From a virus, in IMG/VR virus record IMGVR_UViG_3300032315_000647, positions 50,746 to 114,745 of that record: a stretch of 64,000 bases of DNA. One strand, 5' to 3'. Each line of letters starts with the position of its first letter. Position 1 is the first letter of the stretch. Shown piece by piece: positions 1-64,000 of this stretch. Below the pieces are notes generated by a model. It had not been told where the DNA came from and made no database searches. It saw nothing but the letters and a program-made list of their open reading frames with translations. The translations under genes were made by a program, and so were the position numbers.

Positions 1-269
1 TCACAATAGAGATGTTTTTTCTCTAGATAAGGATCTTGTAAAAAAAAGTGTTCTGTAAGTTTATCCTCAATAAAGTCTTTATAGAAATAAGATGTTTCAC
101 CAAAGTGTAGTATCCTGTCTATATTAGGGTTACCTCTAAAAACATCAGGAAATCCAGAAACAACAATCAACAGATGATTTGGATATTTCTTTTTAATAGC
201 AGAGCATACAGCTGTTGCCATAATACTCTTTCCTATTCCTCCGTTAATCTGGAAGATTATACGCTTCAT
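1..269 (-). CDS. Glycosyltransferase-like protein (GT-B/heptosyltransferase-like), N-terminal part
   Basis: Partial gene: the start is at 269 and the coding sequence runs off the window at base 1, leaving about 89 residues. The N-terminus has a strand followed by a glycine loop (QINGGIGKSIMAT), and later the segment GNPNIDRILHFGE. Together these resemble the start of GT-B glycosyltransferases of the heptosyltransferase type, where a GGIGD-like loop is followed by a strand and 'NPYID..L'. The loop also looks somewhat like a P-loop, so a ParA-like NTPase is the alternative, but the second motif favours a glycosyltransferase. It lies directly downstream of fibre genes on the same strand, so modification of virion or host-surface glycans is a reasonable inference. 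A -7-like box (TAAATTTG) sits at 296-289 without a matching -33 element. Confidence 0.5.
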   Translation of the reverse strand, partial: MKRIIFQINGGIGKSIMATAVCSAIKKKYPNHLLIVVSGFPDVFRGNPNIDRILHFGETSYFYKDFIEDKLTEHFFLQDPYLEKKHLYC

Positions 270-303
270 GTAGAAATTATTGGTTTTACAAATTTACAAA
301 ATA

Positions 304-651
304 TTATACAGTTATAATATCTGGACGATTTACAAATTCTACAACTTGCGTACCAACAGTATTTGCAATTGCTGTTAAAACTACACTATCATCTTCACCC
401 CAATCAGAAAGCTGTTCTTGTGTAAGAACAATATATTGTTCATACACCACATTAAATGGTGGTAATGCTGGATCTGCAGGGGTACCTCCGTTATTAAATA
501 TTCCAAATACCACTCTAAAATTAGTAGACTCTCCTCCTAAAATATATGGACGAGCATAGGCACTCATATATTCAGCATCAACAACTTTAAATTCAAATGC
601 TGAAGTTTGAAATACAATTTTTCCTGTAGGATTGATCTTAGCAAATAACAT
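304..651 (-). CDS. Small protein after fibre genes, unknown function
   Basis: A 115-residue protein that I do not recognise. It has no obvious signal peptide or membrane segment and looks beta-rich, with a proline-containing loop (TPADPALPPFN) in the middle. It follows the LamG-like gene by about 11 nt on the same strand and precedes the glycosyltransferase-like gene, so it is probably co-transcribed with the tail-fibre group. Plausible roles are a fibre-associated virion protein or fibre chaperone, but the sequence itself does not decide between them. Confidence 0.6.
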   Translation of the reverse strand: MLFAKINPTGKIVFQTSAFEFKVVDAEYMSAYARPYILGGESTNFRVVFGIFNNGGTPADPALPPFNVVYEQYIVLTQEQLSDWGEDDSVVLTAIANTVGTQVVEFVNRPDIITV

Positions 652-662
652 AGTTTATGTTT

Positions 663-1367
663 TTAAATGATTCCAATACTAAACCTATTCTTAAATACAT
701 TGAAATTTTGTAACTCCTCATCAGGAGTTAGTGCTCTAGTATAAAAAAGAGCAGTTCCAATCCTTCCTCTTAGCTGAACACTACTTCCATTACTATTACG
801 ATTAATCATCCAAGCATTAGTGAAATTGACAGTTCCTAAGGATCCGTATGTGTTCGTAATCCTACTAGTATTATTTATTCTAATTGACATAGATAAAGTG
901 GATGTGTCTCTCACTCCTGATACAAAATTCCAAACGTTTTGAGTTAATGTAGCGCTTGCAGACCTTCCACCACCGTCTGATACCATAGTGATATTACTAG
1001 GAGCAGTTGTTGTTAATCCAAATGTGTTCCCACCACTATTACTTGATGTAAATAGTCCAGCATTGTCATATTGTCCTTCTGTGTACATTATAACAACTTG
1101 CATAGTTAATCCTGAAAGACCAGTGTAAGATGCTGCACTGTTTATATTGAATACAGAAGAGAAAGGTGAGAAGTCACTGAAGTATATACCATTAAAAACA
1201 TTGGGATAGAACGTAAATGTACCATTCATTGTGGCATCATAACCACTAATCAAATCTTTCCAAGTTGTTCCTGTTCCTCCATAAGACCTTGTTTGGGCAG
1301 CATCGTACCACAATGCTAGTCCATTAGTAACCACTGGTATTCCTGAACTTGCTGCTATACCAAGCAT
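663..1367 (-). CDS. LamG/concanavalin A-like lectin-fold protein, probable fibre or adhesin
   Basis: A 234-residue protein with the pattern of LamG/concanavalin A-like domains. The N-terminal segment (GLALWYDAAQ...TWKDLISGYDATMNG) and the C-terminal segment (GRIGTALFYTRALTPDEELQNFNVFKNRF) are typical of the jelly-roll modules that end phage fibres and surface glycan-binding proteins. The middle is rich in Ser, Thr and Gly as in a beta sandwich. It sits 9 nt after the collagen-like fibre gene, on the same strand. The likely job is glycan binding as a receptor-binding or accessory fibre protein. The fold call is fairly secure from these segments; the ligand cannot be inferred. Confidence 0.65.
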   Translation of the reverse strand: MLGIAASSGIPVVTNGLALWYDAAQTRSYGGTGTTWKDLISGYDATMNGTFTFYPNVFNGIYFSDFSPFSSVFNINSAASYTGLSGLTMQVVIMYTEGQYDNAGLFTSSNSGGNTFGLTTTAPSNITMVSDGGGRSASATLTQNVWNFVSGVRDTSTLSMSIRINNTSRITNTYGSLGTVNFTNAWMINRNSNGSSVQLRGRIGTALFYTRALTPDEELQNFNVFKNRFSIGII

Positions 1368-1376
1368 TTTTAAGTT

Positions 1377-4300
1377 TTAAGCTGTTAAGTTACCAATTAA
1401 ATACCATTCGTCAGTAGCCACCTTCATAAGTGTTACAGCACCATATTGGGCATTGAGCTTACGCCAACTGTTAGCGCTTCGCAAAGTTACGCCAGCACAA
1501 GCACAAACAGTAGTTTGACCAGCACCATATTGCGTAACATTCAAACAAGTACCAATTGGGAAAGCCACTTGACTACATGCTGGAACACATATGTTGTTTG
1601 CAGCTCCGACATTCATTTCAACCGTCTTACCAGAATCAGCCAAAACTAATGCATAAGAAGCAGCTTGTCTATTGAACTGTGTCAGTCCATTAAGTTTACC
1701 ACAAGAACAAACGTTATTGAAATATGCTGTACAAGCATCAAGACCAGTGAGTCCACAGCCCATAACAATTGTATAATTGTTACAAGCTAAACTGCTCTGA
1801 CCAAATGCTAAGGATCCACAACAGAATGCCTTGTTTGATTGTCCTCCTATAATAGCACTACTTCTACCAAGAGCACAGTTGTCAAATCCTCCTCCTACAC
1901 TAGCATAAACACCTGATGCAGAGTTAGCACTACCTCCTGCTACAGTTGCATAAGTGCCTGCAATATTAACTGCACCCCCACCGACAGTACCGTAGTTTGA
2001 ACACACACAATTTCGTGATCCACCTCCAACTGTTGCTGCTACAGCTGAACCAGCAAATGGACATATTAATCTATTTCTGTCTCCACCACCAATAGATCCA
2101 AAAGGTGTGTTGACATCTATTATATTACAAAAACCTCCACTTATTACCGAACAACAGCTGTTCAGTATATTACAATTACCTCCTCCTATTGTACTATGTA
2201 CTACATTACAAAGCTTATTTGAAGATCCTCCAACAATAGCTGAATAATATCCACCGTCAATTGCATTAGTACATCCTGATCCTATTAATGAAAATTGTCC
2301 AAAAAGCATTGAGTTGCCCTGACCTGAACTTATTCCAGAACCATTACTGTAAGTTGATATAGTATTACCATAACCGCCTGATATTACTGATTGACCAGAG
2401 AAATTTAATATTAAGTTAAGACTACCTCCTCCAACAGTTGAATCAGTTGAATTAATACTGACACAATTTCCACTACCTCCTGAGATTGTTGAATAGTATC
2501 CTGAGGCTGTGTTATTACATCCTCCACTAACAGTGGCATAATTTCCTGTAGTGGTGTTGAGTTGACCACAACGAACACTAGAACCAGTCCCTGCACCAAG
2601 TATAATTACAGGCGCACTTCCTGAAAATGATGTACCAGAACTTCCAGAAGTTCCAGACGTACCAGCCCCTCCAGTAACACCGCTTGTTCCACTAGTTCCA
2701 CTAGTTCCAGTTCCACCATTAACTCCAGAAGTACCTGATGTACCGTTATTACCATTAACTCCAGAGGTACCGCTAGTACCTCTAGTACCTGATGTTCCAG
2801 ACGTACCTGAAGAACCAGCAGCACCATTAACTCCACTGGTTCCACTCGTACCACTTGTACCTGCTGCACCAGTTCCACCATTTACACCAGATGTACCTGA
2901 AGTTCCTGAAGAACCTGCTGCACCGTTGATTCCTGACGTACCACTAGTTCCATTGTTACCATTAACACCGCTAGTACCAGATGTTCCATTTACACCAGAG
3001 GTTCCAGACGTTCCATTATTACCGTTCACTCCAGAAGTTCCACTTGTTCCCCTAGTGCCCGATGTTCCTGATGTACCACTTGTTCCAGCAACACCGTTAA
3101 CACCACTTGTACCTGAAGTGCCAGAACTACCTGCTACACCGTTAACTCCTGAAGTGCCAGAAGTACCACTGCTTCCAGCTGCACCATTTACTCCTGATGT
3201 TCCGCTTGTTCCTGAACTGCCAGCAGCTCCATTAACACCACTAGTCCCACTAGTACCATTTACACCCGAAGTACCTGATGTGCCAGCTGCGCCATTCACA
3301 CCAGACGTTCCACTTGTTCCGTTAACACCTGAAGTTCCTGAAGTTCCGTTCACTCCACTAGTTCCAGAAGTTCCGTTATTTCCATTCACCCCAGATGTAC
3401 CAGAGGTTCCTCGTGTACCTGATGTACCAGAAGTCCCTGTTGTACCACTAGTTCCAGATGTACCAGATGACCCTGCTGCACCGTTAACACCTGATGTACC
3501 GCTAGTACCTGATGATCCTGCAGCTCCGTTAGCTCCACTAGTGCCACTTGTTCCAGATGTTCCATTCACTCCACTTGTACCACTAGTCCCAGAGGTGCCA
3601 TTATTTCCGTTAACACCAGAGGTCCCAGAAGTCCCTGTAGTACCAGAGGTTCCACTAGTACCAGATATACCTGACGTACCGCTACTACCATTTGCACCAG
3701 AAGTTCCAGATGTGCCATTCACACCTGAAGTACCGCTCGTTCCTGAAGTGCCGTTAGCTCCAGATGTCCCAGAGGTTCCATTTATACCAGAAGTTCCGCT
3801 AGTTCCATTGTTACCAGAAGTACCAGACGTACCTGTAGTTCCACTAGTGCCAGACGTACCATTAATCCCTGAAGTACCACTTGTACCATTAATGCCACTA
3901 GTCCCTGATGTACCATTGATTCCACTGGTTCCTGAAGTACCATTGACACCAGAGGTTCCATTTGTACCGTTGATTCCACTAGTGCCACTCGTTCCTCTAG
4001 TTCCACTAGTTCCTGATGTTCCACTAGTTCCATTCACTCCAGAGCTACCCGAAGTGCCTGTGGTACCACTTGTACCTGAGGTTCCATTGATTCCTGAACT
4101 ACCAGAAGTACCGTTCACTCCAGACGTACCGCTCGTACCATTAACTCCACTCGTACCACTCGTTCCTGATGTGCCAGCTAAGCCTGAAGTACCACTAGTT
4201 CCATTAATTCCAGATGTGCCTGATGTACCAGTTGTACCACTAGTGCCATTTAAGCCTGAAGTTCCAGATGTTCCGTTCGTTCCATTAATTCCAGAAGACC

Positions 4301-6782
4301 CACTGGTTCCACTTGTGCCATTTATTCCTGACGTGCCACTTGTACCTGAAGAACCATTATTACCAGAAGTGCCACTTGTACCATTTATCCCAGAGCTACC
4401 AGATGTCCCACTTGTTCCTGTAACACCACTAGTTCCAGATGTACCGTTTGCGCCTGAGGTTCCACTTGTTCCATTAGTTCCATTTGCACCTGAAGACCCA
4501 CTAGAGCCAGATGTTCCGCTGGTTCCATTAGCCCCACTGCTTCCAGAGGTACCGCTAGTTCCTGTGGTGCCTGAAGTTCCACTGCTACCAGATATTCCAC
4601 TAGAACCCGAAGTTCCAGAACTTCCACTTGAACCAGATGTACCATTAGTGCCATTATTTCCATTAACACCACTAGTTCCACTTGTTCCATTTGCGCCTGA
4701 CGATCCACTACTTCCACTAGTTCCTGAAGTCCCATTTATTCCTGACGTACCGTTAGTTCCAGATAAACCTGATGTTCCACTCGTACCTGTGCTGCCTGAA
4801 GTTCCAGAGGTACCGTTTATACCAGAGGTCCCACTAGTTCCGTTAATTCCAGATGAGCCAGAACTGCCAGATGTACCGTTGATTCCAGATGTACCAGACG
4901 TTCCGTTTATACCTGAACTACCTGCTGTTCCTGAAGATCCACTAGATCCAGAACTACCGTTTGTTCCACTAACACCACTTGTACCTGAGCTACCGTTTGA
5001 ACCAGAAGTTCCTGATGTCCCATTATTACCGCTAGTTCCAGAGGAACCAGATAATCCTGAAGTTCCACTACTACCTGATGAACCACTTGTTCCTGATGTT
5101 CCAGGTAAACCATTATTACCTGAAGTTCCACTTGAACCTGAAGTTCCTGAGGTTCCAGAAGAACCGCTCGTCCCTGTTATACCTGAAGAACCAGATGTTC
5201 CTGAAACTCCACTAGTCCCTGAAGACCCACTTATACCAGACGTACCATTAGTTCCGTTACTACCAGATGTACCAGAAGTTCCGTTGTTTCCTGAAGTTCC
5301 ACTTGACCCACTGGTTCCAGAACTACCATTTATTCCAGAACTGCCAGATGTTCCATTTATTCCTGAGCTTCCGCTCGATCCTGAGGTACCATTTATTCCA
5401 CTAGTACCAGACGTGCCATTCAATCCTGATGAACCTGAACTACCAGACGTACCACTTGTACCATTAGTTCCTGAACTACCTGAGGATCCATTAGTCCCAT
5501 TTATACCTGAGCTACCACTTGAACCAGATGATCCACTAGTGCCTGAAGTGCCGTTGTTACCACTCGTGCCAGATGAACCGTTTATTCCTGATGTACCTGA
5601 GGTTCCATTAGAACCACTTGTTCCTGAACTTCCACTAGTTCCTGCAGTTCCTGGTAAACCACTACTTCCACTTGATCCACTTGTTCCTGACAAACCAGAT
5701 GTACCAGATGTACCATTGGAACCTGAAGAACCACTAGTTCCTGCTGTACCATTAATTCCAGATGTCCCACTAGACCCTGAACTACCGCTCGTACCAGCAC
5801 TACCGTTTATTCCACTTGAACCAGAAGTTCCATTTATACCCGAAGATCCTGATGATCCATTAGTACCAGATATTCCACTGCTACCAGATGTACCATTGAG
5901 CCCACTTGTTCCAGAGCTACCAGATGTTCCTGAGGTTCCATTACCACCTGAGGTGCCACTTGATCCGCTAGTGCCAGAGGTTCCTGAAGTGCCACTAGTT
6001 CCTGATCCTCCACCACCTGTTATTACCACTTGAGCATCACCACCTCCCAAATCATTCACTGTAGCACCTGAGAATGTAATTTTGTCAACGTTAGTCACTG
6101 TGGTTGTGCCATCAGTCACTTCAACTATTGAAGATGTCCCACTGCTACCAGAGGTGCCAGAGGTGCCTCTTGTTCCTGAACTACCTGAACTGCCTGAACT
6201 TCCATTTGTGCCTGATACTCCACTTGATCCTGATGTTCCATTGCTACCTGACACACCACTAGACCCTGAGGTTCCGTTACTACCTTGTATTCCGCTTATT
6301 CCAGAGGATCCAGAAGATCCAGATGTACCATTAGAACCACTCAATCCAGAAGTTCCTGAACTTCCAGATGTTCCAGCTGTTCCTGATATACCAGAGCTTC
6401 CACTAGTGCCGTTAGACCCTGATGTTCCTGATGTTCCTGAGCTACCGCTAGTGCCTGAACGTCCAGAGGATCCTGATGTACCACTACTTCCTGAACCACC
6501 TGATCCTGAACCACCTGATTCACAAACAGCCTCTAGTTTTTGTAATATTACCTCAAGATTATCATTTGTTCTAATCCCTGTACAGATTAAATTGGGTCCT
6601 TCATAGAAGACACAAGTTGCGTTCAATATGACAGGGCATGGCTTTATGGAACACAGCACTGTAGGTGTTGTGGGTATATTTATAGGAGGGCAGTAAATAG
6701 GAACATGGATACTACCAGAAGTACCAGAGGATCCACTAGATCCTGAACCACCATAAGATAATATAGAAGGTAGTACGTTCAT
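1377..6782 (-). CDS. Collagen-like tail fibre / receptor-binding protein with YadA-like head repeats
   Basis: An 1801-residue protein in four parts. Residues 1-88 are a Cys-containing N-terminal region with the motif YEGPNLICTGIRTND...LQKLEAVC, shared with the 365-residue fibre-like protein at 43137-44234 and likely a docking segment. Residues about 89-1385 are Gly-X-Y repeats made almost only of GTS, GSS, GIN, GVN, GNN and GAA triplets, broken once (about 215-262) by a short beta-like insert. Residues about 1390-1690 carry repeats such as ATVSGGxxNxASGxYSTISGG, as in the heads of YadA-like trimeric adhesins. The last ~100 residues form a small tip domain. The architecture suggests a trimeric fibre whose far end binds the host. 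A host-type promoter at 6829-6858 drives it. No prolines stabilise the collagen-like part, so a true triple helix is uncertain. Confidence 0.8.
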   Translation of the reverse strand: MNVLPSILSYGGSGSSGSSGTSGSIHVPIYCPPINIPTTPTVLCSIKPCPVILNATCVFYEGPNLICTGIRTNDNLEVILQKLEAVCESGGSGSGGSGSSGTSGSSGRSGTSGSSGTSGTSGSNGTSGSSGISGTAGTSGSSGTSGLSGSNGTSGSSGSSGISGIQGSNGTSGSSGVSGSNGTSGSSGVSGTNGSSGSSGSSGTRGTSGTSGSSGTSSIVEVTDGTTTVTNVDKITFSGATVNDLGGGDAQVVITGGGGSGTSGTSGTSGTSGSSGTSGGNGTSGTSGSSGTSGLNGTSGSSGISGTNGSSGSSGINGTSGSSGINGSAGTSGSSGSSGTSGINGTAGTSGSSGSNGTSGTSGLSGTSGSSGSSGLPGTAGTSGSSGTSGSNGTSGTSGINGSSGTSGNNGTSGTSGSSGSSGSSGINGTNGSSGSSGTNGTSGTSGSSGSSGLNGTSGTSGINGTSGSSGSSGINGTSGSSGINGSSGTSGSSGTSGNNGTSGTSGSNGTNGTSGISGSSGTSGVSGTSGSSGITGTSGSSGTSGTSGSSGTSGNNGLPGTSGTSGSSGSSGTSGLSGSSGTSGNNGTSGTSGSNGSSGTSGVSGTNGSSGSSGSSGTAGSSGINGTSGTSGINGTSGSSGSSGINGTSGTSGINGTSGTSGSTGTSGTSGLSGTNGTSGINGTSGTSGSSGSSGANGTSGTSGVNGNNGTNGTSGSSGSSGTSGSSGISGSSGTSGTTGTSGTSGSSGANGTSGTSGSSGSSGANGTNGTSGTSGANGTSGTSGVTGTSGTSGSSGINGTSGTSGNNGSSGTSGTSGINGTSGTSGSSGINGTNGTSGTSGLNGTSGTTGTSGTSGINGTSGTSGLAGTSGTSGTSGVNGTSGTSGVNGTSGSSGINGTSGTSGTTGTSGSSGVNGTSGTSGTSGTRGTSGTSGINGTNGTSGVNGTSGTSGINGTSGTSGINGTSGTSGINGTSGTSGTTGTSGTSGNNGTSGTSGINGTSGTSGANGTSGTSGTSGVNGTSGTSGANGSSGTSGISGTSGTSGTTGTSGTSGVNGNNGTSGTSGTSGVNGTSGTSGTSGANGAAGSSGTSGTSGVNGAAGSSGTSGTSGTTGTSGTSGTRGTSGTSGVNGNNGTSGTSGVNGTSGTSGVNGTSGTSGVNGAAGTSGTSGVNGTSGTSGVNGAAGSSGTSGTSGVNGAAGSSGTSGTSGVNGVAGSSGTSGTSGVNGVAGTSGTSGTSGTRGTSGTSGVNGNNGTSGTSGVNGTSGTSGVNGNNGTSGTSGINGAAGSSGTSGTSGVNGGTGAAGTSGTSGTSGVNGAAGSSGTSGTSGTRGTSGTSGVNGNNGTSGTSGVNGGTGTSGTSGTSGVTGGAGTSGTSGSSGTSFSGSAPVIILGAGTGSSVRCGQLNTTTGNYATVSGGCNNTASGYYSTISGGSGNCVSINSTDSTVGGGSLNLILNFSGQSVISGGYGNTISTYSNGSGISSGQGNSMLFGQFSLIGSGCTNAIDGGYYSAIVGGSSNKLCNVVHSTIGGGNCNILNSCCSVISGGFCNIIDVNTPFGSIGGGDRNRLICPFAGSAVAATVGGGSRNCVCSNYGTVGGGAVNIAGTYATVAGGSANSASGVYASVGGGFDNCALGRSSAIIGGQSNKAFCCGSLAFGQSSLACNNYTIVMGCGLTGLDACTAYFNNVCSCGKLNGLTQFNRQAASYALVLADSGKTVEMNVGAANNICVPACSQVAFPIGTCLNVTQYGAGQTTVCACAGVTLRSANSWRKLNAQYGAVTLMKVATDEWYLIGNLTA
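2630..6515 (-). repeat. Gly-X-Y (GTS/GSS/GIN) coding repeat tract
   Basis: About 3.9 kb of 9- and 18-nt degenerate repeats encoding Gly-X-Y triplets, with one non-repeat insert near 6000-6140. Synonymous codons are shuffled between units, so the DNA repeat is weak where the protein repeat is strict. This is what selection on the protein would give. It creates long spurious open frames on both strands. Confidence 0.85.
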
Positions 6783-6828
6783 AATTTGAGTGATGTATAA
6801 TTTTTAATATATACGATGTATATATTAA

Positions 6829-6858
6829 CAAAATTATCTGTTAGTAATATATATTCAA
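6829..6858 (-). promoter_or_regulatory. Bacteroidetes-type promoter of the collagen-like fibre gene
   Basis: On the minus strand TTG (6858-6856) is followed by exactly 19 nt and TAATTTTG (6836-6829), a full match to the Bacteroidetes consensus TTG-N19-TAnnTTTG. Transcription would start near 6822, about 40 nt before the fibre start at 6782. It lies in the 113-bp gap after the 1757-residue gene. Confidence 0.7.
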
Positions 6859-6895
6859 TGACTTATGAAAAATTAAACTACATAATATAGCGATA

Positions 6896-9800
6896 TCATC
6901 TTCTACTTTCCTTCTGAATAGTAATGTCAAATTCTTTAGCGAATTCAGGATCCAGGATACCACCGTAGGTAAAGATAGATTTTGTGAAAGGAAACATCTT
7001 ACCGAAATTCTTAATAGGTTGAGCTTTCTTTCTAACCTGTTCAACAGTGAGATCAGAATCTGATGTATCCACTCCAGTCATTTCCATCATAGCGTGATCA
7101 ACAAATCTTCCCATGTCTGAGAATATACCAATCGCAGGGAACAGTGATCCACTAAGAATCTTTTGAAATTCAGCAGGATTGTAGAAGAACGAAAGCTCAC
7201 TAATGAATTTATCAATTACACGAAGCTGATATCTATAAAAATTCTTACTAGCTCTATCATCTTCATCATCAGGAGCAGCAAATCCTAAAGCAAACATTGC
7301 GCCAAACATAGACATGAGAATAGAAAGTTCCTTAACCTGGTTTCTGAGATTGATTCTAATCATGTCTATAAACTCATCTCTATCCATCTCCAAAGGTTTG
7401 CCTGTACGTTTTTCATACTTTTCAGCAAACTCTTCGTACATCTTATTCATCAATTCAACACCTTTATCATTGACAGCCAAGATGTTATAGATGTTAGTTG
7501 ATCTGTCTCTTATAGATGTACCTAATACATAAGCAAAGAGTCTAATCCTACCAATGTCATATTTCTGTCCTGTTGTTATTCCATCTTCTCCTATTTCTAC
7601 AGAGAAGTCATCACTCACCTTTCTAAACTCTCCAAAACGTGTATCCACTAGTTTAGGAATCCAGTTTTTGAACACCATCATTGATTTTGTCCAGACACTC
7701 ATTCCCATACGATTGAGATCACTATCTGAAAGTCCACCAGTAGCATTTCTTGATATACGTCTGGTTAAGTTAGTAAGACGTTGAAGCTCATCTATATTAG
7801 ATAAATCAAGACCAGGGATTACAAGTTTACCATTTTCAAGTTTCTTTGTAACACTTATGGCTTTGGTTTTCTTCAATTCTTCTATTTCTTCATTAATCTT
7901 TGAAGCCACTTCTTTATACTTTGAAGAAGAATCATACCTGTCTTTATACTTCCTTTTGACGAACTCACGAATGTTGACAATCTTTCCATTGTCTATCATT
8001 GTGTTATCAAGAAGAGTGAGGAATATAGACTTCTCAATGTGCTGTTCAGGATGCTTCATGAAGAAATATAGCATGTCTGAAAAGTTCTGTCTTGTGAGAA
8101 CTGTTAAACCTGCCTCCTGAAGTTTGTCATACGTAGGATCATCTTTCAGAGGCATAAATATATTCACAAGTTGAATAAACATTTCACGTTCTTCATCATT
8201 CTTGAACTTATTTCCAACAAGCTTTGTTTCATTAGCTAGCACTTCTCTAGCCTTGAAGTAGTTACCAGCTTGTGTAGCAATCTGTATGTTAGCACCAAAT
8301 GCATTCACAGCACCAGAAACAAACTCAAGTCCAAGTGCTTTTAACTGAAATGCTCTGTTTGCAGCATCCATAGTTTTCACCAGAGATGTAGCAGAAGGAT
8401 TCTCATCTATTTTGAACACCTCTCTATTGGCTACATTATTCACTGCACTCTTCATAAAGTTCATCACCTTACCTACACCAAGTGGTGTGTCACTATCAGA
8501 CAAGGGATACTTCTGTTCATATAGTAGTGCTCTAAGGAAGTCATTGAAGATTTTTGCATTACCCTCACTAGTAACTTCTCCTTTAGCCATTACCTTTGGT
8601 CCACGTTCATCGTAAACAACTTCACCAACATTATTTGTATTAAGATAGCCTTTGAAAGTTTCAATAGTTTTAACAAGCTGCAATTGATCCTCCACTTCAG
8701 AAAGATATTTGTACTTCTCCATGTGGTTGATGTACAATATCATATTCTTGAAGATGTCCTCACTTACATCAGAATAGTCATTTGTACCATCTTCCTTACG
8801 AGTGAAGTCATACGTGTAGTATTTAGGAATTGCATTTTCCAATTCACCTGTTAACTCGTTTATTTTTCCATATCCTACATCATCAGTTTGTATCTGTAGA
8901 CTCTTACCAAAGTTCATTACAGCAGAGACATCAAAGTCCCATGCAAGACTTTCTGCCATTCCTTTCCTTATAAAAGGAAGGAATGTAGAAGCCACCTTAT
9001 TACTAATATATCCAGACTCTTTAGCTTTATTATTCATCTCATTGATGAAGTTGTAAAGCTCAAACAGATCATTATCTTTTAGAAGTTCTTTATATTCTTC
9101 TGACTGCCATTTAGCTAGAGGATGTCTTTTAATAATGTAATTCTTCCAACCATTGAAATCTTTCCTATCAATATCCCATTTACGTTTTTCCTCAAGTATC
9201 ATCTCATCCATTCTATCAGGATCATCATCATACAACTTTTTGATTCTTTCTATCTTCTTATCAAGCAGTTCTTTTGCTTCTTTCCTATATGCATCTACAT
9301 CAATGTTATTTAACAACCAGTTTTTATCATGATTTCCTTCGAGTGCATTGTTATCTACACCTTCAAAGAATTCTTTCTTGAACTTGTATATTAGCTTGTT
9401 AACCGTTTTGTTTTTATCATCCTTCTGATAGATTTGTTGAACTAGTTTTCTAACATCCCCACCTCTATCAACAAGTTTTTTACGAATAGCCATGAGTCTA
9501 TCCACTTCACCAAGTGCATCTCTAGAGGCTCTTCCTTTTGCATTTGTGACAAGTTTGAACAACACTTCCAATGATGCCATAGGAAGTTCTGATATTCCTC
9601 TAAAGTTTGAAGACAAACCTTTTACAACAGCTTCAGCATTTAACAGTCCCTTTACAAGATTTCGCTCACCTATGAATTTATCAGCAAACTTTCCAGACAC
9701 CTCTCCAATTTGCTCTGCAGAAAGACGAATCTTTCTAGCTTCATCACTAATGTCTTTAAGTAGATTCTTGTTAAATGCAACACCCTCCTTAGCTTCTTCA

Positions 9801-12169
9801 GTGGTAGCATCTTTTTCCATTTGTTCATTATAGATGAGCTCACCGATTAAGTCATCTATTCTACCAAATACAGTGGCAAACGCATTGTACTCTCGCATGT
9901 CTGCAGCCATTTCAGAGAGTTTCTCATCTGTAAAGTCTTCACCTTTTGTATTAGCGGGTCTATCCTTATAAATGGTGTTATAGTCATTGAGTATTCGTTG
10001 ACCTTCTTTCTTCATCTCTTTAATTACATCTACAAGAGGAGCAATGTTGAGAGTTCCCTGGGCTGCACGAATTGCTTCCTTTAGAATGTTCAACCTATCA
10101 CGTTTGAATTCACGCTCATCTTCATCTGTCACCACCTTCTTAGAAATCTGTTTGTAAGAAGCATTGAGTAGTGAGATGAGTTTATCAAGACGTTCAAAAC
10201 CAGTGGTTTCTGTTTCTTCAGATACAGGAACCAAACGTAAGTCTTCAATCTCTTCTGTGTTTACAGATCCTATTGAAATTCCTGTAACCTTAACAGGAGA
10301 TTTTTTATCTCTAGGATTTTCTTGTTTAATATCCATCAGAATAGGAATTGCCCTATTCATCCCCATTTCTTTCACTCCATATCTATCACGAAGAATATCT
10401 TTATATCGTCCGAGCTGAACATTATATGCTCCTTGTTTATACCAAGCAACATCTTTAGCACCAGCAGCAACACTCATGAACTTCCAGTCAATGATATTAC
10501 CTTTGCCATTCTCTTCTACAATCAACAAGTCTATTGTACCAGCTTCTTTCTCTTTAGGATCATATATAATCACCTCAGAGAACACAAGAGGATTCTTACC
10601 ATCCTTTGAGAACTTAGCTATTAACTCAGTGTAATACTTCTCAAGTTTGTCATATATCTGTTCATCTACATCTGAAAGTTTTAATGTACGAGGTTCAGGA
10701 TTTACCTTTCTTGTTCCATCAGAATTGAAATATCTTCCATGTATCTCTTCAAAATATCCATGCCCTTTAACACCAAACTCTCTTTTGAACTCATTGAATT
10801 TCTTCTCTTCTTCTGTAAAAGTCTTATCACCAAAACGTTGCCTATACCAAGCTTTTACACGATCAGTTACCCTTTTAGTAACACGTTGAAACGTACCATC
10901 AGGTTGCTTTACCTCATACCAGTTAGATGCTTCTTCAGTGTCTACCAAAAGAGGATCAATAGATTTCTTATCTTCAACCTTCTTAATACTATCTTTTGTC
11001 TGAAGGATGCGTTGTTGTATTTCTTTTTGAGCATTAGAGATTTGATAATAAACTCCTTCTCCAACAAGTTCACCTTCAACACCTTCCTCTATAAGAGCAG
11101 CAGCTTCCTTGAACACATCAATGTTAGCTGCTTTATACATCCCTCTGAACCAATCAAGAATCTTCTGCCACCAGTTGTGTACAATGGTTCTGTTGGTCTC
11201 ATTCATCAGTTCAGGGAATTCTGTAGTGCCCTGATTATTATTAATAATTAGTTCAGCAATCAGTTTATCAACAGCTTCTTTCTTAATCTTACGAATGTCT
11301 GGCTTTCCATTAGGAAGTTGATAAGCAGGATTGTTTTTGTATTGTTCAAATGTTTGTTTGTATATAGAAAATCTATCAATCTTGGATATCATTTCTGTAA
11401 CTAGATTGGGATTCTTCTTCTCAATAATGGCTGTAGCTATGTGCACCATCTCTTCTGTAAGAGCAACATCCTCTTTACCCTCTGCAACAGCAATTATCCT
11501 ACTTGTCAAATCAGCAATAGCATTAACACTATTTTCAACAGCAAGCTTTGTCCCTTTCAAATACTCAGAGAGATCCTTAACATCCACGCCCATTTTCTTC
11601 AAAAGCTCTTTCACTTTTGAAATAGTTTCTGGAGAAGCAATTGAGGAAGGCATTCCTTCCATTTGCATCATTGTCTGAGGAATAACCTCAAAGTAATCTC
11701 CTCTATCAACAGCTAAACCTTTATTTAATAAAGATTTCCAAACCCTATTTGCAGAATTATTTATATCTTGTTTACCAAAAAATTCTGATTTTAAAGTTTT
11801 ACCTTCTTTTGCTAATTTATTTGCAAGAGCTAAATAAACTTTTGTACCAAATCCTTTACCTTGAAATTCTTCATATAATTCTACTCCAGCCATTCCTATA
11901 GAAGAAGATATGTAACCTTCATTATCTACAGAAATAACTCCTGCATATCTACCATTTATTTTAATAGGATAACTTGTTGCTTCTGGATTATCTGGATTAA
12001 ATCTTGGGTTATCTAAAGTTAGATCAGGAGTTGAATCAAATAGTTCTTCCACTCCTTGTTTAATACCTTGCTGTTCCCTATCAACTTCTATCTCAGCCAA
12101 TAAACGATTGCCCCCTGTTCTCTCAAGAGCAGCTTTGAATTCTGGGCTATTTGGATTTATACATGCCAT
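6896..12169 (-). CDS. Large virion cargo protein with GNAT-like and PD-(D/E)XK nuclease-like domains
   Basis: A 1757-residue protein. Residues ~60-150 resemble a GNAT acetyltransferase, with the acetyl-CoA loop-like EFQGKGFGTKVYLAL at ~101-115. At ~235-247 the sequence ALTEEMVHIATAI has the form EExxH, seen in zincin-like domains of large phage 'polyvalent' proteins. Residues ~468-585 look like a RecB-type PD-(D/E)XK nuclease: H470/E474 in a first motif, E532, D547 in GTIDLLIVEE, D561-W-K563 and a following QGAYNVQLGRY (Q...Y motif). Much of the rest is helical and charged, and a hydrophobic segment (ELSILMSMFGAMFALGFAAP) lies near the C-terminus. The start ATG is 1 nt after the stop of the RNA polymerase gene, so the two are coupled. 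It is probably injected with the DNA; nuclease and acetyltransferase activity are inferred from motifs only. Confidence 0.7.
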   Translation of the reverse strand: MACINPNSPEFKAALERTGGNRLLAEIEVDREQQGIKQGVEELFDSTPDLTLDNPRFNPDNPEATSYPIKINGRYAGVISVDNEGYISSSIGMAGVELYEEFQGKGFGTKVYLALANKLAKEGKTLKSEFFGKQDINNSANRVWKSLLNKGLAVDRGDYFEVIPQTMMQMEGMPSSIASPETISKVKELLKKMGVDVKDLSEYLKGTKLAVENSVNAIADLTSRIIAVAEGKEDVALTEEMVHIATAIIEKKNPNLVTEMISKIDRFSIYKQTFEQYKNNPAYQLPNGKPDIRKIKKEAVDKLIAELIINNNQGTTEFPELMNETNRTIVHNWWQKILDWFRGMYKAANIDVFKEAAALIEEGVEGELVGEGVYYQISNAQKEIQQRILQTKDSIKKVEDKKSIDPLLVDTEEASNWYEVKQPDGTFQRVTKRVTDRVKAWYRQRFGDKTFTEEEKKFNEFKREFGVKGHGYFEEIHGRYFNSDGTRKVNPEPRTLKLSDVDEQIYDKLEKYYTELIAKFSKDGKNPLVFSEVIIYDPKEKEAGTIDLLIVEENGKGNIIDWKFMSVAAGAKDVAWYKQGAYNVQLGRYKDILRDRYGVKEMGMNRAIPILMDIKQENPRDKKSPVKVTGISIGSVNTEEIEDLRLVPVSEETETTGFERLDKLISLLNASYKQISKKVVTDEDEREFKRDRLNILKEAIRAAQGTLNIAPLVDVIKEMKKEGQRILNDYNTIYKDRPANTKGEDFTDEKLSEMAADMREYNAFATVFGRIDDLIGELIYNEQMEKDATTEEAKEGVAFNKNLLKDISDEARKIRLSAEQIGEVSGKFADKFIGERNLVKGLLNAEAVVKGLSSNFRGISELPMASLEVLFKLVTNAKGRASRDALGEVDRLMAIRKKLVDRGGDVRKLVQQIYQKDDKNKTVNKLIYKFKKEFFEGVDNNALEGNHDKNWLLNNIDVDAYRKEAKELLDKKIERIKKLYDDDPDRMDEMILEEKRKWDIDRKDFNGWKNYIIKRHPLAKWQSEEYKELLKDNDLFELYNFINEMNNKAKESGYISNKVASTFLPFIRKGMAESLAWDFDVSAVMNFGKSLQIQTDDVGYGKINELTGELENAIPKYYTYDFTRKEDGTNDYSDVSEDIFKNMILYINHMEKYKYLSEVEDQLQLVKTIETFKGYLNTNNVGEVVYDERGPKVMAKGEVTSEGNAKIFNDFLRALLYEQKYPLSDSDTPLGVGKVMNFMKSAVNNVANREVFKIDENPSATSLVKTMDAANRAFQLKALGLEFVSGAVNAFGANIQIATQAGNYFKAREVLANETKLVGNKFKNDEEREMFIQLVNIFMPLKDDPTYDKLQEAGLTVLTRQNFSDMLYFFMKHPEQHIEKSIFLTLLDNTMIDNGKIVNIREFVKRKYKDRYDSSSKYKEVASKINEEIEELKKTKAISVTKKLENGKLVIPGLDLSNIDELQRLTNLTRRISRNATGGLSDSDLNRMGMSVWTKSMMVFKNWIPKLVDTRFGEFRKVSDDFSVEIGEDGITTGQKYDIGRIRLFAYVLGTSIRDRSTNIYNILAVNDKGVELMNKMYEEFAEKYEKRTGKPLEMDRDEFIDMIRINLRNQVKELSILMSMFGAMFALGFAAPDDEDDRASKNFYRYQLRVIDKFISELSFFYNPAEFQKILSGSLFPAIGIFSDMGRFVDHAMMEMTGVDTSDSDLTVEQVRKKAQPIKNFGKMFPFTKSIFTYGGILDPEFAKEFDITIQKESRR

Positions 12170-12170
12170 A

Positions 12171-15100
12171 TCAATAACATTCTTTTAGTTTTTTAATTGC
12201 CATCTGTCCTTCCAAAGTAATACATTCCATTATCTCTCCAAGAGCCTCATCTTCTGTCATTTTGTATTTAGCACTATAGTTTTTGAGGATTTGCTTTTGC
12301 CTCTCAGGAGAGAATGCTTTTTCAAATGTCAAAGGAACTCTAGGAGCTGTAGGAGCTTGTTGTGTGGGAACTGACCTCTTATAACTCTTAGGATCTTGCA
12401 AGAACTTGCTGATGATTACATTATTATCAACATCCTCCACTTGTATAAATCCATTCTCAATTACAGACTTGTGATCAACATCATAGAACTCATTAGCTCT
12501 GAAGCTGTCTCCCCATGCATTTACAGCTTTGTAGACAAAGTATTTCTTACCCTCTTGATCGGAATGTTCTAGAGGTGTACCAGAATTATCATACACTTTC
12601 CTGAACAAACCTTTATTCATAAAAGAGAAGTCTCCAGCTTTACGCATTTTAGCCTTCTTATCCTTTATCACTTTATACAATTCAATACCTCTAGCGTTTG
12701 CTTGTTCTATTTCTTCCTTTGTAAGAAGATCATTTTCCTTCTCCCAGGTGTACACTATGTAATCAAAACTTGCTTCTCTGTTGTTCTTAGAACGTGTAAG
12801 TACAGGAGGAATCTCTCCTTTGGCTACAGCATCTTGTACAGGATTAGGCAAGAACTTCATTGATGGATTGTAATACTTCTTACCTGTTTTCTTTGATGTA
12901 ATCAATGCTGCTTTCAAATAAGGAGTGATATCATCATTGTTCCAGTTGTTCCTTTCAAACACACCAAGCTTATAGAAGTCATCTAAGTTAGACAATCCTT
13001 CCAACTTGGAGAGAGTTGCGTTATAAATTTTCTCAAAGTCTTCATAAGGAATAAGAGATGTGAATGATATTGGAGAACTTGACAAACCGCTTTGAAGAAT
13101 TGCTAAGGTGACAATTCTGTCATACAGAGGATTCTTATCATCTTTCAAACGATCTCTAAGTTCACGGAAGGCATATATCACATTGTTCTGATCATACACC
13201 TTGTTCTCTGCCATGTTCAGCTTAACGTTATTCACCCCACCTTTTGCAGCTCTCATGGAAGGAATACCCTCAATGATTCTTATTATTTCATTATTAGCAA
13301 GAGGATCGTTACTTTCTTTAAGCTGATTTACAAAGTTCACAACTTCCCTACCTACACCACCATCATTGATAAGGATGTCTGTAATTTGTTTATTAAGATT
13401 TTGGTCAGTTTGTACAGCCCAGTCAAACAAGTCAGCTACAGCTTTCTGAGCCACCTTCACAAAATCCCTATCACTCATATTTACATAAGGTTTCAACACC
13501 TTCTGTATTACTCCTCTCACCTTAGGACTATCAGACTTCAGAATTTGAGCAAATGCATCTCTCACTTGATTTATATTCTGAGCAAGCTTTCCAACAAAGG
13601 AATTTGAAAGCAATGTATCTACAGAACTGATGATGGTGTTCTGAGCTTTGATTTGCTGCATTTGCTTCTTGAAAATCAGATAGGGATCATTGAAACTAGC
13701 TGTATCATAGTTAGAGCCTTGAGTTACATGGAACATGTGTTCTGCCATCTTGGCATATTTCAAGAACTCCTTCAGCATCAGGTATTGATCTGTCTTCTCC
13801 TGAGCACTCATGTCAGAAGGAAGCTTGCCCAGATTTTTCTCTAGTGCGGTTTCTGAAGGAATTTTGAATGACTGCAATCTTCTATCCAATTCAGTTTCAG
13901 ACATCTCTTGTTCATATCTATAACCCATCAATTCAACAAAGTCATCAATAAACAACCATGAATAACCAGCACTTTCTATTGTACGAAGGTAGTCACGAAT
14001 AATAGGCTGGTTCATGAAATAAGCTACAGTGTTTACAGGAACACCAAGCTTAACCAAGAACAACCATGTGCTTGCTACATTGGGTGTAGCACCAAGTTCC
14101 ATGATCCAAGGACCTTTGGAAATGTCCACATATCCATCAATGAACATACCAATGATATCAGATATGTATTCACCAGCCTTGTTCTTAATCATGGATAAGG
14201 TGGGAACCATTTTACCGTCCACCTCAATAGTGTTGTACTTCTCAAATTTAATATCTGGATTATCTGTAAGCCAGAATCTATCATCTTCAGAAGCTCTATC
14301 AAGCCTATTCTTATCTATATAAATAGGTTGACGTTGATTGAGAGAGTGATTAGTCTGGTTTACAGCTGCAATACCAATTGCATATTTACCTGTTACAAAT
14401 GCATGACGCAAGCTTGACATGAATGTTCTGTCAAGCATATTCTCAACATTCTTGTAATCAAATGTTTGACCTATAGTTTTCTGAGCAATCTTTGCAGAAA
14501 GCTTCTTAAGAACTTCTGCAGAGTTGGGCTTAATAAGGTTTTCATAGTTCTCATCACTTGTGATGAGATTTTCCATACTCTGGATGTAACCATTCTCCAA
14601 GCTCTTTTTGTACAACTTCTTGACAATCTGATCTTTAGAACGAACATCTTTCATGAATTCTGCTGTAAGTTCTTCTTCAGAAAAGAAGTTTCCAAATATT
14701 GATTTTAAGAATTTACCAGCAGCATCATCCATCTCATCTTCCATGAGAAGAGTTTCTTCAGCAATATACCTATCAAGCTCTCTCATTTGTTCAGGAGATA
14801 GGAATTCTCCTTTGTCAAAGAGTTCCTTAAACTTGTCTATTGCTTGCTGACCAATTCCAAAATAAGGAATCAGTTTAGGCTTACCGTTCTTAATATATAC
14901 GTTCTTGAGATAGATGGAGAGTTTATCTATATCAAAGTCAGATCCTACCTTCTGAACCAAAGCAGCAGGGATGACAACACTATCTTTGAATTCCTTAGGA
15001 AGGAACTTCTTGATAACAATAACATCAACAGAGTTTTGCTTTTGTGTAGGAATACGATAACCTACACCAGACAATACCTTTTGTCCTTCTTCTGTATTAT

Positions 15101-18100
15101 TTAAATAGTTAATAAGTTCTTCATCAGATAGTGGACTATCAAACCACCTACCAAGCATCACCTCAGCTACACGCTTACCGTCCTTCTCATAGAACTTGAG
15201 AACCTCAGACTCATAGAATCCATCTTTCAGCTTACGCACACCACTTTCAAGAAGTGTAGAAGGAATCTGAACCTTCATACCACCATTGATCTTTGGAGAG
15301 ATGAATTGTTTGTCAGCTATGGAGTAGATAACGTTTCTCACTTGCTGATATGCAGGAGTGGCTTCAAGCACCACCTTACCCTGAAGAAATCCAGCAAGAG
15401 CATCTGATGCATTATCATTTATCTCCCTCTTCAGCATTTCATCACGAAGAGTTTGTGCAGCTTTAGAGAAGTCTGTTATCTCATATTTTCTTTCAATAAT
15501 TTTACCATCTTTATCTTTAGTGATGGTTTCCTTAATACCCAGTCTCTCAAGAGTGGTTTTATATCCCTCCTCAATAAGAGCTTCAAGAAGGTCTTGATTC
15601 TCTTTTATATTTCTATAAAGCTTAGACCTCTCAAGTTTCTCACCGTCACTAAGTTTATACCAAGCTTTGTATCTGTTGTTAAATGGTTGACCAGGAAAGA
15701 AATCAACAGGTACACCAGCTTCCATGAAATCAAGAGTGATGAGCTTTGTAATCTGACTACCTCTTGTAACATCAGATGTATCCTTAGAAGGAACTTCAGC
15801 CTGAATACTCATGATGGAGAAAGGAACGTTTGTAATGTTCTTTTCTGAATAAGGAGTATTGTTGAACTGCCCATCTATGTAGGTTTCGTGAGGATCTTGA
15901 GCTCCCACCTTTCTACTACTAGCAAACACTATGTAATCAATATCCTCTTTCTGCATCTTTTCATAAAGCTTGATGGCATTAGCATCACTATTGATTTGCT
16001 TCATGATGCGATAGGACAAAGGATAAAGAGCGAACTTATCCAACATTACATTATTGTACGAGCTAGCTGTACCATTTTTAGCAAGCTTGCTACCAGATAC
16101 AATAGGCTTAATTGGAGTGTATGCACTTTGAATGCCAGGATTACCAGCAGCCAACAAAACCCTTTCCTCTGGACTCATGTCCAAACCCTTATCATTCTTT
16201 TCCCAAGCTACATCATATCTGTATTGACGCTCCTCATCACTATTCCAATCACTAGCTCTAATCCTGAAATGACGGTTTGCTCTCATGTTGATTATACCAG
16301 CACCATCAGTTTCTTTAAATTTTTCGTAGTTATGAAGATCAATTATTCCTATTACATCTGCATGTGTTGCTGTACGGAAATAGTCTCTTGTGAACTTTGT
16401 AAAACCAATGTCTCCACTACTGAAACCTTTATTCCAAATGTTATTAAAGGCTGTGTTCATCTTTGGAGAACTATTGATGATAGCCTGACGAGGAGAGTTG
16501 AAGTTTTTAATACGCTTGAGTTCATCCTCATATTGATAGGGATCAGAATACAGAAGCTTATGCATCTCAATATTTGCAATCATGTAGTTTGCAGTGAGAG
16601 CCATGAGTTCTACATTCAGCTCCTTTTCTGTCATGTTCTTAGGAAGCTCTGTATTCTCTATACTAAAACCTTCTTCTGTTTCTTTAAGAATACCATATCG
16701 TGAAAGTACAATTTTGAGTTTGTTCATGTCTGTAGTCATGAAGTCCTCAATCTTTCTGTTTATCTCCTTCTCAAAGTCTTTATAAACTTGTTCAGGTGTT
16801 CCAGTGGCACTCACCACTTTATTATGAAGATCTCCAAGAATACCCTTGAAGAAACGCATTTCTTTAGATTTTCTACCTTTAGCAACAGGACGATCTTCTC
16901 TTACAAGTTCCAACTCAGACAGGAAATACCCTTTAAATATCTCATTGATATCTCCCATTCCTTTTCTTACAGAAGCTGCAGAAATTGCATTCCCAAGTTT
17001 TATCATCCATTCAAGAGATGCATCTCCAGGAACCAGATTCAAATACCAACCTTTGACATTGAGATTGAGCTCTTGTACAAGCCTTTGTCTGTATGTGAGA
17101 CGAGAGGATTCTTTACGCTTTCCTTTTGCCTCATCCACTGTACCACCAACATATCCAATCTCAAAGAGGTCTTCTGAACCTTCTTTTATCTTACCGTTGC
17201 TAGCAAACATCCTGCTAAGAATATTAGAGTTCTTAGCAAATGAGTCTGTCAGAAGGTAGCTATATTGTGTACCCCCTACAGATTCCTTATTGAACACTTT
17301 AACCTTAGAAAGGAATGTTCTTAAATCACTAGCAGCATTTGTACCAATATAAGACTGTGTACGTTCACCAGACACACTGAAATATGTGCTGCTGAATTCA
17401 GGGTTACTAATAGCTGCTCTTACTAAAGCAAGTTCAAGAAGACGACCTCTCATTCCAAGAGCCTTACCAGAGAAGGTTGCTATCTTTTCAGTTTTAGCAA
17501 TGCTTGCTTTAATACCAAGAGTGGCTTCCTTGAACTTTTTATATTGGTCAGAGGTCATTTTGTTTACATCCTCTACACTAAACGGAATACCAAGTTCCTT
17601 CAGAAAGCTAGTTAACCCTGCAGGAGTAGCTAAGTTAGTCACCTTTGCAAGCTTGCTAGGATCCCCCACAAATGCTTTTTCTTTTTCATTATATGTGAAG
17701 AATCCCTTACCCTCTTTTGCTTTGAACACAATAGAGTTGATGTATTCATTTCTAATCTGTTCTCCAGCAGAAGCAAGATTTGCCTCACCAACAACCACTT
17801 CTCCATTCTCAAGGATGAATACATTCTTAACACTAGGATTCTGTTTTTTGAATGTATTCCACAAAGAACTTATAAGTTGCAGTCCATGTTGTGTTTTGAT
17901 TTGCCCTAAATCAACACCCTTCTCCTCCCAAGATCTTTTTGTAATCCTCTTATACAGAGTTCTATAGTTTACATCATTCTCAGCCATCTTGCGAAGGTTC
18001 TCCAACATCTCTTCTATACTAGCAGAGTTGTGAAGATTATTCATCAAGCTGATGTATGTCTTTCCTACAGGAAGAAGAAGTGCTCCACCAATAGAAGAAG

Positions 18101-21100
18101 GGATAATCTTACCTTGTGCATTCACTTGTGGAATAGTGGACAACAGAAGCTTTATTGCAGAGCTTGCTTTCTTGAAATTGTCAATCTTTGAAGCGTCTTG
18201 ATAATCACTTTTGCCACTGTTATGTTCATCTCTCACCATCAGATTTTCGTCCTCATCAAATTCAATCTGATAGCTCTTTAAATATTCTTGATGTCTTTCA
18301 ACAATTGTTTCCCATTGATCCTTAACATGTTGCATCAATTGAAGAACATTGGATATATAAGGATTGACTTCTTCTTGTGTATTTTTATTCTCTCTAACAA
18401 GAGCTTGTGCTTTACGAGCTTTTTTAGCAATTGTTCTATATATTTGATATCTGAGATTGTCGTAAATTTCTTTTTTATTACGTTTTTCAACTTCAAACAA
18501 ACTCTCATCTGTCTTAATCATGTCAGTGAGAGTGAGATAGGTCATGTGTTGAATGATGTCATTCCTCTCTCTATCATTGATTCCTGCAAGACTAAGTACA
18601 GCATCTGAGTCAGCAAATGCATCCTCTACATCAATGATGCCTTGTTTGGCATAAGCAAGACTGTTTACAAGAGGTAGATTGGATTTGTAATATCCTTTAC
18701 CAATCTTGCTGAACATCTTCTCAACCTTGGAATCTGAATCACGACCAAGGAAGAACTCTTTAATAGTTGTCAACATGTCAGCAAACAACTTAAGAATATA
18801 AGGTCTTCCCTTTGCAGGTTTTTGAGGAATCTTCTTAAACTGAATGTAATCTCTAAACTCTTCAGCCAATCTTTCTTCAAGTTGTTCTTCTGTAGCTTTA
18901 GAATAGCTCACATCCTTCAGAGATGCTCTATCAAAGAACTTGCCGCTCCTAGCCCTCATCTCATCCATTACAGACTTCTGTTCTGTAGGATCAGAGAACA
19001 TCCTCCATACAGCATGGAACACTTCATGATAGACAGTGCCCACTTCAGCATTTTCATAGATGTATATTGCACCATCCTTGAACATACCCCAGGCTTGTTT
19101 ACCATTGGTAGCTTGAATGATGTTCTTTACACGATAGATAGGAACATTAGGGAAATTGGCTTTCAGCCAAGTTTCCACTTGATTCCAGTTTTCAGGAACA
19201 AATGCTTTGAGTTCTTGTTCAACAATTACACGAAGAGCTTCATCACTCTCTCCAATTATTTTTTCATTTACAGCATCTATTATAGACTGACTGATAGGTT
19301 TACCAACTTTAGCACTAGCATCAGCTACGGTTGCTTCTGGAACAGCTTCTGGAATGGTGATAACAAGTTCTTCCTCTGTTGCTCTTATTTGATCAAGTGT
19401 AGGAGCAATAGCATTGAATATTGTCTTCTTAAGTATTTCTCCAGGATCCTTACCAGCAGCTTTTATTTTAGCAACCACTTCATCAAGATCACCACCCTTC
19501 AAGATTTTAATCTTGTCAATTAAATTTGCAGGTGTTGTATCAGAAGGTGCAACAAATATTATTTGCTTTCCTTCTGGAGAAACATATATGTTTTTTGATT
19601 CTCCATCAAGAACATATCCACTAGTAGGAACAGCTACAGCTTCAGGAACTCCAACAGTGACAGTTTCAAAAGGAGGTTCTTCTGTAGAAGCAGGGGTTGA
19701 GGGAATAACTGAGGGAGCTTCTACTTTAGGAGCAGCTGTAGGTGTTGCAGGAGCACCAGGGGTGATTCTCTTAATGGTAGCCACCTTCTTCTTCTCAACA
19801 ACAGGAATTACAAAATCATCAGCTGTATCTGTTGTATAGAAATAGATGTCTGTTCTGTTTATGTCTTCCTCATTAGCAACAGGACGCATGGTGGTTGCGA
19901 GAGGGAGCTCTTCACCACTTCTCTTCTTTCCATCAGGAGTGGTGTTTGAAAGCAGATAGGATTGATAGTTCTTCCATGTTCTACTAATCACCTCACCTTT
20001 AGGAGATATGGACAATATCTCTTCGTAAGATTCGTTCAGTTGTTTTGTATAATGAGACTTAATGTTGTTGTACATGTTGGACAACAGAAGCATAATCTCA
20101 TTCTTGTTTTCTTCAAGTGATGTAGGTGTGAAAGGAAAATCCTTACCTCTACCAGAAATAGAGAGCATAAACTTACCTGTCTCAGGATCTTTCTCAAAGA
20201 ATATGCTATTATATCCTGCAGGCTTTCTTTCCTTATTCTGATCTACTGGAATACCCCAATAGACAACAGATTTCAACCAGTTGAGCAAACGCTCAGACTC
20301 AGGACTCTTGATTCCCACCTGAGGATTGAGCATGTTCTTAGCCAGCTGATGAATAACCTGATAGATGGTTTCAGCTTCTTTCTGTGTATGTTTTCTGTTC
20401 TGAAGCTTAACAAGTCCATTAGGCAACTCAAGAACTACACTACCAATAGGTGTTCTGAGTGTTGTTGTACCTTGTTCAAGAACAGCAAGATTGCTTCCTT
20501 CAGAAGGAAGTGTGGGGATGTTAATCAGTTGGCTAGATTCTAGATCAGCAGTTGAGATGAGATTTGCATCTTCTACAGATGTTCTAGTTTCGTAGATGAT
20601 TTTACCATCAGCATCTGTAACATTCTGAACTCTTCCAAAGGATGCACCAATCGCATGGCGATCACGCAAACTAGGATTTTCAAGAACAGATGTTCTCCAT
20701 GCCTTGTATTGAGCAGTTACAGAATCTACCACTTCTTTAGGAGTGTCCTTACGGAACATACTTGCATTATCATACTCAGCACCCCATTTCAATTCAGCAT
20801 CAGGGAACACTTGATATATTGCAGTGTCCAAAGGATTTGCACCTTCAGCAATAGGTTGTCCATCTTCTCCAACAAGAGATATGTTACCATCAGCATCTTC
20901 CTCCACCATTACCAGCGCAATGATTTCATCTTTCTTAATGTCCTCATTTATCTGACCAGCCTCATCCATTCTCAGACGATCTGTTAAGCCAGGGATAATT
21001 TCATCTTCGTTTTTAGATGTTACATATACACCACGAATGTTTTCTCTGTTTGGAAATCTCTCAAGATTGAATCCAAAAGTGTTAGCTCGTACTTGATGAG

Positions 21101-24100
21101 GTTTACCTCTCATCACTCCCGCTGTAGCTCTAGGAAGTATAATGGTAGATTTCTTAGCTGTAGGTTCATATTCCTTACTGAATGGTTCAGTTTGAACATC
21201 GTTATCAGCAGTGCCTAATGCTTCAGCAAGAAGTTGTTGATTCTTGAATAGTCTTTCTTCTTCAGCTTTTCTAAGTTGATAAGCATCTGCCACAGATTGA
21301 AATCTATCAAGAATCTGCTTCTTAGCATTATACTCATTTCCTAATTCATTCAACCTGCCATAAAGATCAGCTATCTCTTTATTTGCATCCTCAAGTTGTT
21401 TCTCACTAACAGCTACGTCTTTCTGTACATCCTGTAGAAGAGCATAATCAGCAAGATATTCTTTCAGAGTCTTAACTTCTGAGAACACTGGGTTATCCTT
21501 CATCCTCTCCATGCTATCCTTTATGTAGGAAGGATAGTCAGCATCAAATTTCTGCAAAGCAGATTGCAGCATAGAGATGAACTCCTTGATGGCAGATTCA
21601 ATATCACCAACCATCTTTGACAATGTATTAATATTGTCACCTGTTTCTTTGACAAGTAAGTCAATCCACTTAACTTGCTCTTTTAGTTCTTTAAGAAACT
21701 CTCCAGAGTTTTCAGGAAGCTCATCAAGGTTTTGTGCAAAGTCTTCAAAATAAGAGAGATTAAACTCAAGCTCATTTTTCTCAGCAGTGAGTTTAGCAAT
21801 CTCATCTTCAGTGTCTTCCTTCATACGAGAAAGCTTAGTAAGAGCTTTACTAGTAGTGGATAGAATTTTACTAAACCTAATATTTTGACGACTGAGTTCA
21901 GGATACTTAGCTTCAATAGCTTTTTCTCTTTTTGTACGAGCTTCAGTTGCTTTTACCTCACCTATCTTTCCTAAGTCATCTTGAATGCTTTGAAGATCTT
22001 TCTTCTTATTTTCAAGCTTACGATTCACTTCCTCAAGACGAGATCTGGTTTCCTCTTCAAGCTCTACAATAATTTCAAGACGATTACCTCTATTTCTTGC
22101 AAGTGTATCTTCAGTTTTCTGACGAGCAATCTCTTCAGGAGATGTAAATTCCTGTCTAGCTTCTGCTTGTTCAGAATTTTCAATTGTCCCTACAACTTTT
22201 ATACGAGCCTCTTTAAATCCTTCCTGTACTTGGAAGTATTCATTCTTAAGAGCTTTTCTTTTGATTTGTCCTTTATCATTTTTATAAACAAAGAAAAGTT
22301 TACCATTATCATATTCTATTCTTCCTTGTTTCTTTCCTCCAAAATTTTTTCCAAAGTTGTATTCAAATATTTCGTTCTTGTGTCTACGGAAATAGTTAAC
22401 GGTTTTATTACTACGAACTTCATCAGCCCTAGCAATTTTATAATCAAAAAGAACATCTTTAGATATGTCTCTTATCTCTCCTTTGTTATCCTTAATCTTG
22501 ATTGTACCATCTGCATTCTCACCAAGTATAGTGAGAGCACTTATAGTGATAGGCACCTCAAGTCCATCTTTATCATAATCAAATGCCTTTCCTACAAAAT
22601 ACTCAACTCCTGTAGCAAGTAAACGATCTTTTTTATCACCTTTAATTGTAATGAGTTTTGCACCTTCAGGAGCTTTTTCTACATCTTCTTGTTCTTCAGC
22701 TTTTTCATCTTCTGGTGTACGCTCATACTCCTTGAATTTCTCAGGAGTCTTTTTTATTTCGTTATATTCTTTCAGGAACTTATCCCTACGAATACTCATT
22801 TCAGCCACATCCTCAAGAGATTGAGCAATGTCATCTTTCTCAACGTCAGAGATGGTCTTCATGTTTGCAATGCTATCAATAGCAGCATTGAAACTATCCA
22901 CCTTACCTTCAATAATATCCTGGACAACACTATCAATGTTAATACCTGCAGCAGCAAGTTTAGGAGTGAGTTTAGGGATACGAACATCATAATCAGCCAC
23001 TTTAGAAGCAGCATACACCATCTGATCAATTACAGATGAAGGATATACACGTTTTCCTTGTTCATCTATTTGACCAGCATATCGTAAGTTGAGAGACTGA
23101 TATAGAGATTTTACATTATCTGCAGTTTGTTGCAGCGATATAACACGCTGCAGAAATGCCTCTCTTGTATCTGTAGGAAGAGCTTTTCCCTCAGCTACAA
23201 GTTGAGCAAATCCTTCATCTGTACTAGCCAGAGCTCTATAGTCATTGATATCAGCTTGCACCAAATCAAACCTACCATACTTAATACGAGGAGAGAGATA
23301 GTTAATTACATAATCTGCCTCCTTATCCTTACTATTCAATACATCACCTTTCTTCAGAAGTTCTTCTCTTTCTTGTTGAAGAACAGTTCCACGGTTGACA
23401 GAATCAATTGTATCTTTAGTAAAGTCTGAAAGTCTATATTTATTGAACTTCTGAACAGCATCAACTGTATTCTTGCTTTGTTCTACATCCTCTTTATACT
23501 TTCCTCTGCCTTGCATAATTGCACCAGACAAGCCACCAATAATAACACTCTCAATACCTTCATCAGTTCCAAAGGTTTGTTGTAACCCTTCTGAAAGACT
23601 GCTGAGAAAGCTTGTAGGTTCATTATTGTTCTTCTTATTGAAATAGTCTTTAACACTTACACCAATTGCATACTGAGCACCTTCTTCAAATGCTTCAGAT
23701 GTAGAAAATGTATAAGGTCTGATTTTGTTAAGAGTTCCTAAAATCTTACCACCAACAGAAGGTTTTGCAATATATTTTCCACCCTCTTCAACAATATTTT
23801 TTGTTTCTGATATAAGAGAATTAATCATTCCCTTTTCAGCAGTGAATGAAGAACCTAATATTTTAGGAAATTGAATATAGTTGGTTGCTGTAAGCAATCC
23901 AACATTAGCCCAGAAAGATGAATCACCTACTTGTTCAGCTTTTCTATTAATAGCGTCCATATCCTCACCTTGAGGATATACACCATTGTTCTCAGCCCTA
24001 TATTCTTCAATTAATCTATCCCTTTCTTCATTTAGATTCTGCAAAGCTTCAAACCCAGCTTCACCTGTTGTAGCTAGTCCAGAAACAACAGCTCTTCCTC

Positions 24101-24941
24101 CAGGGTTTAATACTTTATAAGAGCTGAGGAATTTATCAGAAAGAGATTTAATTTTACCATACGTATCAGCCACCTTATTAGCAGAAGCAAGTCCTGCTTC
24201 TGTAGCAGCTAACACTTCAGCTTGTTTTCCAATTGATACAAGACGAGATATACCAGGAAGTGCACTAAGTCCTTTGATACCAGCAGCATATACACCTCCT
24301 GACAATGCTGCACCAGCAGCGTAGCCAAGATTTTTTACAATACCATTCCAAAGGAAGTTTGCTGTAAAAAGATTATCAGGAGAATACCAAGCTGCATCTT
24401 TCTCAACATTAGTGTAATAGTTAGGAAGAAGATTATTATCAAGTTCTTTATTAAGATTATCTAGTGCCCTGTTCATTTCATTATCGTAGAAAGAAGAGGG
24501 GTTACCAGTGGCTATCCAATTACCAACACCATTAACAAGTCCCACCGTACCTTGTAAAAAGGTGGTACCTGTAAGAACAATTCCTTTCCCAACACCATTG
24601 ACCATTTTCTCAGCCCAAGTCTGACCTTGAGCATATGCATCTTCATTGTTATAATCACCAGGTACAAATGAATTATATCTAGGATTAGACATTTCACTAA
24701 GAGGACGCATGATAGATCCGCCTCTCATTTGACCTGTGGAGGATTTTCTAACAGAAGCATCAAGTGCCTGAAGAGCAGATACTGATTCAGTTCCTCTACC
24801 AGGACCTTCAGGTGTAGGATTATTAAGACCTCTAAAGTCAACATTAGGAAGTGGCTCTGGAGCACCACTAGGTTTATATCCACCAAATTGTTGTTCTAAA
24901 CCTGATCTATCAAGTAACGGTCCTTGTGGATTCTCTGCCAT
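12171..24941 (-). CDS. Giant virion RNA polymerase fused to zincin-like protease
   Basis: A 4256-residue protein. D3335-F-D-I-D3339 in the context QKVGSDFDIDKLSIYLKN, preceded by GYRIPTQKQNSVDVIVIKKFLP, matches the catalytic metal-binding loop of crAss-like phage RNA polymerases (phi14:2 gp66 type), relatives of the two-double-psi-barrel enzymes such as QDE-1. H1972-E-V-F-H1976 in TVYHEVFHAVWRMF, followed by EERLAEEFRDY, is a zincin metallopeptidase signature. Glycine-rich hydrophobic stretches occur at ~116-145 and ~201-230, and long coiled coils lie around residues 970-1330. The start overlaps the stop of the upstream 865-residue gene by 1 nt. In the known family the enzyme is packed in the capsid, injected and transcribes early genes. 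At this length it may combine what are two or three genes in other crAss-like phages. Confidence 0.85.
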   Translation of the reverse strand: MAENPQGPLLDRSGLEQQFGGYKPSGAPEPLPNVDFRGLNNPTPEGPGRGTESVSALQALDASVRKSSTGQMRGGSIMRPLSEMSNPRYNSFVPGDYNNEDAYAQGQTWAEKMVNGVGKGIVLTGTTFLQGTVGLVNGVGNWIATGNPSSFYDNEMNRALDNLNKELDNNLLPNYYTNVEKDAAWYSPDNLFTANFLWNGIVKNLGYAAGAALSGGVYAAGIKGLSALPGISRLVSIGKQAEVLAATEAGLASANKVADTYGKIKSLSDKFLSSYKVLNPGGRAVVSGLATTGEAGFEALQNLNEERDRLIEEYRAENNGVYPQGEDMDAINRKAEQVGDSSFWANVGLLTATNYIQFPKILGSSFTAEKGMINSLISETKNIVEEGGKYIAKPSVGGKILGTLNKIRPYTFSTSEAFEEGAQYAIGVSVKDYFNKKNNNEPTSFLSSLSEGLQQTFGTDEGIESVIIGGLSGAIMQGRGKYKEDVEQSKNTVDAVQKFNKYRLSDFTKDTIDSVNRGTVLQQEREELLKKGDVLNSKDKEADYVINYLSPRIKYGRFDLVQADINDYRALASTDEGFAQLVAEGKALPTDTREAFLQRVISLQQTADNVKSLYQSLNLRYAGQIDEQGKRVYPSSVIDQMVYAASKVADYDVRIPKLTPKLAAAGINIDSVVQDIIEGKVDSFNAAIDSIANMKTISDVEKDDIAQSLEDVAEMSIRRDKFLKEYNEIKKTPEKFKEYERTPEDEKAEEQEDVEKAPEGAKLITIKGDKKDRLLATGVEYFVGKAFDYDKDGLEVPITISALTILGENADGTIKIKDNKGEIRDISKDVLFDYKIARADEVRSNKTVNYFRRHKNEIFEYNFGKNFGGKKQGRIEYDNGKLFFVYKNDKGQIKRKALKNEYFQVQEGFKEARIKVVGTIENSEQAEARQEFTSPEEIARQKTEDTLARNRGNRLEIIVELEEETRSRLEEVNRKLENKKKDLQSIQDDLGKIGEVKATEARTKREKAIEAKYPELSRQNIRFSKILSTTSKALTKLSRMKEDTEDEIAKLTAEKNELEFNLSYFEDFAQNLDELPENSGEFLKELKEQVKWIDLLVKETGDNINTLSKMVGDIESAIKEFISMLQSALQKFDADYPSYIKDSMERMKDNPVFSEVKTLKEYLADYALLQDVQKDVAVSEKQLEDANKEIADLYGRLNELGNEYNAKKQILDRFQSVADAYQLRKAEEERLFKNQQLLAEALGTADNDVQTEPFSKEYEPTAKKSTIILPRATAGVMRGKPHQVRANTFGFNLERFPNRENIRGVYVTSKNEDEIIPGLTDRLRMDEAGQINEDIKKDEIIALVMVEEDADGNISLVGEDGQPIAEGANPLDTAIYQVFPDAELKWGAEYDNASMFRKDTPKEVVDSVTAQYKAWRTSVLENPSLRDRHAIGASFGRVQNVTDADGKIIYETRTSVEDANLISTADLESSQLINIPTLPSEGSNLAVLEQGTTTLRTPIGSVVLELPNGLVKLQNRKHTQKEAETIYQVIHQLAKNMLNPQVGIKSPESERLLNWLKSVVYWGIPVDQNKERKPAGYNSIFFEKDPETGKFMLSISGRGKDFPFTPTSLEENKNEIMLLLSNMYNNIKSHYTKQLNESYEEILSISPKGEVISRTWKNYQSYLLSNTTPDGKKRSGEELPLATTMRPVANEEDINRTDIYFYTTDTADDFVIPVVEKKKVATIKRITPGAPATPTAAPKVEAPSVIPSTPASTEEPPFETVTVGVPEAVAVPTSGYVLDGESKNIYVSPEGKQIIFVAPSDTTPANLIDKIKILKGGDLDEVVAKIKAAGKDPGEILKKTIFNAIAPTLDQIRATEEELVITIPEAVPEATVADASAKVGKPISQSIIDAVNEKIIGESDEALRVIVEQELKAFVPENWNQVETWLKANFPNVPIYRVKNIIQATNGKQAWGMFKDGAIYIYENAEVGTVYHEVFHAVWRMFSDPTEQKSVMDEMRARSGKFFDRASLKDVSYSKATEEQLEERLAEEFRDYIQFKKIPQKPAKGRPYILKLFADMLTTIKEFFLGRDSDSKVEKMFSKIGKGYYKSNLPLVNSLAYAKQGIIDVEDAFADSDAVLSLAGINDRERNDIIQHMTYLTLTDMIKTDESLFEVEKRNKKEIYDNLRYQIYRTIAKKARKAQALVRENKNTQEEVNPYISNVLQLMQHVKDQWETIVERHQEYLKSYQIEFDEDENLMVRDEHNSGKSDYQDASKIDNFKKASSAIKLLLSTIPQVNAQGKIIPSSIGGALLLPVGKTYISLMNNLHNSASIEEMLENLRKMAENDVNYRTLYKRITKRSWEEKGVDLGQIKTQHGLQLISSLWNTFKKQNPSVKNVFILENGEVVVGEANLASAGEQIRNEYINSIVFKAKEGKGFFTYNEKEKAFVGDPSKLAKVTNLATPAGLTSFLKELGIPFSVEDVNKMTSDQYKKFKEATLGIKASIAKTEKIATFSGKALGMRGRLLELALVRAAISNPEFSSTYFSVSGERTQSYIGTNAASDLRTFLSKVKVFNKESVGGTQYSYLLTDSFAKNSNILSRMFASNGKIKEGSEDLFEIGYVGGTVDEAKGKRKESSRLTYRQRLVQELNLNVKGWYLNLVPGDASLEWMIKLGNAISAASVRKGMGDINEIFKGYFLSELELVREDRPVAKGRKSKEMRFFKGILGDLHNKVVSATGTPEQVYKDFEKEINRKIEDFMTTDMNKLKIVLSRYGILKETEEGFSIENTELPKNMTEKELNVELMALTANYMIANIEMHKLLYSDPYQYEDELKRIKNFNSPRQAIINSSPKMNTAFNNIWNKGFSSGDIGFTKFTRDYFRTATHADVIGIIDLHNYEKFKETDGAGIINMRANRHFRIRASDWNSDEERQYRYDVAWEKNDKGLDMSPEERVLLAAGNPGIQSAYTPIKPIVSGSKLAKNGTASSYNNVMLDKFALYPLSYRIMKQINSDANAIKLYEKMQKEDIDYIVFASSRKVGAQDPHETYIDGQFNNTPYSEKNITNVPFSIMSIQAEVPSKDTSDVTRGSQITKLITLDFMEAGVPVDFFPGQPFNNRYKAWYKLSDGEKLERSKLYRNIKENQDLLEALIEEGYKTTLERLGIKETITKDKDGKIIERKYEITDFSKAAQTLRDEMLKREINDNASDALAGFLQGKVVLEATPAYQQVRNVIYSIADKQFISPKINGGMKVQIPSTLLESGVRKLKDGFYESEVLKFYEKDGKRVAEVMLGRWFDSPLSDEELINYLNNTEEGQKVLSGVGYRIPTQKQNSVDVIVIKKFLPKEFKDSVVIPAALVQKVGSDFDIDKLSIYLKNVYIKNGKPKLIPYFGIGQQAIDKFKELFDKGEFLSPEQMRELDRYIAEETLLMEDEMDDAAGKFLKSIFGNFFSEEELTAEFMKDVRSKDQIVKKLYKKSLENGYIQSMENLITSDENYENLIKPNSAEVLKKLSAKIAQKTIGQTFDYKNVENMLDRTFMSSLRHAFVTGKYAIGIAAVNQTNHSLNQRQPIYIDKNRLDRASEDDRFWLTDNPDIKFEKYNTIEVDGKMVPTLSMIKNKAGEYISDIIGMFIDGYVDISKGPWIMELGATPNVASTWLFLVKLGVPVNTVAYFMNQPIIRDYLRTIESAGYSWLFIDDFVELMGYRYEQEMSETELDRRLQSFKIPSETALEKNLGKLPSDMSAQEKTDQYLMLKEFLKYAKMAEHMFHVTQGSNYDTASFNDPYLIFKKQMQQIKAQNTIISSVDTLLSNSFVGKLAQNINQVRDAFAQILKSDSPKVRGVIQKVLKPYVNMSDRDFVKVAQKAVADLFDWAVQTDQNLNKQITDILINDGGVGREVVNFVNQLKESNDPLANNEIIRIIEGIPSMRAAKGGVNNVKLNMAENKVYDQNNVIYAFRELRDRLKDDKNPLYDRIVTLAILQSGLSSSPISFTSLIPYEDFEKIYNATLSKLEGLSNLDDFYKLGVFERNNWNNDDITPYLKAALITSKKTGKKYYNPSMKFLPNPVQDAVAKGEIPPVLTRSKNNREASFDYIVYTWEKENDLLTKEEIEQANARGIELYKVIKDKKAKMRKAGDFSFMNKGLFRKVYDNSGTPLEHSDQEGKKYFVYKAVNAWGDSFRANEFYDVDHKSVIENGFIQVEDVDNNVIISKFLQDPKSYKRSVPTQQAPTAPRVPLTFEKAFSPERQKQILKNYSAKYKMTEDEALGEIMECITLEGQMAIKKLKECY

Positions 24942-27538
24942 TATAACGGTTTTTTAGAAGCCTTTTCCAATAGTTGCAAATCGTTTCTAGTAGCTTGTCT
25001 ACCATCATTCAGTAATTCATGAATAGCCGCATCTGTAAGTTGCGACATGATAGGAACTACTTCTTCCTCACTAAGCATTCTAGGATAGCCAATATCATTA
25101 TGGTAGGTTTTTGTAATAGGATCGTACATGTTAAGTCTTAATGAGTATGTCCTCCCACCGTCATTACTAATCACTGCACCAGTAACTCCATAACTTCTTA
25201 TATTAGGAAAGTCAATTGCTTTAAGATTTGAATTCTGATATGTTATATCCCCTTTTGTAGGATTAGTTGATAGAAAAGAACTATTAGGATCACTAAACTT
25301 TTGCATCATCCTTTGATAAGGTCTGAATGCTCTCACTGCTGGAGAAGGTTCAAATCTATCACCAAACATAGCATACTTCTGTTCAGGAGTCATATTGAAA
25401 GTGGTAGTACCAGCTTTACCTCTGGCTGTAATTTGATATATAGGAGGACTAAATTCTGTACCTTCTATTATTGTTACACTGCCTTCAGCGTCCCCACCCT
25501 CTGAAATTCCTCTTAATATGTCTTTGTTTAGTGATGGAGATTCAGCAATTGCTCCTTTTTGAGAATCAGCAAGGTCTGCTACTTTACCAAATAAGGATGA
25601 TAAACTCTCTTTCTGTGCTTTTGTAGTTGTAGGAATATTATAAGAAACACCTTGTGCGCTCAACACTCTTCTTTTAACTTCCTCTTCTATAAACTCGTTT
25701 TTCTTCTTAAGAACATCATTGTATTTGACATTCACATTTTTTGAATAATAGTTCAAGTTATCTGTTAACACTTTATCTGCCTGAGTAAATCCTTTTCCAA
25801 GAAATCTTGCTTTTTCTGCTTCATAAAGCCTATACTCTTTTTGAGAAAGTTCATTTTTTGCTCTATTGTCATCAAACGTAACATTAGCTCTACCTCCAGC
25901 TTCTGCCGAACTTACAATTTTGTAATTATTAATTTTTGAATTAAAGTCAACTAGATCTTTTGGAGTGTAGGTGAATCTGTTTCCTTTGTTATCAGTATAG
26001 TTAAGATTGGGAGCATTTTTAGGAATACCGCTATACACATCGCCATACACTCTATCAGCTTCTGAACTAATTTTACCAATCATCACTTTATTCTCTTCAG
26101 CAACTCTTCTTAATCGTTCTGTATTATCAAAATGCTGTTTTACTACAGGATCCACTCCATTTGGAGATCTTAAATAAGCTTCTCTTTGTTGATTCAACCA
26201 AGCTTGATCTTTTCCTTTACTAGCTGCAAAATCAGCATCTGATTTTGCAATAGCTGATGAATAATTCTCTGTTTGGTTTACTACAGTACCTAAAACAACT
26301 TTTGGGAGAGTGTTAGGATCAACAGGACCAGGAAGACCACCGTAACCTTCAAGTTCAGTTCTTTTCAAACGGTTCTCTTCTTTTTTCTCAAAAAGTTCTT
26401 GTTCTCTAAGAGAAAGATTCTTTTTAGACAAATCATAATCAAGAAGAAATTTCTTCCAATCCTGTTCCTTCTTTTCTCTTTCTAATGCAATTTGTGCAAG
26501 AGGGTTATTTTCATATGTCTGAGAAGTTTCTGTGAACGAGAATGCATTAGAAAATCCATTCATGAAATCAGAAGTGAACAATCTTGCTTTTGCAGAATCT
26601 ATATCTCCACTAGCAAATGTTTTTGAAATATTACCATATTCAGTGGAGATGTTATTTAAGATTTTATCAAGATCTTTTATCTTCCTATCCAGCTGTGCCT
26701 TTTCTACAGCAGATGATGTAGAGCTTTTAGCATTCTCAAGAACATTACGTTGTTGAGCAAATGAATCGTATTTGTTTTTATAGGAAGAGTTAACAGATTT
26801 TACAAATTGTTCACCGTCAAGATTTGCATAACTATACCTACCATCAATTTCCATCTGTTTCCAGTCAGAAGGAGTGAGTCCTGCAAGAAGAGCTTGTTGA
26901 ATTTTCTCAGGAGAAATACCTGCCATCTTCTCTCTTAGAATAGCATCTTGAATTACCAAATTACCTTTACTATCTATTCTGAAGGCATCATCTCTAATAC
27001 TTGAATCTTTTGTAAGACTCTTTATTACCTCAAGTGCATTCTTTTTGTAATTAGTGTAAGGGTTATAAGTTCCGTTAAATGTGTCATCTAAACTTTTGCT
27101 GTTCAGCCATTTACTAGCTCTATCTTTAAAATCCCAATCATTTGAAGGAGACCCTTTACCTTCTTTATTGAAGGTTGCCATATCATTCAAACCCTTTCTA
27201 TAGGCTTGTGTAGAAGACAAAGCATTTACAACATTACGATCTTTGACAATCTGATTTGTCATACCTGCTACAGAGTTAACCAACTGAAAGTTGGAAAAGT
27301 CACCAGCTGCTACTGTTTTGAGATTGTTCCCAAGTTCATTCAACTTAGATTGCAAATATGCTTTATCTATATCACGAACTACGTCTAGTCCAGCAATATT
27401 ATCTATCTGAGATTGAATCTTCTGAACGCCTTCATCATAGCGCTTTTGCTTTTCCATACCAACTTTCACCATAGCTTCCACAGGAAGCTGCTGGATGTAT
27501 GGATTAAATTGCGGTATAAGATCTGTAAATGAAGCCAT
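24941..27538 (-). CDS. Conserved crAss-like cargo/virion protein
   Basis: An 865-residue, mostly helical and charged protein. The N-terminus (FTDLIPQFNPYIQQLPVEAM, then VGMEKQKRYDEGVQKIQSQI) is a strongly conserved opening that I associate with large virion proteins in Bacteroidetes phages next to the RNA polymerase gene. The centre (~360-400) is a charged coiled coil (EREKKEQDWKKFLLDYDLSKKNL). There is no catalytic motif I can name. It has its own promoter (27554-27584) and its stop overlaps the start of the RNA polymerase gene, so translation of the two is coupled. A role as an internal protein ejected with the polymerase, or as a structural partner of it, is inferred from position. Confidence 0.65.
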   Translation of the reverse strand: MASFTDLIPQFNPYIQQLPVEAMVKVGMEKQKRYDEGVQKIQSQIDNIAGLDVVRDIDKAYLQSKLNELGNNLKTVAAGDFSNFQLVNSVAGMTNQIVKDRNVVNALSSTQAYRKGLNDMATFNKEGKGSPSNDWDFKDRASKWLNSKSLDDTFNGTYNPYTNYKKNALEVIKSLTKDSSIRDDAFRIDSKGNLVIQDAILREKMAGISPEKIQQALLAGLTPSDWKQMEIDGRYSYANLDGEQFVKSVNSSYKNKYDSFAQQRNVLENAKSSTSSAVEKAQLDRKIKDLDKILNNISTEYGNISKTFASGDIDSAKARLFTSDFMNGFSNAFSFTETSQTYENNPLAQIALEREKKEQDWKKFLLDYDLSKKNLSLREQELFEKKEENRLKRTELEGYGGLPGPVDPNTLPKVVLGTVVNQTENYSSAIAKSDADFAASKGKDQAWLNQQREAYLRSPNGVDPVVKQHFDNTERLRRVAEENKVMIGKISSEADRVYGDVYSGIPKNAPNLNYTDNKGNRFTYTPKDLVDFNSKINNYKIVSSAEAGGRANVTFDDNRAKNELSQKEYRLYEAEKARFLGKGFTQADKVLTDNLNYYSKNVNVKYNDVLKKKNEFIEEEVKRRVLSAQGVSYNIPTTTKAQKESLSSLFGKVADLADSQKGAIAESPSLNKDILRGISEGGDAEGSVTIIEGTEFSPPIYQITARGKAGTTTFNMTPEQKYAMFGDRFEPSPAVRAFRPYQRMMQKFSDPNSSFLSTNPTKGDITYQNSNLKAIDFPNIRSYGVTGAVISNDGGRTYSLRLNMYDPITKTYHNDIGYPRMLSEEEVVPIMSQLTDAAIHELLNDGRQATRNDLQLLEKASKKPL

Positions 27539-27553
27539 TTTATATCAAGTTAG

Positions 27554-27584
27554 CAAATGTATTATTAACGATTATATTTTCCAA
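27554..27584 (-). promoter_or_regulatory. Bacteroidetes-type promoter of the cargo/RNA polymerase genes
   Basis: Minus strand: TTG (27584-27582), 20 nt, TACATTTG (27561-27554), matching TTG-N19-20-TAnnTTTG. The -7 box ends 15 nt before the ATG at 27538, so the leader would be under 10 nt. It would drive the 865-residue gene, the RNA polymerase gene and the 1757-residue gene. Confidence 0.6.
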
Positions 27585-27610
27585 GAGAAATAACAATTTT
27601 TGGTAAACGG

Positions 27611-27631
27611 CTATAACTGAATTAGTTATAG
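27611..27631 (-). terminator. Hairpin at the end of the 921-residue gene
   Basis: Perfect 8-bp stem (CTATAACT at 27611-27618 with AGTTATAG at 27624-27631, 5-nt loop) overlapping the stop codon of the upstream gene and lying before the next promoter. No clear U-run follows on the minus strand, so it may be a weak terminator or an RNA-stability element. Confidence 0.4.
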
Positions 27632-30391
27632 ATTTTTAAGAGCTTTTACAATCGAACCGTTCTTACCTTTCTTTTTAGGAACTAAAGGAGGTGTTGCAAG
27701 ACTTGGTTGTTCACTATCACCTGTGTAAATAGTTGGGATGTTGAACTGACCAAGTTGGAAATTCTGAGTTCTAAAATTAGGACTGTAACGATAATTGTAC
27801 ATGTTCTCATAAACTTGCAACTCTCTATTCTGCAATTTGTTCTGAGCATATTTAGAAGCAATTGAATTGAGAGCAGCCTGTGTTGTAGCCTTTGTTTTAC
27901 TCATAGCTTCAGACTGCCTTACATATTGCTTATCAAGAATTTCTAGATTTTGAAGCTGTGTTTTATTCAGAAGATCTCTGTTCTCTCTTGAGATTTGATC
28001 TCTCACAGCTTGATTTATACGGAATTGCTCACCTAATACCTTCTGGTTTGCAGCATATTTTTGAGCAGCTAATTGATTTTGAAGAGCTGGATTGTAACCA
28101 ACAATTCTCTGTTGTGATCTGAAGGTAGCTTCGTTTTCATTTAACACATCCTGAAGAGATACATTATAAGGAGTGCTTAATTGAGGCTGGAACTTCTGGG
28201 CCTGAACAGGTTGTAGTTGATTGGTAGATAGTGCAAACATTTCACCACGCAACTGATTAGGATCCAATTCTTCAACATCACTAGGTCTTATGTATGGAAG
28301 AACTTGACTGATTAAATCTGAAATTTTAGATGTTCCGTATTGAGGAATTTTAATGTTATCTCCAGGTTTAATAGTGGTTGTTCCAATTGTTGTAACAAGT
28401 GGAAAATCTGGTATGCCTGAAGTTCCATCTTCATATTCAACTGCTGCACTAGCAGTTTGTTCTCCTAATTTACGATCCTCTAGAAGCTGTACATTACTAT
28501 TAGTTTCTTTGGCAAGTTTATCAAAAGCTTTTTGAAACTTTAAAACATCAGCTTTATTCTTAGGATTGAAGTTTGTCCAATCATACCACGGATTATTTTT
28601 CTTCAATGTTTCAATATCGTCAAGTGTTACATTTCCATAAGCAATGTTTGTTTGTCTTTGTCCTTTAGGAACTTCAGCCAATGCTGTTGCTCTTTTTGGT
28701 TTTTTTGTACCAGCTTGAGCTTTTGAAATAAATGCACCTTCTCTAGCCATAATTGTTCCTTTATCTGTGGCTTGTAGTCCAAATTCCTCAACAGTGTCGT
28801 TCATAGCTGTTTGCAAAGCTGCAGCATCCATTTTATTCTGAGCTATGTCTTTAAGCTTTTGATTTCCACCATCTATCTGAGCTTTCAATGTATTGAAAGC
28901 CAATTGATCATAAGGAGTAATTACATCAAGCTCATCAAGTTTATTCACTGCACTGTTCACCTTCTGATTAATCTTATTTTCATTCTTTGAAAGATCAGCA
29001 ACGTATTTCTTAAAATTGAGACCGTCAGCACCAGGAAGCATACCTTTAGGAACTTTTAGATTACCAAATACTACTAAACTACTATCACCACCAGAACCAT
29101 CTTTCATCTTCATAGCTGGCTCATTACGCTCAACTTCTACAGGACTATTACCAAATGTTACACCTATACCAGTGTTACCTTTTCCATCAGATTCTTCATG
29201 AGACTGACCTTTGAACATAATTGTTTCTCCATCCTCAGGAAGATATGGATTGTAAGACATAGGTTCAGCATATCCACCCCAATGGGTTTGGAGTTCTCCA
29301 CCTTCTTGCATCATCGGTCTTTCTGTAGACATAGCTCTTGCACTAGGGGGAGTGTAATCTTTTAAGTGTCCACCAGCCCTAAGCATATCAGCATCCTTAG
29401 GAGACTTCAGCAAGTCTTTCAATTTATGTTCTCCAAAGGTAGTGATTACTTGAGGTTGCCATGAATTACTCACCCATTTATACTCATCATCAATGTTCAC
29501 AGTTCCACCATCTTTCATGAACGAACCAAACTGACTAGCGAGTGCTTGATTCATAGCACCTTGTTCCATATTTTGTAAACCTTGCTCCATGTACTTTTTG
29601 GTATCTCTACCAATAAAATACTCTGGTATAGCACGTTGTAACCCTAGTCCTAAATCTAACACTTGCATTCCAGCATCTATCATTGTGCCAGTTTGAGCAT
29701 CTTGAATATATCCTCCTTCTTCAAACTGTTTAAGTCTACTACTTTCATCAAGAGGTTCATATCCAAGATTGTCATACAAAGTCCCAGGACTATAAGTATT
29801 CTGTATTTCAGCACCATTCTTCGCCATACCAAGAACATCATATCCTCCACCATAAGGCATCACTCCCATTTGATCAGCCTCAATAGGATTGTCTTCAGGT
29901 CTTACATATTGACGTTTTGCAAGATCAGGAGTTTGTGAAGCGGCTTGTTTAACTATTTTACTAATATCTAAAAACTTCTTAGCCTCTTTTCTTTGTTTAA
30001 AAGCATCAACAACAGCTCCTACATTTTGAATAGTTTTAGCTAAAGGGGTTCCTCCAAGAGCACCAAAGTTGAACTTTCCAACATTTTTTGTTTCTTGAGG
30101 AGTCATTCCTGTAATATCATATGCAGTGGGACTCACCTGACTTTCTAAACTAGGAAGACCTTGTGGCGTATAATTTAGAGAAGGTGTTCCACCGAACTCT
30201 ACAGGCTGCATGAACTTAGGGGCAGAAGCATTATATTTAGGAAGTCCTTTTAAACCCCACTGTTCAATGCCTGTTTGAGCTTTTTTAAACTCTTTACCAT
30301 GAGCTTTCATGAATGCCTCTTCTGTAGGATATTTCTTATAGAATTCCTTTTCAGACTTTACACCAGCGAGTTTGAGCATTTTTGCTTTCAT
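27626..30391 (-). CDS. Large internal/cargo virion protein
   Basis: A 921-residue protein. The N-terminus (AGVKSEKEFYKKYPTEEAFM) is a recurring opening of large structural proteins in Bacteroidetes phages. A middle segment (SYNPYLPEDGETIMFKGQSH, running into a TGIGVTFGNSPVEVERNEPA segment) is also a recurrent conserved block. Gln- and Asn-rich helices fill the C-terminal third, ending in a basic tail (PKKKGKNGSIVKALKNL). Short glycine turns such as KAQTG, KAQAG and DAQTG recur. No enzyme motif is visible. Its start lies just after the stop of the transglycosylase gene. It is likely an internal or ejected protein; the specific role is not known to me. Confidence 0.6.
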   Translation of the reverse strand: MKAKMLKLAGVKSEKEFYKKYPTEEAFMKAHGKEFKKAQTGIEQWGLKGLPKYNASAPKFMQPVEFGGTPSLNYTPQGLPSLESQVSPTAYDITGMTPQETKNVGKFNFGALGGTPLAKTIQNVGAVVDAFKQRKEAKKFLDISKIVKQAASQTPDLAKRQYVRPEDNPIEADQMGVMPYGGGYDVLGMAKNGAEIQNTYSPGTLYDNLGYEPLDESSRLKQFEEGGYIQDAQTGTMIDAGMQVLDLGLGLQRAIPEYFIGRDTKKYMEQGLQNMEQGAMNQALASQFGSFMKDGGTVNIDDEYKWVSNSWQPQVITTFGEHKLKDLLKSPKDADMLRAGGHLKDYTPPSARAMSTERPMMQEGGELQTHWGGYAEPMSYNPYLPEDGETIMFKGQSHEESDGKGNTGIGVTFGNSPVEVERNEPAMKMKDGSGGDSSLVVFGNLKVPKGMLPGADGLNFKKYVADLSKNENKINQKVNSAVNKLDELDVITPYDQLAFNTLKAQIDGGNQKLKDIAQNKMDAAALQTAMNDTVEEFGLQATDKGTIMAREGAFISKAQAGTKKPKRATALAEVPKGQRQTNIAYGNVTLDDIETLKKNNPWYDWTNFNPKNKADVLKFQKAFDKLAKETNSNVQLLEDRKLGEQTASAAVEYEDGTSGIPDFPLVTTIGTTTIKPGDNIKIPQYGTSKISDLISQVLPYIRPSDVEELDPNQLRGEMFALSTNQLQPVQAQKFQPQLSTPYNVSLQDVLNENEATFRSQQRIVGYNPALQNQLAAQKYAANQKVLGEQFRINQAVRDQISRENRDLLNKTQLQNLEILDKQYVRQSEAMSKTKATTQAALNSIASKYAQNKLQNRELQVYENMYNYRYSPNFRTQNFQLGQFNIPTIYTGDSEQPSLATPPLVPKKKGKNGSIVKALKNL

Positions 30392-30392
30392 G

Positions 30393-32309
30393 TTATTGAT
30401 ATTTGTCTAACCAGCCACCTTTTGTAGGCTTGTTATAATTTGTAAAGTTAAGAAGTTGATCAAGCTTTTCAATGGGTTTAGCATCAGCTTGATTTATGCT
30501 AATTCCTTTTTTAGCTATAGGAAACTCTGTAACGTATTCACCATCAAATTCATAATCCTCTCCAGGTTCCATATATTGCATATCTCCTGTATTGGATATT
30601 CCTATTAATGGTTCATACACATCCTCCATAGTGATGTCTGTGGAAGGGATGATGACAGGGTTGCCCCAGTTCTCAGGGTTCCAATATCCTTCAGGGTCTA
30701 CAGCAATTTCTCCACCATCTTGAAAAGATTTTGGTTGTTTACCTAAATCAAATATAGTGGGAACATTAGATGTAAATTTTTTAGATTCTTCAGGTTGTTC
30801 ATAGAGTTTTGTGTATGGAGAAGTTTTGATTGCCTCTTGAAACTCTTCTTCAAACCCAGGGTCTTTATTAAGTAGTATCTGATTTATATATGTAGATGTT
30901 TCTTTAGGAAGCATCTTCATCCAATCTAATGATTTATATATATCTGTATTTTGTTTTGCTTTATCAAGAGCTTTGGTCAAATTACCCATTCCCCAATTAT
31001 AACCAGCAAGAACTTTAGCTAGTTTAACCTCTTCCGATTGATTAGGATTATTTAGAGCTTTTCTATTATACAAATCATCCATTACCCACTTCTGCACTTT
31101 TACAGAATATTCAGGATCAGTAAGGTCTCCAGGTTTTTCTTTTGTAGCATTGAGATAGTGCTTGTGTGTAATAGGCATTATTTGTGTAAGTCCAACCGCA
31201 CCTACAGGAGAAACAGCTTCAGGATCAAGTCCTGACTCTCTGAATGCTTGTTTAATCAAAATATCTTTTGGTACACTTTTTCCATCTTGTGCTATCTCTA
31301 CACCATCTCTACTGATAGTTTTAGGCTCAAAATCAAGTCCTGCTTGATAGTAGGACATCATTTTACCACCGTTATTATACTCTTTAGTGTTCTTACTAAT
31401 GCTTTTAATTTTCTCTTTAAGCAAAGGTTCAATTATGCTATGAGCTTCATTCTCTACAGTTCCTTTTTTAGTATATGGTGTTGATGTTTTCAATTCCGCA
31501 AAGTCTATGTCAGAATAGTCTAAAGGAGAAGTATCCTTACCATATTTCAACTTGTTCTTCAGGTCTATGATAGGTTTCTTTACATATTGTGGTAAATCAT
31601 TGTTTAACCATTGCGTTCCTTTTTCAATAAAATTATCTTTCATTTGTACATGATGTGCCATTTCAGCAATCCATGTATCAATATTGTTTGCGTATATAGT
31701 TTTTGTCAAAGGGTTATAATGCCCTGGGACATTTTTAAAAAGTCCTTCTCTAATTGCAGGATTGACTTTTGGAAAACCATATTGTTTACCAAGAGCCATT
31801 ATTCCTGAGTACGTTCCCATCTCACTATCATATTCTGATTCTGGATTACCTACTTCTTTTCTGATTTCATCTAATATGTTGTTATAAAAATCTCTTGTCT
31901 GTTTATCTTTTGATCCAACAATAGTTATTTCAGGAAGATTTCTTGAATCAGTAAAAGTTTCTTTTTCAGTGATGATTGGTTGTTTAACTCTTGTTGAATC
32001 TGCAACAGCTTTTTGCTTTATTCCATTCTGAGCACTAGCCTTTGTCTTCTTAGCATAAGGACCATTACTAGGAGCTCCATGTCTTGCATACATATTTCCT
32101 ACAGCACCTGGAAGATTACCACCCATTGCAAACTGTCCACCCCATGCAGGACTGTAATTACGTCCTTTAATATTGTTACCCATCCCTACAAATCCTGGAG
32201 GTAATGTAGCATCAACATCATTGGGATTGGGCTTTTTGCCATAGTTATCCTTGGTCTTTTGCTTTAATACACCACCACCATTTTCATATTTATCAAGCCA
32301 GTTGTTCAT
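30393..32309 (-). CDS. Lytic transglycosylase (SLT) with zincin-like domain, virion-associated
   Basis: A 638-residue protein. Residues ~345-450 form an SLT-type lysozyme-like domain: catalytic Glu358 in AFRESGLDPEAVSPVGAVG, GLTQIMP at 373-379 and AGYNWGMGN at 435-443, the three standard motifs. Residues ~120-300 resemble a zincin-like domain in which the usual HExxH is changed to E216-M-A-H-H220, with NEAH at 287-290 as a possible third-ligand helix; it may be inactive. The first ~95 residues are Gly-rich low complexity (SPAWGGQFAMGGNLPGAVGN), typical of Bacteroidetes phages. WLDKY occurs at both ends. The start overlaps the stop of the 288-residue gene by 1 nt. The probable job is local opening of the peptidoglycan during DNA and cargo entry. 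Confidence 0.8.
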   Translation of the reverse strand: MNNWLDKYENGGGVLKQKTKDNYGKKPNPNDVDATLPPGFVGMGNNIKGRNYSPAWGGQFAMGGNLPGAVGNMYARHGAPSNGPYAKKTKASAQNGIKQKAVADSTRVKQPIITEKETFTDSRNLPEITIVGSKDKQTRDFYNNILDEIRKEVGNPESEYDSEMGTYSGIMALGKQYGFPKVNPAIREGLFKNVPGHYNPLTKTIYANNIDTWIAEMAHHVQMKDNFIEKGTQWLNNDLPQYVKKPIIDLKNKLKYGKDTSPLDYSDIDFAELKTSTPYTKKGTVENEAHSIIEPLLKEKIKSISKNTKEYNNGGKMMSYYQAGLDFEPKTISRDGVEIAQDGKSVPKDILIKQAFRESGLDPEAVSPVGAVGLTQIMPITHKHYLNATKEKPGDLTDPEYSVKVQKWVMDDLYNRKALNNPNQSEEVKLAKVLAGYNWGMGNLTKALDKAKQNTDIYKSLDWMKMLPKETSTYINQILLNKDPGFEEEFQEAIKTSPYTKLYEQPEESKKFTSNVPTIFDLGKQPKSFQDGGEIAVDPEGYWNPENWGNPVIIPSTDITMEDVYEPLIGISNTGDMQYMEPGEDYEFDGEYVTEFPIAKKGISINQADAKPIEKLDQLLNFTNYNKPTKGGWLDKYQ

Positions 32310-33175
32310 TACTTATAAGAAATTTGAGCAGGTGTATAAATGAATTGACTAACGAGATGAGCATCATGTCTGTTATCAAGGATGTGCCTAACCTTCAGTT
32401 CTTTAGCCCTTAACGGTTCCTTCTTAAAGGATCTTTTGCCATAGTCCATATTGGATTGGTTTACCACCTTATCTATAGACAATGATTCGCATGTACGTAC
32501 AAACAGAGGTTCTTGTTTATTCTTCACCAATGACCAGAAAGTATTGTATTGGTAGAAGTTATCACTCTTAGTGAATGTTATGGTTTTACTTTCTGTTCCA
32601 TAGATTGGATATTTCATATAATCTTTCAGGTTGTTGATTGGTTTTGCAACCAGTTCAAGCACTCCTGTAGATTGTTGACCGTTGTACAACACTGCCTTAT
32701 TAAACCAAGCATTGTCAGTTTCTACCTTGCGATTGTCATCAGATACGCCATCTGTATCAGGAAAATACTTATATGCCTTTGTGTAATCCTTAACACACTG
32801 CAATATCTCGTCATGATATTGATATGCAAAAGGATATTCAATGATGTAGGGTTCTATGTTCCCATAGAAGTAGTTATATATCACTGGATTTTTCAGGTGT
32901 CTCCAGATACAAGCTGTTGTTGTCTGCTTATATCCTGCAAATGCTAAATCATATGATGTCACTGTTCCAATTGGAAAAGTTTTCTTCTTTTTACATTTTC
33001 CAGTGGACTGTAAAGTGATTAGTGTAACATCATCACTAACACTGTAGCTAGTTCCATCAATCATTTTTTCTTTAGAAACATCACTTGCTATGATGTTTCC
33101 AAATTGATCACTGATTGTGAATGGGCCAACATTTGCTGCTGAACTAGTTAATTTTATGATGATTGTTTTTGACAT
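32309..33175 (-). CDS. Conserved tail/virion protein
   Basis: A 288-residue protein with an N-terminal beta-like module (FTISDQFGNIIASDVSKEKM, about residues 1-70, ending in a lysine run GKCKKKKTFP) and a C-terminal part rich in aromatic residues. I do not recognise a catalytic motif. It lies between the large Thr-rich tail protein and the transglycosylase, with an 11-nt gap upstream and a 1-nt overlap downstream. In crAss-like phages this interval encodes tail-barrel or nozzle components, so a structural role is inferred from position. Confidence 0.55.
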   Translation of the reverse strand: MSKTIIIKLTSSAANVGPFTISDQFGNIIASDVSKEKMIDGTSYSVSDDVTLITLQSTGKCKKKKTFPIGTVTSYDLAFAGYKQTTTACIWRHLKNPVIYNYFYGNIEPYIIEYPFAYQYHDEILQCVKDYTKAYKYFPDTDGVSDDNRKVETDNAWFNKAVLYNGQQSTGVLELVAKPINNLKDYMKYPIYGTESKTITFTKSDNFYQYNTFWSLVKNKQEPLFVRTCESLSIDKVVNQSNMDYGKRSFKKEPLRAKELKVRHILDNRHDAHLVSQFIYTPAQISYK

Positions 33176-33186
33176 CTTATTCTATT

Positions 33187-36100
33187 TTAACATGATAGGG
33201 TTCCACAACTATTAGCAGAAGATTGTGCTGTAACATAAGGAGAAGTTGGTGAAGTCTCTGGACCAAGTTCATATTGGTATCCATCATCACCACAAACCCA
33301 AGATTGTGTAATAGGTGATAGGGAGTATATAATTGATTCATTCACCCCACCATTCTGTACACAGTTCAAGTATTGTGTAGCAAGATAGTAACGTTCTCCA
33401 GCAGTTGTAGTTGTTGTAGTTGTGGGTGGTTCTGTTGTAGTGGTAGTGGTAGTTGTTGCAGAACAATCAAACACACTTATTATTACACCACTTGAATTAG
33501 TTTCATAACAAATATTGTTGTATGTATAAGCTATTGTCTGATAGGGTGTTCCATTTGAATTATACAATATACAACCTAATACAGGAACCTGACAGTTTGA
33601 ATATTTATCACCTGTTGGAATTCTTGCTAATGGTACAGGGCAACAATTTAAGTTCTTACCTATATATCCATCAACTAATAAATACAACACTGTTGTAGTT
33701 GTAGTGGTTGTTGTAATATTACTATTTTCACAATCTACACAAGTCTCATATACTGTCGATGGTACATTTGCAATTGGTTCACCACTAGATGTGTCAGTGA
33801 TGAGCCAACATTTTCCATCATAAAAGAAACTCTGTCCAACAATTCCTCCATCATTTGATAAGAAGAGCGCATTTTCAAGAGGATTGCTACACCATTGAGC
33901 GTTATAAATATATTCAATTAGTTCTGTAGTAGTTGATGTGGTTGTAGATGTGGAACTAGAAGTTGTAGAACTTGTTGTTGTAGTTGTTACTTCAATAGTT
34001 GTTGTAGTGGTTGTGGTCGTAGGTTCAGTGGTGGTTGTTGTGGTGGTTGTGGGAGACTCAGTAGTGGTGGTAGTAGTGGTTACAGGTTGTGTGGTTGTAG
34101 TGGTGGTAGTTGTTATAAATTCTGTAGTTGTAGTTGTTGTAGTGGTAATAGGTTGTGTTGTACTAGTTGTTGTTGTTACAGGTTCAACAGTGGTGGTGGT
34201 TGTTGTAGTTGCAGGTTGAGTTGTAGTGCTAGTGGTTGTAGTTGTGATAGGTTCAGTTGTGGATGTAGTAGTTGTAGTAGTAATGAGTTCTGTAGTTGAT
34301 GTAGTGGTGGTAGTAGAAGGAGGTTCAGTGGTAGTAGTAGTTGTAGTGGTTGGTAATTCTGTTGTTGTAGATGTTGTTGTAGAGGGCATATTAGTTGTTG
34401 ATGTAGTGGTTGTAGTGGTTGATGATGATGTACTTGTGGTAGTTGTTGTTACACAACTATTTTGACATTCAGTCGTACCACCTGTAATGATCAAACCTGT
34501 ACCTGAAGGAATGTCCCTACTACATACATTTATAGATGAACCATTGTCAAGAATCTCAGTTGTGGTTACACCTGAACAACAATCAGTCCACTGAGCAGTT
34601 TGTTGCACACCACTTGAATTCAGGATGCTGTATTCATAGCAAACTAAAGGTGCTTCGGTGGTAGTGGTAGTGGTTGTAGTTGGTGTTTCTGTTGTGGATG
34701 TGGTTGTTGTTGTGGGTGTTTCTGTAGTGCTACTAGTTGTTGTTGTAGTGATAGGTGCGATGGTTGTGGATGTAGATGTAGTGGTGGTGGTGATTGGTGG
34801 AATTGTTGTAGTTGTTGTTGTGGTTGGTTCTATAATTGTGGTTGATGTGGTAGTAGTGGTAATTGGTGATTCAGTTGTACTTGTAGTGGTTGTGGTTGGA
34901 ACTTGAGTTGTTGTTGTACTAGTTGTAGTGGTAGAAGAGGATGTAGTTGTTGTGCTTGATGTGCTAGTGGTAGTAGTGGTGGTGCTGCTTGTAGATGTTG
35001 TAGTAGTTGTAGATGTACTACTGGTTGTAGATGTAGATGTGTACTGTATAGCAGTGGTTGTGCTCGTGGTACTAGGAATAGGACCAGGAGTTCCCAATAT
35101 TACATCAAAATCATCACAACATCCATTTATACCAGAATAGAAGAAATTGTTTTCTCCTATGTACCAGTTTGGCAGATAGCTATGGAAGCTTATCCAACTT
35201 TTTGTATTAAAGTTAAAAGATACTGTCCAACTTTTATTACAGAAATATCTGTCATCTGTTAGATATATCACCTCACGTATGGAAAGTGAATCGTACATTT
35301 TATCAATGTAGAATTCATTCTCTTCAGCATCATATTTTACATCAGTGGTCTTTGGAATATAATCAAGTTTTGTAATAATCACCCTATCATACTTACTATC
35401 ATATACACCATGTAAACCAACTCCTGTGAAATGATTATCTGTAGGTACATTAGGAAAGTAACGCAATATTTCAAAAGCAAGATGGTCTGTAAAGAACCTG
35501 TTCATTCCTGATCCGAATGCAGATAGATCTACAGCTTGTGTACCAGTGATTAAGAAAACTTGACCACGTTTAGCATCTATTGTCACTTGTCCTTGAGGAA
35601 TCTTCAGTAACATTTTGTTCTGTGTTCCTACATATCCCAAATCTGTTTCTGCAAAATCAATAGGAGGTGCACCTCTAAAGAGTGTAGGGCTTCCTACGTA
35701 TGCAGCTTGAGGATTGCTTGTATCTATCGTAAGGAGGTTATTATACATAAGTGTCTTGTTCTCAAAGCGAGCAAGAACAGCTTTGTTTTGAATTCCATCT
35801 AACGATATAAGATTGCCATAGTTTTGAGGAAAGTCATAATAAGACAGAGGTCTGTATATCAACCAACTATTCACTCTGTTATCAGAATCAATGTTCTGAG
35901 GATCAGAATACACTGCTCTGAAGGGATAATATGTGAAACAAGGTTTATCCCAATCAACTGGCAGATGAGTGAATGTGTTTTCTCTATTCTGTTTAGAATA
36001 TGTGGTGTTATAGTAATACGTATTGTCCTGAGCAATGGGTACAGAAGTTTCTTGGAGCCAACTATCAGGAATTGCTGAACTAACACGAGGCCAGAAGTCT

Positions 36101-39100
36101 CCTTCTGCATTGTTGAATGCTTGGCGTAAATCTACGTTTACAGAGGATTCACAATAGAAGTTAGGGATACCGTATGCAAACAGATACATCTTTCCATCAT
36201 AAAATGTTCTGTCAGGGTTTAATACTGGAGGAGTGGCGTTAGGATCAGGCTTGGGAAATTGACTATTTGGACAGTCAAAATAATGTGCCTTTATAGATAT
36301 GATGTTAGTTAATGGATCAAGTGCTACAGTGGGATCAAAATTAAAAAGTACAGACCTTGCTGAAAACCAATATTTAGGATAGGCCACATTACCTATTTCA
36401 TCATAGAATATATCACTGTCATCAGGAGCTCCCACTCTATTGTCTATAAAGAAAGGAAGCTTTGTCTTGAATGTAAATCTATTAATAAATGTATCACCAC
36501 CAAACACAACATCGGTGTTAGGAGTGGTGTTATCAAGAAGTTGTTGATATCCTGTATCTATTGTTTCATAAGAATATATCTGTCCCCATTGGTTAGGGAA
36601 GATAGTTTTCATACTTCCGTAATAAGAAACAACCTTTATTTCAGACTGTTTCTCTGGTGAGGAGCATAGATTTCTTTGTGAAACCGTATATCTAGAATCA
36701 TCAGTGATAGCAGGAGTTATTCCTCCAACAAGAAGGTTTGGTGTGTTTTGTGCATACGGTAGTGCAGATAACGTTTCCTTTGTTTTTATATATACAGAGG
36801 ATTCTCTATTGTAATTGTTTACATCAAGATCATCTCCTGTGTTTTGAACACCTGGAATCAAATATCTAGCAATGTCTAGAGATCTTTGTTTAACTCCTAA
36901 GTTGTTATCAACGTTTGCTGAATAGTCATAGTTAGCTATGCTATTGAATGAATAAGTGTAGTTCCTTCTAGTGATGCCGTTGATGTATATAGAGAGATAT
37001 GCTTGATATGCAGTGAATAGTGCAACAATATCAGTGCCTGCTATATTTTCACTAGATGTTAAAGCATCTAACTGAGCTTGGTATGAAAGAAGTTTGTACA
37101 AAGCATGTTCTTGCACTTGTACATGATGACCTCTTCCTGCACCAAATATAGCACTCTCAATCTTCAGAACATTTCCTAAGAAAGGTTGTCCAAAGGATGT
37201 TTCAGGAGAATTGAATACATATCTATATTTAGAGGAATCAGTATCGAAAGCCTTCAGTTGATTTGGAAGACAGTATTCATTAGCACCAACACTTCCATCA
37301 GACAGTTGTCTAATAGTGTACCCTCCTACATGCGATCCTACACTAGGGGATGTTCCAATTTTAACTTGTAAAGTTCTGTTCTGTCTTGTAAGTAGTAAAA
37401 ATGATTGTACATTATTGTATATATCTACATACGAGAAGTTTGCAAATATACCATCACATGATACATAATATGTATCGTATTGTAGTACAATTGGATCTGC
37501 TAAAAATGTACCACCGCTACCAGGAACAGGAACAGGTGTGGTTGTTGAACACTGTGTATATTTTTGGTTAGCAAACATTTCTGCTGTCTGCAAACTATTG
37601 TCAGAACAGCTTGTATATTCATAATATCCACTTGTTGCACAAGTGAATTCAAATGTCAGACATTCTTCATTGTAAGCATTGTTTTCCTCTAACAAGAAAG
37701 GATCTTCTCTAAGATCATTATATGGATAGTTAGGAAAGTAGTATTCTGTTTCTTCTCTCTTATACTTACCAATATTCCTCAGTATTCCCTTTGCTACAAT
37801 AGATTTATTAGTGGATCTGTTACCTCTAACTATCTTGAATCCAGCAATGTTTTCTTTTTGTTCAACTGTAAGATTTGATAGAGAAATCAAAGATTCTATC
37901 TGACTGATGTCAATCTTCACTCCTATTGGGAATACACTCACATCCTGCATAACAACAGGAATATTTGGAGAAAGAGTGTAAGCCCCACTTTCAAATATAG
38001 GACTAACAAGAACATCAGGAAACTTGTGGTGTCTGATGGGAGTGTTTGCAAGATCACCCCACACTTCCTTATTGCAAGGGTAGAGATCTGTGGATTCCCA
38101 ATATGCAAAATCTCCATATTGATATGGAGTGGCATTACCAATATTAACTCCTGTTGCAGACCCTGTTACAGATGCAGTGTTATAGATCTTCCAATAAGGA
38201 GAATATCCCACACCACCAGATGTGTAATCAGGAGTGCCTATGAAATCAGGATTTGTATCAGGAACATCTGGTTGAGAAAGCTCATTTGCATTCTTTATTC
38301 TTCCTGGGATGTGGAATCCGTCTGTTTGTTTACCATTCTTAAGTAGGAACACTATTTCAAAAGCATACACTTCATCTCTTAGATAACCTCTAAGATTAGT
38401 GGCATTCAACTCATCTGCATAGTTTTCATCTGCAGGAAGTTTGTATGTTTGCCACTGAAGAGATATTTGATTAGCAATGCCTTGATAGTTTACACGATCA
38501 ATAGATGTAAGATTGTCCCATATCAAAACATCTTGTGCATTAGTGATGTCTTGTGCAACATCATAGTATGGGAACTTTTCAAATACATCATCAATACTTA
38601 AACGGATCTGTGTAACATTCTGACCTGTGTAAGTGATTTGTCTTTGTACGTCATTAATATCATACGTTCCTACCAACTCTACAGAGGTGATAGCATTTAT
38701 TGTTTTAATGACAGCCAGATTGAAATTCTGGTAGAGACCAGTGTCCTCAAGATTTGAAACATTGATAATAATGGACTTTCCAACAGGATAGTTGAAATTC
38801 GGTGTTGTTATGAACTCATCAGCAATTGGTGTTGGGTTTGTAATAGAATAATATGATGTATAAGGATTGCCTTGAGCATCACTATATTGTATTGCAAATT
38901 GATAAGTACCAGCAATTAGATTTCCTGTACTCGTAACATCAACTATTTCTAATTGAGGAATCTTGAAATTAGGTTGAATCTTGAGTTGATTACAATCAAG
39001 ATCATCTGTGTAACTAGCGCTACAGAAGGGAGTTCCAGACTTTAAGATCTTTGGAACATTATCAATATCTAAGTATCTTCTAGAATTATATCCGTCAGTC

Positions 39101-39516
39101 CAATATATTTCAGTGCTACAGTTTGTTATTCTGTGCGCCACCTTATGAATTGGATAGTCAATATTAAAATTAAGGCAAGGAGCATTTACAATGACACGAT
39201 AGACACAATCATTATTCTCCATATATCCAATCTGACTGTCTCCAGTATCTGGATTGGTGACAAAGAATATATGTTTATTCTTCTCTTGGATGAAATGTTT
39301 ACCTATAAGTATAAATCCAGAAGGGAATGTAACACAAAGCTCATTCCCTGGTTCATTCTGATAGTTTACAGAATTGGCATCAAAGTTCTCAACAGCTGCA
39401 TTTAGTGCATAAGTGAGCGATCCCTTTTGAACTTGATTAAGGGTCTGGTCCATGTTAAGACCAGTGGTAGCATTGTTATACTCCTGTCTAACGTTACCTT
39501 GTTCTTGTTCAGCCAT
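33187..39516 (-). CDS. Large tail protein with mucin-like Thr-rich C-terminus
   Basis: A 2109-residue protein from the ATG at 39516; a TTG three codons upstream is less likely. Residues ~1-1480 are a folded, aromatic- and Asn-rich region whose size and position match the large tail-hub/muzzle proteins of crAss-like virions. From ~1485 to ~1870 it is dominated by runs of Thr with Ser, Glu and Pro (TTTTTSTTEPPTTTTT), broken by a Cys-rich module (CYEYSILNSSGVQQTAQWTD...C). Three further Cys-containing modules alternate with short Thr runs up to the C-terminus. The Thr regions resemble mucin-type linkers and could be O-glycosylated. The Cys modules may be surface-displayed binding domains. The same linker type occurs in two other virion genes here. 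Function is inferred from position. Confidence 0.7.
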   Translation of the reverse strand: MAEQEQGNVRQEYNNATTGLNMDQTLNQVQKGSLTYALNAAVENFDANSVNYQNEPGNELCVTFPSGFILIGKHFIQEKNKHIFFVTNPDTGDSQIGYMENNDCVYRVIVNAPCLNFNIDYPIHKVAHRITNCSTEIYWTDGYNSRRYLDIDNVPKILKSGTPFCSASYTDDLDCNQLKIQPNFKIPQLEIVDVTSTGNLIAGTYQFAIQYSDAQGNPYTSYYSITNPTPIADEFITTPNFNYPVGKSIIINVSNLEDTGLYQNFNLAVIKTINAITSVELVGTYDINDVQRQITYTGQNVTQIRLSIDDVFEKFPYYDVAQDITNAQDVLIWDNLTSIDRVNYQGIANQISLQWQTYKLPADENYADELNATNLRGYLRDEVYAFEIVFLLKNGKQTDGFHIPGRIKNANELSQPDVPDTNPDFIGTPDYTSGGVGYSPYWKIYNTASVTGSATGVNIGNATPYQYGDFAYWESTDLYPCNKEVWGDLANTPIRHHKFPDVLVSPIFESGAYTLSPNIPVVMQDVSVFPIGVKIDISQIESLISLSNLTVEQKENIAGFKIVRGNRSTNKSIVAKGILRNIGKYKREETEYYFPNYPYNDLREDPFLLEENNAYNEECLTFEFTCATSGYYEYTSCSDNSLQTAEMFANQKYTQCSTTTPVPVPGSGGTFLADPIVLQYDTYYVSCDGIFANFSYVDIYNNVQSFLLLTRQNRTLQVKIGTSPSVGSHVGGYTIRQLSDGSVGANEYCLPNQLKAFDTDSSKYRYVFNSPETSFGQPFLGNVLKIESAIFGAGRGHHVQVQEHALYKLLSYQAQLDALTSSENIAGTDIVALFTAYQAYLSIYINGITRRNYTYSFNSIANYDYSANVDNNLGVKQRSLDIARYLIPGVQNTGDDLDVNNYNRESSVYIKTKETLSALPYAQNTPNLLVGGITPAITDDSRYTVSQRNLCSSPEKQSEIKVVSYYGSMKTIFPNQWGQIYSYETIDTGYQQLLDNTTPNTDVVFGGDTFINRFTFKTKLPFFIDNRVGAPDDSDIFYDEIGNVAYPKYWFSARSVLFNFDPTVALDPLTNIISIKAHYFDCPNSQFPKPDPNATPPVLNPDRTFYDGKMYLFAYGIPNFYCESSVNVDLRQAFNNAEGDFWPRVSSAIPDSWLQETSVPIAQDNTYYYNTTYSKQNRENTFTHLPVDWDKPCFTYYPFRAVYSDPQNIDSDNRVNSWLIYRPLSYYDFPQNYGNLISLDGIQNKAVLARFENKTLMYNNLLTIDTSNPQAAYVGSPTLFRGAPPIDFAETDLGYVGTQNKMLLKIPQGQVTIDAKRGQVFLITGTQAVDLSAFGSGMNRFFTDHLAFEILRYFPNVPTDNHFTGVGLHGVYDSKYDRVIITKLDYIPKTTDVKYDAEENEFYIDKMYDSLSIREVIYLTDDRYFCNKSWTVSFNFNTKSWISFHSYLPNWYIGENNFFYSGINGCCDDFDVILGTPGPIPSTTSTTTAIQYTSTSTTSSTSTTTTTSTSSTTTTTTSTSSTTTTSSSTTTTSTTTTQVPTTTTTSTTESPITTTTTSTTIIEPTTTTTTTIPPITTTTTSTSTTIAPITTTTTSSTTETPTTTTTSTTETPTTTTTTTTEAPLVCYEYSILNSSGVQQTAQWTDCCSGVTTTEILDNGSSINVCSRDIPSGTGLIITGGTTECQNSCVTTTTTSTSSSTTTTTTSTTNMPSTTTSTTTELPTTTTTTTTEPPSTTTTTSTTELITTTTTTSTTEPITTTTTSTTTQPATTTTTTTVEPVTTTTSTTQPITTTTTTTTEFITTTTTTTTQPVTTTTTTTESPTTTTTTTTEPTTTTTTTTIEVTTTTTSSTTSSSTSTTTSTTTELIEYIYNAQWCSNPLENALFLSNDGGIVGQSFFYDGKCWLITDTSSGEPIANVPSTVYETCVDCENSNITTTTTTTTVLYLLVDGYIGKNLNCCPVPLARIPTGDKYSNCQVPVLGCILYNSNGTPYQTIAYTYNNICYETNSSGVIISVFDCSATTTTTTTTEPPTTTTTTTAGERYYLATQYLNCVQNGGVNESIIYSLSPITQSWVCGDDGYQYELGPETSPTSPYVTAQSSANSCGTLSC
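33911..35060 (-). repeat. Thr-rich low-complexity coding tract
   Basis: Degenerate ACN-codon runs encoding mucin-like Thr/Ser/Pro/Glu linkers of the large tail protein, interrupted around 34470-34650 by a Cys-rich module. The antisense strand reads as long valine runs, which are artefacts. Confidence 0.8.
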
Positions 39517-39521
39517 TGTAA

Positions 39522-40493
39522 TCAATTATTTCTACGCCATCCGTACCTATTGGTTCGGTTAGGTAGTTCATACCTATTAAACCTGTTCAAATCATTCTTA
39601 ATCCTACGTTGCTTAGTCCAAGCATCCTGCTTCTTAATCTCAATATCAGCCATGATGAATGCTTCATCAGCTTGCTGCTTGTAGAAAACAAGCTTTGATT
39701 GAAGCTGATTGAATGTTTCATCATTAGTCTGATGTGTGAGAGTTTCTATCACCTTATATTTAATAAAGGCCTCAACATACTCTCTGATACGATAGTTATC
39801 AGGAATTAACTGATTACCCACTTTATCATATTCTGTAGCATAGAACAATAAATGAACAATACCATTTCGGAAGTTTGTTACAAATTTATTATCTCTAATA
39901 TCAAATGAATCGTATCCTGAAGAACCAGGAGTGAACTGGTTAAGAGGTGGGGCTTCTTGATAGAATTCCCAATTACTTGTATAATCAACACCACAGTTTT
40001 TCTGTGCGGAGATATTACCAGGTTTGAGTAGATATTCCTTTCGATAGACAACAGCTGCTTGGTTATTACTTTTGTACACAGCTTGCACTAGATTGGGCAT
40101 GCACTTAGGGCAAAACTCTTGACCACAATTTCCTGCTTCACAAGGATTACCGTGCACAATTACAGGACTCACCTGAATTGTTGTAGAACTAGCAGCTTGT
40201 GAATAGAAAGAGTTAGCTTGTTGATATGGATAACCATTTACAGCTGTGCAAAGCCAAGCTTCACGAACAGCATAGAAGTTATCTGGAAGTCTGGCTTGAT
40301 AGTCAGATATATGAAGGATGTCTTCAGAAATTACATATGTTGTCCTGCCTAACTTTCTGAGACATTTGTCTAGATAAGTGGGGAACATCAAGTCATCAAC
40401 AGCACCTGTATCAAAATAGCTTTTGAATTCCTCTTTAACAATGGAATACACAGGTTCTGGGCTGACAAAATTATATTTGTAATAGTATGACAT
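39522..40493 (-). CDS. Head-tail adaptor / tail-tube-like protein
   Basis: A 323-residue protein. The N-terminal helices (VKEEFKSYFDTGAVDDLMFPTYLDKCLRKLG followed by DNFYAVREAWLC) have the pattern of the gp4/gp11-like adaptor proteins that join the portal to the tail in podoviruses. A central Cys cluster (NPCEAGNCGQEFCPKC, residues ~108-123) could bind a metal ion and is unusual for that family. The C-terminus is basic (RFNRYELPNRTNRYGWRRNN). The gene follows the IHF-like gene by 7 nt and its stop lies just before the large tail gene. The adaptor call is an inference from pattern and order. Confidence 0.5.
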   Translation of the reverse strand: MSYYYKYNFVSPEPVYSIVKEEFKSYFDTGAVDDLMFPTYLDKCLRKLGRTTYVISEDILHISDYQARLPDNFYAVREAWLCTAVNGYPYQQANSFYSQAASSTTIQVSPVIVHGNPCEAGNCGQEFCPKCMPNLVQAVYKSNNQAAVVYRKEYLLKPGNISAQKNCGVDYTSNWEFYQEAPPLNQFTPGSSGYDSFDIRDNKFVTNFRNGIVHLLFYATEYDKVGNQLIPDNYRIREYVEAFIKYKVIETLTHQTNDETFNQLQSKLVFYKQQADEAFIMADIEIKKQDAWTKQRRIKNDLNRFNRYELPNRTNRYGWRRNN

Positions 40494-40500
40494 TGTTTAT

Positions 40501-40974
40501 TTACTTTTTCCATTCGTGATACATGTGTTGGTATTTATCACTAACTTTTAAATAATGGGATAGAAGTCTAGAAGTGTTTCTTGAAGGTTTAAAATACCAC
40601 AGATTAGATTGTCTAAATCTAGCCGTATCTTTAAACCACATCCATCCAAAGAAGTAACCTTCAGTGTGAAAATTGAAATTGTAAATTCTCTTCCCTTTCT
40701 CTTTTGTCTTTTTCCAGTCAATAGGAAGATTTACAAACTCATCGTTAGAACCTTTTAGTTTCCTTCTCTTCTTTTTATTGATGGAAAATTCACCAAACCC
40801 AAAAGGAAGTTTTGCTCTTTCTCCTGTTTCAAGAATGTATTCCTTGAAAGCATCATTGAAGGAGTAGACGATGTTTCTCCACTCGTCAAAGGTGAGCTTT
40901 ATAGACGGATGTTTCTTACAGAAACTGTTGTAGTTTTCTTTACTAGCGCTTCTCCAATCAATCTTCACTCTCAT
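40501..40974 (-). CDS. IHF/HU-like protein of the crAss-like structural module
   Basis: A 157-residue protein. Residues ~35-75 (FNDAFKEYILETGERAKLPF then GFGEFSINKKKRR) match the HU/IHF pattern, where a helix leads to a 'lp.GFG.F.v..r..R' beta arm. The aromatic C-terminal half (FHTEGYFFGWMWFKDTARFR...NLWYFKP) is typical of the crAss-like version annotated as an IHF subunit. In this location it may be a virion component that uses an IHF-type fold, rather than a free nucleoid protein. It sits 3 nt after the upstream ring-like gene and 7 nt before the adaptor gene. Confidence 0.6.
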   Translation of the reverse strand: MRVKIDWRSASKENYNSFCKKHPSIKLTFDEWRNIVYSFNDAFKEYILETGERAKLPFGFGEFSINKKKRRKLKGSNDEFVNLPIDWKKTKEKGKRIYNFNFHTEGYFFGWMWFKDTARFRQSNLWYFKPSRNTSRLLSHYLKVSDKYQHMYHEWKK

Positions 40975-40977
40975 GTA

Positions 40978-41706
40978 TCATCTCAAGTTTGGAGCGTTAG
41001 GTGCTTGACCATCAACCCCGTCACTTGTGATATCTGTCTTCAGTCTGAAATATGTAGACAGAAGTTTTTGAGAAGTGAGTTCTAAAACCTGCTTTTCCAA
41101 ATAACCAGGAACAGGTGATTCCTTATCAAGAGGATTTTTACAAAGCTCTTCTACGGTGTACGAAGGACTTCCACATCCACATTCGGGATACATTATATTG
41201 TTTGGAACATCTTCCTCAAAAAGAGCAACAAGTCTGATGGCTTTCAATAGAGGATTGTTCACATAGAGATAACCATTGGAAACCCAGTAGTATTCTTCAT
41301 TCTTAACGATGGGAAGTTTGAGCAGATTTATATATCGGTTGATAGTTATTTCTTTAAGTTTCTTTCCCTGTCCACTCATGATGTTTATAGAATAGACACC
41401 CTGAATAACATATTGATAATTACCTTCTGTAATTCTAGGGAGTTTGAATTTTGTTCTAGAAACAGAGCAAGGATCTACATAATCGCAACATTCAGAAATA
41501 GAAACTTCTACCATTTCCAAACAAGGGATGGTGGTAAAAACTGTATCAGTTGCCCACAGCTTCCTAAGATTAGTCTCACGCTTTATCAAAAGGAAGGCAT
41601 TATTCTTAATTTCAGACATGACAGCTCTATCCGTGATCAAGTTGTCTGTAGAGAGCAACTTGTGCATAGAGCGAACATCTGAAACTAACTTCCTATAAGT
41701 TGACAT
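40978..41706 (-). CDS. Conserved tail/connector (ring) protein
   Basis: A 242-residue protein with no enzyme motif. There are Cys residues in two places (SECCDYVDPCS and YPECGCGSPSYTVEELC), and the middle reads like beta structure (ITEGNYQYVIQGVYSINIMSG). The start overlaps the stop of the metallophosphoesterase gene by 1 nt, and the IHF-like gene follows. In crAss-like phages, connector-ring proteins are encoded in this interval, and that is the basis of the call. Confidence 0.5.
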   Translation of the reverse strand: MSTYRKLVSDVRSMHKLLSTDNLITDRAVMSEIKNNAFLLIKRETNLRKLWATDTVFTTIPCLEMVEVSISECCDYVDPCSVSRTKFKLPRITEGNYQYVIQGVYSINIMSGQGKKLKEITINRYINLLKLPIVKNEEYYWVSNGYLYVNNPLLKAIRLVALFEEDVPNNIMYPECGCGSPSYTVEELCKNPLDKESPVPGYLEKQVLELTSQKLLSTYFRLKTDITSDGVDGQAPNAPNLR

Positions 41707-42956
41707 TATAAATACTGTTTGAATATGTTTGTTATCCCATTATCAAAGTCTATTAAAAATCCTGTTATCTCTCCTTTGGTAGTTATATATCCATTCTTAT
41801 CATCCCAAGTGCTTCTTGCTTTTGAGAAAGCTGGAAGCTGATAGAACTTAATACCATTAAAGTCCAAGCTCATCTCATGATGTTTATCACCAGTGAATAC
41901 ATAGAAATTATCATGATTTGACCATTCATCTTTGTATTCTATTGGAAATATATGAGCAAGCTTGGCAGGTTTTATAGCATCACCATGATTGAACATTATT
42001 GCAGAACTACCATAGCTAACATACTTCCTGTATCTAGGAGATATGTCAAAGAACACACGACTTTCATTTTTGTAATATGCTTTTAACCAACTGGCTAAAT
42101 GCCATCCAACGTACTCATCATGATTTCCAGAAACAAATATTACGTCTACATTTGCTCCCTCCTGAAGAAGAAGGTTTATGACGCATATCTCATGATCGCA
42201 GATTGCCTGAAAAGAGTCATAATATGGAAGGATGTTCTTTTGAGGAGTTCCTTTTGTAGTTGTACCAGTGAATTCACTGTTAAACTCGTCAGACCCTATG
42301 ATGTACATAATGTCTGTAAGATTACTAGATAGGGAAGCTTGATCTAGAATTATATTAACCTTTTCAATGAATCCATTAAATCGGTCTTCAATATTATTAT
42401 CTCCTCCTATGTCTAGCTTATCTAAATGAGAGTCCTGCTTGTTTATTATTAAACAGCCGTTTGGTTTTTTCAAATCAAACTTTGGAGCAGTTACATTAAG
42501 AGAAGATGGTTTATAGTTCTCTAGAAATGAAATGAAGTTGTCTTGGAACAACTTCTCTTCATTTTTTCTACTTAACCACGCTTTTACTTGATAGTGAGGA
42601 CTTTGAACATTTCCCCAGTAGTTCTGTACGTATTTAGTTATTTCCCATACCTCTGTATCAATCTTGCATTTTGCAATCAGATCATCTAGGTCTTTAATCT
42701 CTTCTTTGGAATTGATTACAATCTCACCTGTTTTTTTCTTAATGTCCTCAGAAAACTTTACAACATGATCCTCAAGTTCTCCAATATAACTAGCAGTTTC
42801 TGCATCAGTTCTCGCAATTTGTGAATTGCGAAGCTCAACCATTAAATCATCCACATCATCCTCACTGATGTTCAGCTTATCTGCATAATATTTTTTACTC
42901 TTCTTCCAATGAAGCATTTGCTCAAGTTGAAATAGAAGAGATTGATTATCAGGCAT
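41706..42956 (-). CDS. Calcineurin-like metallophosphoesterase
   Basis: A 416-residue protein with the full series of metallophosphoesterase motifs: D175-S-H177, G221-S-D223-E (GD-type), S276-GNHDE (GNHD), N323-H324-G and G356-DKHHE361 (GHxH-type). This is the Mre11/SbcD-like fold that cleaves phosphodiesters or phosphomonoesters with two metal ions. The N-terminus has a helix-turn-helix-like stretch (KKYYADKLNISEDDVDDLMV) and a coiled region, which could bind DNA or a partner. It lies in the middle of the structural operon, after a terminator, and has a possible promoter of its own at 42985-43016. Its substrate cannot be told from the sequence. Confidence 0.8.
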   Translation of the reverse strand: MPDNQSLLFQLEQMLHWKKSKKYYADKLNISEDDVDDLMVELRNSQIARTDAETASYIGELEDHVVKFSEDIKKKTGEIVINSKEEIKDLDDLIAKCKIDTEVWEITKYVQNYWGNVQSPHYQVKAWLSRKNEEKLFQDNFISFLENYKPSSLNVTAPKFDLKKPNGCLIINKQDSHLDKLDIGGDNNIEDRFNGFIEKVNIILDQASLSSNLTDIMYIIGSDEFNSEFTGTTTKGTPQKNILPYYDSFQAICDHEICVINLLLQEGANVDVIFVSGNHDEYVGWHLASWLKAYYKNESRVFFDISPRYRKYVSYGSSAIMFNHGDAIKPAKLAHIFPIEYKDEWSNHDNFYVFTGDKHHEMSLDFNGIKFYQLPAFSKARSTWDDKNGYITTKGEITGFLIDFDNGITNIFKQYL

Positions 42957-42984
42957 TTAGGATATCGTTTGATTAAAATTGCAG

Positions 42985-43016
42985 TAAAGATATAAAAAAG
43001 TTTCTATATTTTCCAA
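42985..43016 (-). promoter_or_regulatory. Possible promoter of the metallophosphoesterase gene
   Basis: Minus strand: TTG (43016-43014), 21 nt, TATCTTTA (42992-42985). The last base of the -7 box differs from consensus and the spacing is 1-2 nt long, so this is weaker than the other sites. It lies 28 nt before the start codon and after a strong terminator, where a promoter is expected. Confidence 0.4.
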
Positions 43017-43061
43017 ATTATTTTAACCAAATAAGTTATTGCAAATAACCAATTTAGTTAT

Positions 43062-43124
43062 AAAATAAAACTCCCCAGGGTAGAAACCCCAGGGAGAAAC
43101 TCTGAAAACCAACAAACAGAGTTT
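43062..43124 (-). terminator. Tandem-hairpin terminator after the 365-residue fibre-like gene
   Basis: Read on the minus strand, an 8-bp hairpin (43124-43117 with 43104-43097) is followed by a second hairpin (43096-43071), then TTTTATTTT. The second has two GC-rich blocks separated by a symmetric CA/CA internal loop. It lies 13 nt after the stop of the 365-residue gene. Confidence 0.7.
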
Positions 43125-43136
43125 TTATATTTTATT

Positions 43137-44234
43137 TTAACATTGTGCAGTGCTCAAACCAATGATTACACCTGTTGATGAATTTATATCCCAGTTTGAA
43201 CCATTCATGAACACATTTGCATAACCGACTAATGTCAGTAGTGGCGCACTGTTATTAGTGTAAACTGTACATCCTGCACCAAATGTGATAGTAGAACAAT
43301 ATGAATATAGAGTTCTGTTGTTTATTGCTGCATCATCACATGCTTCTGCATAATCTTGTCCTACTCCACTTCCAGTAAATTCTTTCAGAGTGGGTTCTGT
43401 AGTAGTGGTAGTAGTTGTGGATGAAGCAACTGAACAATCACCTGCAGTGGTACAATTTGTTCCCAAAGGTGTAAGAACATGACTTGGAACAGGTCCAACA
43501 GCACAGCTAGTTCCGAAAGAAACTGTAATACCAGCGGTGTATTCAGCTTGAACACACAGATAGATTGTTGATTCTACAGGAACAACAGTACATACAGGCA
43601 CTTCTGTACTACCTCCACATTCATAATAAGAGACTGAAATATCCACACTATCTGTATTTTGAATGCTGTAACACAAACAAGGTGCTGCTGTAGTAGTTGA
43701 TGTTGTTGTACTGCTTGTAGAAGTGGTAGTGCTACTTGTAGAAGTTGTACTACTAGTTGTTGTAGAAGTGGTGCTACTAGTAGTGCTAGTAGTTGTACTA
43801 CTTGTAGAAGTGGTTGTACTGTCTATTATTGTAGTGCTTGTCGTAGTGGTGGTTAAAGGTATGATTGTAGAAGTGGTAGTTGTAGTTGTGTTGCTAATTG
43901 GTGTAGTTGTTGTTGTTGTTGTAGGTAAAAGAGTTGTACTAGTGCTTGTAGTAGTTGTTGTACCTATAGGAACAGTTGTAGTTGTGCTAGTTGTACAACA
44001 GTTTTCTATTGTTTGTTGTAGAATATCAATCTGTTCTTGTAAAGAACAAATTTGTTCATCTACCTTTTGAAGCGCAACAGTTACTGTGTCACAAGTTCGT
44101 ATGTTTGTACAGGGCAGGTTGGGCCCGCTGTATGTAACATAATCTGTAGGAATCGGTTGTGCATTGCAAGGATCTCCACAATGAGATGAGGATCCTCCTT
44201 GTGAACAACACGGATTTTGTGGAAGAAATACCAT
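43137..44234 (-). CDS. Fibre-like virion protein with Thr-rich linker and Cys modules
   Basis: A 365-residue protein. The N-terminus is Cys-rich and contains VTYSGPNLPCTNIRTCDTVTVALQKVDEQIC, closely matching the N-terminal segment of the 1801-residue collagen-like fibre, followed by a coiled coil (SLQEQIDILQQTIENC). Residues ~84-185 are Thr/Ser runs like those of the large tail protein. Two Cys-containing modules follow, separated by another Thr run; the last one (GVGQDYAEACDDAAINNRTLY...C) ends the protein. The parts read as an attachment segment, trimerising coil, glycosylatable stalk and exposed binding modules. A head or tail fibre is the likely product; the exact place on the virion is unknown. 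Confidence 0.65.
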   Translation of the reverse strand: MVFLPQNPCCSQGGSSSHCGDPCNAQPIPTDYVTYSGPNLPCTNIRTCDTVTVALQKVDEQICSLQEQIDILQQTIENCCTTSTTTTVPIGTTTTTSTSTTLLPTTTTTTTPISNTTTTTTSTIIPLTTTTTSTTIIDSTTTSTSSTTTSTTSSTTSTTTSSTTSTSSTTTSTSSTTTSTTTAAPCLCYSIQNTDSVDISVSYYECGGSTEVPVCTVVPVESTIYLCVQAEYTAGITVSFGTSCAVGPVPSHVLTPLGTNCTTAGDCSVASSTTTTTTTEPTLKEFTGSGVGQDYAEACDDAAINNRTLYSYCSTITFGAGCTVYTNNSAPLLTLVGYANVFMNGSNWDINSSTGVIIGLSTAQC

Positions 44235-44255
44235 TTTATGATAGTAGTTTAACTG

Positions 44256-45365
44256 TTAAGGAATATACATAATGTAGTAGCACCCTATAGCAGGTTGATT
44301 GTTAGGATGGGATTGTCCACCACCAGTGCTTGTCACAGTTATGGTGGCAAATCCAGTGGTTACATCACTCAAACCAGCTATAGGAGTTGTGAAAACATTT
44401 CCTCCTAAATCAGTGGTAGAGTTGAATGTAGGATAGACTGCTGCACCATTAGGAGCTGTAGATCCAGAAGTGGTTCCTGTAATTTTGTGCTGGTGACCAC
44501 TATCTGTAGCTGTGTGCGTGTGTGATGGAATTTGAGAAGTGCTAAGACTAATATAATTAGCTCCTGCTTTTGTCATCAGTGAGTAACTTGGATTCAGTGG
44601 ATTTGCAGGATCTACTGCAGCATCCAAAGGTCCTCCACCCATACCTGATGTAGCACCTATAGGAACTCTACCTCTTTTATCAGGAGTGGTAAAACCGTTA
44701 AACGTGTTACCGTTACACAAGTAGATTTTCTCCCAATCACCTAGTCCAGCTCCAGATACATCAAACTTACCAGTCAAATCACCGTAGTATTCCACCACTG
44801 TAAAAGGCACCATGCGTGTGTAATACTTTGTGGATCCCAAACCAGAAAGATATGCTGCAATAAGAGCATCTAGATCTGCAAGCTTTACATAACTTGTTTC
44901 TACAGTGAGAGCAAGAGCATCAAGTTCAACTTCCAGTGCACAAAGTTTATTGATTGCTGCCTGAAGGATGGCATGAGTTCCAGAAGTGCTAGTCACACCT
45001 GTAAGACAGCTAACTGTATAGGATCCTTCTAAAGCAGCAAAGTCTTCCTCAAGAGCGACAACTCTCTCTTCAAGTTCACAAATAGCTTTTATAAGTGCTT
45101 GAATTATATTAGGAAGTGTAAGGTCGTCACACGCCACTAAGTATTTACTTACTATCTCACAAATAATTGATTGATCAATTGTAAGTTTTATACCTGTACC
45201 GTCTAATGTAGAAAGCAGAAATGTAATAAGAGCTTGCTCAACTTGCAAAAGAGAATCTCCTGTTTCAATTCCTAAAGTGGGAACGCTAAGACCTGTGTAC
45301 CTGACACATTGGTCAGATGTAGTTTCTACACATCCGTTATAACAATTTGAACAGTTATTGGACAT
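44256..45365 (-). CDS. Tail-collar-domain fibre protein
   Basis: A 369-residue protein. The N-terminus (CVRYTGLSVPTLGIETGDSL) loosely matches the shared docking segment of the other two fibre-like genes. A helical coiled-coil stretch (IKAICELEERVVALEEDFAAL) follows. Residues ~225-369 are a phage tail-collar domain, with TPDKRGRVPIGATSGMGGG, then IPSHTHTATDSGHQHKITG and the closing HPNNQPAIGCYYIMYIP. This domain ends many phage fibres. The gene is separated from the 365-residue gene by 21 nt and lies directly after the 88-residue gene. A short fibre or head-fibre role is likely. Confidence 0.7.
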   Translation of the reverse strand: MSNNCSNCYNGCVETTSDQCVRYTGLSVPTLGIETGDSLLQVEQALITFLLSTLDGTGIKLTIDQSIICEIVSKYLVACDDLTLPNIIQALIKAICELEERVVALEEDFAALEGSYTVSCLTGVTSTSGTHAILQAAINKLCALEVELDALALTVETSYVKLADLDALIAAYLSGLGSTKYYTRMVPFTVVEYYGDLTGKFDVSGAGLGDWEKIYLCNGNTFNGFTTPDKRGRVPIGATSGMGGGPLDAAVDPANPLNPSYSLMTKAGANYISLSTSQIPSHTHTATDSGHQHKITGTTSGSTAPNGAAVYPTFNSTTDLGGNVFTTPIAGLSDVTTGFATITVTSTGGGQSHPNNQPAIGCYYIMYIP

Positions 45366-45632
45366 TTATTTATATTTTAGAATTTTCACTCTACTTGCTA
45401 TCATGTTAACTGTATAGCAACTAGCATAACTAGGATTAAAATACTTATAAATAAGTATTCTTCTATAGTTTATGAGATCCAACATTGCCTCTGCAGGCAC
45501 AGGTTGGTTCAACATAAACGAAATGTTATTATACAAATTCTTTCCAAGCTCTGTCAACCTGCAATCTATCTCAAGGATGAGTGCAGGTATATTAGCGCAT
45601 TCTGGACAACTTGTAAGTCTGGGTGATAGCAT
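45366..45632 (-). CDS. Small conserved structural-module protein
   Basis: An 88-residue, mainly helical protein with two N-terminal Cys (SCPECANIPALILEIDCRL). I cannot name the family. It overlaps the upstream 50-residue zinc-ribbon gene by 41 nt in another frame and ends directly before the collar-domain fibre gene, which points to coupled translation. Together with the two upstream genes it looks like a conserved small cluster of the structural operon. Confidence 0.6.
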   Translation of the reverse strand: MLSPRLTSCPECANIPALILEIDCRLTELGKNLYNNISFMLNQPVPAEAMLDLINYRRILIYKYFNPSYASCYTVNMIASRVKILKYK

Positions 45633-45744
45633 TTCCTATAAGTTTTCGTCCTTGTTTTAAAGCAGCGTTACATGCAGCACAAAGACCATTAATTAATTGA
45701 CATCCGCATCCAACGTTAGCCCCACATTTTTTACAGCTAGCCAT
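45592..45744 (-). CDS. 50-residue zinc-ribbon protein
   Basis: A short gene reading MASCKKCGANVGCGCQLING and ending TYKLSRMR. Six cysteines are placed as CxxC, CxC and CxxC within the first 25 residues, the layout of a small zinc ribbon. It starts 2 nt after the upstream 187-residue gene ends and its 3' end overlaps the next gene by 41 nt. Its small size makes it easy to miss. A protein-binding or assembly-factor role is possible; there is no direct evidence of DNA binding. Confidence 0.7.
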   Translation of the reverse strand: MASCKKCGANVGCGCQLINGLCAACNAALKQGRKLIGNAITQTYKLSRMR

Positions 45745-45745
45745 A

Positions 45746-46309
45746 TTAATAGAAGTTTATAATATAATTATTTCCAGAACAACCGCAGTTATTCCTGATA
45801 AAATTATCTAACATCATGTCTGCTTGAGCGTATAATTTTTGTGACTCATTTATTGCACAGTTATTAGCTGCAGCAACTGATCCTTGTATGAAGAAATAGA
45901 TAGTGTTCAAATTCACTTTAGCCTGTGTTTTGATTGCCATATCGCATTCCATCATGTCAAGTTTCATAAATGCACTGTCAAACTTTTCCTGTATCTGCTC
46001 AACACGAATAAAAGACCTCTCAACAAAGTTTTTATACGCAGGAGCTACGGAATACTTCAGATGATAAACTCCATCAGGCAGTGGTTGATACACGCCCACA
46101 GGACTTATTCCTAAGTTTGACGTAGTGTATATGTTAAAATCATTAACGCTGAAAGGTTTCATGAATGTTCCAAATCCAGGAACATTTATCTCAATGGTGG
46201 GACTATCTACAACAGGAGGATCAGTTGGGTAGATGGACGCATCAGCAACTCCTAGCGTTGTTGTATTATATGTAGGAATCACCAATATGTCTAATTTCAA
46301 ATCTGCCAT
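45746..46309 (-). CDS. Conserved structural protein
   Basis: A 187-residue protein. The N-terminal half is beta-rich with a PGFGTFMKPF loop, and the C-terminal half is helical and ends in NNCGCSGNNYIINFY. I do not recognise a named family. It lies between the hairpin at 46326-46365 and the zinc-ribbon gene, on the strand of the structural operon. A head-completion or tail-associated role is inferred from position only. Confidence 0.55.
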   Translation of the reverse strand: MADLKLDILVIPTYNTTTLGVADASIYPTDPPVVDSPTIEINVPGFGTFMKPFSVNDFNIYTTSNLGISPVGVYQPLPDGVYHLKYSVAPAYKNFVERSFIRVEQIQEKFDSAFMKLDMMECDMAIKTQAKVNLNTIYFFIQGSVAAANNCAINESQKLYAQADMMLDNFIRNNCGCSGNNYIINFY

Positions 46310-46325
46310 GTTGTTTTAAATAATT

Positions 46326-46365
46326 AAGCCAGAGGATTGAGTTTTAATCCTCTCACCTCTGGCTT
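46326..46365 (-). terminator. Terminator after the 391-residue virion protein gene
   Basis: An 11-bp stem (TAAGCCAGAGG / CCTCTGGCTTA) closes a loop that can pair further (AGAGGATT with AATCCTCT). It lies 31 nt after the stop of the 391-residue gene and is followed on the minus strand by an A/T-rich run (AATTATTTAAAA). Confidence 0.65.
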
Positions 46366-46395
46366 AGGTTATGTGATATTGTTTCCTTATTACCC

Positions 46396-47571
46396 TTACG
46401 GAATCAGAGTGCTAGTGGTAGTGGTTGTGCTAGTAGGAGTGCTACTAGTAGTCGTTGTGGTTGTAAGACACGGTCCATTTTGACTAACAACTGTACCAAG
46501 AGCTGCTTCAAGAACTGCCTCAATAGCAGTTTCCATAGTGCTACCTTTTTCAACAGCAATAATCACCATGCTATCTTCCTTGATGTAATCACCCCAGCTG
46601 TACACAGATTTGTCATACTCGTTGAACTTGATGTAATAAGTGCTGTACGTAGTACCGTCACTTACCCAGCTTTCAAAGTTCTCGTTATAACCATTCATCC
46701 TGTACAAATGCTTGAGGTAACCAGCCTGATAGCTGTAGTAGTTCTTCTCAAGTTGTGCAATTTCTGCAGAAGTACCAGTGGCATAGTTAGAACGCTGAAC
46801 AATAACAGGATTTGCAACAATGTTACAAGCATCTGTTACAATGAAGTCAGCAGTGGTTGCAGGTCCACTGTACACAAATGTACGGAACCACATCCTGTCA
46901 TACTCGTAAGGAAATGCTGCAATGTCGCAAGGCTGAGCATACTTAGTGAGTGGCTTAGCAGAAATGCGGAGAATAGCATTTGCATTATTACCAATGCGCT
47001 GAAAACTGTAGAAATCAGAGAAGGTAATGTTGTCAGGATTGATGCCAGGACCCTGGAGGCTGAAATGATAGATGATATCATCAATCAGAGCAGGAACATC
47101 AACCAGATCACAAGGATCACCACCGCAATCGCAACAAGGAGCTTGTACAGTTACAGAGCGAGTGAAACCATTGAAATACAGAGTATCCAGATAGGAAGAA
47201 TGTGCACGGAGAGTAACAGTTACAACCTCACCACACTTTACATTCCAATCAGTAACATCTGTAATCTGAGTGACAGGCGTAGGACAACCATCCACCTTGT
47301 ACCATTCAGTTACATTGCTCTTACAACCAGAACCAGACGGACAGCCTTTAATCTTATCGGAACGCTTAGAGCCTTGCAGATAAGTGTTTGTACGGCCCTG
47401 CGCAATATAAAAATAGGGAGCAGCAGCAATGTTACCAGCTGTTGCAAGACTGTAGTCATTACGGTAAATACCAACGTGACCAGCAGTGAGAAGTTGCGTA
47501 GATCCAGAGCTAGGGAGCGCAGTTTGCCCTACTGGTACTACGAAGAGAGTAGTTAATGAAAAATCAGCCAT
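46396..47571 (-). CDS. Abundant virion protein with Thr-rich C-terminal tail
   Basis: A 391-residue protein. The body is folded, with a Cys cluster (QAPCCDCGGDPCD, residues ~143-155) that could bind metal. The last ~25 residues are a Thr/Ser run (TTTTTTSSTPTSTTTTTSTL), of the same type as in the 365-residue and 2109-residue proteins. Base and codon choice resemble the MCP gene (GC-richer, few codon types) and differ from neighbours, suggesting high expression. A strong hairpin terminator follows the gene. It may be a major tail or capsid-decorating protein; the sequence does not decide. Confidence 0.6.
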   Translation of the reverse strand: MADFSLTTLFVVPVGQTALPSSGSTQLLTAGHVGIYRNDYSLATAGNIAAAPYFYIAQGRTNTYLQGSKRSDKIKGCPSGSGCKSNVTEWYKVDGCPTPVTQITDVTDWNVKCGEVVTVTLRAHSSYLDTLYFNGFTRSVTVQAPCCDCGGDPCDLVDVPALIDDIIYHFSLQGPGINPDNITFSDFYSFQRIGNNANAILRISAKPLTKYAQPCDIAAFPYEYDRMWFRTFVYSGPATTADFIVTDACNIVANPVIVQRSNYATGTSAEIAQLEKNYYSYQAGYLKHLYRMNGYNENFESWVSDGTTYSTYYIKFNEYDKSVYSWGDYIKEDSMVIIAVEKGSTMETAIEAVLEAALGTVVSQNGPCLTTTTTTSSTPTSTTTTTSTLIP

Positions 47572-47598
47572 TTTGCTTTATTTTAATGATTAAGAAAA

Positions 47599-48330
47599 CT
47601 ATTCGTTTGTTTGTATTCTGAGTTGTGCACTTTGGACAGCAGCAACATTCTCAGTGTACATTGCGAGGTTTTGAACTGTCAAGTCTACTAATTCATCCTC
47701 TAGATAGAGCTCAAGTTCGCAGTCTTGGTTTACTGAGTCAGTTCCATCGAATTTTATATATCCCTCTTTATCAATGTACACAGGATATCGCATGTAAGAC
47801 ATGTAAACTTCACTTGGTGTAAATGTACCATCTGTGAAGACACTTATCTCATCTGTCGAAAGGAAGTTGAAAGTCTCTTGATATTCAAAGCTTGGTTTGT
47901 AATGATCATTGTTCAGAATAAACTGAAGATCACCATGTTTAGCCAAATCTCTGTTTATCCAGATCTTTCTATCTTTACACACACCTTTGTCAGCCAATAT
48001 GTAACTATCAATGTAGAACATATATTTTGGCTGAAGAGCATGCAAATAAGCAAACCACTGATTTAGTTCTTTATTCTTAAGGGTGAGCTTAAGAGGTTGA
48101 TGGTTGTAGGGCATAACCAAGCTTTGTAGGTCTTCATAACGCTTCTTAAAAGCATCAAGTCCCATTCCACTCACTACACTAAAACCATCAACCTTTTGTT
48201 TTATCAGCTTAATTTGGGCTTCATTCAAAGCCAAAATTTTATCTTCTAAATTAATTTGCTGGTGTACGTTGGTTGACAGTTTATTTAGTTTCTGATCAAT
48301 CTTATATAATAAACTGTCTACCTGTATCAT
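47599..48330 (-). CDS. Conserved head-tail module protein
   Basis: A 243-residue protein with an N-terminal coiled coil (KIDQKLNKLSTNVHQQINLED) and a C-terminal beta-rich half. There is no enzyme motif. The start overlaps the stop of the 322-residue gene by 4 nt (ATGA type), so the two are translated together. By order after the MCP it is probably a connector or head-completion protein of the crAss-like set. Confidence 0.55.
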   Translation of the reverse strand: MIQVDSLLYKIDQKLNKLSTNVHQQINLEDKILALNEAQIKLIKQKVDGFSVVSGMGLDAFKKRYEDLQSLVMPYNHQPLKLTLKNKELNQWFAYLHALQPKYMFYIDSYILADKGVCKDRKIWINRDLAKHGDLQFILNNDHYKPSFEYQETFNFLSTDEISVFTDGTFTPSEVYMSYMRYPVYIDKEGYIKFDGTDSVNQDCELELYLEDELVDLTVQNLAMYTENVAAVQSAQLRIQTNE

Positions 48331-49295
48331 ACTGCAGCTAATTTCTTAGTTTTTAGTTTTCCTTCAAGAGTGAGAAGCAAATCTTGATTATCATCATCAG
48401 AGAGTTGTTTAATTAGATCGTCCTCATCTTTTGCTATTTCAAACTCACCTTCATATATCTTACCGTTAGGTTTAAGTCTATATATAGAGTGAGCAATTGC
48501 TTGTTTCACCAAATCCTTGATATGGAGTAAGTTATCCTTCATGTCAGCAAAGCGTGTGAACACTTCGACAGGATTAAGTCCTTGATACTTACCGTTTTTA
48601 AATTCGGTTTGTTTGAGAACATTATCTACAAGATTGTAAACTGCTTCCTCTTTAGTATCATCAGTTACAGGTAGTCCCAACAAGCGTGCAACTTTCCTTT
48701 TTCTCTCAGGAGTCATGCTGTCAAACTTGACAATTGCCTTGTTAATGAGTTGTTTCTTCTTAAACAGAACAGCATTTTCAAGCTCATCATCAGCTACATA
48801 AAACTGTGAATCTGCAGGATATTCACCCCTCTCCCACGCTTGATAAGAGCTTGCGATAGTAGGGTGAACTCGTAACCAAGAAAAAGCTAGTTCTTGAAAA
48901 GGAATGGACAGATCAAAGAAGTTATCACCATCCAAAAGCTTAACAGGTTGAACATGCAATGTGTCATTTGTAGATGTAGACAGTCCGTAATTCCAGAAAG
49001 TTGAACGAGGACCAAGATCAATATCTCCAAGAGCAGCTTGCAATTTAGCTTTCAACTTTGTAACACGCTCAATTTCCATTTCTCTTTCCAAAGGATCTTG
49101 AATTCTACGGATGTATGCAGCATCAGGATCTATTCCAGTTCTGTATTTACCATCCAACTCTTTGTAAGGATATTTGAAAACTCCTGTTCCAGGAATACGT
49201 GTTAATCCTTTCAAAGAAAGTCCACCTTGCATCGTTTGAAGCTGAGAGTTGTTATACTCTTTCTTAATTGTTGAGATTTTACCTAACTTACCCAT
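48327..49295 (-). CDS. Conserved protein following the major capsid gene
   Basis: A 322-residue protein, mostly helical, without recognisable catalytic residues. The C-terminus is acidic, then basic (QLSDDDNQDLLLTLEGKLKT). It is the first gene after the MCP and its terminator-like structures. Its start is preceded by a leader almost the same as that of the scaffold gene (see 49296-49323). Proteins at this place in crAss-like phages are virion components, so a portal- or capsid-associated role is inferred. Confidence 0.55.
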   Translation of the reverse strand: MGKLGKISTIKKEYNNSQLQTMQGGLSLKGLTRIPGTGVFKYPYKELDGKYRTGIDPDAAYIRRIQDPLEREMEIERVTKLKAKLQAALGDIDLGPRSTFWNYGLSTSTNDTLHVQPVKLLDGDNFFDLSIPFQELAFSWLRVHPTIASSYQAWERGEYPADSQFYVADDELENAVLFKKKQLINKAIVKFDSMTPERKRKVARLLGLPVTDDTKEEAVYNLVDNVLKQTEFKNGKYQGLNPVEVFTRFADMKDNLLHIKDLVKQAIAHSIYRLKPNGKIYEGEFEIAKDEDDLIKQLSDDDNQDLLLTLEGKLKTKKLAAV

Positions 49296-49323
49296 ATGTA
49301 GTTTTTGTTTATTTGGTTTATTT
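49296..49323 (-). promoter_or_regulatory. Conserved translation leader of the 322-residue gene
   Basis: On the minus strand the 28 nt before and into the ATG read AAATAAACCAAATAAACA then AAAACTACATATG. The scaffold gene at 52315 has nearly the same leader. Both are A-rich and have no Shine-Dalgarno, as expected for Bacteroidetes ribosomes. Confidence 0.45.
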
Positions 49324-49383
49324 GCAGAGTGTCCCCTTTAACGGGCAGTGCTTACAGACACATATCTGTTACACGCACTCTGT
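49324..49383 (-). ncRNA. Three-way-junction RNA element between MCP and the next gene
   Basis: An 8-bp outer stem (49324-49331 with 49376-49383, one G-U) encloses two hairpins: CCC/GGG around 49333-49346 and ACAGA/TCTGT around 49354-49369. The layout resembles a tRNA lacking the D arm, but no canonical T-loop is present. It would be part of the MCP-downstream transcript or of the leader of the next gene. Confidence 0.4.
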
Positions 49384-49387
49384 GATT

Positions 49388-49461
49388 GAGAAGAGCTCCC
49401 CCACAGGGATTGTGGGGGGTACTCTCTTCTCGGTATTGGGTCTAGGAATACTATTCCTAGA
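49388..49461 (-). terminator. Double hairpin terminator after the major capsid gene
   Basis: Read on the minus strand, a perfect 9-bp stem with a 3-nt loop (49461-49441) comes 9 nt after the MCP stop. It is followed by a long GC-rich hairpin (49431-49388) with outer GAGAAGAG/CTCTTCTC and inner CCCCCACA/TGTGGGGG pairs. These may terminate most transcripts or protect the MCP mRNA 3' end. Confidence 0.65.
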
Positions 49462-49469
49462 GAGGATCC

Positions 49470-51023
49470 TTAGAACTGCGGGATCTCTTCAATCAAGACT
49501 GTGCGAGACAGATCTTCAATGAATACATCACAACGGTCTTTCATCCAGATTTCATAACCAGGGAACTTGTTGGCAGAGCTCATACCTTGAGACTTAGCAA
49601 AGCCCAGGTGATGACGAGTACCATCAATATAACCCCAAGTCATAGAAGGCGCACCCTTCATACGAACTTCACGGATGTTGTTAACCAGAGAACCATCAGA
49701 CATCGGAGATACGTCAAACACCATGAATACAGGGGTAGACTTCTTATTCTGACCAAATTCCAGGTTAGTTTGAGGCAGATCAAGTTCCTTCAGGTGAATC
49801 AGTTCAACACGACCAGTCTCACGAGTAACCATTGCATCGAATGCAAAGTTGTAAGTGATGTGTTGACCTTCGCCTTGCATGTAACGGTTACCGCTATCAG
49901 CCATGAAGGTAAGACCGCTATTCAAAGCGTCATTCTTCAAAGCCTGCTGGAACACATCAAAGCCTGCTTCATTGGTGTACATTTTAACCCTACGGTCTTT
50001 AACATCCACCCTACGATAGAACAGATCACCAAATACAGAACGAATCAGATTTGCAGTGAATTCACCACGGTTGTACTGAACAAGGTTACCGTTGTTACGC
50101 ATCCTGTGATATACACCAGCAGACGTGCGCTTAACTTCTTGCTTAGAACCATTGGTCTTAACAGTACCTGGACGAGACCAAATCATACGCTTAACTTTCA
50201 GTTCAAGCATAGACTTACGCATCCAGAACTCAATGAACGGTTCCCACTTAACATCGTTACGAGTGAGAGGGAGCTGGTTCCTACGCTGAGGAGCATATAC
50301 CAGAATATCCAAAGGACGACCAGAACTATCACGCATCATTTTGTCATCAGCCCACTCAGTGATCTTATGCTCAAAACCATAAGCACTACCGAGGGATTCA
50401 AACATAGTGATTTGCTCACCCAGACGAGGAAGACCAAGCAGATCCTGATCAAACTCACCAATTGCAGCATCTACCAGCTCAAGTTCAATACCAACTTGCA
50501 GGAAGGTGGGGCTTACAAAATCCACAGTGGGATTGTCAGTCACCAGGGTGAAGCTATAAAGGTAGCCCATGTTCCAAGGAACAGGATCCTTAATAACATA
50601 AAAACGAGGACCATACTGGCGAGAACCAACAGAAACGATTGCATTCTTAGAGAATTCGTTAGTGTCAATAACCAATTGGAACTCTTGACCATCAATACCA
50701 GGCTTGTCCAAATCAAGCGTAGACTGGGGAACATCAATGATCTTGGGGAATTTGTACGGAACAGCTACTTGCCACTTCCACGCATCACTATTGTTGTCAA
50801 TGTAATACGGAGTGGACTTGTTGATCATGTCAAGAAAGTCGTTACTGTACAGAGAGCTCTGAGTATAGAGACTGATGATCTTCTTATCGTAATCAGCAGG
50901 CTCAGTTGAGTGAAAGCTCTCCAGGTGGTTAGCGTCCGTTAGCTTACCTACAGCACGCTTGTCCATAGAAGCAACACGAGCATACGTGAAGCCAGTTAGA
51001 CCTGGGATTGTTTGAATTGCCAT
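49470..51023 (-). CDS. Major capsid protein
   Basis: A 517-residue protein with segments I associate with crAss-like major capsid proteins (HK97 fold), such as RPLDILVYAPQRRNQLPLTR and EFWMRKSMLELKVKRMIWSR. It has no signal or membrane segments. It follows the acidic scaffold gene by 26 nt, and portal and terminase lie upstream, the usual order. Codon and base use are visibly different from most neighbours: GC-richer with repeated use of few codons, as in highly expressed genes. That same bias leaves a 440-codon stop-free antisense frame. Two hairpins follow the stop. The call is secure from order and family resemblance. Confidence 0.85.
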   Translation of the reverse strand: MAIQTIPGLTGFTYARVASMDKRAVGKLTDANHLESFHSTEPADYDKKIISLYTQSSLYSNDFLDMINKSTPYYIDNNSDAWKWQVAVPYKFPKIIDVPQSTLDLDKPGIDGQEFQLVIDTNEFSKNAIVSVGSRQYGPRFYVIKDPVPWNMGYLYSFTLVTDNPTVDFVSPTFLQVGIELELVDAAIGEFDQDLLGLPRLGEQITMFESLGSAYGFEHKITEWADDKMMRDSSGRPLDILVYAPQRRNQLPLTRNDVKWEPFIEFWMRKSMLELKVKRMIWSRPGTVKTNGSKQEVKRTSAGVYHRMRNNGNLVQYNRGEFTANLIRSVFGDLFYRRVDVKDRRVKMYTNEAGFDVFQQALKNDALNSGLTFMADSGNRYMQGEGQHITYNFAFDAMVTRETGRVELIHLKELDLPQTNLEFGQNKKSTPVFMVFDVSPMSDGSLVNNIREVRMKGAPSMTWGYIDGTRHHLGFAKSQGMSSANKFPGYEIWMKDRCDVFIEDLSRTVLIEEIPQF

Positions 51024-51049
51024 TTTTTAACCCTTTTGTTTATTAAAAT

Positions 51050-52315
51050 TTATAAGAACCATGAATTTTGTTTAGATGGCTGACTACCACTGCTTGGTGA
51101 CTTAGTACGAGTGACTTGTCTAGCAACTTCCCCAAACAGTTCATTGGATTTCTTTGAAACCCCTGTTTTCTGGATGGTGGATAGAGTTGGGTCTTTTTCA
51201 AGAATTTTTAGCAGTAGGGCAACCTTAACTTTTGTTGCATGGTTCTCAGGTCTCTTCAATTCCAAGATGGTTTTGTCGAAATCAGTGAGAGTTTCACCGC
51301 TTGCTGTTTTATACTTATCCACCAGCAGGAAGTCTTGTAGTTCGTTTGCCAACTTAGGATTGATGGGAATACCATCAAACTCTTTTGTTTTCAGTTTGTC
51401 CTGTAGGACTTGCTGAACATTCTGGATGTATTGGTTTTTAACTGCTTGTTTCTGTTGAAGCTCTTGTTCAGCCCTCTGTTCCATTTGAGCGAGTTTTTGG
51501 GCTTCCTTTTTAACCAACACTTTATGATGTTTTGTAGCTACGGTTTCCAGATCACCATAGTTCTTCAGCCTTTCCACTTCTGTATCTACATCTTCCGCTT
51601 CAAAACCTTGATCAGAAAGAGCTTGCCTAATTACTGCCACTTGATTATTCTCTTGTGACAAATCCATTTCAGCAAAACTCACTACATTATTATATGTACC
51701 AAAATATTCTTTTGGACTAACTCCTTTTACGAATATAGCATCGAACGCTTGTTGATAGTCTTCGCCAAACTGACCAATGAAGTTTTGTACCATCTCAACA
51801 GCACCTTTCTTCTTCTCATTTTGAAAACGTTCAAGGAATGCTTCAGGAGTGGAGATATCTATATCATCTTCATCCTCATCCTTTGAGAAGACACCAAGTT
51901 TGAACAAGTCACGAGAAAGTGCGGTGAATTGATTAGTTTCATCATCCTCTTGTTCATCACCTGCAGGTTCTTTTGATTCAACTGCTTTTGCAGGTTTGGT
52001 GACAGGTTCATCATTATCATCATCATCTTCATCTCCATCATTGTCACCAAGAAAGTTTGAAATGAGGTCCTGAGCAGAAGGCTCTTTTCCATCTTCATTA
52101 GGAACAACTTCTTTTCCTTTGGGAACATCAGGTTTTTGAGATGGGGGAGGGTCTTGCACACCCTTCACGATTTCTTGTATAGTATCAGGACTACTTGTGG
52201 AAGTTTCAGGAGCCATTAAATCATTAATTAGCTCTGCACCTCCAGGTCCCACCATTTCCATAGTATTTTCAATACTAAAATTGCCGAATGACGGACTATC
52301 AAGGTTCTCAGCCAT
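51050..52315 (-). CDS. Scaffold-like acidic protein before the capsid gene
   Basis: A 421-residue, highly charged protein. Residues ~85-130 are acidic low complexity (GDNDGDEDDDDNDEP); the centre is helical and contains a Glu/Gln-rich coiled coil (EAQKLAQMEQRAEQELQQKQ). The C-terminus is basic and Ser-rich (TRTKSPSSGSQPSKQNSWFL). Size, charge and place between portal and MCP are those of a capsid scaffolding protein. A host-type promoter lies at 52348-52378. No protease motif is visible. Confidence 0.65.
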   Translation of the reverse strand: MAENLDSPSFGNFSIENTMEMVGPGGAELINDLMAPETSTSSPDTIQEIVKGVQDPPPSQKPDVPKGKEVVPNEDGKEPSAQDLISNFLGDNDGDEDDDDNDEPVTKPAKAVESKEPAGDEQEDDETNQFTALSRDLFKLGVFSKDEDEDDIDISTPEAFLERFQNEKKKGAVEMVQNFIGQFGEDYQQAFDAIFVKGVSPKEYFGTYNNVVSFAEMDLSQENNQVAVIRQALSDQGFEAEDVDTEVERLKNYGDLETVATKHHKVLVKKEAQKLAQMEQRAEQELQQKQAVKNQYIQNVQQVLQDKLKTKEFDGIPINPKLANELQDFLLVDKYKTASGETLTDFDKTILELKRPENHATKVKVALLLKILEKDPTLSTIQKTGVSKKSNELFGEVARQVTRTKSPSSGSQPSKQNSWFL

Positions 52316-52347
52316 ATGTAGTTTATTTTATTTGGTTTATACGCCCG

Positions 52348-52378
52348 TAAAAGTATATTGATTGAGTTGAATAACAAA
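52348..52378 (-). promoter_or_regulatory. Promoter of the scaffold-capsid genes
   Basis: Minus strand: TTTG (52378-52375), 19 nt, TACTTTTA (52355-52348), one mismatch to TAnnTTTG with ideal spacing. It lies 32 nt before the scaffold ATG in the 145-bp gap after the portal gene's upstream boundary. The leader after it matches that of the 322-residue gene. Confidence 0.5.
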
Positions 52379-52460
52379 GAGTTATGTTATAATTACATTC
52401 GTTTTCAAATATAATATAGCATTAATACATTCATTTACTATAATCAAGATTGTTTTTTAG

Positions 52461-55043
52461 TTATTTCTGTTTACTTGCTCTATTCTTAGCATTCATTTTT
52501 GCTATCTCAAGATCATTCTTTTGGTTCTCTCTAGCCACCTTCAACTTCTCTCTTTCAATCTCAAGCTTTTGAAGATTCTGAACATTCTTGGCTTGAATGT
52601 CTGCCATTTTGGTTTCATAATCTTTGCTTGTACGTGATTGCTCAGCTGTAAGTTTTTGAATCTCAAGTACATCAGGTACACCAGTTTGATCTGCATCTGT
52701 CAGAGGTCCTGATTTTGCTTCAGCAGCAATCAGAGCAATCTCTTTCTTATTTATCCTATCCAGCTCATTCTGGTAATTCTGATTTGCAATGTCTTGTTCT
52801 TTCTGAAGCATCGCTTGCTGCATTTGAGCAGCTGCAATCTCCCTCTGTTGTTCAATCTGCTGCTGTTGTTGTTGCATCTGCTGATCTTGCATTTGAATTT
52901 GCCTGTCTCGCAGATCTTTGAACACCTTCTTCATAGCCCTCATAGACTTAGTGCTGTAGAGTTCTATTACATCATACAAACTTCCACCATTCTGGATAAT
53001 GGCTTGAGACAATCCTCTAAGCTCATCGAACATTTGTTTATCTTCAGGACGATTTGTAAGGAACACTTTCAAATCACGAAACTTAAGATCAGACCCATTC
53101 ACTTGTACAAATGCACTTTCTCCTTCAGAAGTGATGTAAGAGAGCGTTGATTGGGGTTTTTTGCTTTCTGTGTAAAGAGCAGCATCAATAATAGCTTGAT
53201 AGAGTTGACCCATTACATATTCATGTGCCACAAACAGAGGTTCTGTTTGAGAATATGATTGTTGAACAGCAGCATTCACACCTGTAGCAGATTCACTAGC
53301 TGCAACAGATCCCATGCGCTGTCTAGTCATACCTACAAGTTCCCAACACTCACTCTTTAACTGTTGAGCAAGTGTGTAACGAGATTGAATCTCCTGTGTG
53401 CGTGTCATGTCAATATCCCTGAACTGATTAAATGAACTTGGACTCTTCAAGTTCTCAGGACTATCATCAATGAACACTACACCCCTATTACGAGCTTCCA
53501 TTTCCCAAATGTCAAGAGCATCTTGTGCATCACCATCCTTTGGAATAGGAATATGCCTGATAGACATCAATTGTACTTTACCTACCTCTTTCTCAAGAAG
53601 TTTGTAAAGCTGATTCATACAAACGTTATACAACACTTGGAAAGGTTTCATTAAGTCTACAAGACTCTTTGCTTCCGTGTTCTTCACCTCAAAGGTGGTT
53701 CCAATAATAGGACAATAATCAAGAAGTTTGAATGGTTTGATGTGATAGATGTCTGGACCAATCTTAATTCCCTGATACCATTGGTTTATCCATCCCCATT
53801 CCAAAGATTGTTGTGTAGGAATAGTTCCAGATTTGTAATTCTCATCTACAAGAATAGATTGTTCATTACCAAGCTCGTCTGTGTAAATCACCTTACCAAT
53901 CTTCTTCTTACTAATCCAATAGGATCTTACAACAACGTATTTATAACCAAATGAGCTTACGTTAGACGTAAGTCCCAAGAAGTCCTTCAACCCATCGTTG
54001 TTTTCTTTCATCTCACTCTCAATAATCATTCTTGTCTGAAGGACAAGAGGATCATAAGTGTCATACATCACTGAATCTATACCAGGAATTGCATCAGGGT
54101 TACCCAAGTTTGATTCCCTAACATTAATCAGTCCATAATCTTGCAGAGAGCTCCTGAGATGGTCAATTTCTTCTTTAGTGAGGTCAGGGATACTTTCAAT
54201 AATTTCTGAAAGTTCCATAACCTGAACTGTACCAGCGGCATAAGCCCCTTGAGCTCTACCTGTAGGATCAGAGATCCACTTACGATCAGGAGTTGTAAGA
54301 AACCAAGTGTTTTTTGGGTTAGCCACTTCAATGTTAAATCCAAGCTTTGAGTTGTCTTCATATATATGATAGAATTCTCTTCCAGATATCAGCATATCAC
54401 GAAATGCATCCTCTGATTTTTCTTTCAGATTGAATTCTGCTTTCTGACACGTAAGAACGTGATTTGCCCATTTTTCAGCAACAGATGTATAGCTGTCTAG
54501 AACATCCTTCACCTGATCCATGCTCATTTGCTGCAACTCTTCAGGATCAATTTCTTCACCATTCATAGCAGCTTGCTGCATCATTTTTTGCTTCACCTGA
54601 TTGATTACATATTGCTGAAGGATTTCAGTTTTGAACTGCAATTCTTCAGACTTACTGTCATCATCAAATGCTTTCACCCTGAATGTGTCAGGACGTTTTG
54701 TAATCTCACCCACCAATTCATTCACAGGTGTGGTCATAATGGAATACATCTTTACATATGCAGGAAGCTGTAAATCAGCAGTTAGCATATCTGTAAATGA
54801 CCTCACCTGGGGCTCTTGATAGAAGTCTTCCATTCTAAGAATACCTTTGATCAGGTCATAGTTTTTGACAAACGTATCCCTGTTCTTTACATACTCAGCA
54901 TATGCCTTGTTTGCAAAGTAGTCCATTGTATTCTTTATCCAACTCTCATCCTGTTTTTCTTTGTCAGTTTTAAACTGGTCAGGAAATATATTGAGATAGG
55001 CATACCTAATTGTAGCGTCTTTGGTATATCTAATAATTGCCAT
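52461..55043 (-). CDS. Portal protein
   Basis: An 860-residue protein between TerL and scaffold. The N-terminal two thirds show the mixed alpha/beta composition of crAss-like portals, with RSFTDMLTADLQLPAYVKMY and later LVGMTRQRMGSVAASESATG, a stretch common in these portals. The C-terminal ~150 residues are a Gln-rich coiled coil (QMQDQQMQQQQQQIEQQREI), ending in a basic tail; this matches the long helical barrel. Portal dodecamers form the DNA channel and packaging motor dock. The start overlaps the stop of TerL by 1 nt, so translation is coupled. Confidence 0.85.
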   Translation of the reverse strand: MAIIRYTKDATIRYAYLNIFPDQFKTDKEKQDESWIKNTMDYFANKAYAEYVKNRDTFVKNYDLIKGILRMEDFYQEPQVRSFTDMLTADLQLPAYVKMYSIMTTPVNELVGEITKRPDTFRVKAFDDDSKSEELQFKTEILQQYVINQVKQKMMQQAAMNGEEIDPEELQQMSMDQVKDVLDSYTSVAEKWANHVLTCQKAEFNLKEKSEDAFRDMLISGREFYHIYEDNSKLGFNIEVANPKNTWFLTTPDRKWISDPTGRAQGAYAAGTVQVMELSEIIESIPDLTKEEIDHLRSSLQDYGLINVRESNLGNPDAIPGIDSVMYDTYDPLVLQTRMIIESEMKENNDGLKDFLGLTSNVSSFGYKYVVVRSYWISKKKIGKVIYTDELGNEQSILVDENYKSGTIPTQQSLEWGWINQWYQGIKIGPDIYHIKPFKLLDYCPIIGTTFEVKNTEAKSLVDLMKPFQVLYNVCMNQLYKLLEKEVGKVQLMSIRHIPIPKDGDAQDALDIWEMEARNRGVVFIDDSPENLKSPSSFNQFRDIDMTRTQEIQSRYTLAQQLKSECWELVGMTRQRMGSVAASESATGVNAAVQQSYSQTEPLFVAHEYVMGQLYQAIIDAALYTESKKPQSTLSYITSEGESAFVQVNGSDLKFRDLKVFLTNRPEDKQMFDELRGLSQAIIQNGGSLYDVIELYSTKSMRAMKKVFKDLRDRQIQMQDQQMQQQQQQIEQQREIAAAQMQQAMLQKEQDIANQNYQNELDRINKKEIALIAAEAKSGPLTDADQTGVPDVLEIQKLTAEQSRTSKDYETKMADIQAKNVQNLQKLEIEREKLKVARENQKNDLEIAKMNAKNRASKQK

Positions 55044-57070
55044 TATATAAAAAGTTTACTTTTTTTTCTTGTATTAAACATTCCACGAGATTCTGTAAAC
55101 AGAATATTTTTATTATTGGGCTTAAAAATTGCATCTAATCTAGGATCAGAAGATCCTCCCACCTTACCTAGAATTGGATCCATTTTAAGAGCCTGAGCTA
55201 TCGCAAGCTCAGCAGCCACAATACGGTCAAAGTTTCCCTGATCATTATATTGGATGATTTCCTCCAGTAGAACAGGGTCAAATATCTTTGACACACCTGT
55301 CACTTCTTTTGTAATTTTCCCATCCTCATCTTTCTCCTGATATACAACACTTCCCATGTATTTCTTCAAGCAGTTATGGAGATAGTCTCTTATCTTTTCT
55401 GCTGAACGATGCACCCCATAATCACGCTTCACAGTTGTTCCAGGAACCACTTCTTTGAGCCAATCAGGTTGTTTCTCAAGGTAGTGGGCATCTCCTTTAG
55501 CTTTCATATATTCTATAAAGGAAATGTCATCATTTTCACACAATGTACGAGCATTGTAGTATTTGATGAGTAGACGAGCTTGTTCTTCCCATGTTTCCTT
55601 CTTATCAGGTCTTGCACAGTAGGAAGCAACAAACATATCCTGATACTTCTCTCCTGTTAAATCGTGCATCCTTTTATATATGTACACAGAGCCTAGAGAT
55701 GTAGAATATGCTGCTTGTCCTTGTCTATATGGATCCACTCCTGCAACATAGAGTCCGTATGGAGGATTTTCCATAGGAAATTCATATATTACAATAGGAG
55801 CATCCTTTGTATCACTATTCTTCAAAGGGAAGTTAGTGATTGGTTGTTTATCTGTGAATTCGTGAGTGATATTCTCACCATCATGAAATAAAACAACTGG
55901 AATTCCTGTACGCTCTTGCAAAAGCAATCTAGACTTCTGACGTTTAGCTGCTTCTATATCAAATATGTTTGTATCCTCATTCAGAAAAATATCATCCACC
56001 TCTAATGGGTAGTACATCTTTTCCTTTAGATAGGCAATCCTGTCTCCTGCCTTTTTCAACCTTTCTAGGTTGTTTGTGGTGATTTCAAGAGCCTTTTCAG
56101 GATTACTAACTAGCATTTTTACATTGTGAAGATCGTTTTCTTTAGGTTGTTCCAAAAACTCACCCAACGTACTCTCTTCTTTAGCCTCCATGCGATATTT
56201 ATACGAAATAAATAAGCCATGAACACGTTTTTCATCTTTTTCATTATTATAACTTAGGAAGTTAAAGTTGTCTGCGTCAAACATCAAACTTTTAGCATCC
56301 ATAAACTTCTTCATGTCACCACCTGTTCCTGTCAGGAGAGGAGAACATCCCCATCCATACGGAGTGGTGAAACCAGGAACAGCAGCTTGGAAACCTCTTA
56401 AGAAGTTCCCTTTACCAATCTCATCAATAATTAGTTTACGAGGTTTTGTACCTGCAATTGCTTCCTCATTATTTCCCTCATCTAGGTTACGAATAAGAAT
56501 TTGAGAGAAAGGGATACGTTCCCCTGATTTAGTTTTGATGCCTAATGTCACCTGATTCTTCCAATTATCTTCAACTCTCTGCCACCTCCATGCTTCTGGG
56601 AGGAAGTTAAGTCCCTTGTCAAGCTTGTCTGTAATAAGCTTAATATCAGGAGCATTCAGTCCAGCGATAATGTTTTGGGAGTTCTCATCAAAGGTGGCAC
56701 CCCATCCTATATAACTAGCCTCAAGTACGGATTTTGCAAAACGCCTGATTCCAAGAATGATGAGTCCTTTCTTCTCACGTTGTGCCCTGTCTATCTCATT
56801 TGTCACTATCCACTCATTATCTCTGAGCAGGGGATTGGCATATTTCTGAGATATTCTTCCTCTCTCATCAATAACATCCACCTCTGTGTGCCACACATTC
56901 ATGTGCCAGTATAGGAATGGGTTGATGTACACCCCACCCATCATACATCCATTGAGACATATATCTTTGTGAAAGTCAAAGAACTGTTTATATTCCACTG
57001 AATTGCGATCAGGGATGCGAGGCTGGTTTATTAACCAATCTTTATAGTCTATAGTTTTAATACCGTTCAT
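55043..57070 (-). CDS. terL: Terminase large subunit
   Basis: A 675-residue DNA-packaging motor. The ATPase domain has a Walker A-like loop LGIRRFAKS (106-114), a Walker B site KLIIDE (212-217) and a coupling motif LLTGTGGD (245-252). The nuclease domain has D446 in YVAGVDPYRQG, E512 and D514 in LCENDDISF and a late Asp in NFDRIVAAELAIAQ, the metal ligands of the RNase H-like fold. The Walker A loop has Arg-Arg-Phe in place of the usual Gly-Lys order, as in many phage terminases. The start overlaps the upstream 111-residue gene by 4 nt. No separate small subunit is recognised, although one of the short upstream genes may serve. Confidence 0.92.
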   Translation of the reverse strand: MNGIKTIDYKDWLINQPRIPDRNSVEYKQFFDFHKDICLNGCMMGGVYINPFLYWHMNVWHTEVDVIDERGRISQKYANPLLRDNEWIVTNEIDRAQREKKGLIILGIRRFAKSVLEASYIGWGATFDENSQNIIAGLNAPDIKLITDKLDKGLNFLPEAWRWQRVEDNWKNQVTLGIKTKSGERIPFSQILIRNLDEGNNEEAIAGTKPRKLIIDEIGKGNFLRGFQAAVPGFTTPYGWGCSPLLTGTGGDMKKFMDAKSLMFDADNFNFLSYNNEKDEKRVHGLFISYKYRMEAKEESTLGEFLEQPKENDLHNVKMLVSNPEKALEITTNNLERLKKAGDRIAYLKEKMYYPLEVDDIFLNEDTNIFDIEAAKRQKSRLLLQERTGIPVVLFHDGENITHEFTDKQPITNFPLKNSDTKDAPIVIYEFPMENPPYGLYVAGVDPYRQGQAAYSTSLGSVYIYKRMHDLTGEKYQDMFVASYCARPDKKETWEEQARLLIKYYNARTLCENDDISFIEYMKAKGDAHYLEKQPDWLKEVVPGTTVKRDYGVHRSAEKIRDYLHNCLKKYMGSVVYQEKDEDGKITKEVTGVSKIFDPVLLEEIIQYNDQGNFDRIVAAELAIAQALKMDPILGKVGGSSDPRLDAIFKPNNKNILFTESRGMFNTRKKSKLFI

Positions 57071-57402
57071 TTCCTACTCTTAAGGAAGTCTTCAGCCATA
57101 GAGCTCAATTCTCCATTACCTCTAACTTCCACCTTAGCTTCTTCCTTTTCACGCAGTTTATCTACCACCTCTAGAAGAGCAAGATAGTTCTTCATTGTCT
57201 CCTGGATGAATTTTCCCTGTGCCTCAATACTGGCAATCACCATAGGTAACATACCACCTTTAGCTGTAGGTTTCCATTCAATCCTGTCTTTCAGCTCATG
57301 AAGGGGATTAGCATCTACATAAGCTTTCCAACTTTGTAGCTGCTGTTCTGCCCAATCAAGCTCAGCATTTATGTATGTAGTTTTCTTAATAATCTTCGAC
57401 AT
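57067..57402 (-). CDS. Small helical protein before terL, candidate small terminase
   Basis: A 111-residue, mostly helical and charged protein. It overlaps terL by 4 nt at its stop and the upstream gene by 17 nt at its start. The basic and acidic helices (NYLALLEVVDKLREKEEAKV) suit an oligomeric adaptor. Small terminase subunits often sit exactly here, but I see no clear helix-turn-helix, so this is only a positional suggestion. Confidence 0.5.
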   Translation of the reverse strand: MSKIIKKTTYINAELDWAEQQLQSWKAYVDANPLHELKDRIEWKPTAKGGMLPMVIASIEAQGKFIQETMKNYLALLEVVDKLREKEEAKVEVRGNGELSSMAEDFLKSRK

Positions 57403-57670
57403 CTTCTTCTTTTAGAATATTATCCAGATCCATCCCATCCTTAATAATGCGATCAATTTCGCCCACATCATCCTTATGAGGGAAATCCATATTAAGCTCA
57501 GCTACGTATTTCTCAAGAGCAAATAGAAACTCCTTATCTGTCAATCCCCACACATCTCCATATTCATCCAAAGCTGTAGATATATGTCTACCCAGATTGT
57601 AACTGGGATAGCTTATGTGCAGCTGCTGGAGAAGTCCAAGAATTCTTTGATAATTGTTGGGTTTTCCCAT
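57386..57670 (-). CDS. Small hypothetical protein
   Basis: A 94-residue protein from the ATG at 57670; an upstream TTG two codons earlier is possible. It is helical at the start (NYQRILGLLQQLHISYPSYN) and acidic at the end (DLDNILKEEDVEDY). It has no recognisable domain. It lies in a tightly packed run of short genes leading into terL. Confidence 0.55.
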   Translation of the reverse strand: MGKPNNYQRILGLLQQLHISYPSYNLGRHISTALDEYGDVWGLTDKEFLFALEKYVAELNMDFPHKDDVGEIDRIIKDGMDLDNILKEEDVEDY

Positions 57671-57672
57671 AT

Positions 57673-57858
57673 TCAAACATTAAGCACAATTCCTGAACTT
57701 GCTGCTGTAAACTTTGTCAAACTTGGCTTAACAATAGAATTGAGCAGTTTTTCAATCTCCTCATTAGCCAATGTTTTCACTTCCTTACTTACATCAGGCG
57801 TAGCTATCAGAGCTGCAAATTTTTCAATAACTATCCATGCCTCTACCACTGGATTCAT
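57673..57858 (-). CDS. Small helical protein
   Basis: A 61-residue, mostly helical protein (EAWIVIEKFAALIATPDVSK). It overlaps the upstream 82-residue gene by 4 nt (ATGA), a sign of coupled translation. The family is not recognised. Confidence 0.55.
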   Translation of the reverse strand: MNPVVEAWIVIEKFAALIATPDVSKEVKTLANEEIEKLLNSIVKPSLTKFTAASSGIVLNV

Positions 57859-58103
57859 ATCAATTCGTTTAAATTGTCATCTGTTAAATCTATTGATGAA
57901 TCCTCATCCCCCTCCTCAGGAGATTCGTCATCAACATCACTGGTGTATTCATCCTTAATAATCACCATTAAATTATCCTGAGTATCTCCTACAACGCCCA
58001 CTAAATCAAAATAATCAGCCCCTCTTTCCCAGGCATCCTGAAGAATGTCCAAAATAGGCTTAATGGGGATTTTCGTAATCGTAACCTCGTTATTGTTTTC
58101 CAT
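57855..58103 (-). CDS. Small acidic protein
   Basis: An 82-residue protein from the ATG at 58103. A longer frame from 58142 is open, but it would overlap the zinc-ribbon gene by 53 nt. The beta/alpha N-terminus (VTITKIPIKPILDILQDAWE) is followed by a very acidic C-terminus (DDESPEEGDEDSSIDLTDDN). It may be a DNA mimic or assembly factor; nothing in the sequence proves that. Confidence 0.5.
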   Translation of the reverse strand: MENNNEVTITKIPIKPILDILQDAWERGADYFDLVGVVGDTQDNLMVIIKDEYTSDVDDESPEEGDEDSSIDLTDDNLNELI

Positions 58104-58386
58104 TGTCCTTCTTGATTTGTTCTTCTTGTTCCAATGTGGCAACAGCTTCCCAAAAGTTTAACGGACAGCTGCATGAAAGACATTTGGTTTTTGCAGACAG
58201 CGTACATCCACATTCTGTGCAATGAGCGTCCACTCTAATTGTGCTGTAGTTTTTCTTGTTAGCAGAATGGTGTTCACACTGCTTACAAATGGAAATCCTC
58301 TCACTGCTGATTCTGTTGATTTCCTCCTTCAGCTTCTTGGGAGGAAGCAGATTGTTCCTCCATCCCTCGTAAATCTGTGAAAGCAT
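58090..58386 (-). CDS. Zinc-ribbon protein
   Basis: A 98-residue protein. Cysteines at CKQC (~34-37), then CTECGC and CLSCSC (~56-73) form two CxxC knuckles and extra ligands, the pattern of a zinc ribbon or a small double-zinc module. A basic helical N-terminus precedes it. The gene overlaps the upstream HU/IHF-like gene by 86 nt, an unusually long overlap in the operon. DNA or protein binding is likely; the exact role is unknown. Confidence 0.6.
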   Translation of the reverse strand: MLSQIYEGWRNNLLPPKKLKEEINRISSERISICKQCEHHSANKKNYSTIRVDAHCTECGCTLSAKTKCLSCSCPLNFWEAVATLEQEEQIKKDNGKQ

Positions 58387-58759
58387 ACATCTTTGGTTTT
58401 AAGGCTTTTATATTCTCCTCGGCTGTCTCCAGCTTTTTTCTGGCATTGTGACGTTTCTGCTCTGATAAACACTCATCGTTGGCTATTTTGGAGAACAATG
58501 CTTTCTGGCTCTCAAACTTCTGCATTTGCTTAATTGCCTTCTTCTCATTGAACACAAACTTCCCAAACCCACTTATTTCCAAACTGTTGTTATTTAGCAG
58601 AGCCTCATGAGCTGATTGAAACTGATGGTTGACAACAGCCTCAATTGTCTTCTCACTGAGCAAAAGGGAGGGAGCCATTTTCCTAATTATCCAATCCTTA
58701 ATGGAAAGGCTAATTGGCTTATTGTTTGTGAAGGAGTCTGATTTCAAGAACGGCATCAT
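58301..58759 (-). CDS. HU/IHF-like DNA-binding protein
   Basis: A 152-residue protein from the ATG at 58759; an in-frame TTG lies two codons upstream. The middle (TIEAVVNHQFQSAHEALLNN, then SLEISGFGKFVFNEKKA) matches the HU/IHF core: a helix followed by 'v.isGFGkF...' leading to a beta arm. crAss-like phages carry such IHF-like subunits next to structural genes. A basic helical C-terminus (QKRHNARKKLETAEENIKAL) could also contact DNA. It overlaps the 115-residue winged-helix gene by about 40 nt. A second IHF-like gene lies at 40501-40974. Confidence 0.6.
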   Translation of the reverse strand: MMPFLKSDSFTNNKPISLSIKDWIIRKMAPSLLLSEKTIEAVVNHQFQSAHEALLNNNSLEISGFGKFVFNEKKAIKQMQKFESQKALFSKIANDECLSEQKRHNARKKLETAEENIKALKPKMYAFTDLRGMEEQSASSQEAEGGNQQNQQ

Positions 58760-59066
58760 TTTCAAAATTTAATAATATCACAGGATTCACCTTCACCTTC
58801 GTTCCATCCTTAACCAGAATTCCCATTTTCTTCAGCCTGGAAATAATGTTGTTTATAGAAGCATTTGTTGTGCCATGCTTCTCACAAAATTCCTTCCTTA
58901 TATTAGCATAGGAAATATTTCCCTTGACAGCTGTAAAAGCTACAAGCTGAACTTCCCTCTGTGTAAGCTTAAGATTGTTAACAGCAGAAATAATCATATA
59001 ATACCTCTCAGCTAATTGGTATTCATCTTTCTCCTGTCTCTTAAGCTTTTGTAATATCAGCTTCAT
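58719..59066 (-). CDS. Winged-helix DNA-binding protein, first gene of the late block
   Basis: A 115-residue protein. LTQREVQLVAFTAVKGNISY, followed by FCEKHGTTNASINNIISRLKKMGILV, is a helix-turn-helix with the recognition helix and the turn into a wing. The KVNPVILLNF end is beta-like. It is the first gene after the divergent region and is directly driven by the promoter at 59084-59114, so it may regulate the late block or its own promoter. Confidence 0.6.
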   Translation of the reverse strand: MKLILQKLKRQEKDEYQLAERYYMIISAVNNLKLTQREVQLVAFTAVKGNISYANIRKEFCEKHGTTNASINNIISRLKKMGILVKDGTKVKVNPVILLNFENDAVLEIRLLHKQ

Positions 59067-59083
59067 GAACTATGTAATTACTA

Positions 59084-59114
59084 CAAAGATAGATGGTATA
59101 TATAACATCATCAA
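59084..59114 (-). promoter_or_regulatory. Bacteroidetes-type promoter of the late block
   Basis: Minus strand: TTG (59114-59112), 20 nt, TATCTTTG (59091-59084), a full match to TAnnTTTG. It lies 17 nt before the start of the winged-helix gene at 59066, so the leader would be about 10 nt. It is the only convincing promoter at the head of the minus-strand block. Confidence 0.65.
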
Positions 59115-59427
59115 ATACAATAATTTATGCAATTGCTATATTATGCCTTTTTTCTTCAAGAATACTGAAAATCCCATTATTGTCTTTGCTTACTGAGGAA
59201 GACCTTAATTCCCTCATTCCCCACCCTCCACCCCAAAGATAGGGGGAATATAATTAACACAGAAATATCGCTTCCTATATATAGAATGTATATAAGAGAA
59301 ATCGTCAAGCTATCCCTTTACAAACATGCCCCCTATGTAAAGCTATTGTTTTACAAAGCCCCCCCTTATTTCCTGCAATATGGAAAATCCCCCCTGTAGG
59401 TGATGGGTGAGGCTACTTCCAGCAACA

Positions 59428-59456
59428 ACCCCACGCATGTTTGGAGATTGTGGGGT
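59428..59456 (+). promoter_or_regulatory. Leader hairpin before the first plus-strand gene
   Basis: A 7-bp GC-rich stem (ACCCCAC at 59428-59434, GTGGGGT at 59450-59456, 15-nt loop) lies 39 nt before the ATG at 59496. It could be a 5' leader element or mRNA stabiliser. Confidence 0.4.
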
Positions 59457-59495
59457 AGTCCCCCCATTTATTATTAACCTTATCAATTTTATGTT

Positions 59496-59894
59496 ATGGC
59501 TTTGAATTACGTTAAGTACGAACGCACAGACCGCAAATCTTTGGGAACTGTAGCAGAATTGTTGGGACCTGGTGGTAGCTATCGTCCAGCTAGCATGGCT
59601 AACTGGACTTCAGCCAAGCGCGTTGCGCTTGTCTTCATTAACAAGGCAGGAGAGTCCTGCCTTGTACTGTGCTCACCACAAGTGAGCGAGAAGCTCCGCT
59701 CCAAGGAGCTTCGCTTGTCTCAACTGCAATCGTTTGAGGTGTGCGAATTCATCACTGATAGTGGTAAGATTGTTAACACCATTGTAATGCCTAGTGTTGC
59801 TACCAACATGCCTAGCGTTGAGATTGGTGCGCAGCCTGTGGCTGCTTACCAACCCACTCAACGCTTCTCTCATGAGGAGCTAATTGCCTTCTAA
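59496..59894 (+). CDS. Codon-optimised small protein, unknown function
   Basis: A 132-residue protein that I do not recognise. It has a mixed alpha/beta composition without membrane segment or metal motif. The N-terminal half is basic (YVKYERTDRKSLG, SAKRVAL) and the C-terminus is Pro/Gln rich. Base composition is markedly more GC-rich than other plus-strand genes, with few codon types, like the MCP gene, so it is probably made in large amounts. It has a hairpin leader and the strongest terminator in the window just after it, which makes it a stand-alone unit. Confidence 0.65.
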   Translation: MALNYVKYERTDRKSLGTVAELLGPGGSYRPASMANWTSAKRVALVFINKAGESCLVLCSPQVSEKLRSKELRLSQLQSFEVCEFITDSGKIVNTIVMPSVATNMPSVEIGAQPVAAYQPTQRFSHEELIAF

Positions 59895-59900
59895 TGCTGC

Positions 59901-59922
59901 GAGAGCCCCTTCGGGGGCTCTC
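59901..59922 (+). terminator. Strong terminator with UUCG tetraloop
   Basis: A 9-bp GC-rich stem GAGAGCCCC / GGGGCTCTC closed by TTCG, 6 nt after the stop of the 132-residue gene. The following sequence is TTGCATTATATATA, so the U-run is imperfect. Confidence 0.8.
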
Positions 59923-59929
59923 TTGCATT

Positions 59930-60128
59930 ATATATAGGGTGGGAAACATGAAATGTTTTATAGGGTGGGCTTTTGGAAAGCAAAAAGAATAGGAATAATA
60001 ATGTAAATGGGAATGTAAATAGGTTGATGTAAGACCCATTCATATACAACATAGGAAATAATGTAGCTATGCAAAACAGAATTGCATGGCATATATATAG
60101 CAATTATTAACTATTTAATTGAATAATC
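59930..60128. other. Intergenic stretch with TATAGGGTGGG direct repeat
   Basis: About 200 bp without a gene. TATAGGGTGGG occurs twice, near 59933 and 59959, separated by an AAACAT/ATGTTT hairpin. The rest is A/T-rich. It may hold the promoter of the next gene pair, but I see no known consensus. Confidence 0.4.
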
Positions 60129-60341
60129 ATGAACACATCAGTTCGAGGTATTATAGGCAATACTGTCTACCTATATATGCATGGTGAAAGAGTGGCAGTG
60201 GAATGTTCTATCTCCAATAAGTCTAAAAAAGATTTGTTGGAACATGGAGGAGTGAAAGAATACACATCTTTTGATGAGATGATGGATGATGACAACTTCT
60301 CATTTGAACAAGTTCTTAAAGAATTAAACTTAAGAAAATGA
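60129..60341 (+). CDS. Small hypothetical protein
   Basis: A 70-residue protein. The first half is beta-like (VRGIIGNTVYLYMHGERVAV) and the C-terminus is acidic and helical. No family is recognised. Its stop overlaps the start of the next gene by 4 nt (ATGA), so the two form a translated pair. Confidence 0.55.
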   Translation: MNTSVRGIIGNTVYLYMHGERVAVECSISNKSKKDLLEHGGVKEYTSFDEMMDDDNFSFEQVLKELNLRK

Positions 60342-60619
60342 AATATTATTCTTACGGAGATGTTGTCATGCCATTTGAAGATGGGACACATTATAAACAC
60401 ATTGTGTCTCATATGAGATTCATATTGGACAATAACAGTATAATGATAGAGGACATTGAAGAATGTTCTCAAGATGATTATATTGCTTATTTAGAGGAAT
60501 GGATTAGGAGAGCAGACAATGACATTAAAAACCTTAAAAAGGTGATGTCTACAAATTATTCCTCTATAGATGTAGAAGGATTATACGGAGAGGGTTATGA
60601 TAGGTCTCTTCCATTGTAA
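60338..60619 (+). CDS. Small hypothetical protein
   Basis: A 93-residue, soluble and mainly helical protein with a central acidic helix (IEDIEECSQDDYIAYLEEWI). No family is recognised. It is coupled to the upstream gene by a 4-nt overlap and is followed 11 nt later by the structured RNA candidate. Confidence 0.55.
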   Translation: MKYYSYGDVVMPFEDGTHYKHIVSHMRFILDNNSIMIEDIEECSQDDYIAYLEEWIRRADNDIKNLKKVMSTNYSSIDVEGLYGEGYDRSLPL

Positions 60620-60629
60620 TATATTGTCC

Positions 60630-60805
60630 TCAGCATGACGTTAAACTGCTGAATTTCTAATGCATATTGTAACATCAGGGCTCTGTTTCCTGTCTATGAA
60701 GTTTTGCAGAATTGCAAAATGGAGAGAAAGCAATAAAATTGTTACAATGTGCATTTAGAACAGGCTACATATTAGGAGAAATTCTAATGTGTAGCCTTTT
60801 ATTTT
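60630..60805 (+). ncRNA. Candidate structured RNA with terminator
   Basis: A gene-free stretch with nested pairing. A 6-bp hairpin (TCAGCA 60630-60635 with TGCTGA 60647-60652) comes first. A long stem of about 20 bp follows, pairing 60655-60674 with 60740-60760 (one G-U, one bulged A). Inside it lies a 7-bp hairpin with a 4-nt loop (TTTTGCA 60702-60708, TGCAAAA 60713-60719). A 14-bp terminator hairpin (60762-60775 with 60784-60797, one G-U) and TTTATTTT end it. The compact design suits a small RNA rather than a simple intergenic gap. Confidence 0.5.
60762..60805 (+). terminator. Intrinsic terminator of the RNA candidate
   Basis: A 14-bp stem AGGCTACATATTAG / CTAATGTGTAGCCT with one G-U pair and an 8-nt loop, followed directly by TTTATTTT. 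Confidence 0.75.
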
Positions 60806-60842
60806 GTCATTTTTATTCTAAACCCCATAAATTGTAAATGTT

Positions 60843-61103
60843 ATGACGCATCATTTGATGTTTTTGATGGCAGCAGCCACAGACACAGAAACAATTGTTA
60901 GCCATCTTAAGGATGCAGCACAAGATGTCATTCTGTTTCCTGATGATCAGGAAAAGAAAGAGCATCTTGTTATGCACTGTATGATGTTTCTTTTAAATCA
61001 CCAATCAGGAGGTGATGTTTCTAAAGCCATGCAAATGGCTAAGGATGTTGACAATAGAGAGAAAAAGCTCTCTATGTTTGACATTGAAGATCTCCTGAAC
61101 TAA
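60843..61103 (+). CDS. Small helical protein
   Basis: An 86-residue, helical, Met- and His-rich protein (MTHHLMFLMAAATDTETIVS) with an acidic C-terminus. No family is recognised. It is bracketed by two strong hairpin terminators and so is its own transcription unit. Confidence 0.6.
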   Translation: MTHHLMFLMAAATDTETIVSHLKDAAQDVILFPDDQEKKEHLVMHCMMFLLNHQSGGDVSKAMQMAKDVDNREKKLSMFDIEDLLN

Positions 61104-61111
61104 TGTCTTTT

Positions 61112-61144
61112 AAGAACTGTCTATTTCACCAATAGGCAGTTCTT
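61112..61144 (+). terminator. Hairpin after the 86-residue gene
   Basis: A 14-bp stem (AAGAACTGTCTATT 61112-61125 with AATAGGCAGTTCTT 61131-61144, one G-U) with a 5-nt loop. The run after it (CCTTCC) is only partly U-rich. Confidence 0.65.
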
Positions 61145-61174
61145 CCTTCCTAAACCTAACAAAATCATTTAGTT

Positions 61175-61384
61175 ATGAAATCTCAATTCAAAGCAAATTT
61201 ATTGCTCACCATCATTTTCGCTATTCTACCATTTATTTTAGTATGGATAGCGTTCTTTATGACATTCTTCGCCTTTAGCAGTGTAGATGTGTTTACATCT
61301 CCTGTATTTTGGGGATTGTCATGTATATATTGGTTCATTTATATATGTGCTGCTATTCCAGCTATATGGGATGATAATAAATAA
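61175..61384 (+). CDS. Small membrane protein, two transmembrane segments
   Basis: A 69-residue protein with two hydrophobic helices (LLLTIIFAILPFILVWIAFF and FWGLSCIYWFIYICAAIPAI) and a charged tail (WDDNK). Short spacing to the next gene suggests co-transcription. It could alter the host inner membrane, for example in superinfection exclusion or lysis timing, but it has no diagnostic motif. Confidence 0.65.
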   Translation: MKSQFKANLLLTIIFAILPFILVWIAFFMTFFAFSSVDVFTSPVFWGLSCIYWFIYICAAIPAIWDDNK

Positions 61385-61405
61385 CATTATAAAAATCAAT
61401 TCATT

Positions 61406-61753
61406 ATGAAAGAGTTTATGTACAATTTGCAAGCAGTCAATATTAAGATTGCTCGCTATGGGAATGGTCGTAAGGCCATTCAGCTCTACAGTGCTGTAGA
61501 TAAAATGCCTGTAATGACAGCCACAATGAATGTCTCTGAGAAAGAGGTGGGCATTGAGGATGTTATTATTAAGGATTATTCTGAGAACATGGGCATTTAT
61601 GAATGGCTCTTGAACAAGAACATTATTGAACCAGCTCATGCATTGTATGAATTGGCATTTGATAGTGTTCCTGTGTGTAAATTGCTTCCTGAGGAAGAAT
61701 GGCATGATGAGAGTTTTCAATACGATCAGGACCTCTATGATTTCATTGATTAA
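61406..61753 (+). CDS. Small acidic protein, DUF4313-like
   Basis: A 115-residue protein. The segment VGIEDVIIKDYSENMGIYEW resembles the DUF4313-type proteins common on mobile elements and phages of Bacteroidetes; this is a recollection of pattern, not a search result. The C-terminus is strongly acidic. Function is unknown in the family. It lies 21 nt after the membrane gene and 9 nt before the next one. Confidence 0.55.
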   Translation: MKEFMYNLQAVNIKIARYGNGRKAIQLYSAVDKMPVMTATMNVSEKEVGIEDVIIKDYSENMGIYEWLLNKNIIEPAHALYELAFDSVPVCKLLPEEEWHDESFQYDQDLYDFID

Positions 61754-61762
61754 CAACATCTT

Positions 61763-62005
61763 ATGAGATATATAATTGCAGCAATCATTTTGTTCTTAGG
61801 ACTTCCATTAATACACCTATTGTTCACTACATTATTATTCATCATTGGTAATGAGAATGATTTTGTTGTTCTCCTAAGGAAGAATGATATAAAAGTGGGC
61901 AGTTTATTCATGTGGTTAACCATATTGTATGTAGTGATAATGGAAGTGATAAGACTAGACGATGAGGACGATGATAATAATAATCAACGTCCTGTAATAT
62001 TTTAG
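61763..62005 (+). CDS. Small membrane protein with acidic tail
   Basis: An 80-residue protein with an N-terminal hydrophobic helix (IIAAIILFLGLPLIHLLFTT), a second one (LFMWLTILYVVIMEV) and an acidic, Asn-rich tail (RLDDEDDDNNNQRP). The function is unknown; the topology fits an inner-membrane protein. A hairpin terminator follows the gene. Confidence 0.6.
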   Translation: MRYIIAAIILFLGLPLIHLLFTTLLFIIGNENDFVVLLRKNDIKVGSLFMWLTILYVVIMEVIRLDDEDDDNNNQRPVIF

Positions 62006-62012
62006 GGTTTAG

Positions 62013-62054
62013 GTGGGAGGATCTCTATTCTTATGAATACGTAGATCCTCTCAC
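62013..62054 (+). terminator. Hairpin terminator after the 80-residue membrane gene
   Basis: A 12-bp stem (62013-62024 with 62043-62054, one G-U) whose loop can form an ATTC/GAAT mini-stem, followed by TTATTATCTATTTATTC. Confidence 0.65.
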
Positions 62055-62102
62055 TTATTATCTATTTATTCTATTTAATTTTACACATAAATCGCAGTTA
62101 TT

Positions 62103-62309
62103 ATGTCAAAACTGAATTTAGTAGTGCTTGATGTGCAAAAAACAGGCATCAAGTCACATGGTCCTACAGATGATAGTGGGGCAGTGAGAATCCTCATGAA
62201 AATATGTCAAGATCAACCTCTTGCATATTTTGAGCAAGTTCCAGGATTGTACATTGCTGACTTAGAGACAGGAACAATTAGAAAACCTGTTTTAAAATTA
62301 GAGATATGA
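62103..62309 (+). CDS. Small hypothetical protein upstream of thyX
   Basis: A 68-residue, beta-rich protein (LNLVVLDVQKTGIKSHGPTD). No family is recognised. Its stop overlaps the thyX start by 4 nt (ATGA), so translation of thyX is probably coupled to it. Confidence 0.55.
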   Translation: MSKLNLVVLDVQKTGIKSHGPTDDSGAVRILMKICQDQPLAYFEQVPGLYIADLETGTIRKPVLKLEI

Positions 62310-62983
62310 ACAACACTGTAGAACTAATAGGCTGGTATGGAAGTGATGAAGTTCATGCTCAAAGTGCTTGGACATCAACAAATAGGGATTTAACACCTGA
62401 AAAGGTGGAAAGAATCCCTAATTTGTTAGAGATGTTGGCAGAGAATGGTCATGAAACACCATTTGAGAAGTCAAGCTTGCATTTTCTGGTTACATGTGAT
62501 CAAGCATCACATATACACTTGCTTAAGCATAGGATAGGTGTAAGTATTAATGCAGAGAGTGCAAGGTATAAGGAGTTGAAAGAGGACAAGTTTTATGTTC
62601 CTGAAGATTGGGATGATATACCATATAATGGATACCCAAATTATCCTTTCATGTTTAAAGATGGTACAAAATTGGATTGGATTGAAATACTTAACAACTA
62701 TACAAAAATTGGTAATCAACTATACCACGATTGTTTAGATGATTTAACACCTATTTTAGGAAGGAAAAGAGCAAAGGAATCAGCAAGGTTCTTCAAGACC
62801 ATGAATAGCCAAATCACTATGGATGTGATGTTTAACTTTAGGTCATTTGTTCACTTTCAAATGCTGAGAAATCATCATGATGCCCAGTTGGAGATTGCTG
62901 ATATAGCACAGAACATGTTAATGCTTGTTAAGAACATAGAAGGAAAACCATTTGAGCATACACTAAAAGCCTTTAAACTGTGA
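62306..62983 (+). CDS. thyX: Flavin-dependent thymidylate synthase
   Basis: A 225-residue protein that makes dTMP from dUMP with methylene-tetrahydrofolate, FAD and NADPH. The family segments are present: HETPFEKSSLHFLV near the N-terminus, then LLKHRIGVSINAESARYKEL (72-91), corresponding to the dUMP/FAD-binding ThyX motif. Here the first residue of RHR is Lys74, and 8 instead of 7 residues separate HR from the motif Ser. RFFKTMNSQITMDVMFNFRSFVHFQMLR matches the C-terminal conserved block. Phages carry thyX to raise dTTP supply. It sits between coupled genes: a 4-nt overlap with the upstream gene and a GTGA overlap with the downstream one. Confidence 0.9.
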   Translation: MNNTVELIGWYGSDEVHAQSAWTSTNRDLTPEKVERIPNLLEMLAENGHETPFEKSSLHFLVTCDQASHIHLLKHRIGVSINAESARYKELKEDKFYVPEDWDDIPYNGYPNYPFMFKDGTKLDWIEILNNYTKIGNQLYHDCLDDLTPILGRKRAKESARFFKTMNSQITMDVMFNFRSFVHFQMLRNHHDAQLEIADIAQNMLMLVKNIEGKPFEHTLKAFKL

Positions 62984-63258
62984 AATACAGAATAAACGAG
63001 ATCAAGTACAAAGGCAAGACAATGTACGAACCTCAAGTCTGCAAAAAAGTAAAGACTAAAATACCAACAGGGGAGTGGGAAGTAGTAGAGACTTGGGATA
63101 GGATTATAGGAAAATATAGTATTATCACTTATGAAACTTATTATTACACGCTTCCAACAACTATAGAAGAAGCAGAGGAAGTAATAAAAGAGTACCACAG
63201 AAAACTTCAACCACCTACAGAACCCATCATCAAGACAATAAAAGAGTTTGAGCTATGA
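62980..63258 (+). CDS. Small hypothetical protein with GTG start
   Basis: A 92-residue protein. The start codon is GTG at 62980, sharing the bases GTGA with the thyX stop. It is beta-rich at first (INEIKYKGKTMYEPQVCKKV), then Tyr-rich, with a helical end. No family is recognised. The coupling to thyX suggests co-expression rather than a shared function. Confidence 0.55.
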   Translation: MKYRINEIKYKGKTMYEPQVCKKVKTKIPTGEWEVVETWDRIIGKYSIITYETYYYTLPTTIEEAEEVIKEYHRKLQPPTEPIIKTIKEFEL

Positions 63259-63332
63259 AAAAGTCAACATGGATTGTATTAGGAACAACGTATGTAGGTC
63301 TTATTATTTACACATTAAACCAATTATTATGA
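63255..63332 (+). CDS. 25-residue membrane microprotein
   Basis: Reads MKKSTWIVLGTTYVGLIIYT then LNQLL. One hydrophobic helix after a positive N-terminus. Its ATG overlaps the stop of the upstream gene (ATGA) and its own stop overlaps the ATG of the lipoprotein gene (ATGA), so it fits exactly into a chain of coupled genes. This double fit is the main evidence that it is real. Confidence 0.55.
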   Translation: MKKSTWIVLGTTYVGLIIYTLNQLL

Positions 63333-63454
63333 AAAAACTCATTATTTTAGTAGTTATTGCTATATTAGTGTTGCAAAGCTGTGCAACAGGATATGGCTGC
63401 AGAGGAAGATCAAAAGACATGACAGGAACATCAGGACGTTTCAAAGCAATATAA
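63329..63454 (+). CDS. 41-residue lipoprotein
   Basis: Reads MKKLIILVVIAILVLQSCAT then GYGCRGRSKDMTGTSGRFKAI. A signal peptide ends in the lipobox LQSC, so the mature protein would be about 25 residues, lipid-anchored in the cell envelope. A longer in-frame version from 63248 would overlap two genes and spoil the lipoprotein signal, so the start at 63329 is preferred. Small phage lipoproteins often block superinfection, a plausible but unproven role. Confidence 0.7.
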   Translation: MKKLIILVVIAILVLQSCATGYGCRGRSKDMTGTSGRFKAI

Positions 63455-63455
63455 C

Positions 63456-63740
63456 ATGAAAAACACGTACGAAAGACTTAAACCAGAATACAAGAAAGCG
63501 CTTGAACAGTATTATGCAAAACCTTATCCAAATACTTATGCATATGCAAAAGAAAGATTGGAAAAGTATTTCTCTATAGGAGAAGTACCTTTTGGCGTGA
63601 TGGTGGATCTTAAATTTGCTGTTCAAGCATGTTCTCAAGAGTTTCGTGGTAAGAATATGACTATATCAGAAATGTATGATATGTTCTATAAGCCTGATGA
63701 AATGGAGAGCGTAAAGGTTGATGATTTTGTAATCTCTTAA
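63456..63740 (+). CDS. Small hypothetical protein
   Basis: A 94-residue, soluble helical protein (RLKPEYKKALEQYYAKPYPN) with an acidic end. No family is recognised. It starts 1 nt after the lipoprotein stop, within the same coupled run, and is followed by hairpins and the tRNA-like gene. Confidence 0.55.
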   Translation: MKNTYERLKPEYKKALEQYYAKPYPNTYAYAKERLEKYFSIGEVPFGVMVDLKFAVQACSQEFRGKNMTISEMYDMFYKPDEMESVKVDDFVIS

Positions 63741-63792
63741 AAATAAATGTTGTTGTTCCCTTGAGAAAGGAGATGAGTAAATGTAGCTAGTA

Positions 63793-63831
63793 GTGTTGCT
63801 ACCAACACAGGGGACTTCTCATCCCCACTTT
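63793..63831 (+). terminator. Two adjacent hairpins, likely terminator, before the tRNA-like gene
   Basis: A perfect 6-bp hairpin GTGTTG-CTAC-CAACAC (63793-63808) is followed by GGGGA/TCCCC with a 7-nt loop (63810-63826) and ACTTTT. It would end the plus-strand small-gene transcript or process the tRNA 5' end. Confidence 0.55.
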
Positions 63832-63835
63832 TAAC

Positions 63836-63995
63836 AGTCAGGTGGCGAAATTGGTAGACGCTTTATGTATTTGTGATATAAAAAAATTGCTATGGTCAGA
63901 GTCTCGGCAGAGTTACCGCATAGGTGGTGTCCAGAACACCTAAGCAATACATAAGATGGTGTACAACAATACAGGTTCGAATCCTGTCCTGACTA
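63836..63995 (+). tRNA. tRNA-Leu-like gene interrupted in the anticodon arm
   Basis: A 7-bp acceptor stem AGTCAGG (63836-63842) pairs with CCTGACT (63988-63994), with discriminator A at 63995. TG at 8-9 and the D arm GCG-AAATTGGTAGA-CGC (63845-63861) match leucine tRNAs. The T arm ACAGG-TTCGAAT-CCTGT (63971-63987) is canonical. A variable region of about 16 nt fits a class II tRNA. The anticodon stem is extended to 9 bp (TTATGTATT 63863-63871 with AATACATAA 63946-63954) and encloses a 74-nt insert with two further hairpins (63890-63923 and 63926-63940). CCA is not encoded. The anticodon cannot be read until the insert boundaries are known. Confidence 0.6.
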
Positions 63996-64000
63996 CTAAA

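What the first reader, a model, noticed from the sequence alone, without database searches (positions are those of the whole stretch)
12171..24941. 4256-residue virion RNA polymerase fused to a zincin protease
One gene carries both a DFDID polymerase loop (residues 3335-3339, in a context typical of crAss-like enzymes) and an HEVFH zincin site (1972-1976), with hydrophobic segments near the N-terminus and long coiled coils. In the crAss-like phages I know of, the polymerase region is spread over two or three genes and is shorter. A single chain of this size suggests a polyprotein that is packed in the capsid, injected and possibly cut by its own protease into a polymerase and translocation parts.
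Basis: partly seen in the sequence, partly recalled or inferred. Interest (0 to 1): 0.85.

Follow-up and report, generated by a model that had tools for sequence, protein, structure and literature searches.

The report
Giant phage polymerase with protease-like domain
A crAss-like phage makes one 4,256-residue protein that joins a probably injected, protease-like helper to the phage's RNA polymerase; such giant fusions already exist in named phages, but across relatives the protease site flips between two chemical forms (HExxH and HExxE), which was not expected.

Summary
One minus-strand ORF (12171-24941) encodes 4,256 aa with HEVFH at 1972-1976 and DFDID at 3335-3339. The polymerase part is homologous to phi14:2 gp66 (PDB 6VR4, E=3.6e-24); DFDID is invariant in 85/85 full-length relatives. 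HEVFH lies in a conserved zincin-like domain (predicted topology fits; Foldseek finds no solved zincin).

A single giant chain is not new: named Crassvirales (cr1_1, cr50_1, cr118_1, cr53_1, cr273_1) carry the same order in one 4,551-5,794-aa frame, and zincin-vRNAP fusions are published for N4 and P23-45. Self-cleavage that frees the polymerase is unproven and unlikely to be the zincin's only job: crAss001 and cr128_1 keep zincin and polymerase on separate chains, and phi14:2 gp67 shows no zincin match.

New here: in 110 zincin domains the second metal His is His (36) or Glu (74), never anything else, with a charge swap at 2022 and 1980, while YHE-F, E2023 and E2027 are invariant. The Glu form is no less conserved. 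Zincin and polymerase trees conflict, so modules recombine inside the gene. A switchable metal site is the testable novelty; the fusion is an ordinary member of a known kind.

The parts
12171..24941 (-). fused vRNAP-zincin gene, 4,256 aa
   Evidence: 85 complete homologous ORFs of 2,969-5,063 aa carry both domains
22647..24659 (-). N-terminal all-helical module, residues 95-765; homologous to crAss001 gp47 and phi14:2 gp67 N-termini
   Evidence: E=3e-64 and 8e-13; AlphaFold2 pLDDT 80, all helices
21162..22364 (-). coiled-coil-like stretch, residues 860-1260, about 100-430 aa in relatives
19266..19844 (-). variable Pro/Ala-rich linker before the zincin, residues 1700-1892, 108-731 aa in relatives, no conserved island after residue 1705
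18597..19265 (-). zincin-like domain, residues 1893-2115
19014..19028 (-). HEVFH motif, residues 1972-1976 (HExxE in most relatives)
18861..18875 (-). invariant E2023 (likely third metal ligand) and E2027
   Evidence: both 110/110
12873..17084 (-). two-barrel-type RNA polymerase region, about residues 2620-4023
14925..14939 (-). DFDID catalytic loop, residues 3335-3339
   Evidence: 85/85
24941..27538 (-). upstream 865-aa gene; its TAA overlaps the ATG (TAATG)
6896..12169 (-). downstream 1,757-aa gene; homologous to the 1,716-aa gene after the polymerase in cr108_1
30393..32309 (-). 638-aa protein with lytic/endolysin domain as in internal virion (ejection) proteins
   Evidence: phrog_669 2.7e-23, phrog_342 2.5e-13

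Best explanation
This is a single-chain Crassvirales virion RNA polymerase. One late gene encodes a helical N-terminal cargo/ejection module (about 95-765), a variable coiled-coil and linker region, a zincin-like metallopeptidase-fold domain (1893-2115) and a phi14:2 gp66-type polymerase (about 2620-4023). Shown by sequence: one uninterrupted frame, conserved across the clade; polymerase homology; conserved zincin site; cargo-gene neighbourhood. Inferred from relatives: the chain is packaged in the capsid, leaves through the tail N-terminus first and transcribes early genes. The zincin most likely serves assembly or ejection (packaging, local trimming within the N-terminal cargo part, or a structural role) rather than existing to free the polymerase; this step is inference. 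In the wider clade its metal site occurs in two forms, HExxH and HExxE.
For: Profile of residues 2850-3760 gives one significant PDB match, 6VR4 (phi14:2 vRNAP), E=3.6e-24, aligned through DFDID. tblastn of the polymerase part finds crAss-like phages. DFDID 85/85. N-terminal module matches crAss001 gp47 (3e-64) and phi14:2 gp67 (8e-13); gp47, gp49 and gp50 are in crAss001 virions by mass spectrometry (PMC10172136). All 85 complete ORFs with both domains keep them in one frame; separate chains were seen only in reference phages of other groups. Zincin: H1972, E1973, E2023 and E2027 110/110; predicted helix-strands-helix(HEVFH)-hairpin-helix(E2023) matches the zincin core described in PMC5512222; structure neighbours are crAss-like giant proteins. 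crAss001 and cr128_1 retain the zincin apart from the polymerase.
Against: No protein-level data for this phage. Foldseek finds no solved zincin and Pfam/NCBIfam give no significant peptidase match, so the zincin assignment rests on motif, topology and relatives. The polymerase fold was not predicted here, only inferred by homology. Packaging and injection are extrapolated from crAss001 and phi14:2.
Confidence: 0.75

Rival explanations
1. Self-processing polyprotein: the zincin cuts its own chain, in the capsid or after injection, separating polymerase from translocation parts.
For: Zincin-like domain with intact HExxH...E in the window. Autoprocessing is the proposed role of such domains in polyvalent proteins and likely in phage P1 DdrB (PMC5512222). 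Human CLCA1, a HExxE zincin, self-cleaves (PMC6851300), so the HExxE relatives need not be inactive. A long variable linker precedes the domain.
Against: Zincin kept where the polymerase is already a separate gene (crAss001, cr128_1) and undetected in phi14:2 gp67. N4 vRNAP is packaged unprocessed (PMC5512222). No conserved island in linker 1705-1893. No split genes in the clade.
Confidence: 0.22
2. The zincin is a delivered effector protease that acts on host proteins after injection, carried on the polymerase chain for delivery.
For: Proposed as one role of polyvalent metallopeptidase domains (PMC5512222); tolerates being on a different chain from the polymerase.
Against: No substrate evidence. 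Invariance of the site fits an internal role better than an arms-race effector.
Confidence: 0.15
3. The HExxE form is a catalytically dead, structural zincin, held together by salt bridges to K/R2022 and K1980; the domain's main role is then structural.
For: Glu1976 always comes with a basic residue at 2022 (74/74) and usually K1980. No replacement His/Cys covaries and no other HExxH arises in the chain or, bar one case, in the next gene.
Against: H1972, general base E1973, E2023 and E2027 stay invariant in the Glu form; no relaxation; HExxE zincins such as CLCA1 are active (PMC6851300).
Confidence: 0.35
4. ORF fusion is an assembly or annotation artefact.
For: None found.
Against: The same single frame recurs in 85 complete ORFs from independent contigs and in five named genomes.
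Confidence: 0.01

Closest known systems
Suoliviridae giant transcription genes (cr1_1 4,551 aa; cr50_1 4,774; cr118_1 4,946; cr53_1 4,645; cr273_1 5,794)
   Same: One reading frame with HEAFH/HEAWH zincin-like domain upstream of a DFD[IV]D polymerase; cargo-gene neighbourhood
   Different: About 22-25% identity in matched segments; N-terminal module barely or not detectable; cr53_1 and cr273_1 read through 36-40 TAG codons; all keep HExxH
phi14:2 gp66 virion RNA polymerase (PDB 6VR4) with gp67
   Same: Polymerase homology through DFDID; gp67 N-terminus homologous to residues 52-484
   Different: Two genes; no zincin match or HExxH in gp66/gp67
crAss001 gp47 + gp50 (cr128_1 likewise)
   Same: gp47 carries the N-terminal module and a HEAFH zincin; gp50 the DFDVD polymerase
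   Different: Separate genes on opposite strands
cr108_1 (Pipoluvirus)
   Same: Zincin and polymerase in one coding unit, interrupted by a group I intron at the DxDxD codons
   Different: Shorter (about 3,770 aa if spliced); intron
P23-45 gp96, tape-measure-fused virion RNA polymerase (PMC10770324)
   Same: Two-barrel vRNAP plus metallopeptidase and membrane parts in one 5,002-aa virion protein
   Different: Tape measure of a long-tailed Thermus phage; polymerase at the N-terminus, clamp-less; no homology tested here
N4-like virion RNA polymerases / polyvalent proteins with zincin MPTase (PMC5512222)
   Same: Injected RNA polymerase fused to a zincin-like domain; helical N-terminal injection region
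   Different: T7-type polymerase fold; zincin C-terminal; packaged unprocessed in N4

Membership tests
crAss-like two-barrel virion RNA polymerase (gp66 type) | DxDxD metal-binding loop in homologous context | tested here: met
crAss-like two-barrel virion RNA polymerase (gp66 type) | sequence homology to the solved gp66 catalytic region | tested here: met
   E=3.6e-24 over gp66 1056-1671
crAss-like two-barrel virion RNA polymerase (gp66 type) | two double-psi barrels, bridge helix, trigger loop in the fold | not tested
   structure jobs spent on zincin and N-terminus; inferred only through homology
crAss-like two-barrel virion RNA polymerase (gp66 type) | packaged in virions and transcribes early genes | not testable with these tools
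   shown for relatives only (PMC10172136, PMC10136315)
Crassvirales | portal, tail and cargo gene block related to other crAss-like phages | tested here: met
   (IHF-like, tail tube, virion structural genes; portal phrog_6547 2.2e-99)
zincin-like metallopeptidase (MPTase) domain | HExxH motif | tested here: met
   met in the window; not a fixed feature of the family: HExxE in 74 of 110
zincin-like metallopeptidase (MPTase) domain | downstream glutamate ligand on a second helix | tested here: met
   E2023 110/110, on predicted helix 126-143 of the model
zincin-like metallopeptidase (MPTase) domain | core fold matching solved zincins | tested here: inconclusive
   predicted topology fits; no PDB match in Foldseek; BFVD neighbours are crAss-like giant proteins
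self-processing polyprotein | cleaved products | not testable with these tools
   needs virion proteomics
self-processing polyprotein | fusion and canonical protease site always kept together | tested here: not met
   fusion kept with HExxE in most relatives; zincin kept without fusion in crAss001/cr128_1

The most novel reading that the evidence does not exclude
In the environmental crAss-like clade around this phage, the virion polymerase's zincin exists in two discrete, equally constrained forms: HExxH with mostly E2022/R1980, and HExxE with K or R at 2022 and mostly K1980. Lineages move between them by concerted replacement or by recombining the zincin module. This would be a natural metal-ligand swap (2-His-1-Glu to 1-His-2-Glu) in a packaged protease that remains functional, perhaps with a different metal or trigger.
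Probability: 0.35. Interest if true: 0.6.

Novelty: new member of a known kind. Interest (0 to 1): 0.4.

Why it matters
It shows that a one-chain polymerase-zincin protein is a widespread design in crAss-like phages, recurring with an unrelated polymerase in N4 and with a related one in P23-45, which points to a shared need during ejection. The natural HExxH/HExxE series is a ready-made set of variants for asking whether the zincin must be catalytic, an open question for injected phage proteins in general.

Tried and rejected
DNA-level search of phage records for the gene: no match. Pfam, PHROGs and PDB searches with the whole chain: nothing significant. Zincin profile against PDB sequences: only chance matches. 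Foldseek of zincin and N-terminal models against PDB: no match. Compensation test (a new HExxH elsewhere in HExxE lineages): negative except one neighbour gene in L010. Simple repeated H/E switching as the only explanation: not secure, because the zincin and polymerase trees conflict (p-AU 3e-42) and the zincin alignment does not reject a single Glu clade (p-AU 0.15), although the polymerase tree does (2e-67). Relaxed selection in the HExxE form: not seen. Search of bacterial/archaeal genome contigs for the polymerase to find a host: none confirmed. Artefactual fusion: rejected. A mapping slip gave two odd codons (A, L) at position 1976; the alignment-based tally is used instead. Some key papers (Yutin 2018, Drobysheva 2021) are not held, so an earlier description of the zincin there cannot be excluded.

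Full report
WHAT IS THERE. The ORF at 12171-24941 is open on the minus strand and encodes 4,256 residues. From composition one expects 0.013 HExxH and 0.003 DFDID. The start codon overlaps the stop of the upstream 865-aa gene (TAATG). The window is part of a 114,745-base IMG/VR virus record. Neighbours are a virion block: portal, tail-tube-like and IHF-like proteins, a 2,112-aa virion structural protein, a 638-aa protein with a lytic domain of the kind found in internal virion proteins, and a 1,757-aa gene related to the gene that follows the polymerase in cr108_1.

THE POLYMERASE. tblastn of residues 2800-3900 finds crAss-like phages, including phi14:2 gp66. A profile of nine relatives finds one significant chain in the whole PDB, 6VR4 (phi14:2 vRNAP), E=3.6e-24, aligned over gp66 1056-1671 including DFDID. 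DFDID is invariant in 85 of 85 full-length sequences aligned. The double-psi barrels were not modelled here; they are inferred from homology.

THE ZINCIN. Across 110 domains Y1971, H1972, E1973, F1975, E2023 and E2027 never vary. An AlphaFold2 model of 1893-2115 with 62 sequences has a mean pLDDT of 72, about 75-92 from the strands through the second active-site helix, with the order helix, four strands, helix bearing HEVFH, hairpin, helix bearing E2023. This is the order described for zincin-like domains of polyvalent proteins (PMC5512222). Foldseek finds no PDB match; its best BFVD matches are crAss-like giant proteins. No Pfam or NCBIfam peptidase model matches significantly. I call it zincin-like with moderate confidence.

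THE FUSION IS COMMON. Profile scans of IMG/VR gave 99 distinct ORFs with both domains, 85 of them complete, 2,969-5,063 aa; no complete ORF of the clade has them apart (the 2,969-aa one is cr108_1). Named phages carry the same order in one frame: cr1_1 4,551 aa, cr50_1 4,774, cr118_1 4,946, and, reading TAG as sense, cr53_1 4,645 and cr273_1 5,794. cr108_1 has it interrupted by a group I intron placed at the DxDxD codons. In crAss001 and cr128_1 the zincin is on gp47-type chains and the polymerase on a separate gene on the opposite strand; in phi14:2 gp67 has the N-terminal module without a zincin match. The review PMC10136315 mentions polymerase genes up to about 6000 aa, PMC10770324 mentions fusions of crAss-like vRNAPs to large proteins, and the jaberico record notes 'ZnMc_tr' on its polymerase-associated gene. 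N4 vRNAPs are almost always fused to a zincin (PMC5512222), and P23-45 gp96 combines a two-barrel vRNAP with a metallopeptidase domain (PMC10770324).

A SWITCHING METAL SITE. The second histidine of HExxH is His in 36 and Glu in 74 of 110 domains, never another residue. In the set found by the polymerase scan alone, which cannot be biased by the motif, it is His in 16 and Glu in 51 of 67. All seven reference crassvirus domains recognised by the profile, plus cr53_1, have His, so His is probably ancestral. Glu1976 comes with K or R at 2022 in 74/74 and with K1980 in 64/74, whereas His1976 mostly has E2022 and R1980. On the polymerase tree there are 11 changes, 8 on well-supported branches, and no independent pair goes against the covariation. 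Caution: the zincin tree conflicts with the polymerase tree (p-AU 3e-42) and does not by itself reject one Glu clade (p-AU 0.15). Module exchange inside the gene can therefore explain part or all of the scatter. Module exchange is also suggested by L007, about 47-72% identical to the window in residues 1-1000 but mostly above 80% after 1200. The Glu form is not less conserved than the His form at equal polymerase divergence, and no replacement HExxH appears. HExxE zincins can be active: human CLCA1 self-cleaves (PMC6851300).

HOW IT MOST LIKELY WORKS. Made late with the other virion genes, packed as cargo, ejected through the tail with its helical N-terminal module leading, and used to transcribe early genes. 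Packaging, ejection and early transcription are inferred from crAss001 and phi14:2 (PMC10172136, PMC10136315). The role of the zincin is open. Retention of the zincin on a chain without the polymerase argues that freeing the polymerase is not its main purpose; an assembly or ejection role fits better. Self-cleavage remains possible (about 0.22).

VERDICT. Observation confirmed; fusion ordinary for the order; self-cleaving polyprotein unproven. The HExxH/HExxE duality with charge covariation is the part worth following.

Noticed in passing
window 1377-6782 (-): 1,801-aa gene made largely of collagen-like GxxGxx repeats (GTSGTSGSSG...), GC 45-47% against about 37% around it, probably a tail or head fibre; a 1,035-aa shadow ORF runs on the other strand.
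   Followed up: partly
L004 (cr108_1) 23375-23693: Group I intron (Rfam RF00028, E=1e-20) inserted at the codons of the polymerase DxDxD catalytic loop, so the annotated genes gp054/gp053 are probably exons of one fused protein.
   Followed up: yes
L182 (cr53_1) 14771-28708 and L186 (cr273_1) 21515-38899: Giant polymerase frames contain 40 and 36 in-frame TAG codons, i.e. TAG is read as an amino acid.
   Followed up: partly
L007/L015 against the window, protein residues 1-1000: Mosaic gene: mostly 47-72% identity in the first 1000 residues, mostly above 80% after residue 1200, suggesting recombination within the ORF.
   Followed up: partly
L005 (phi14:2 gp65 residue 247), L002 (cr1_1 gp077 residue 519), L010 next gene residue 208: A second, different HExxH (HEIMH, HELVH, HELLH) sits in the gene after the polymerase in some phages but not in the window.
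   Followed up: no
L011 and L018, after DFDID: Insertions of about 150-200 residues between the DFDID loop and the next conserved block of the polymerase.
   Followed up: no
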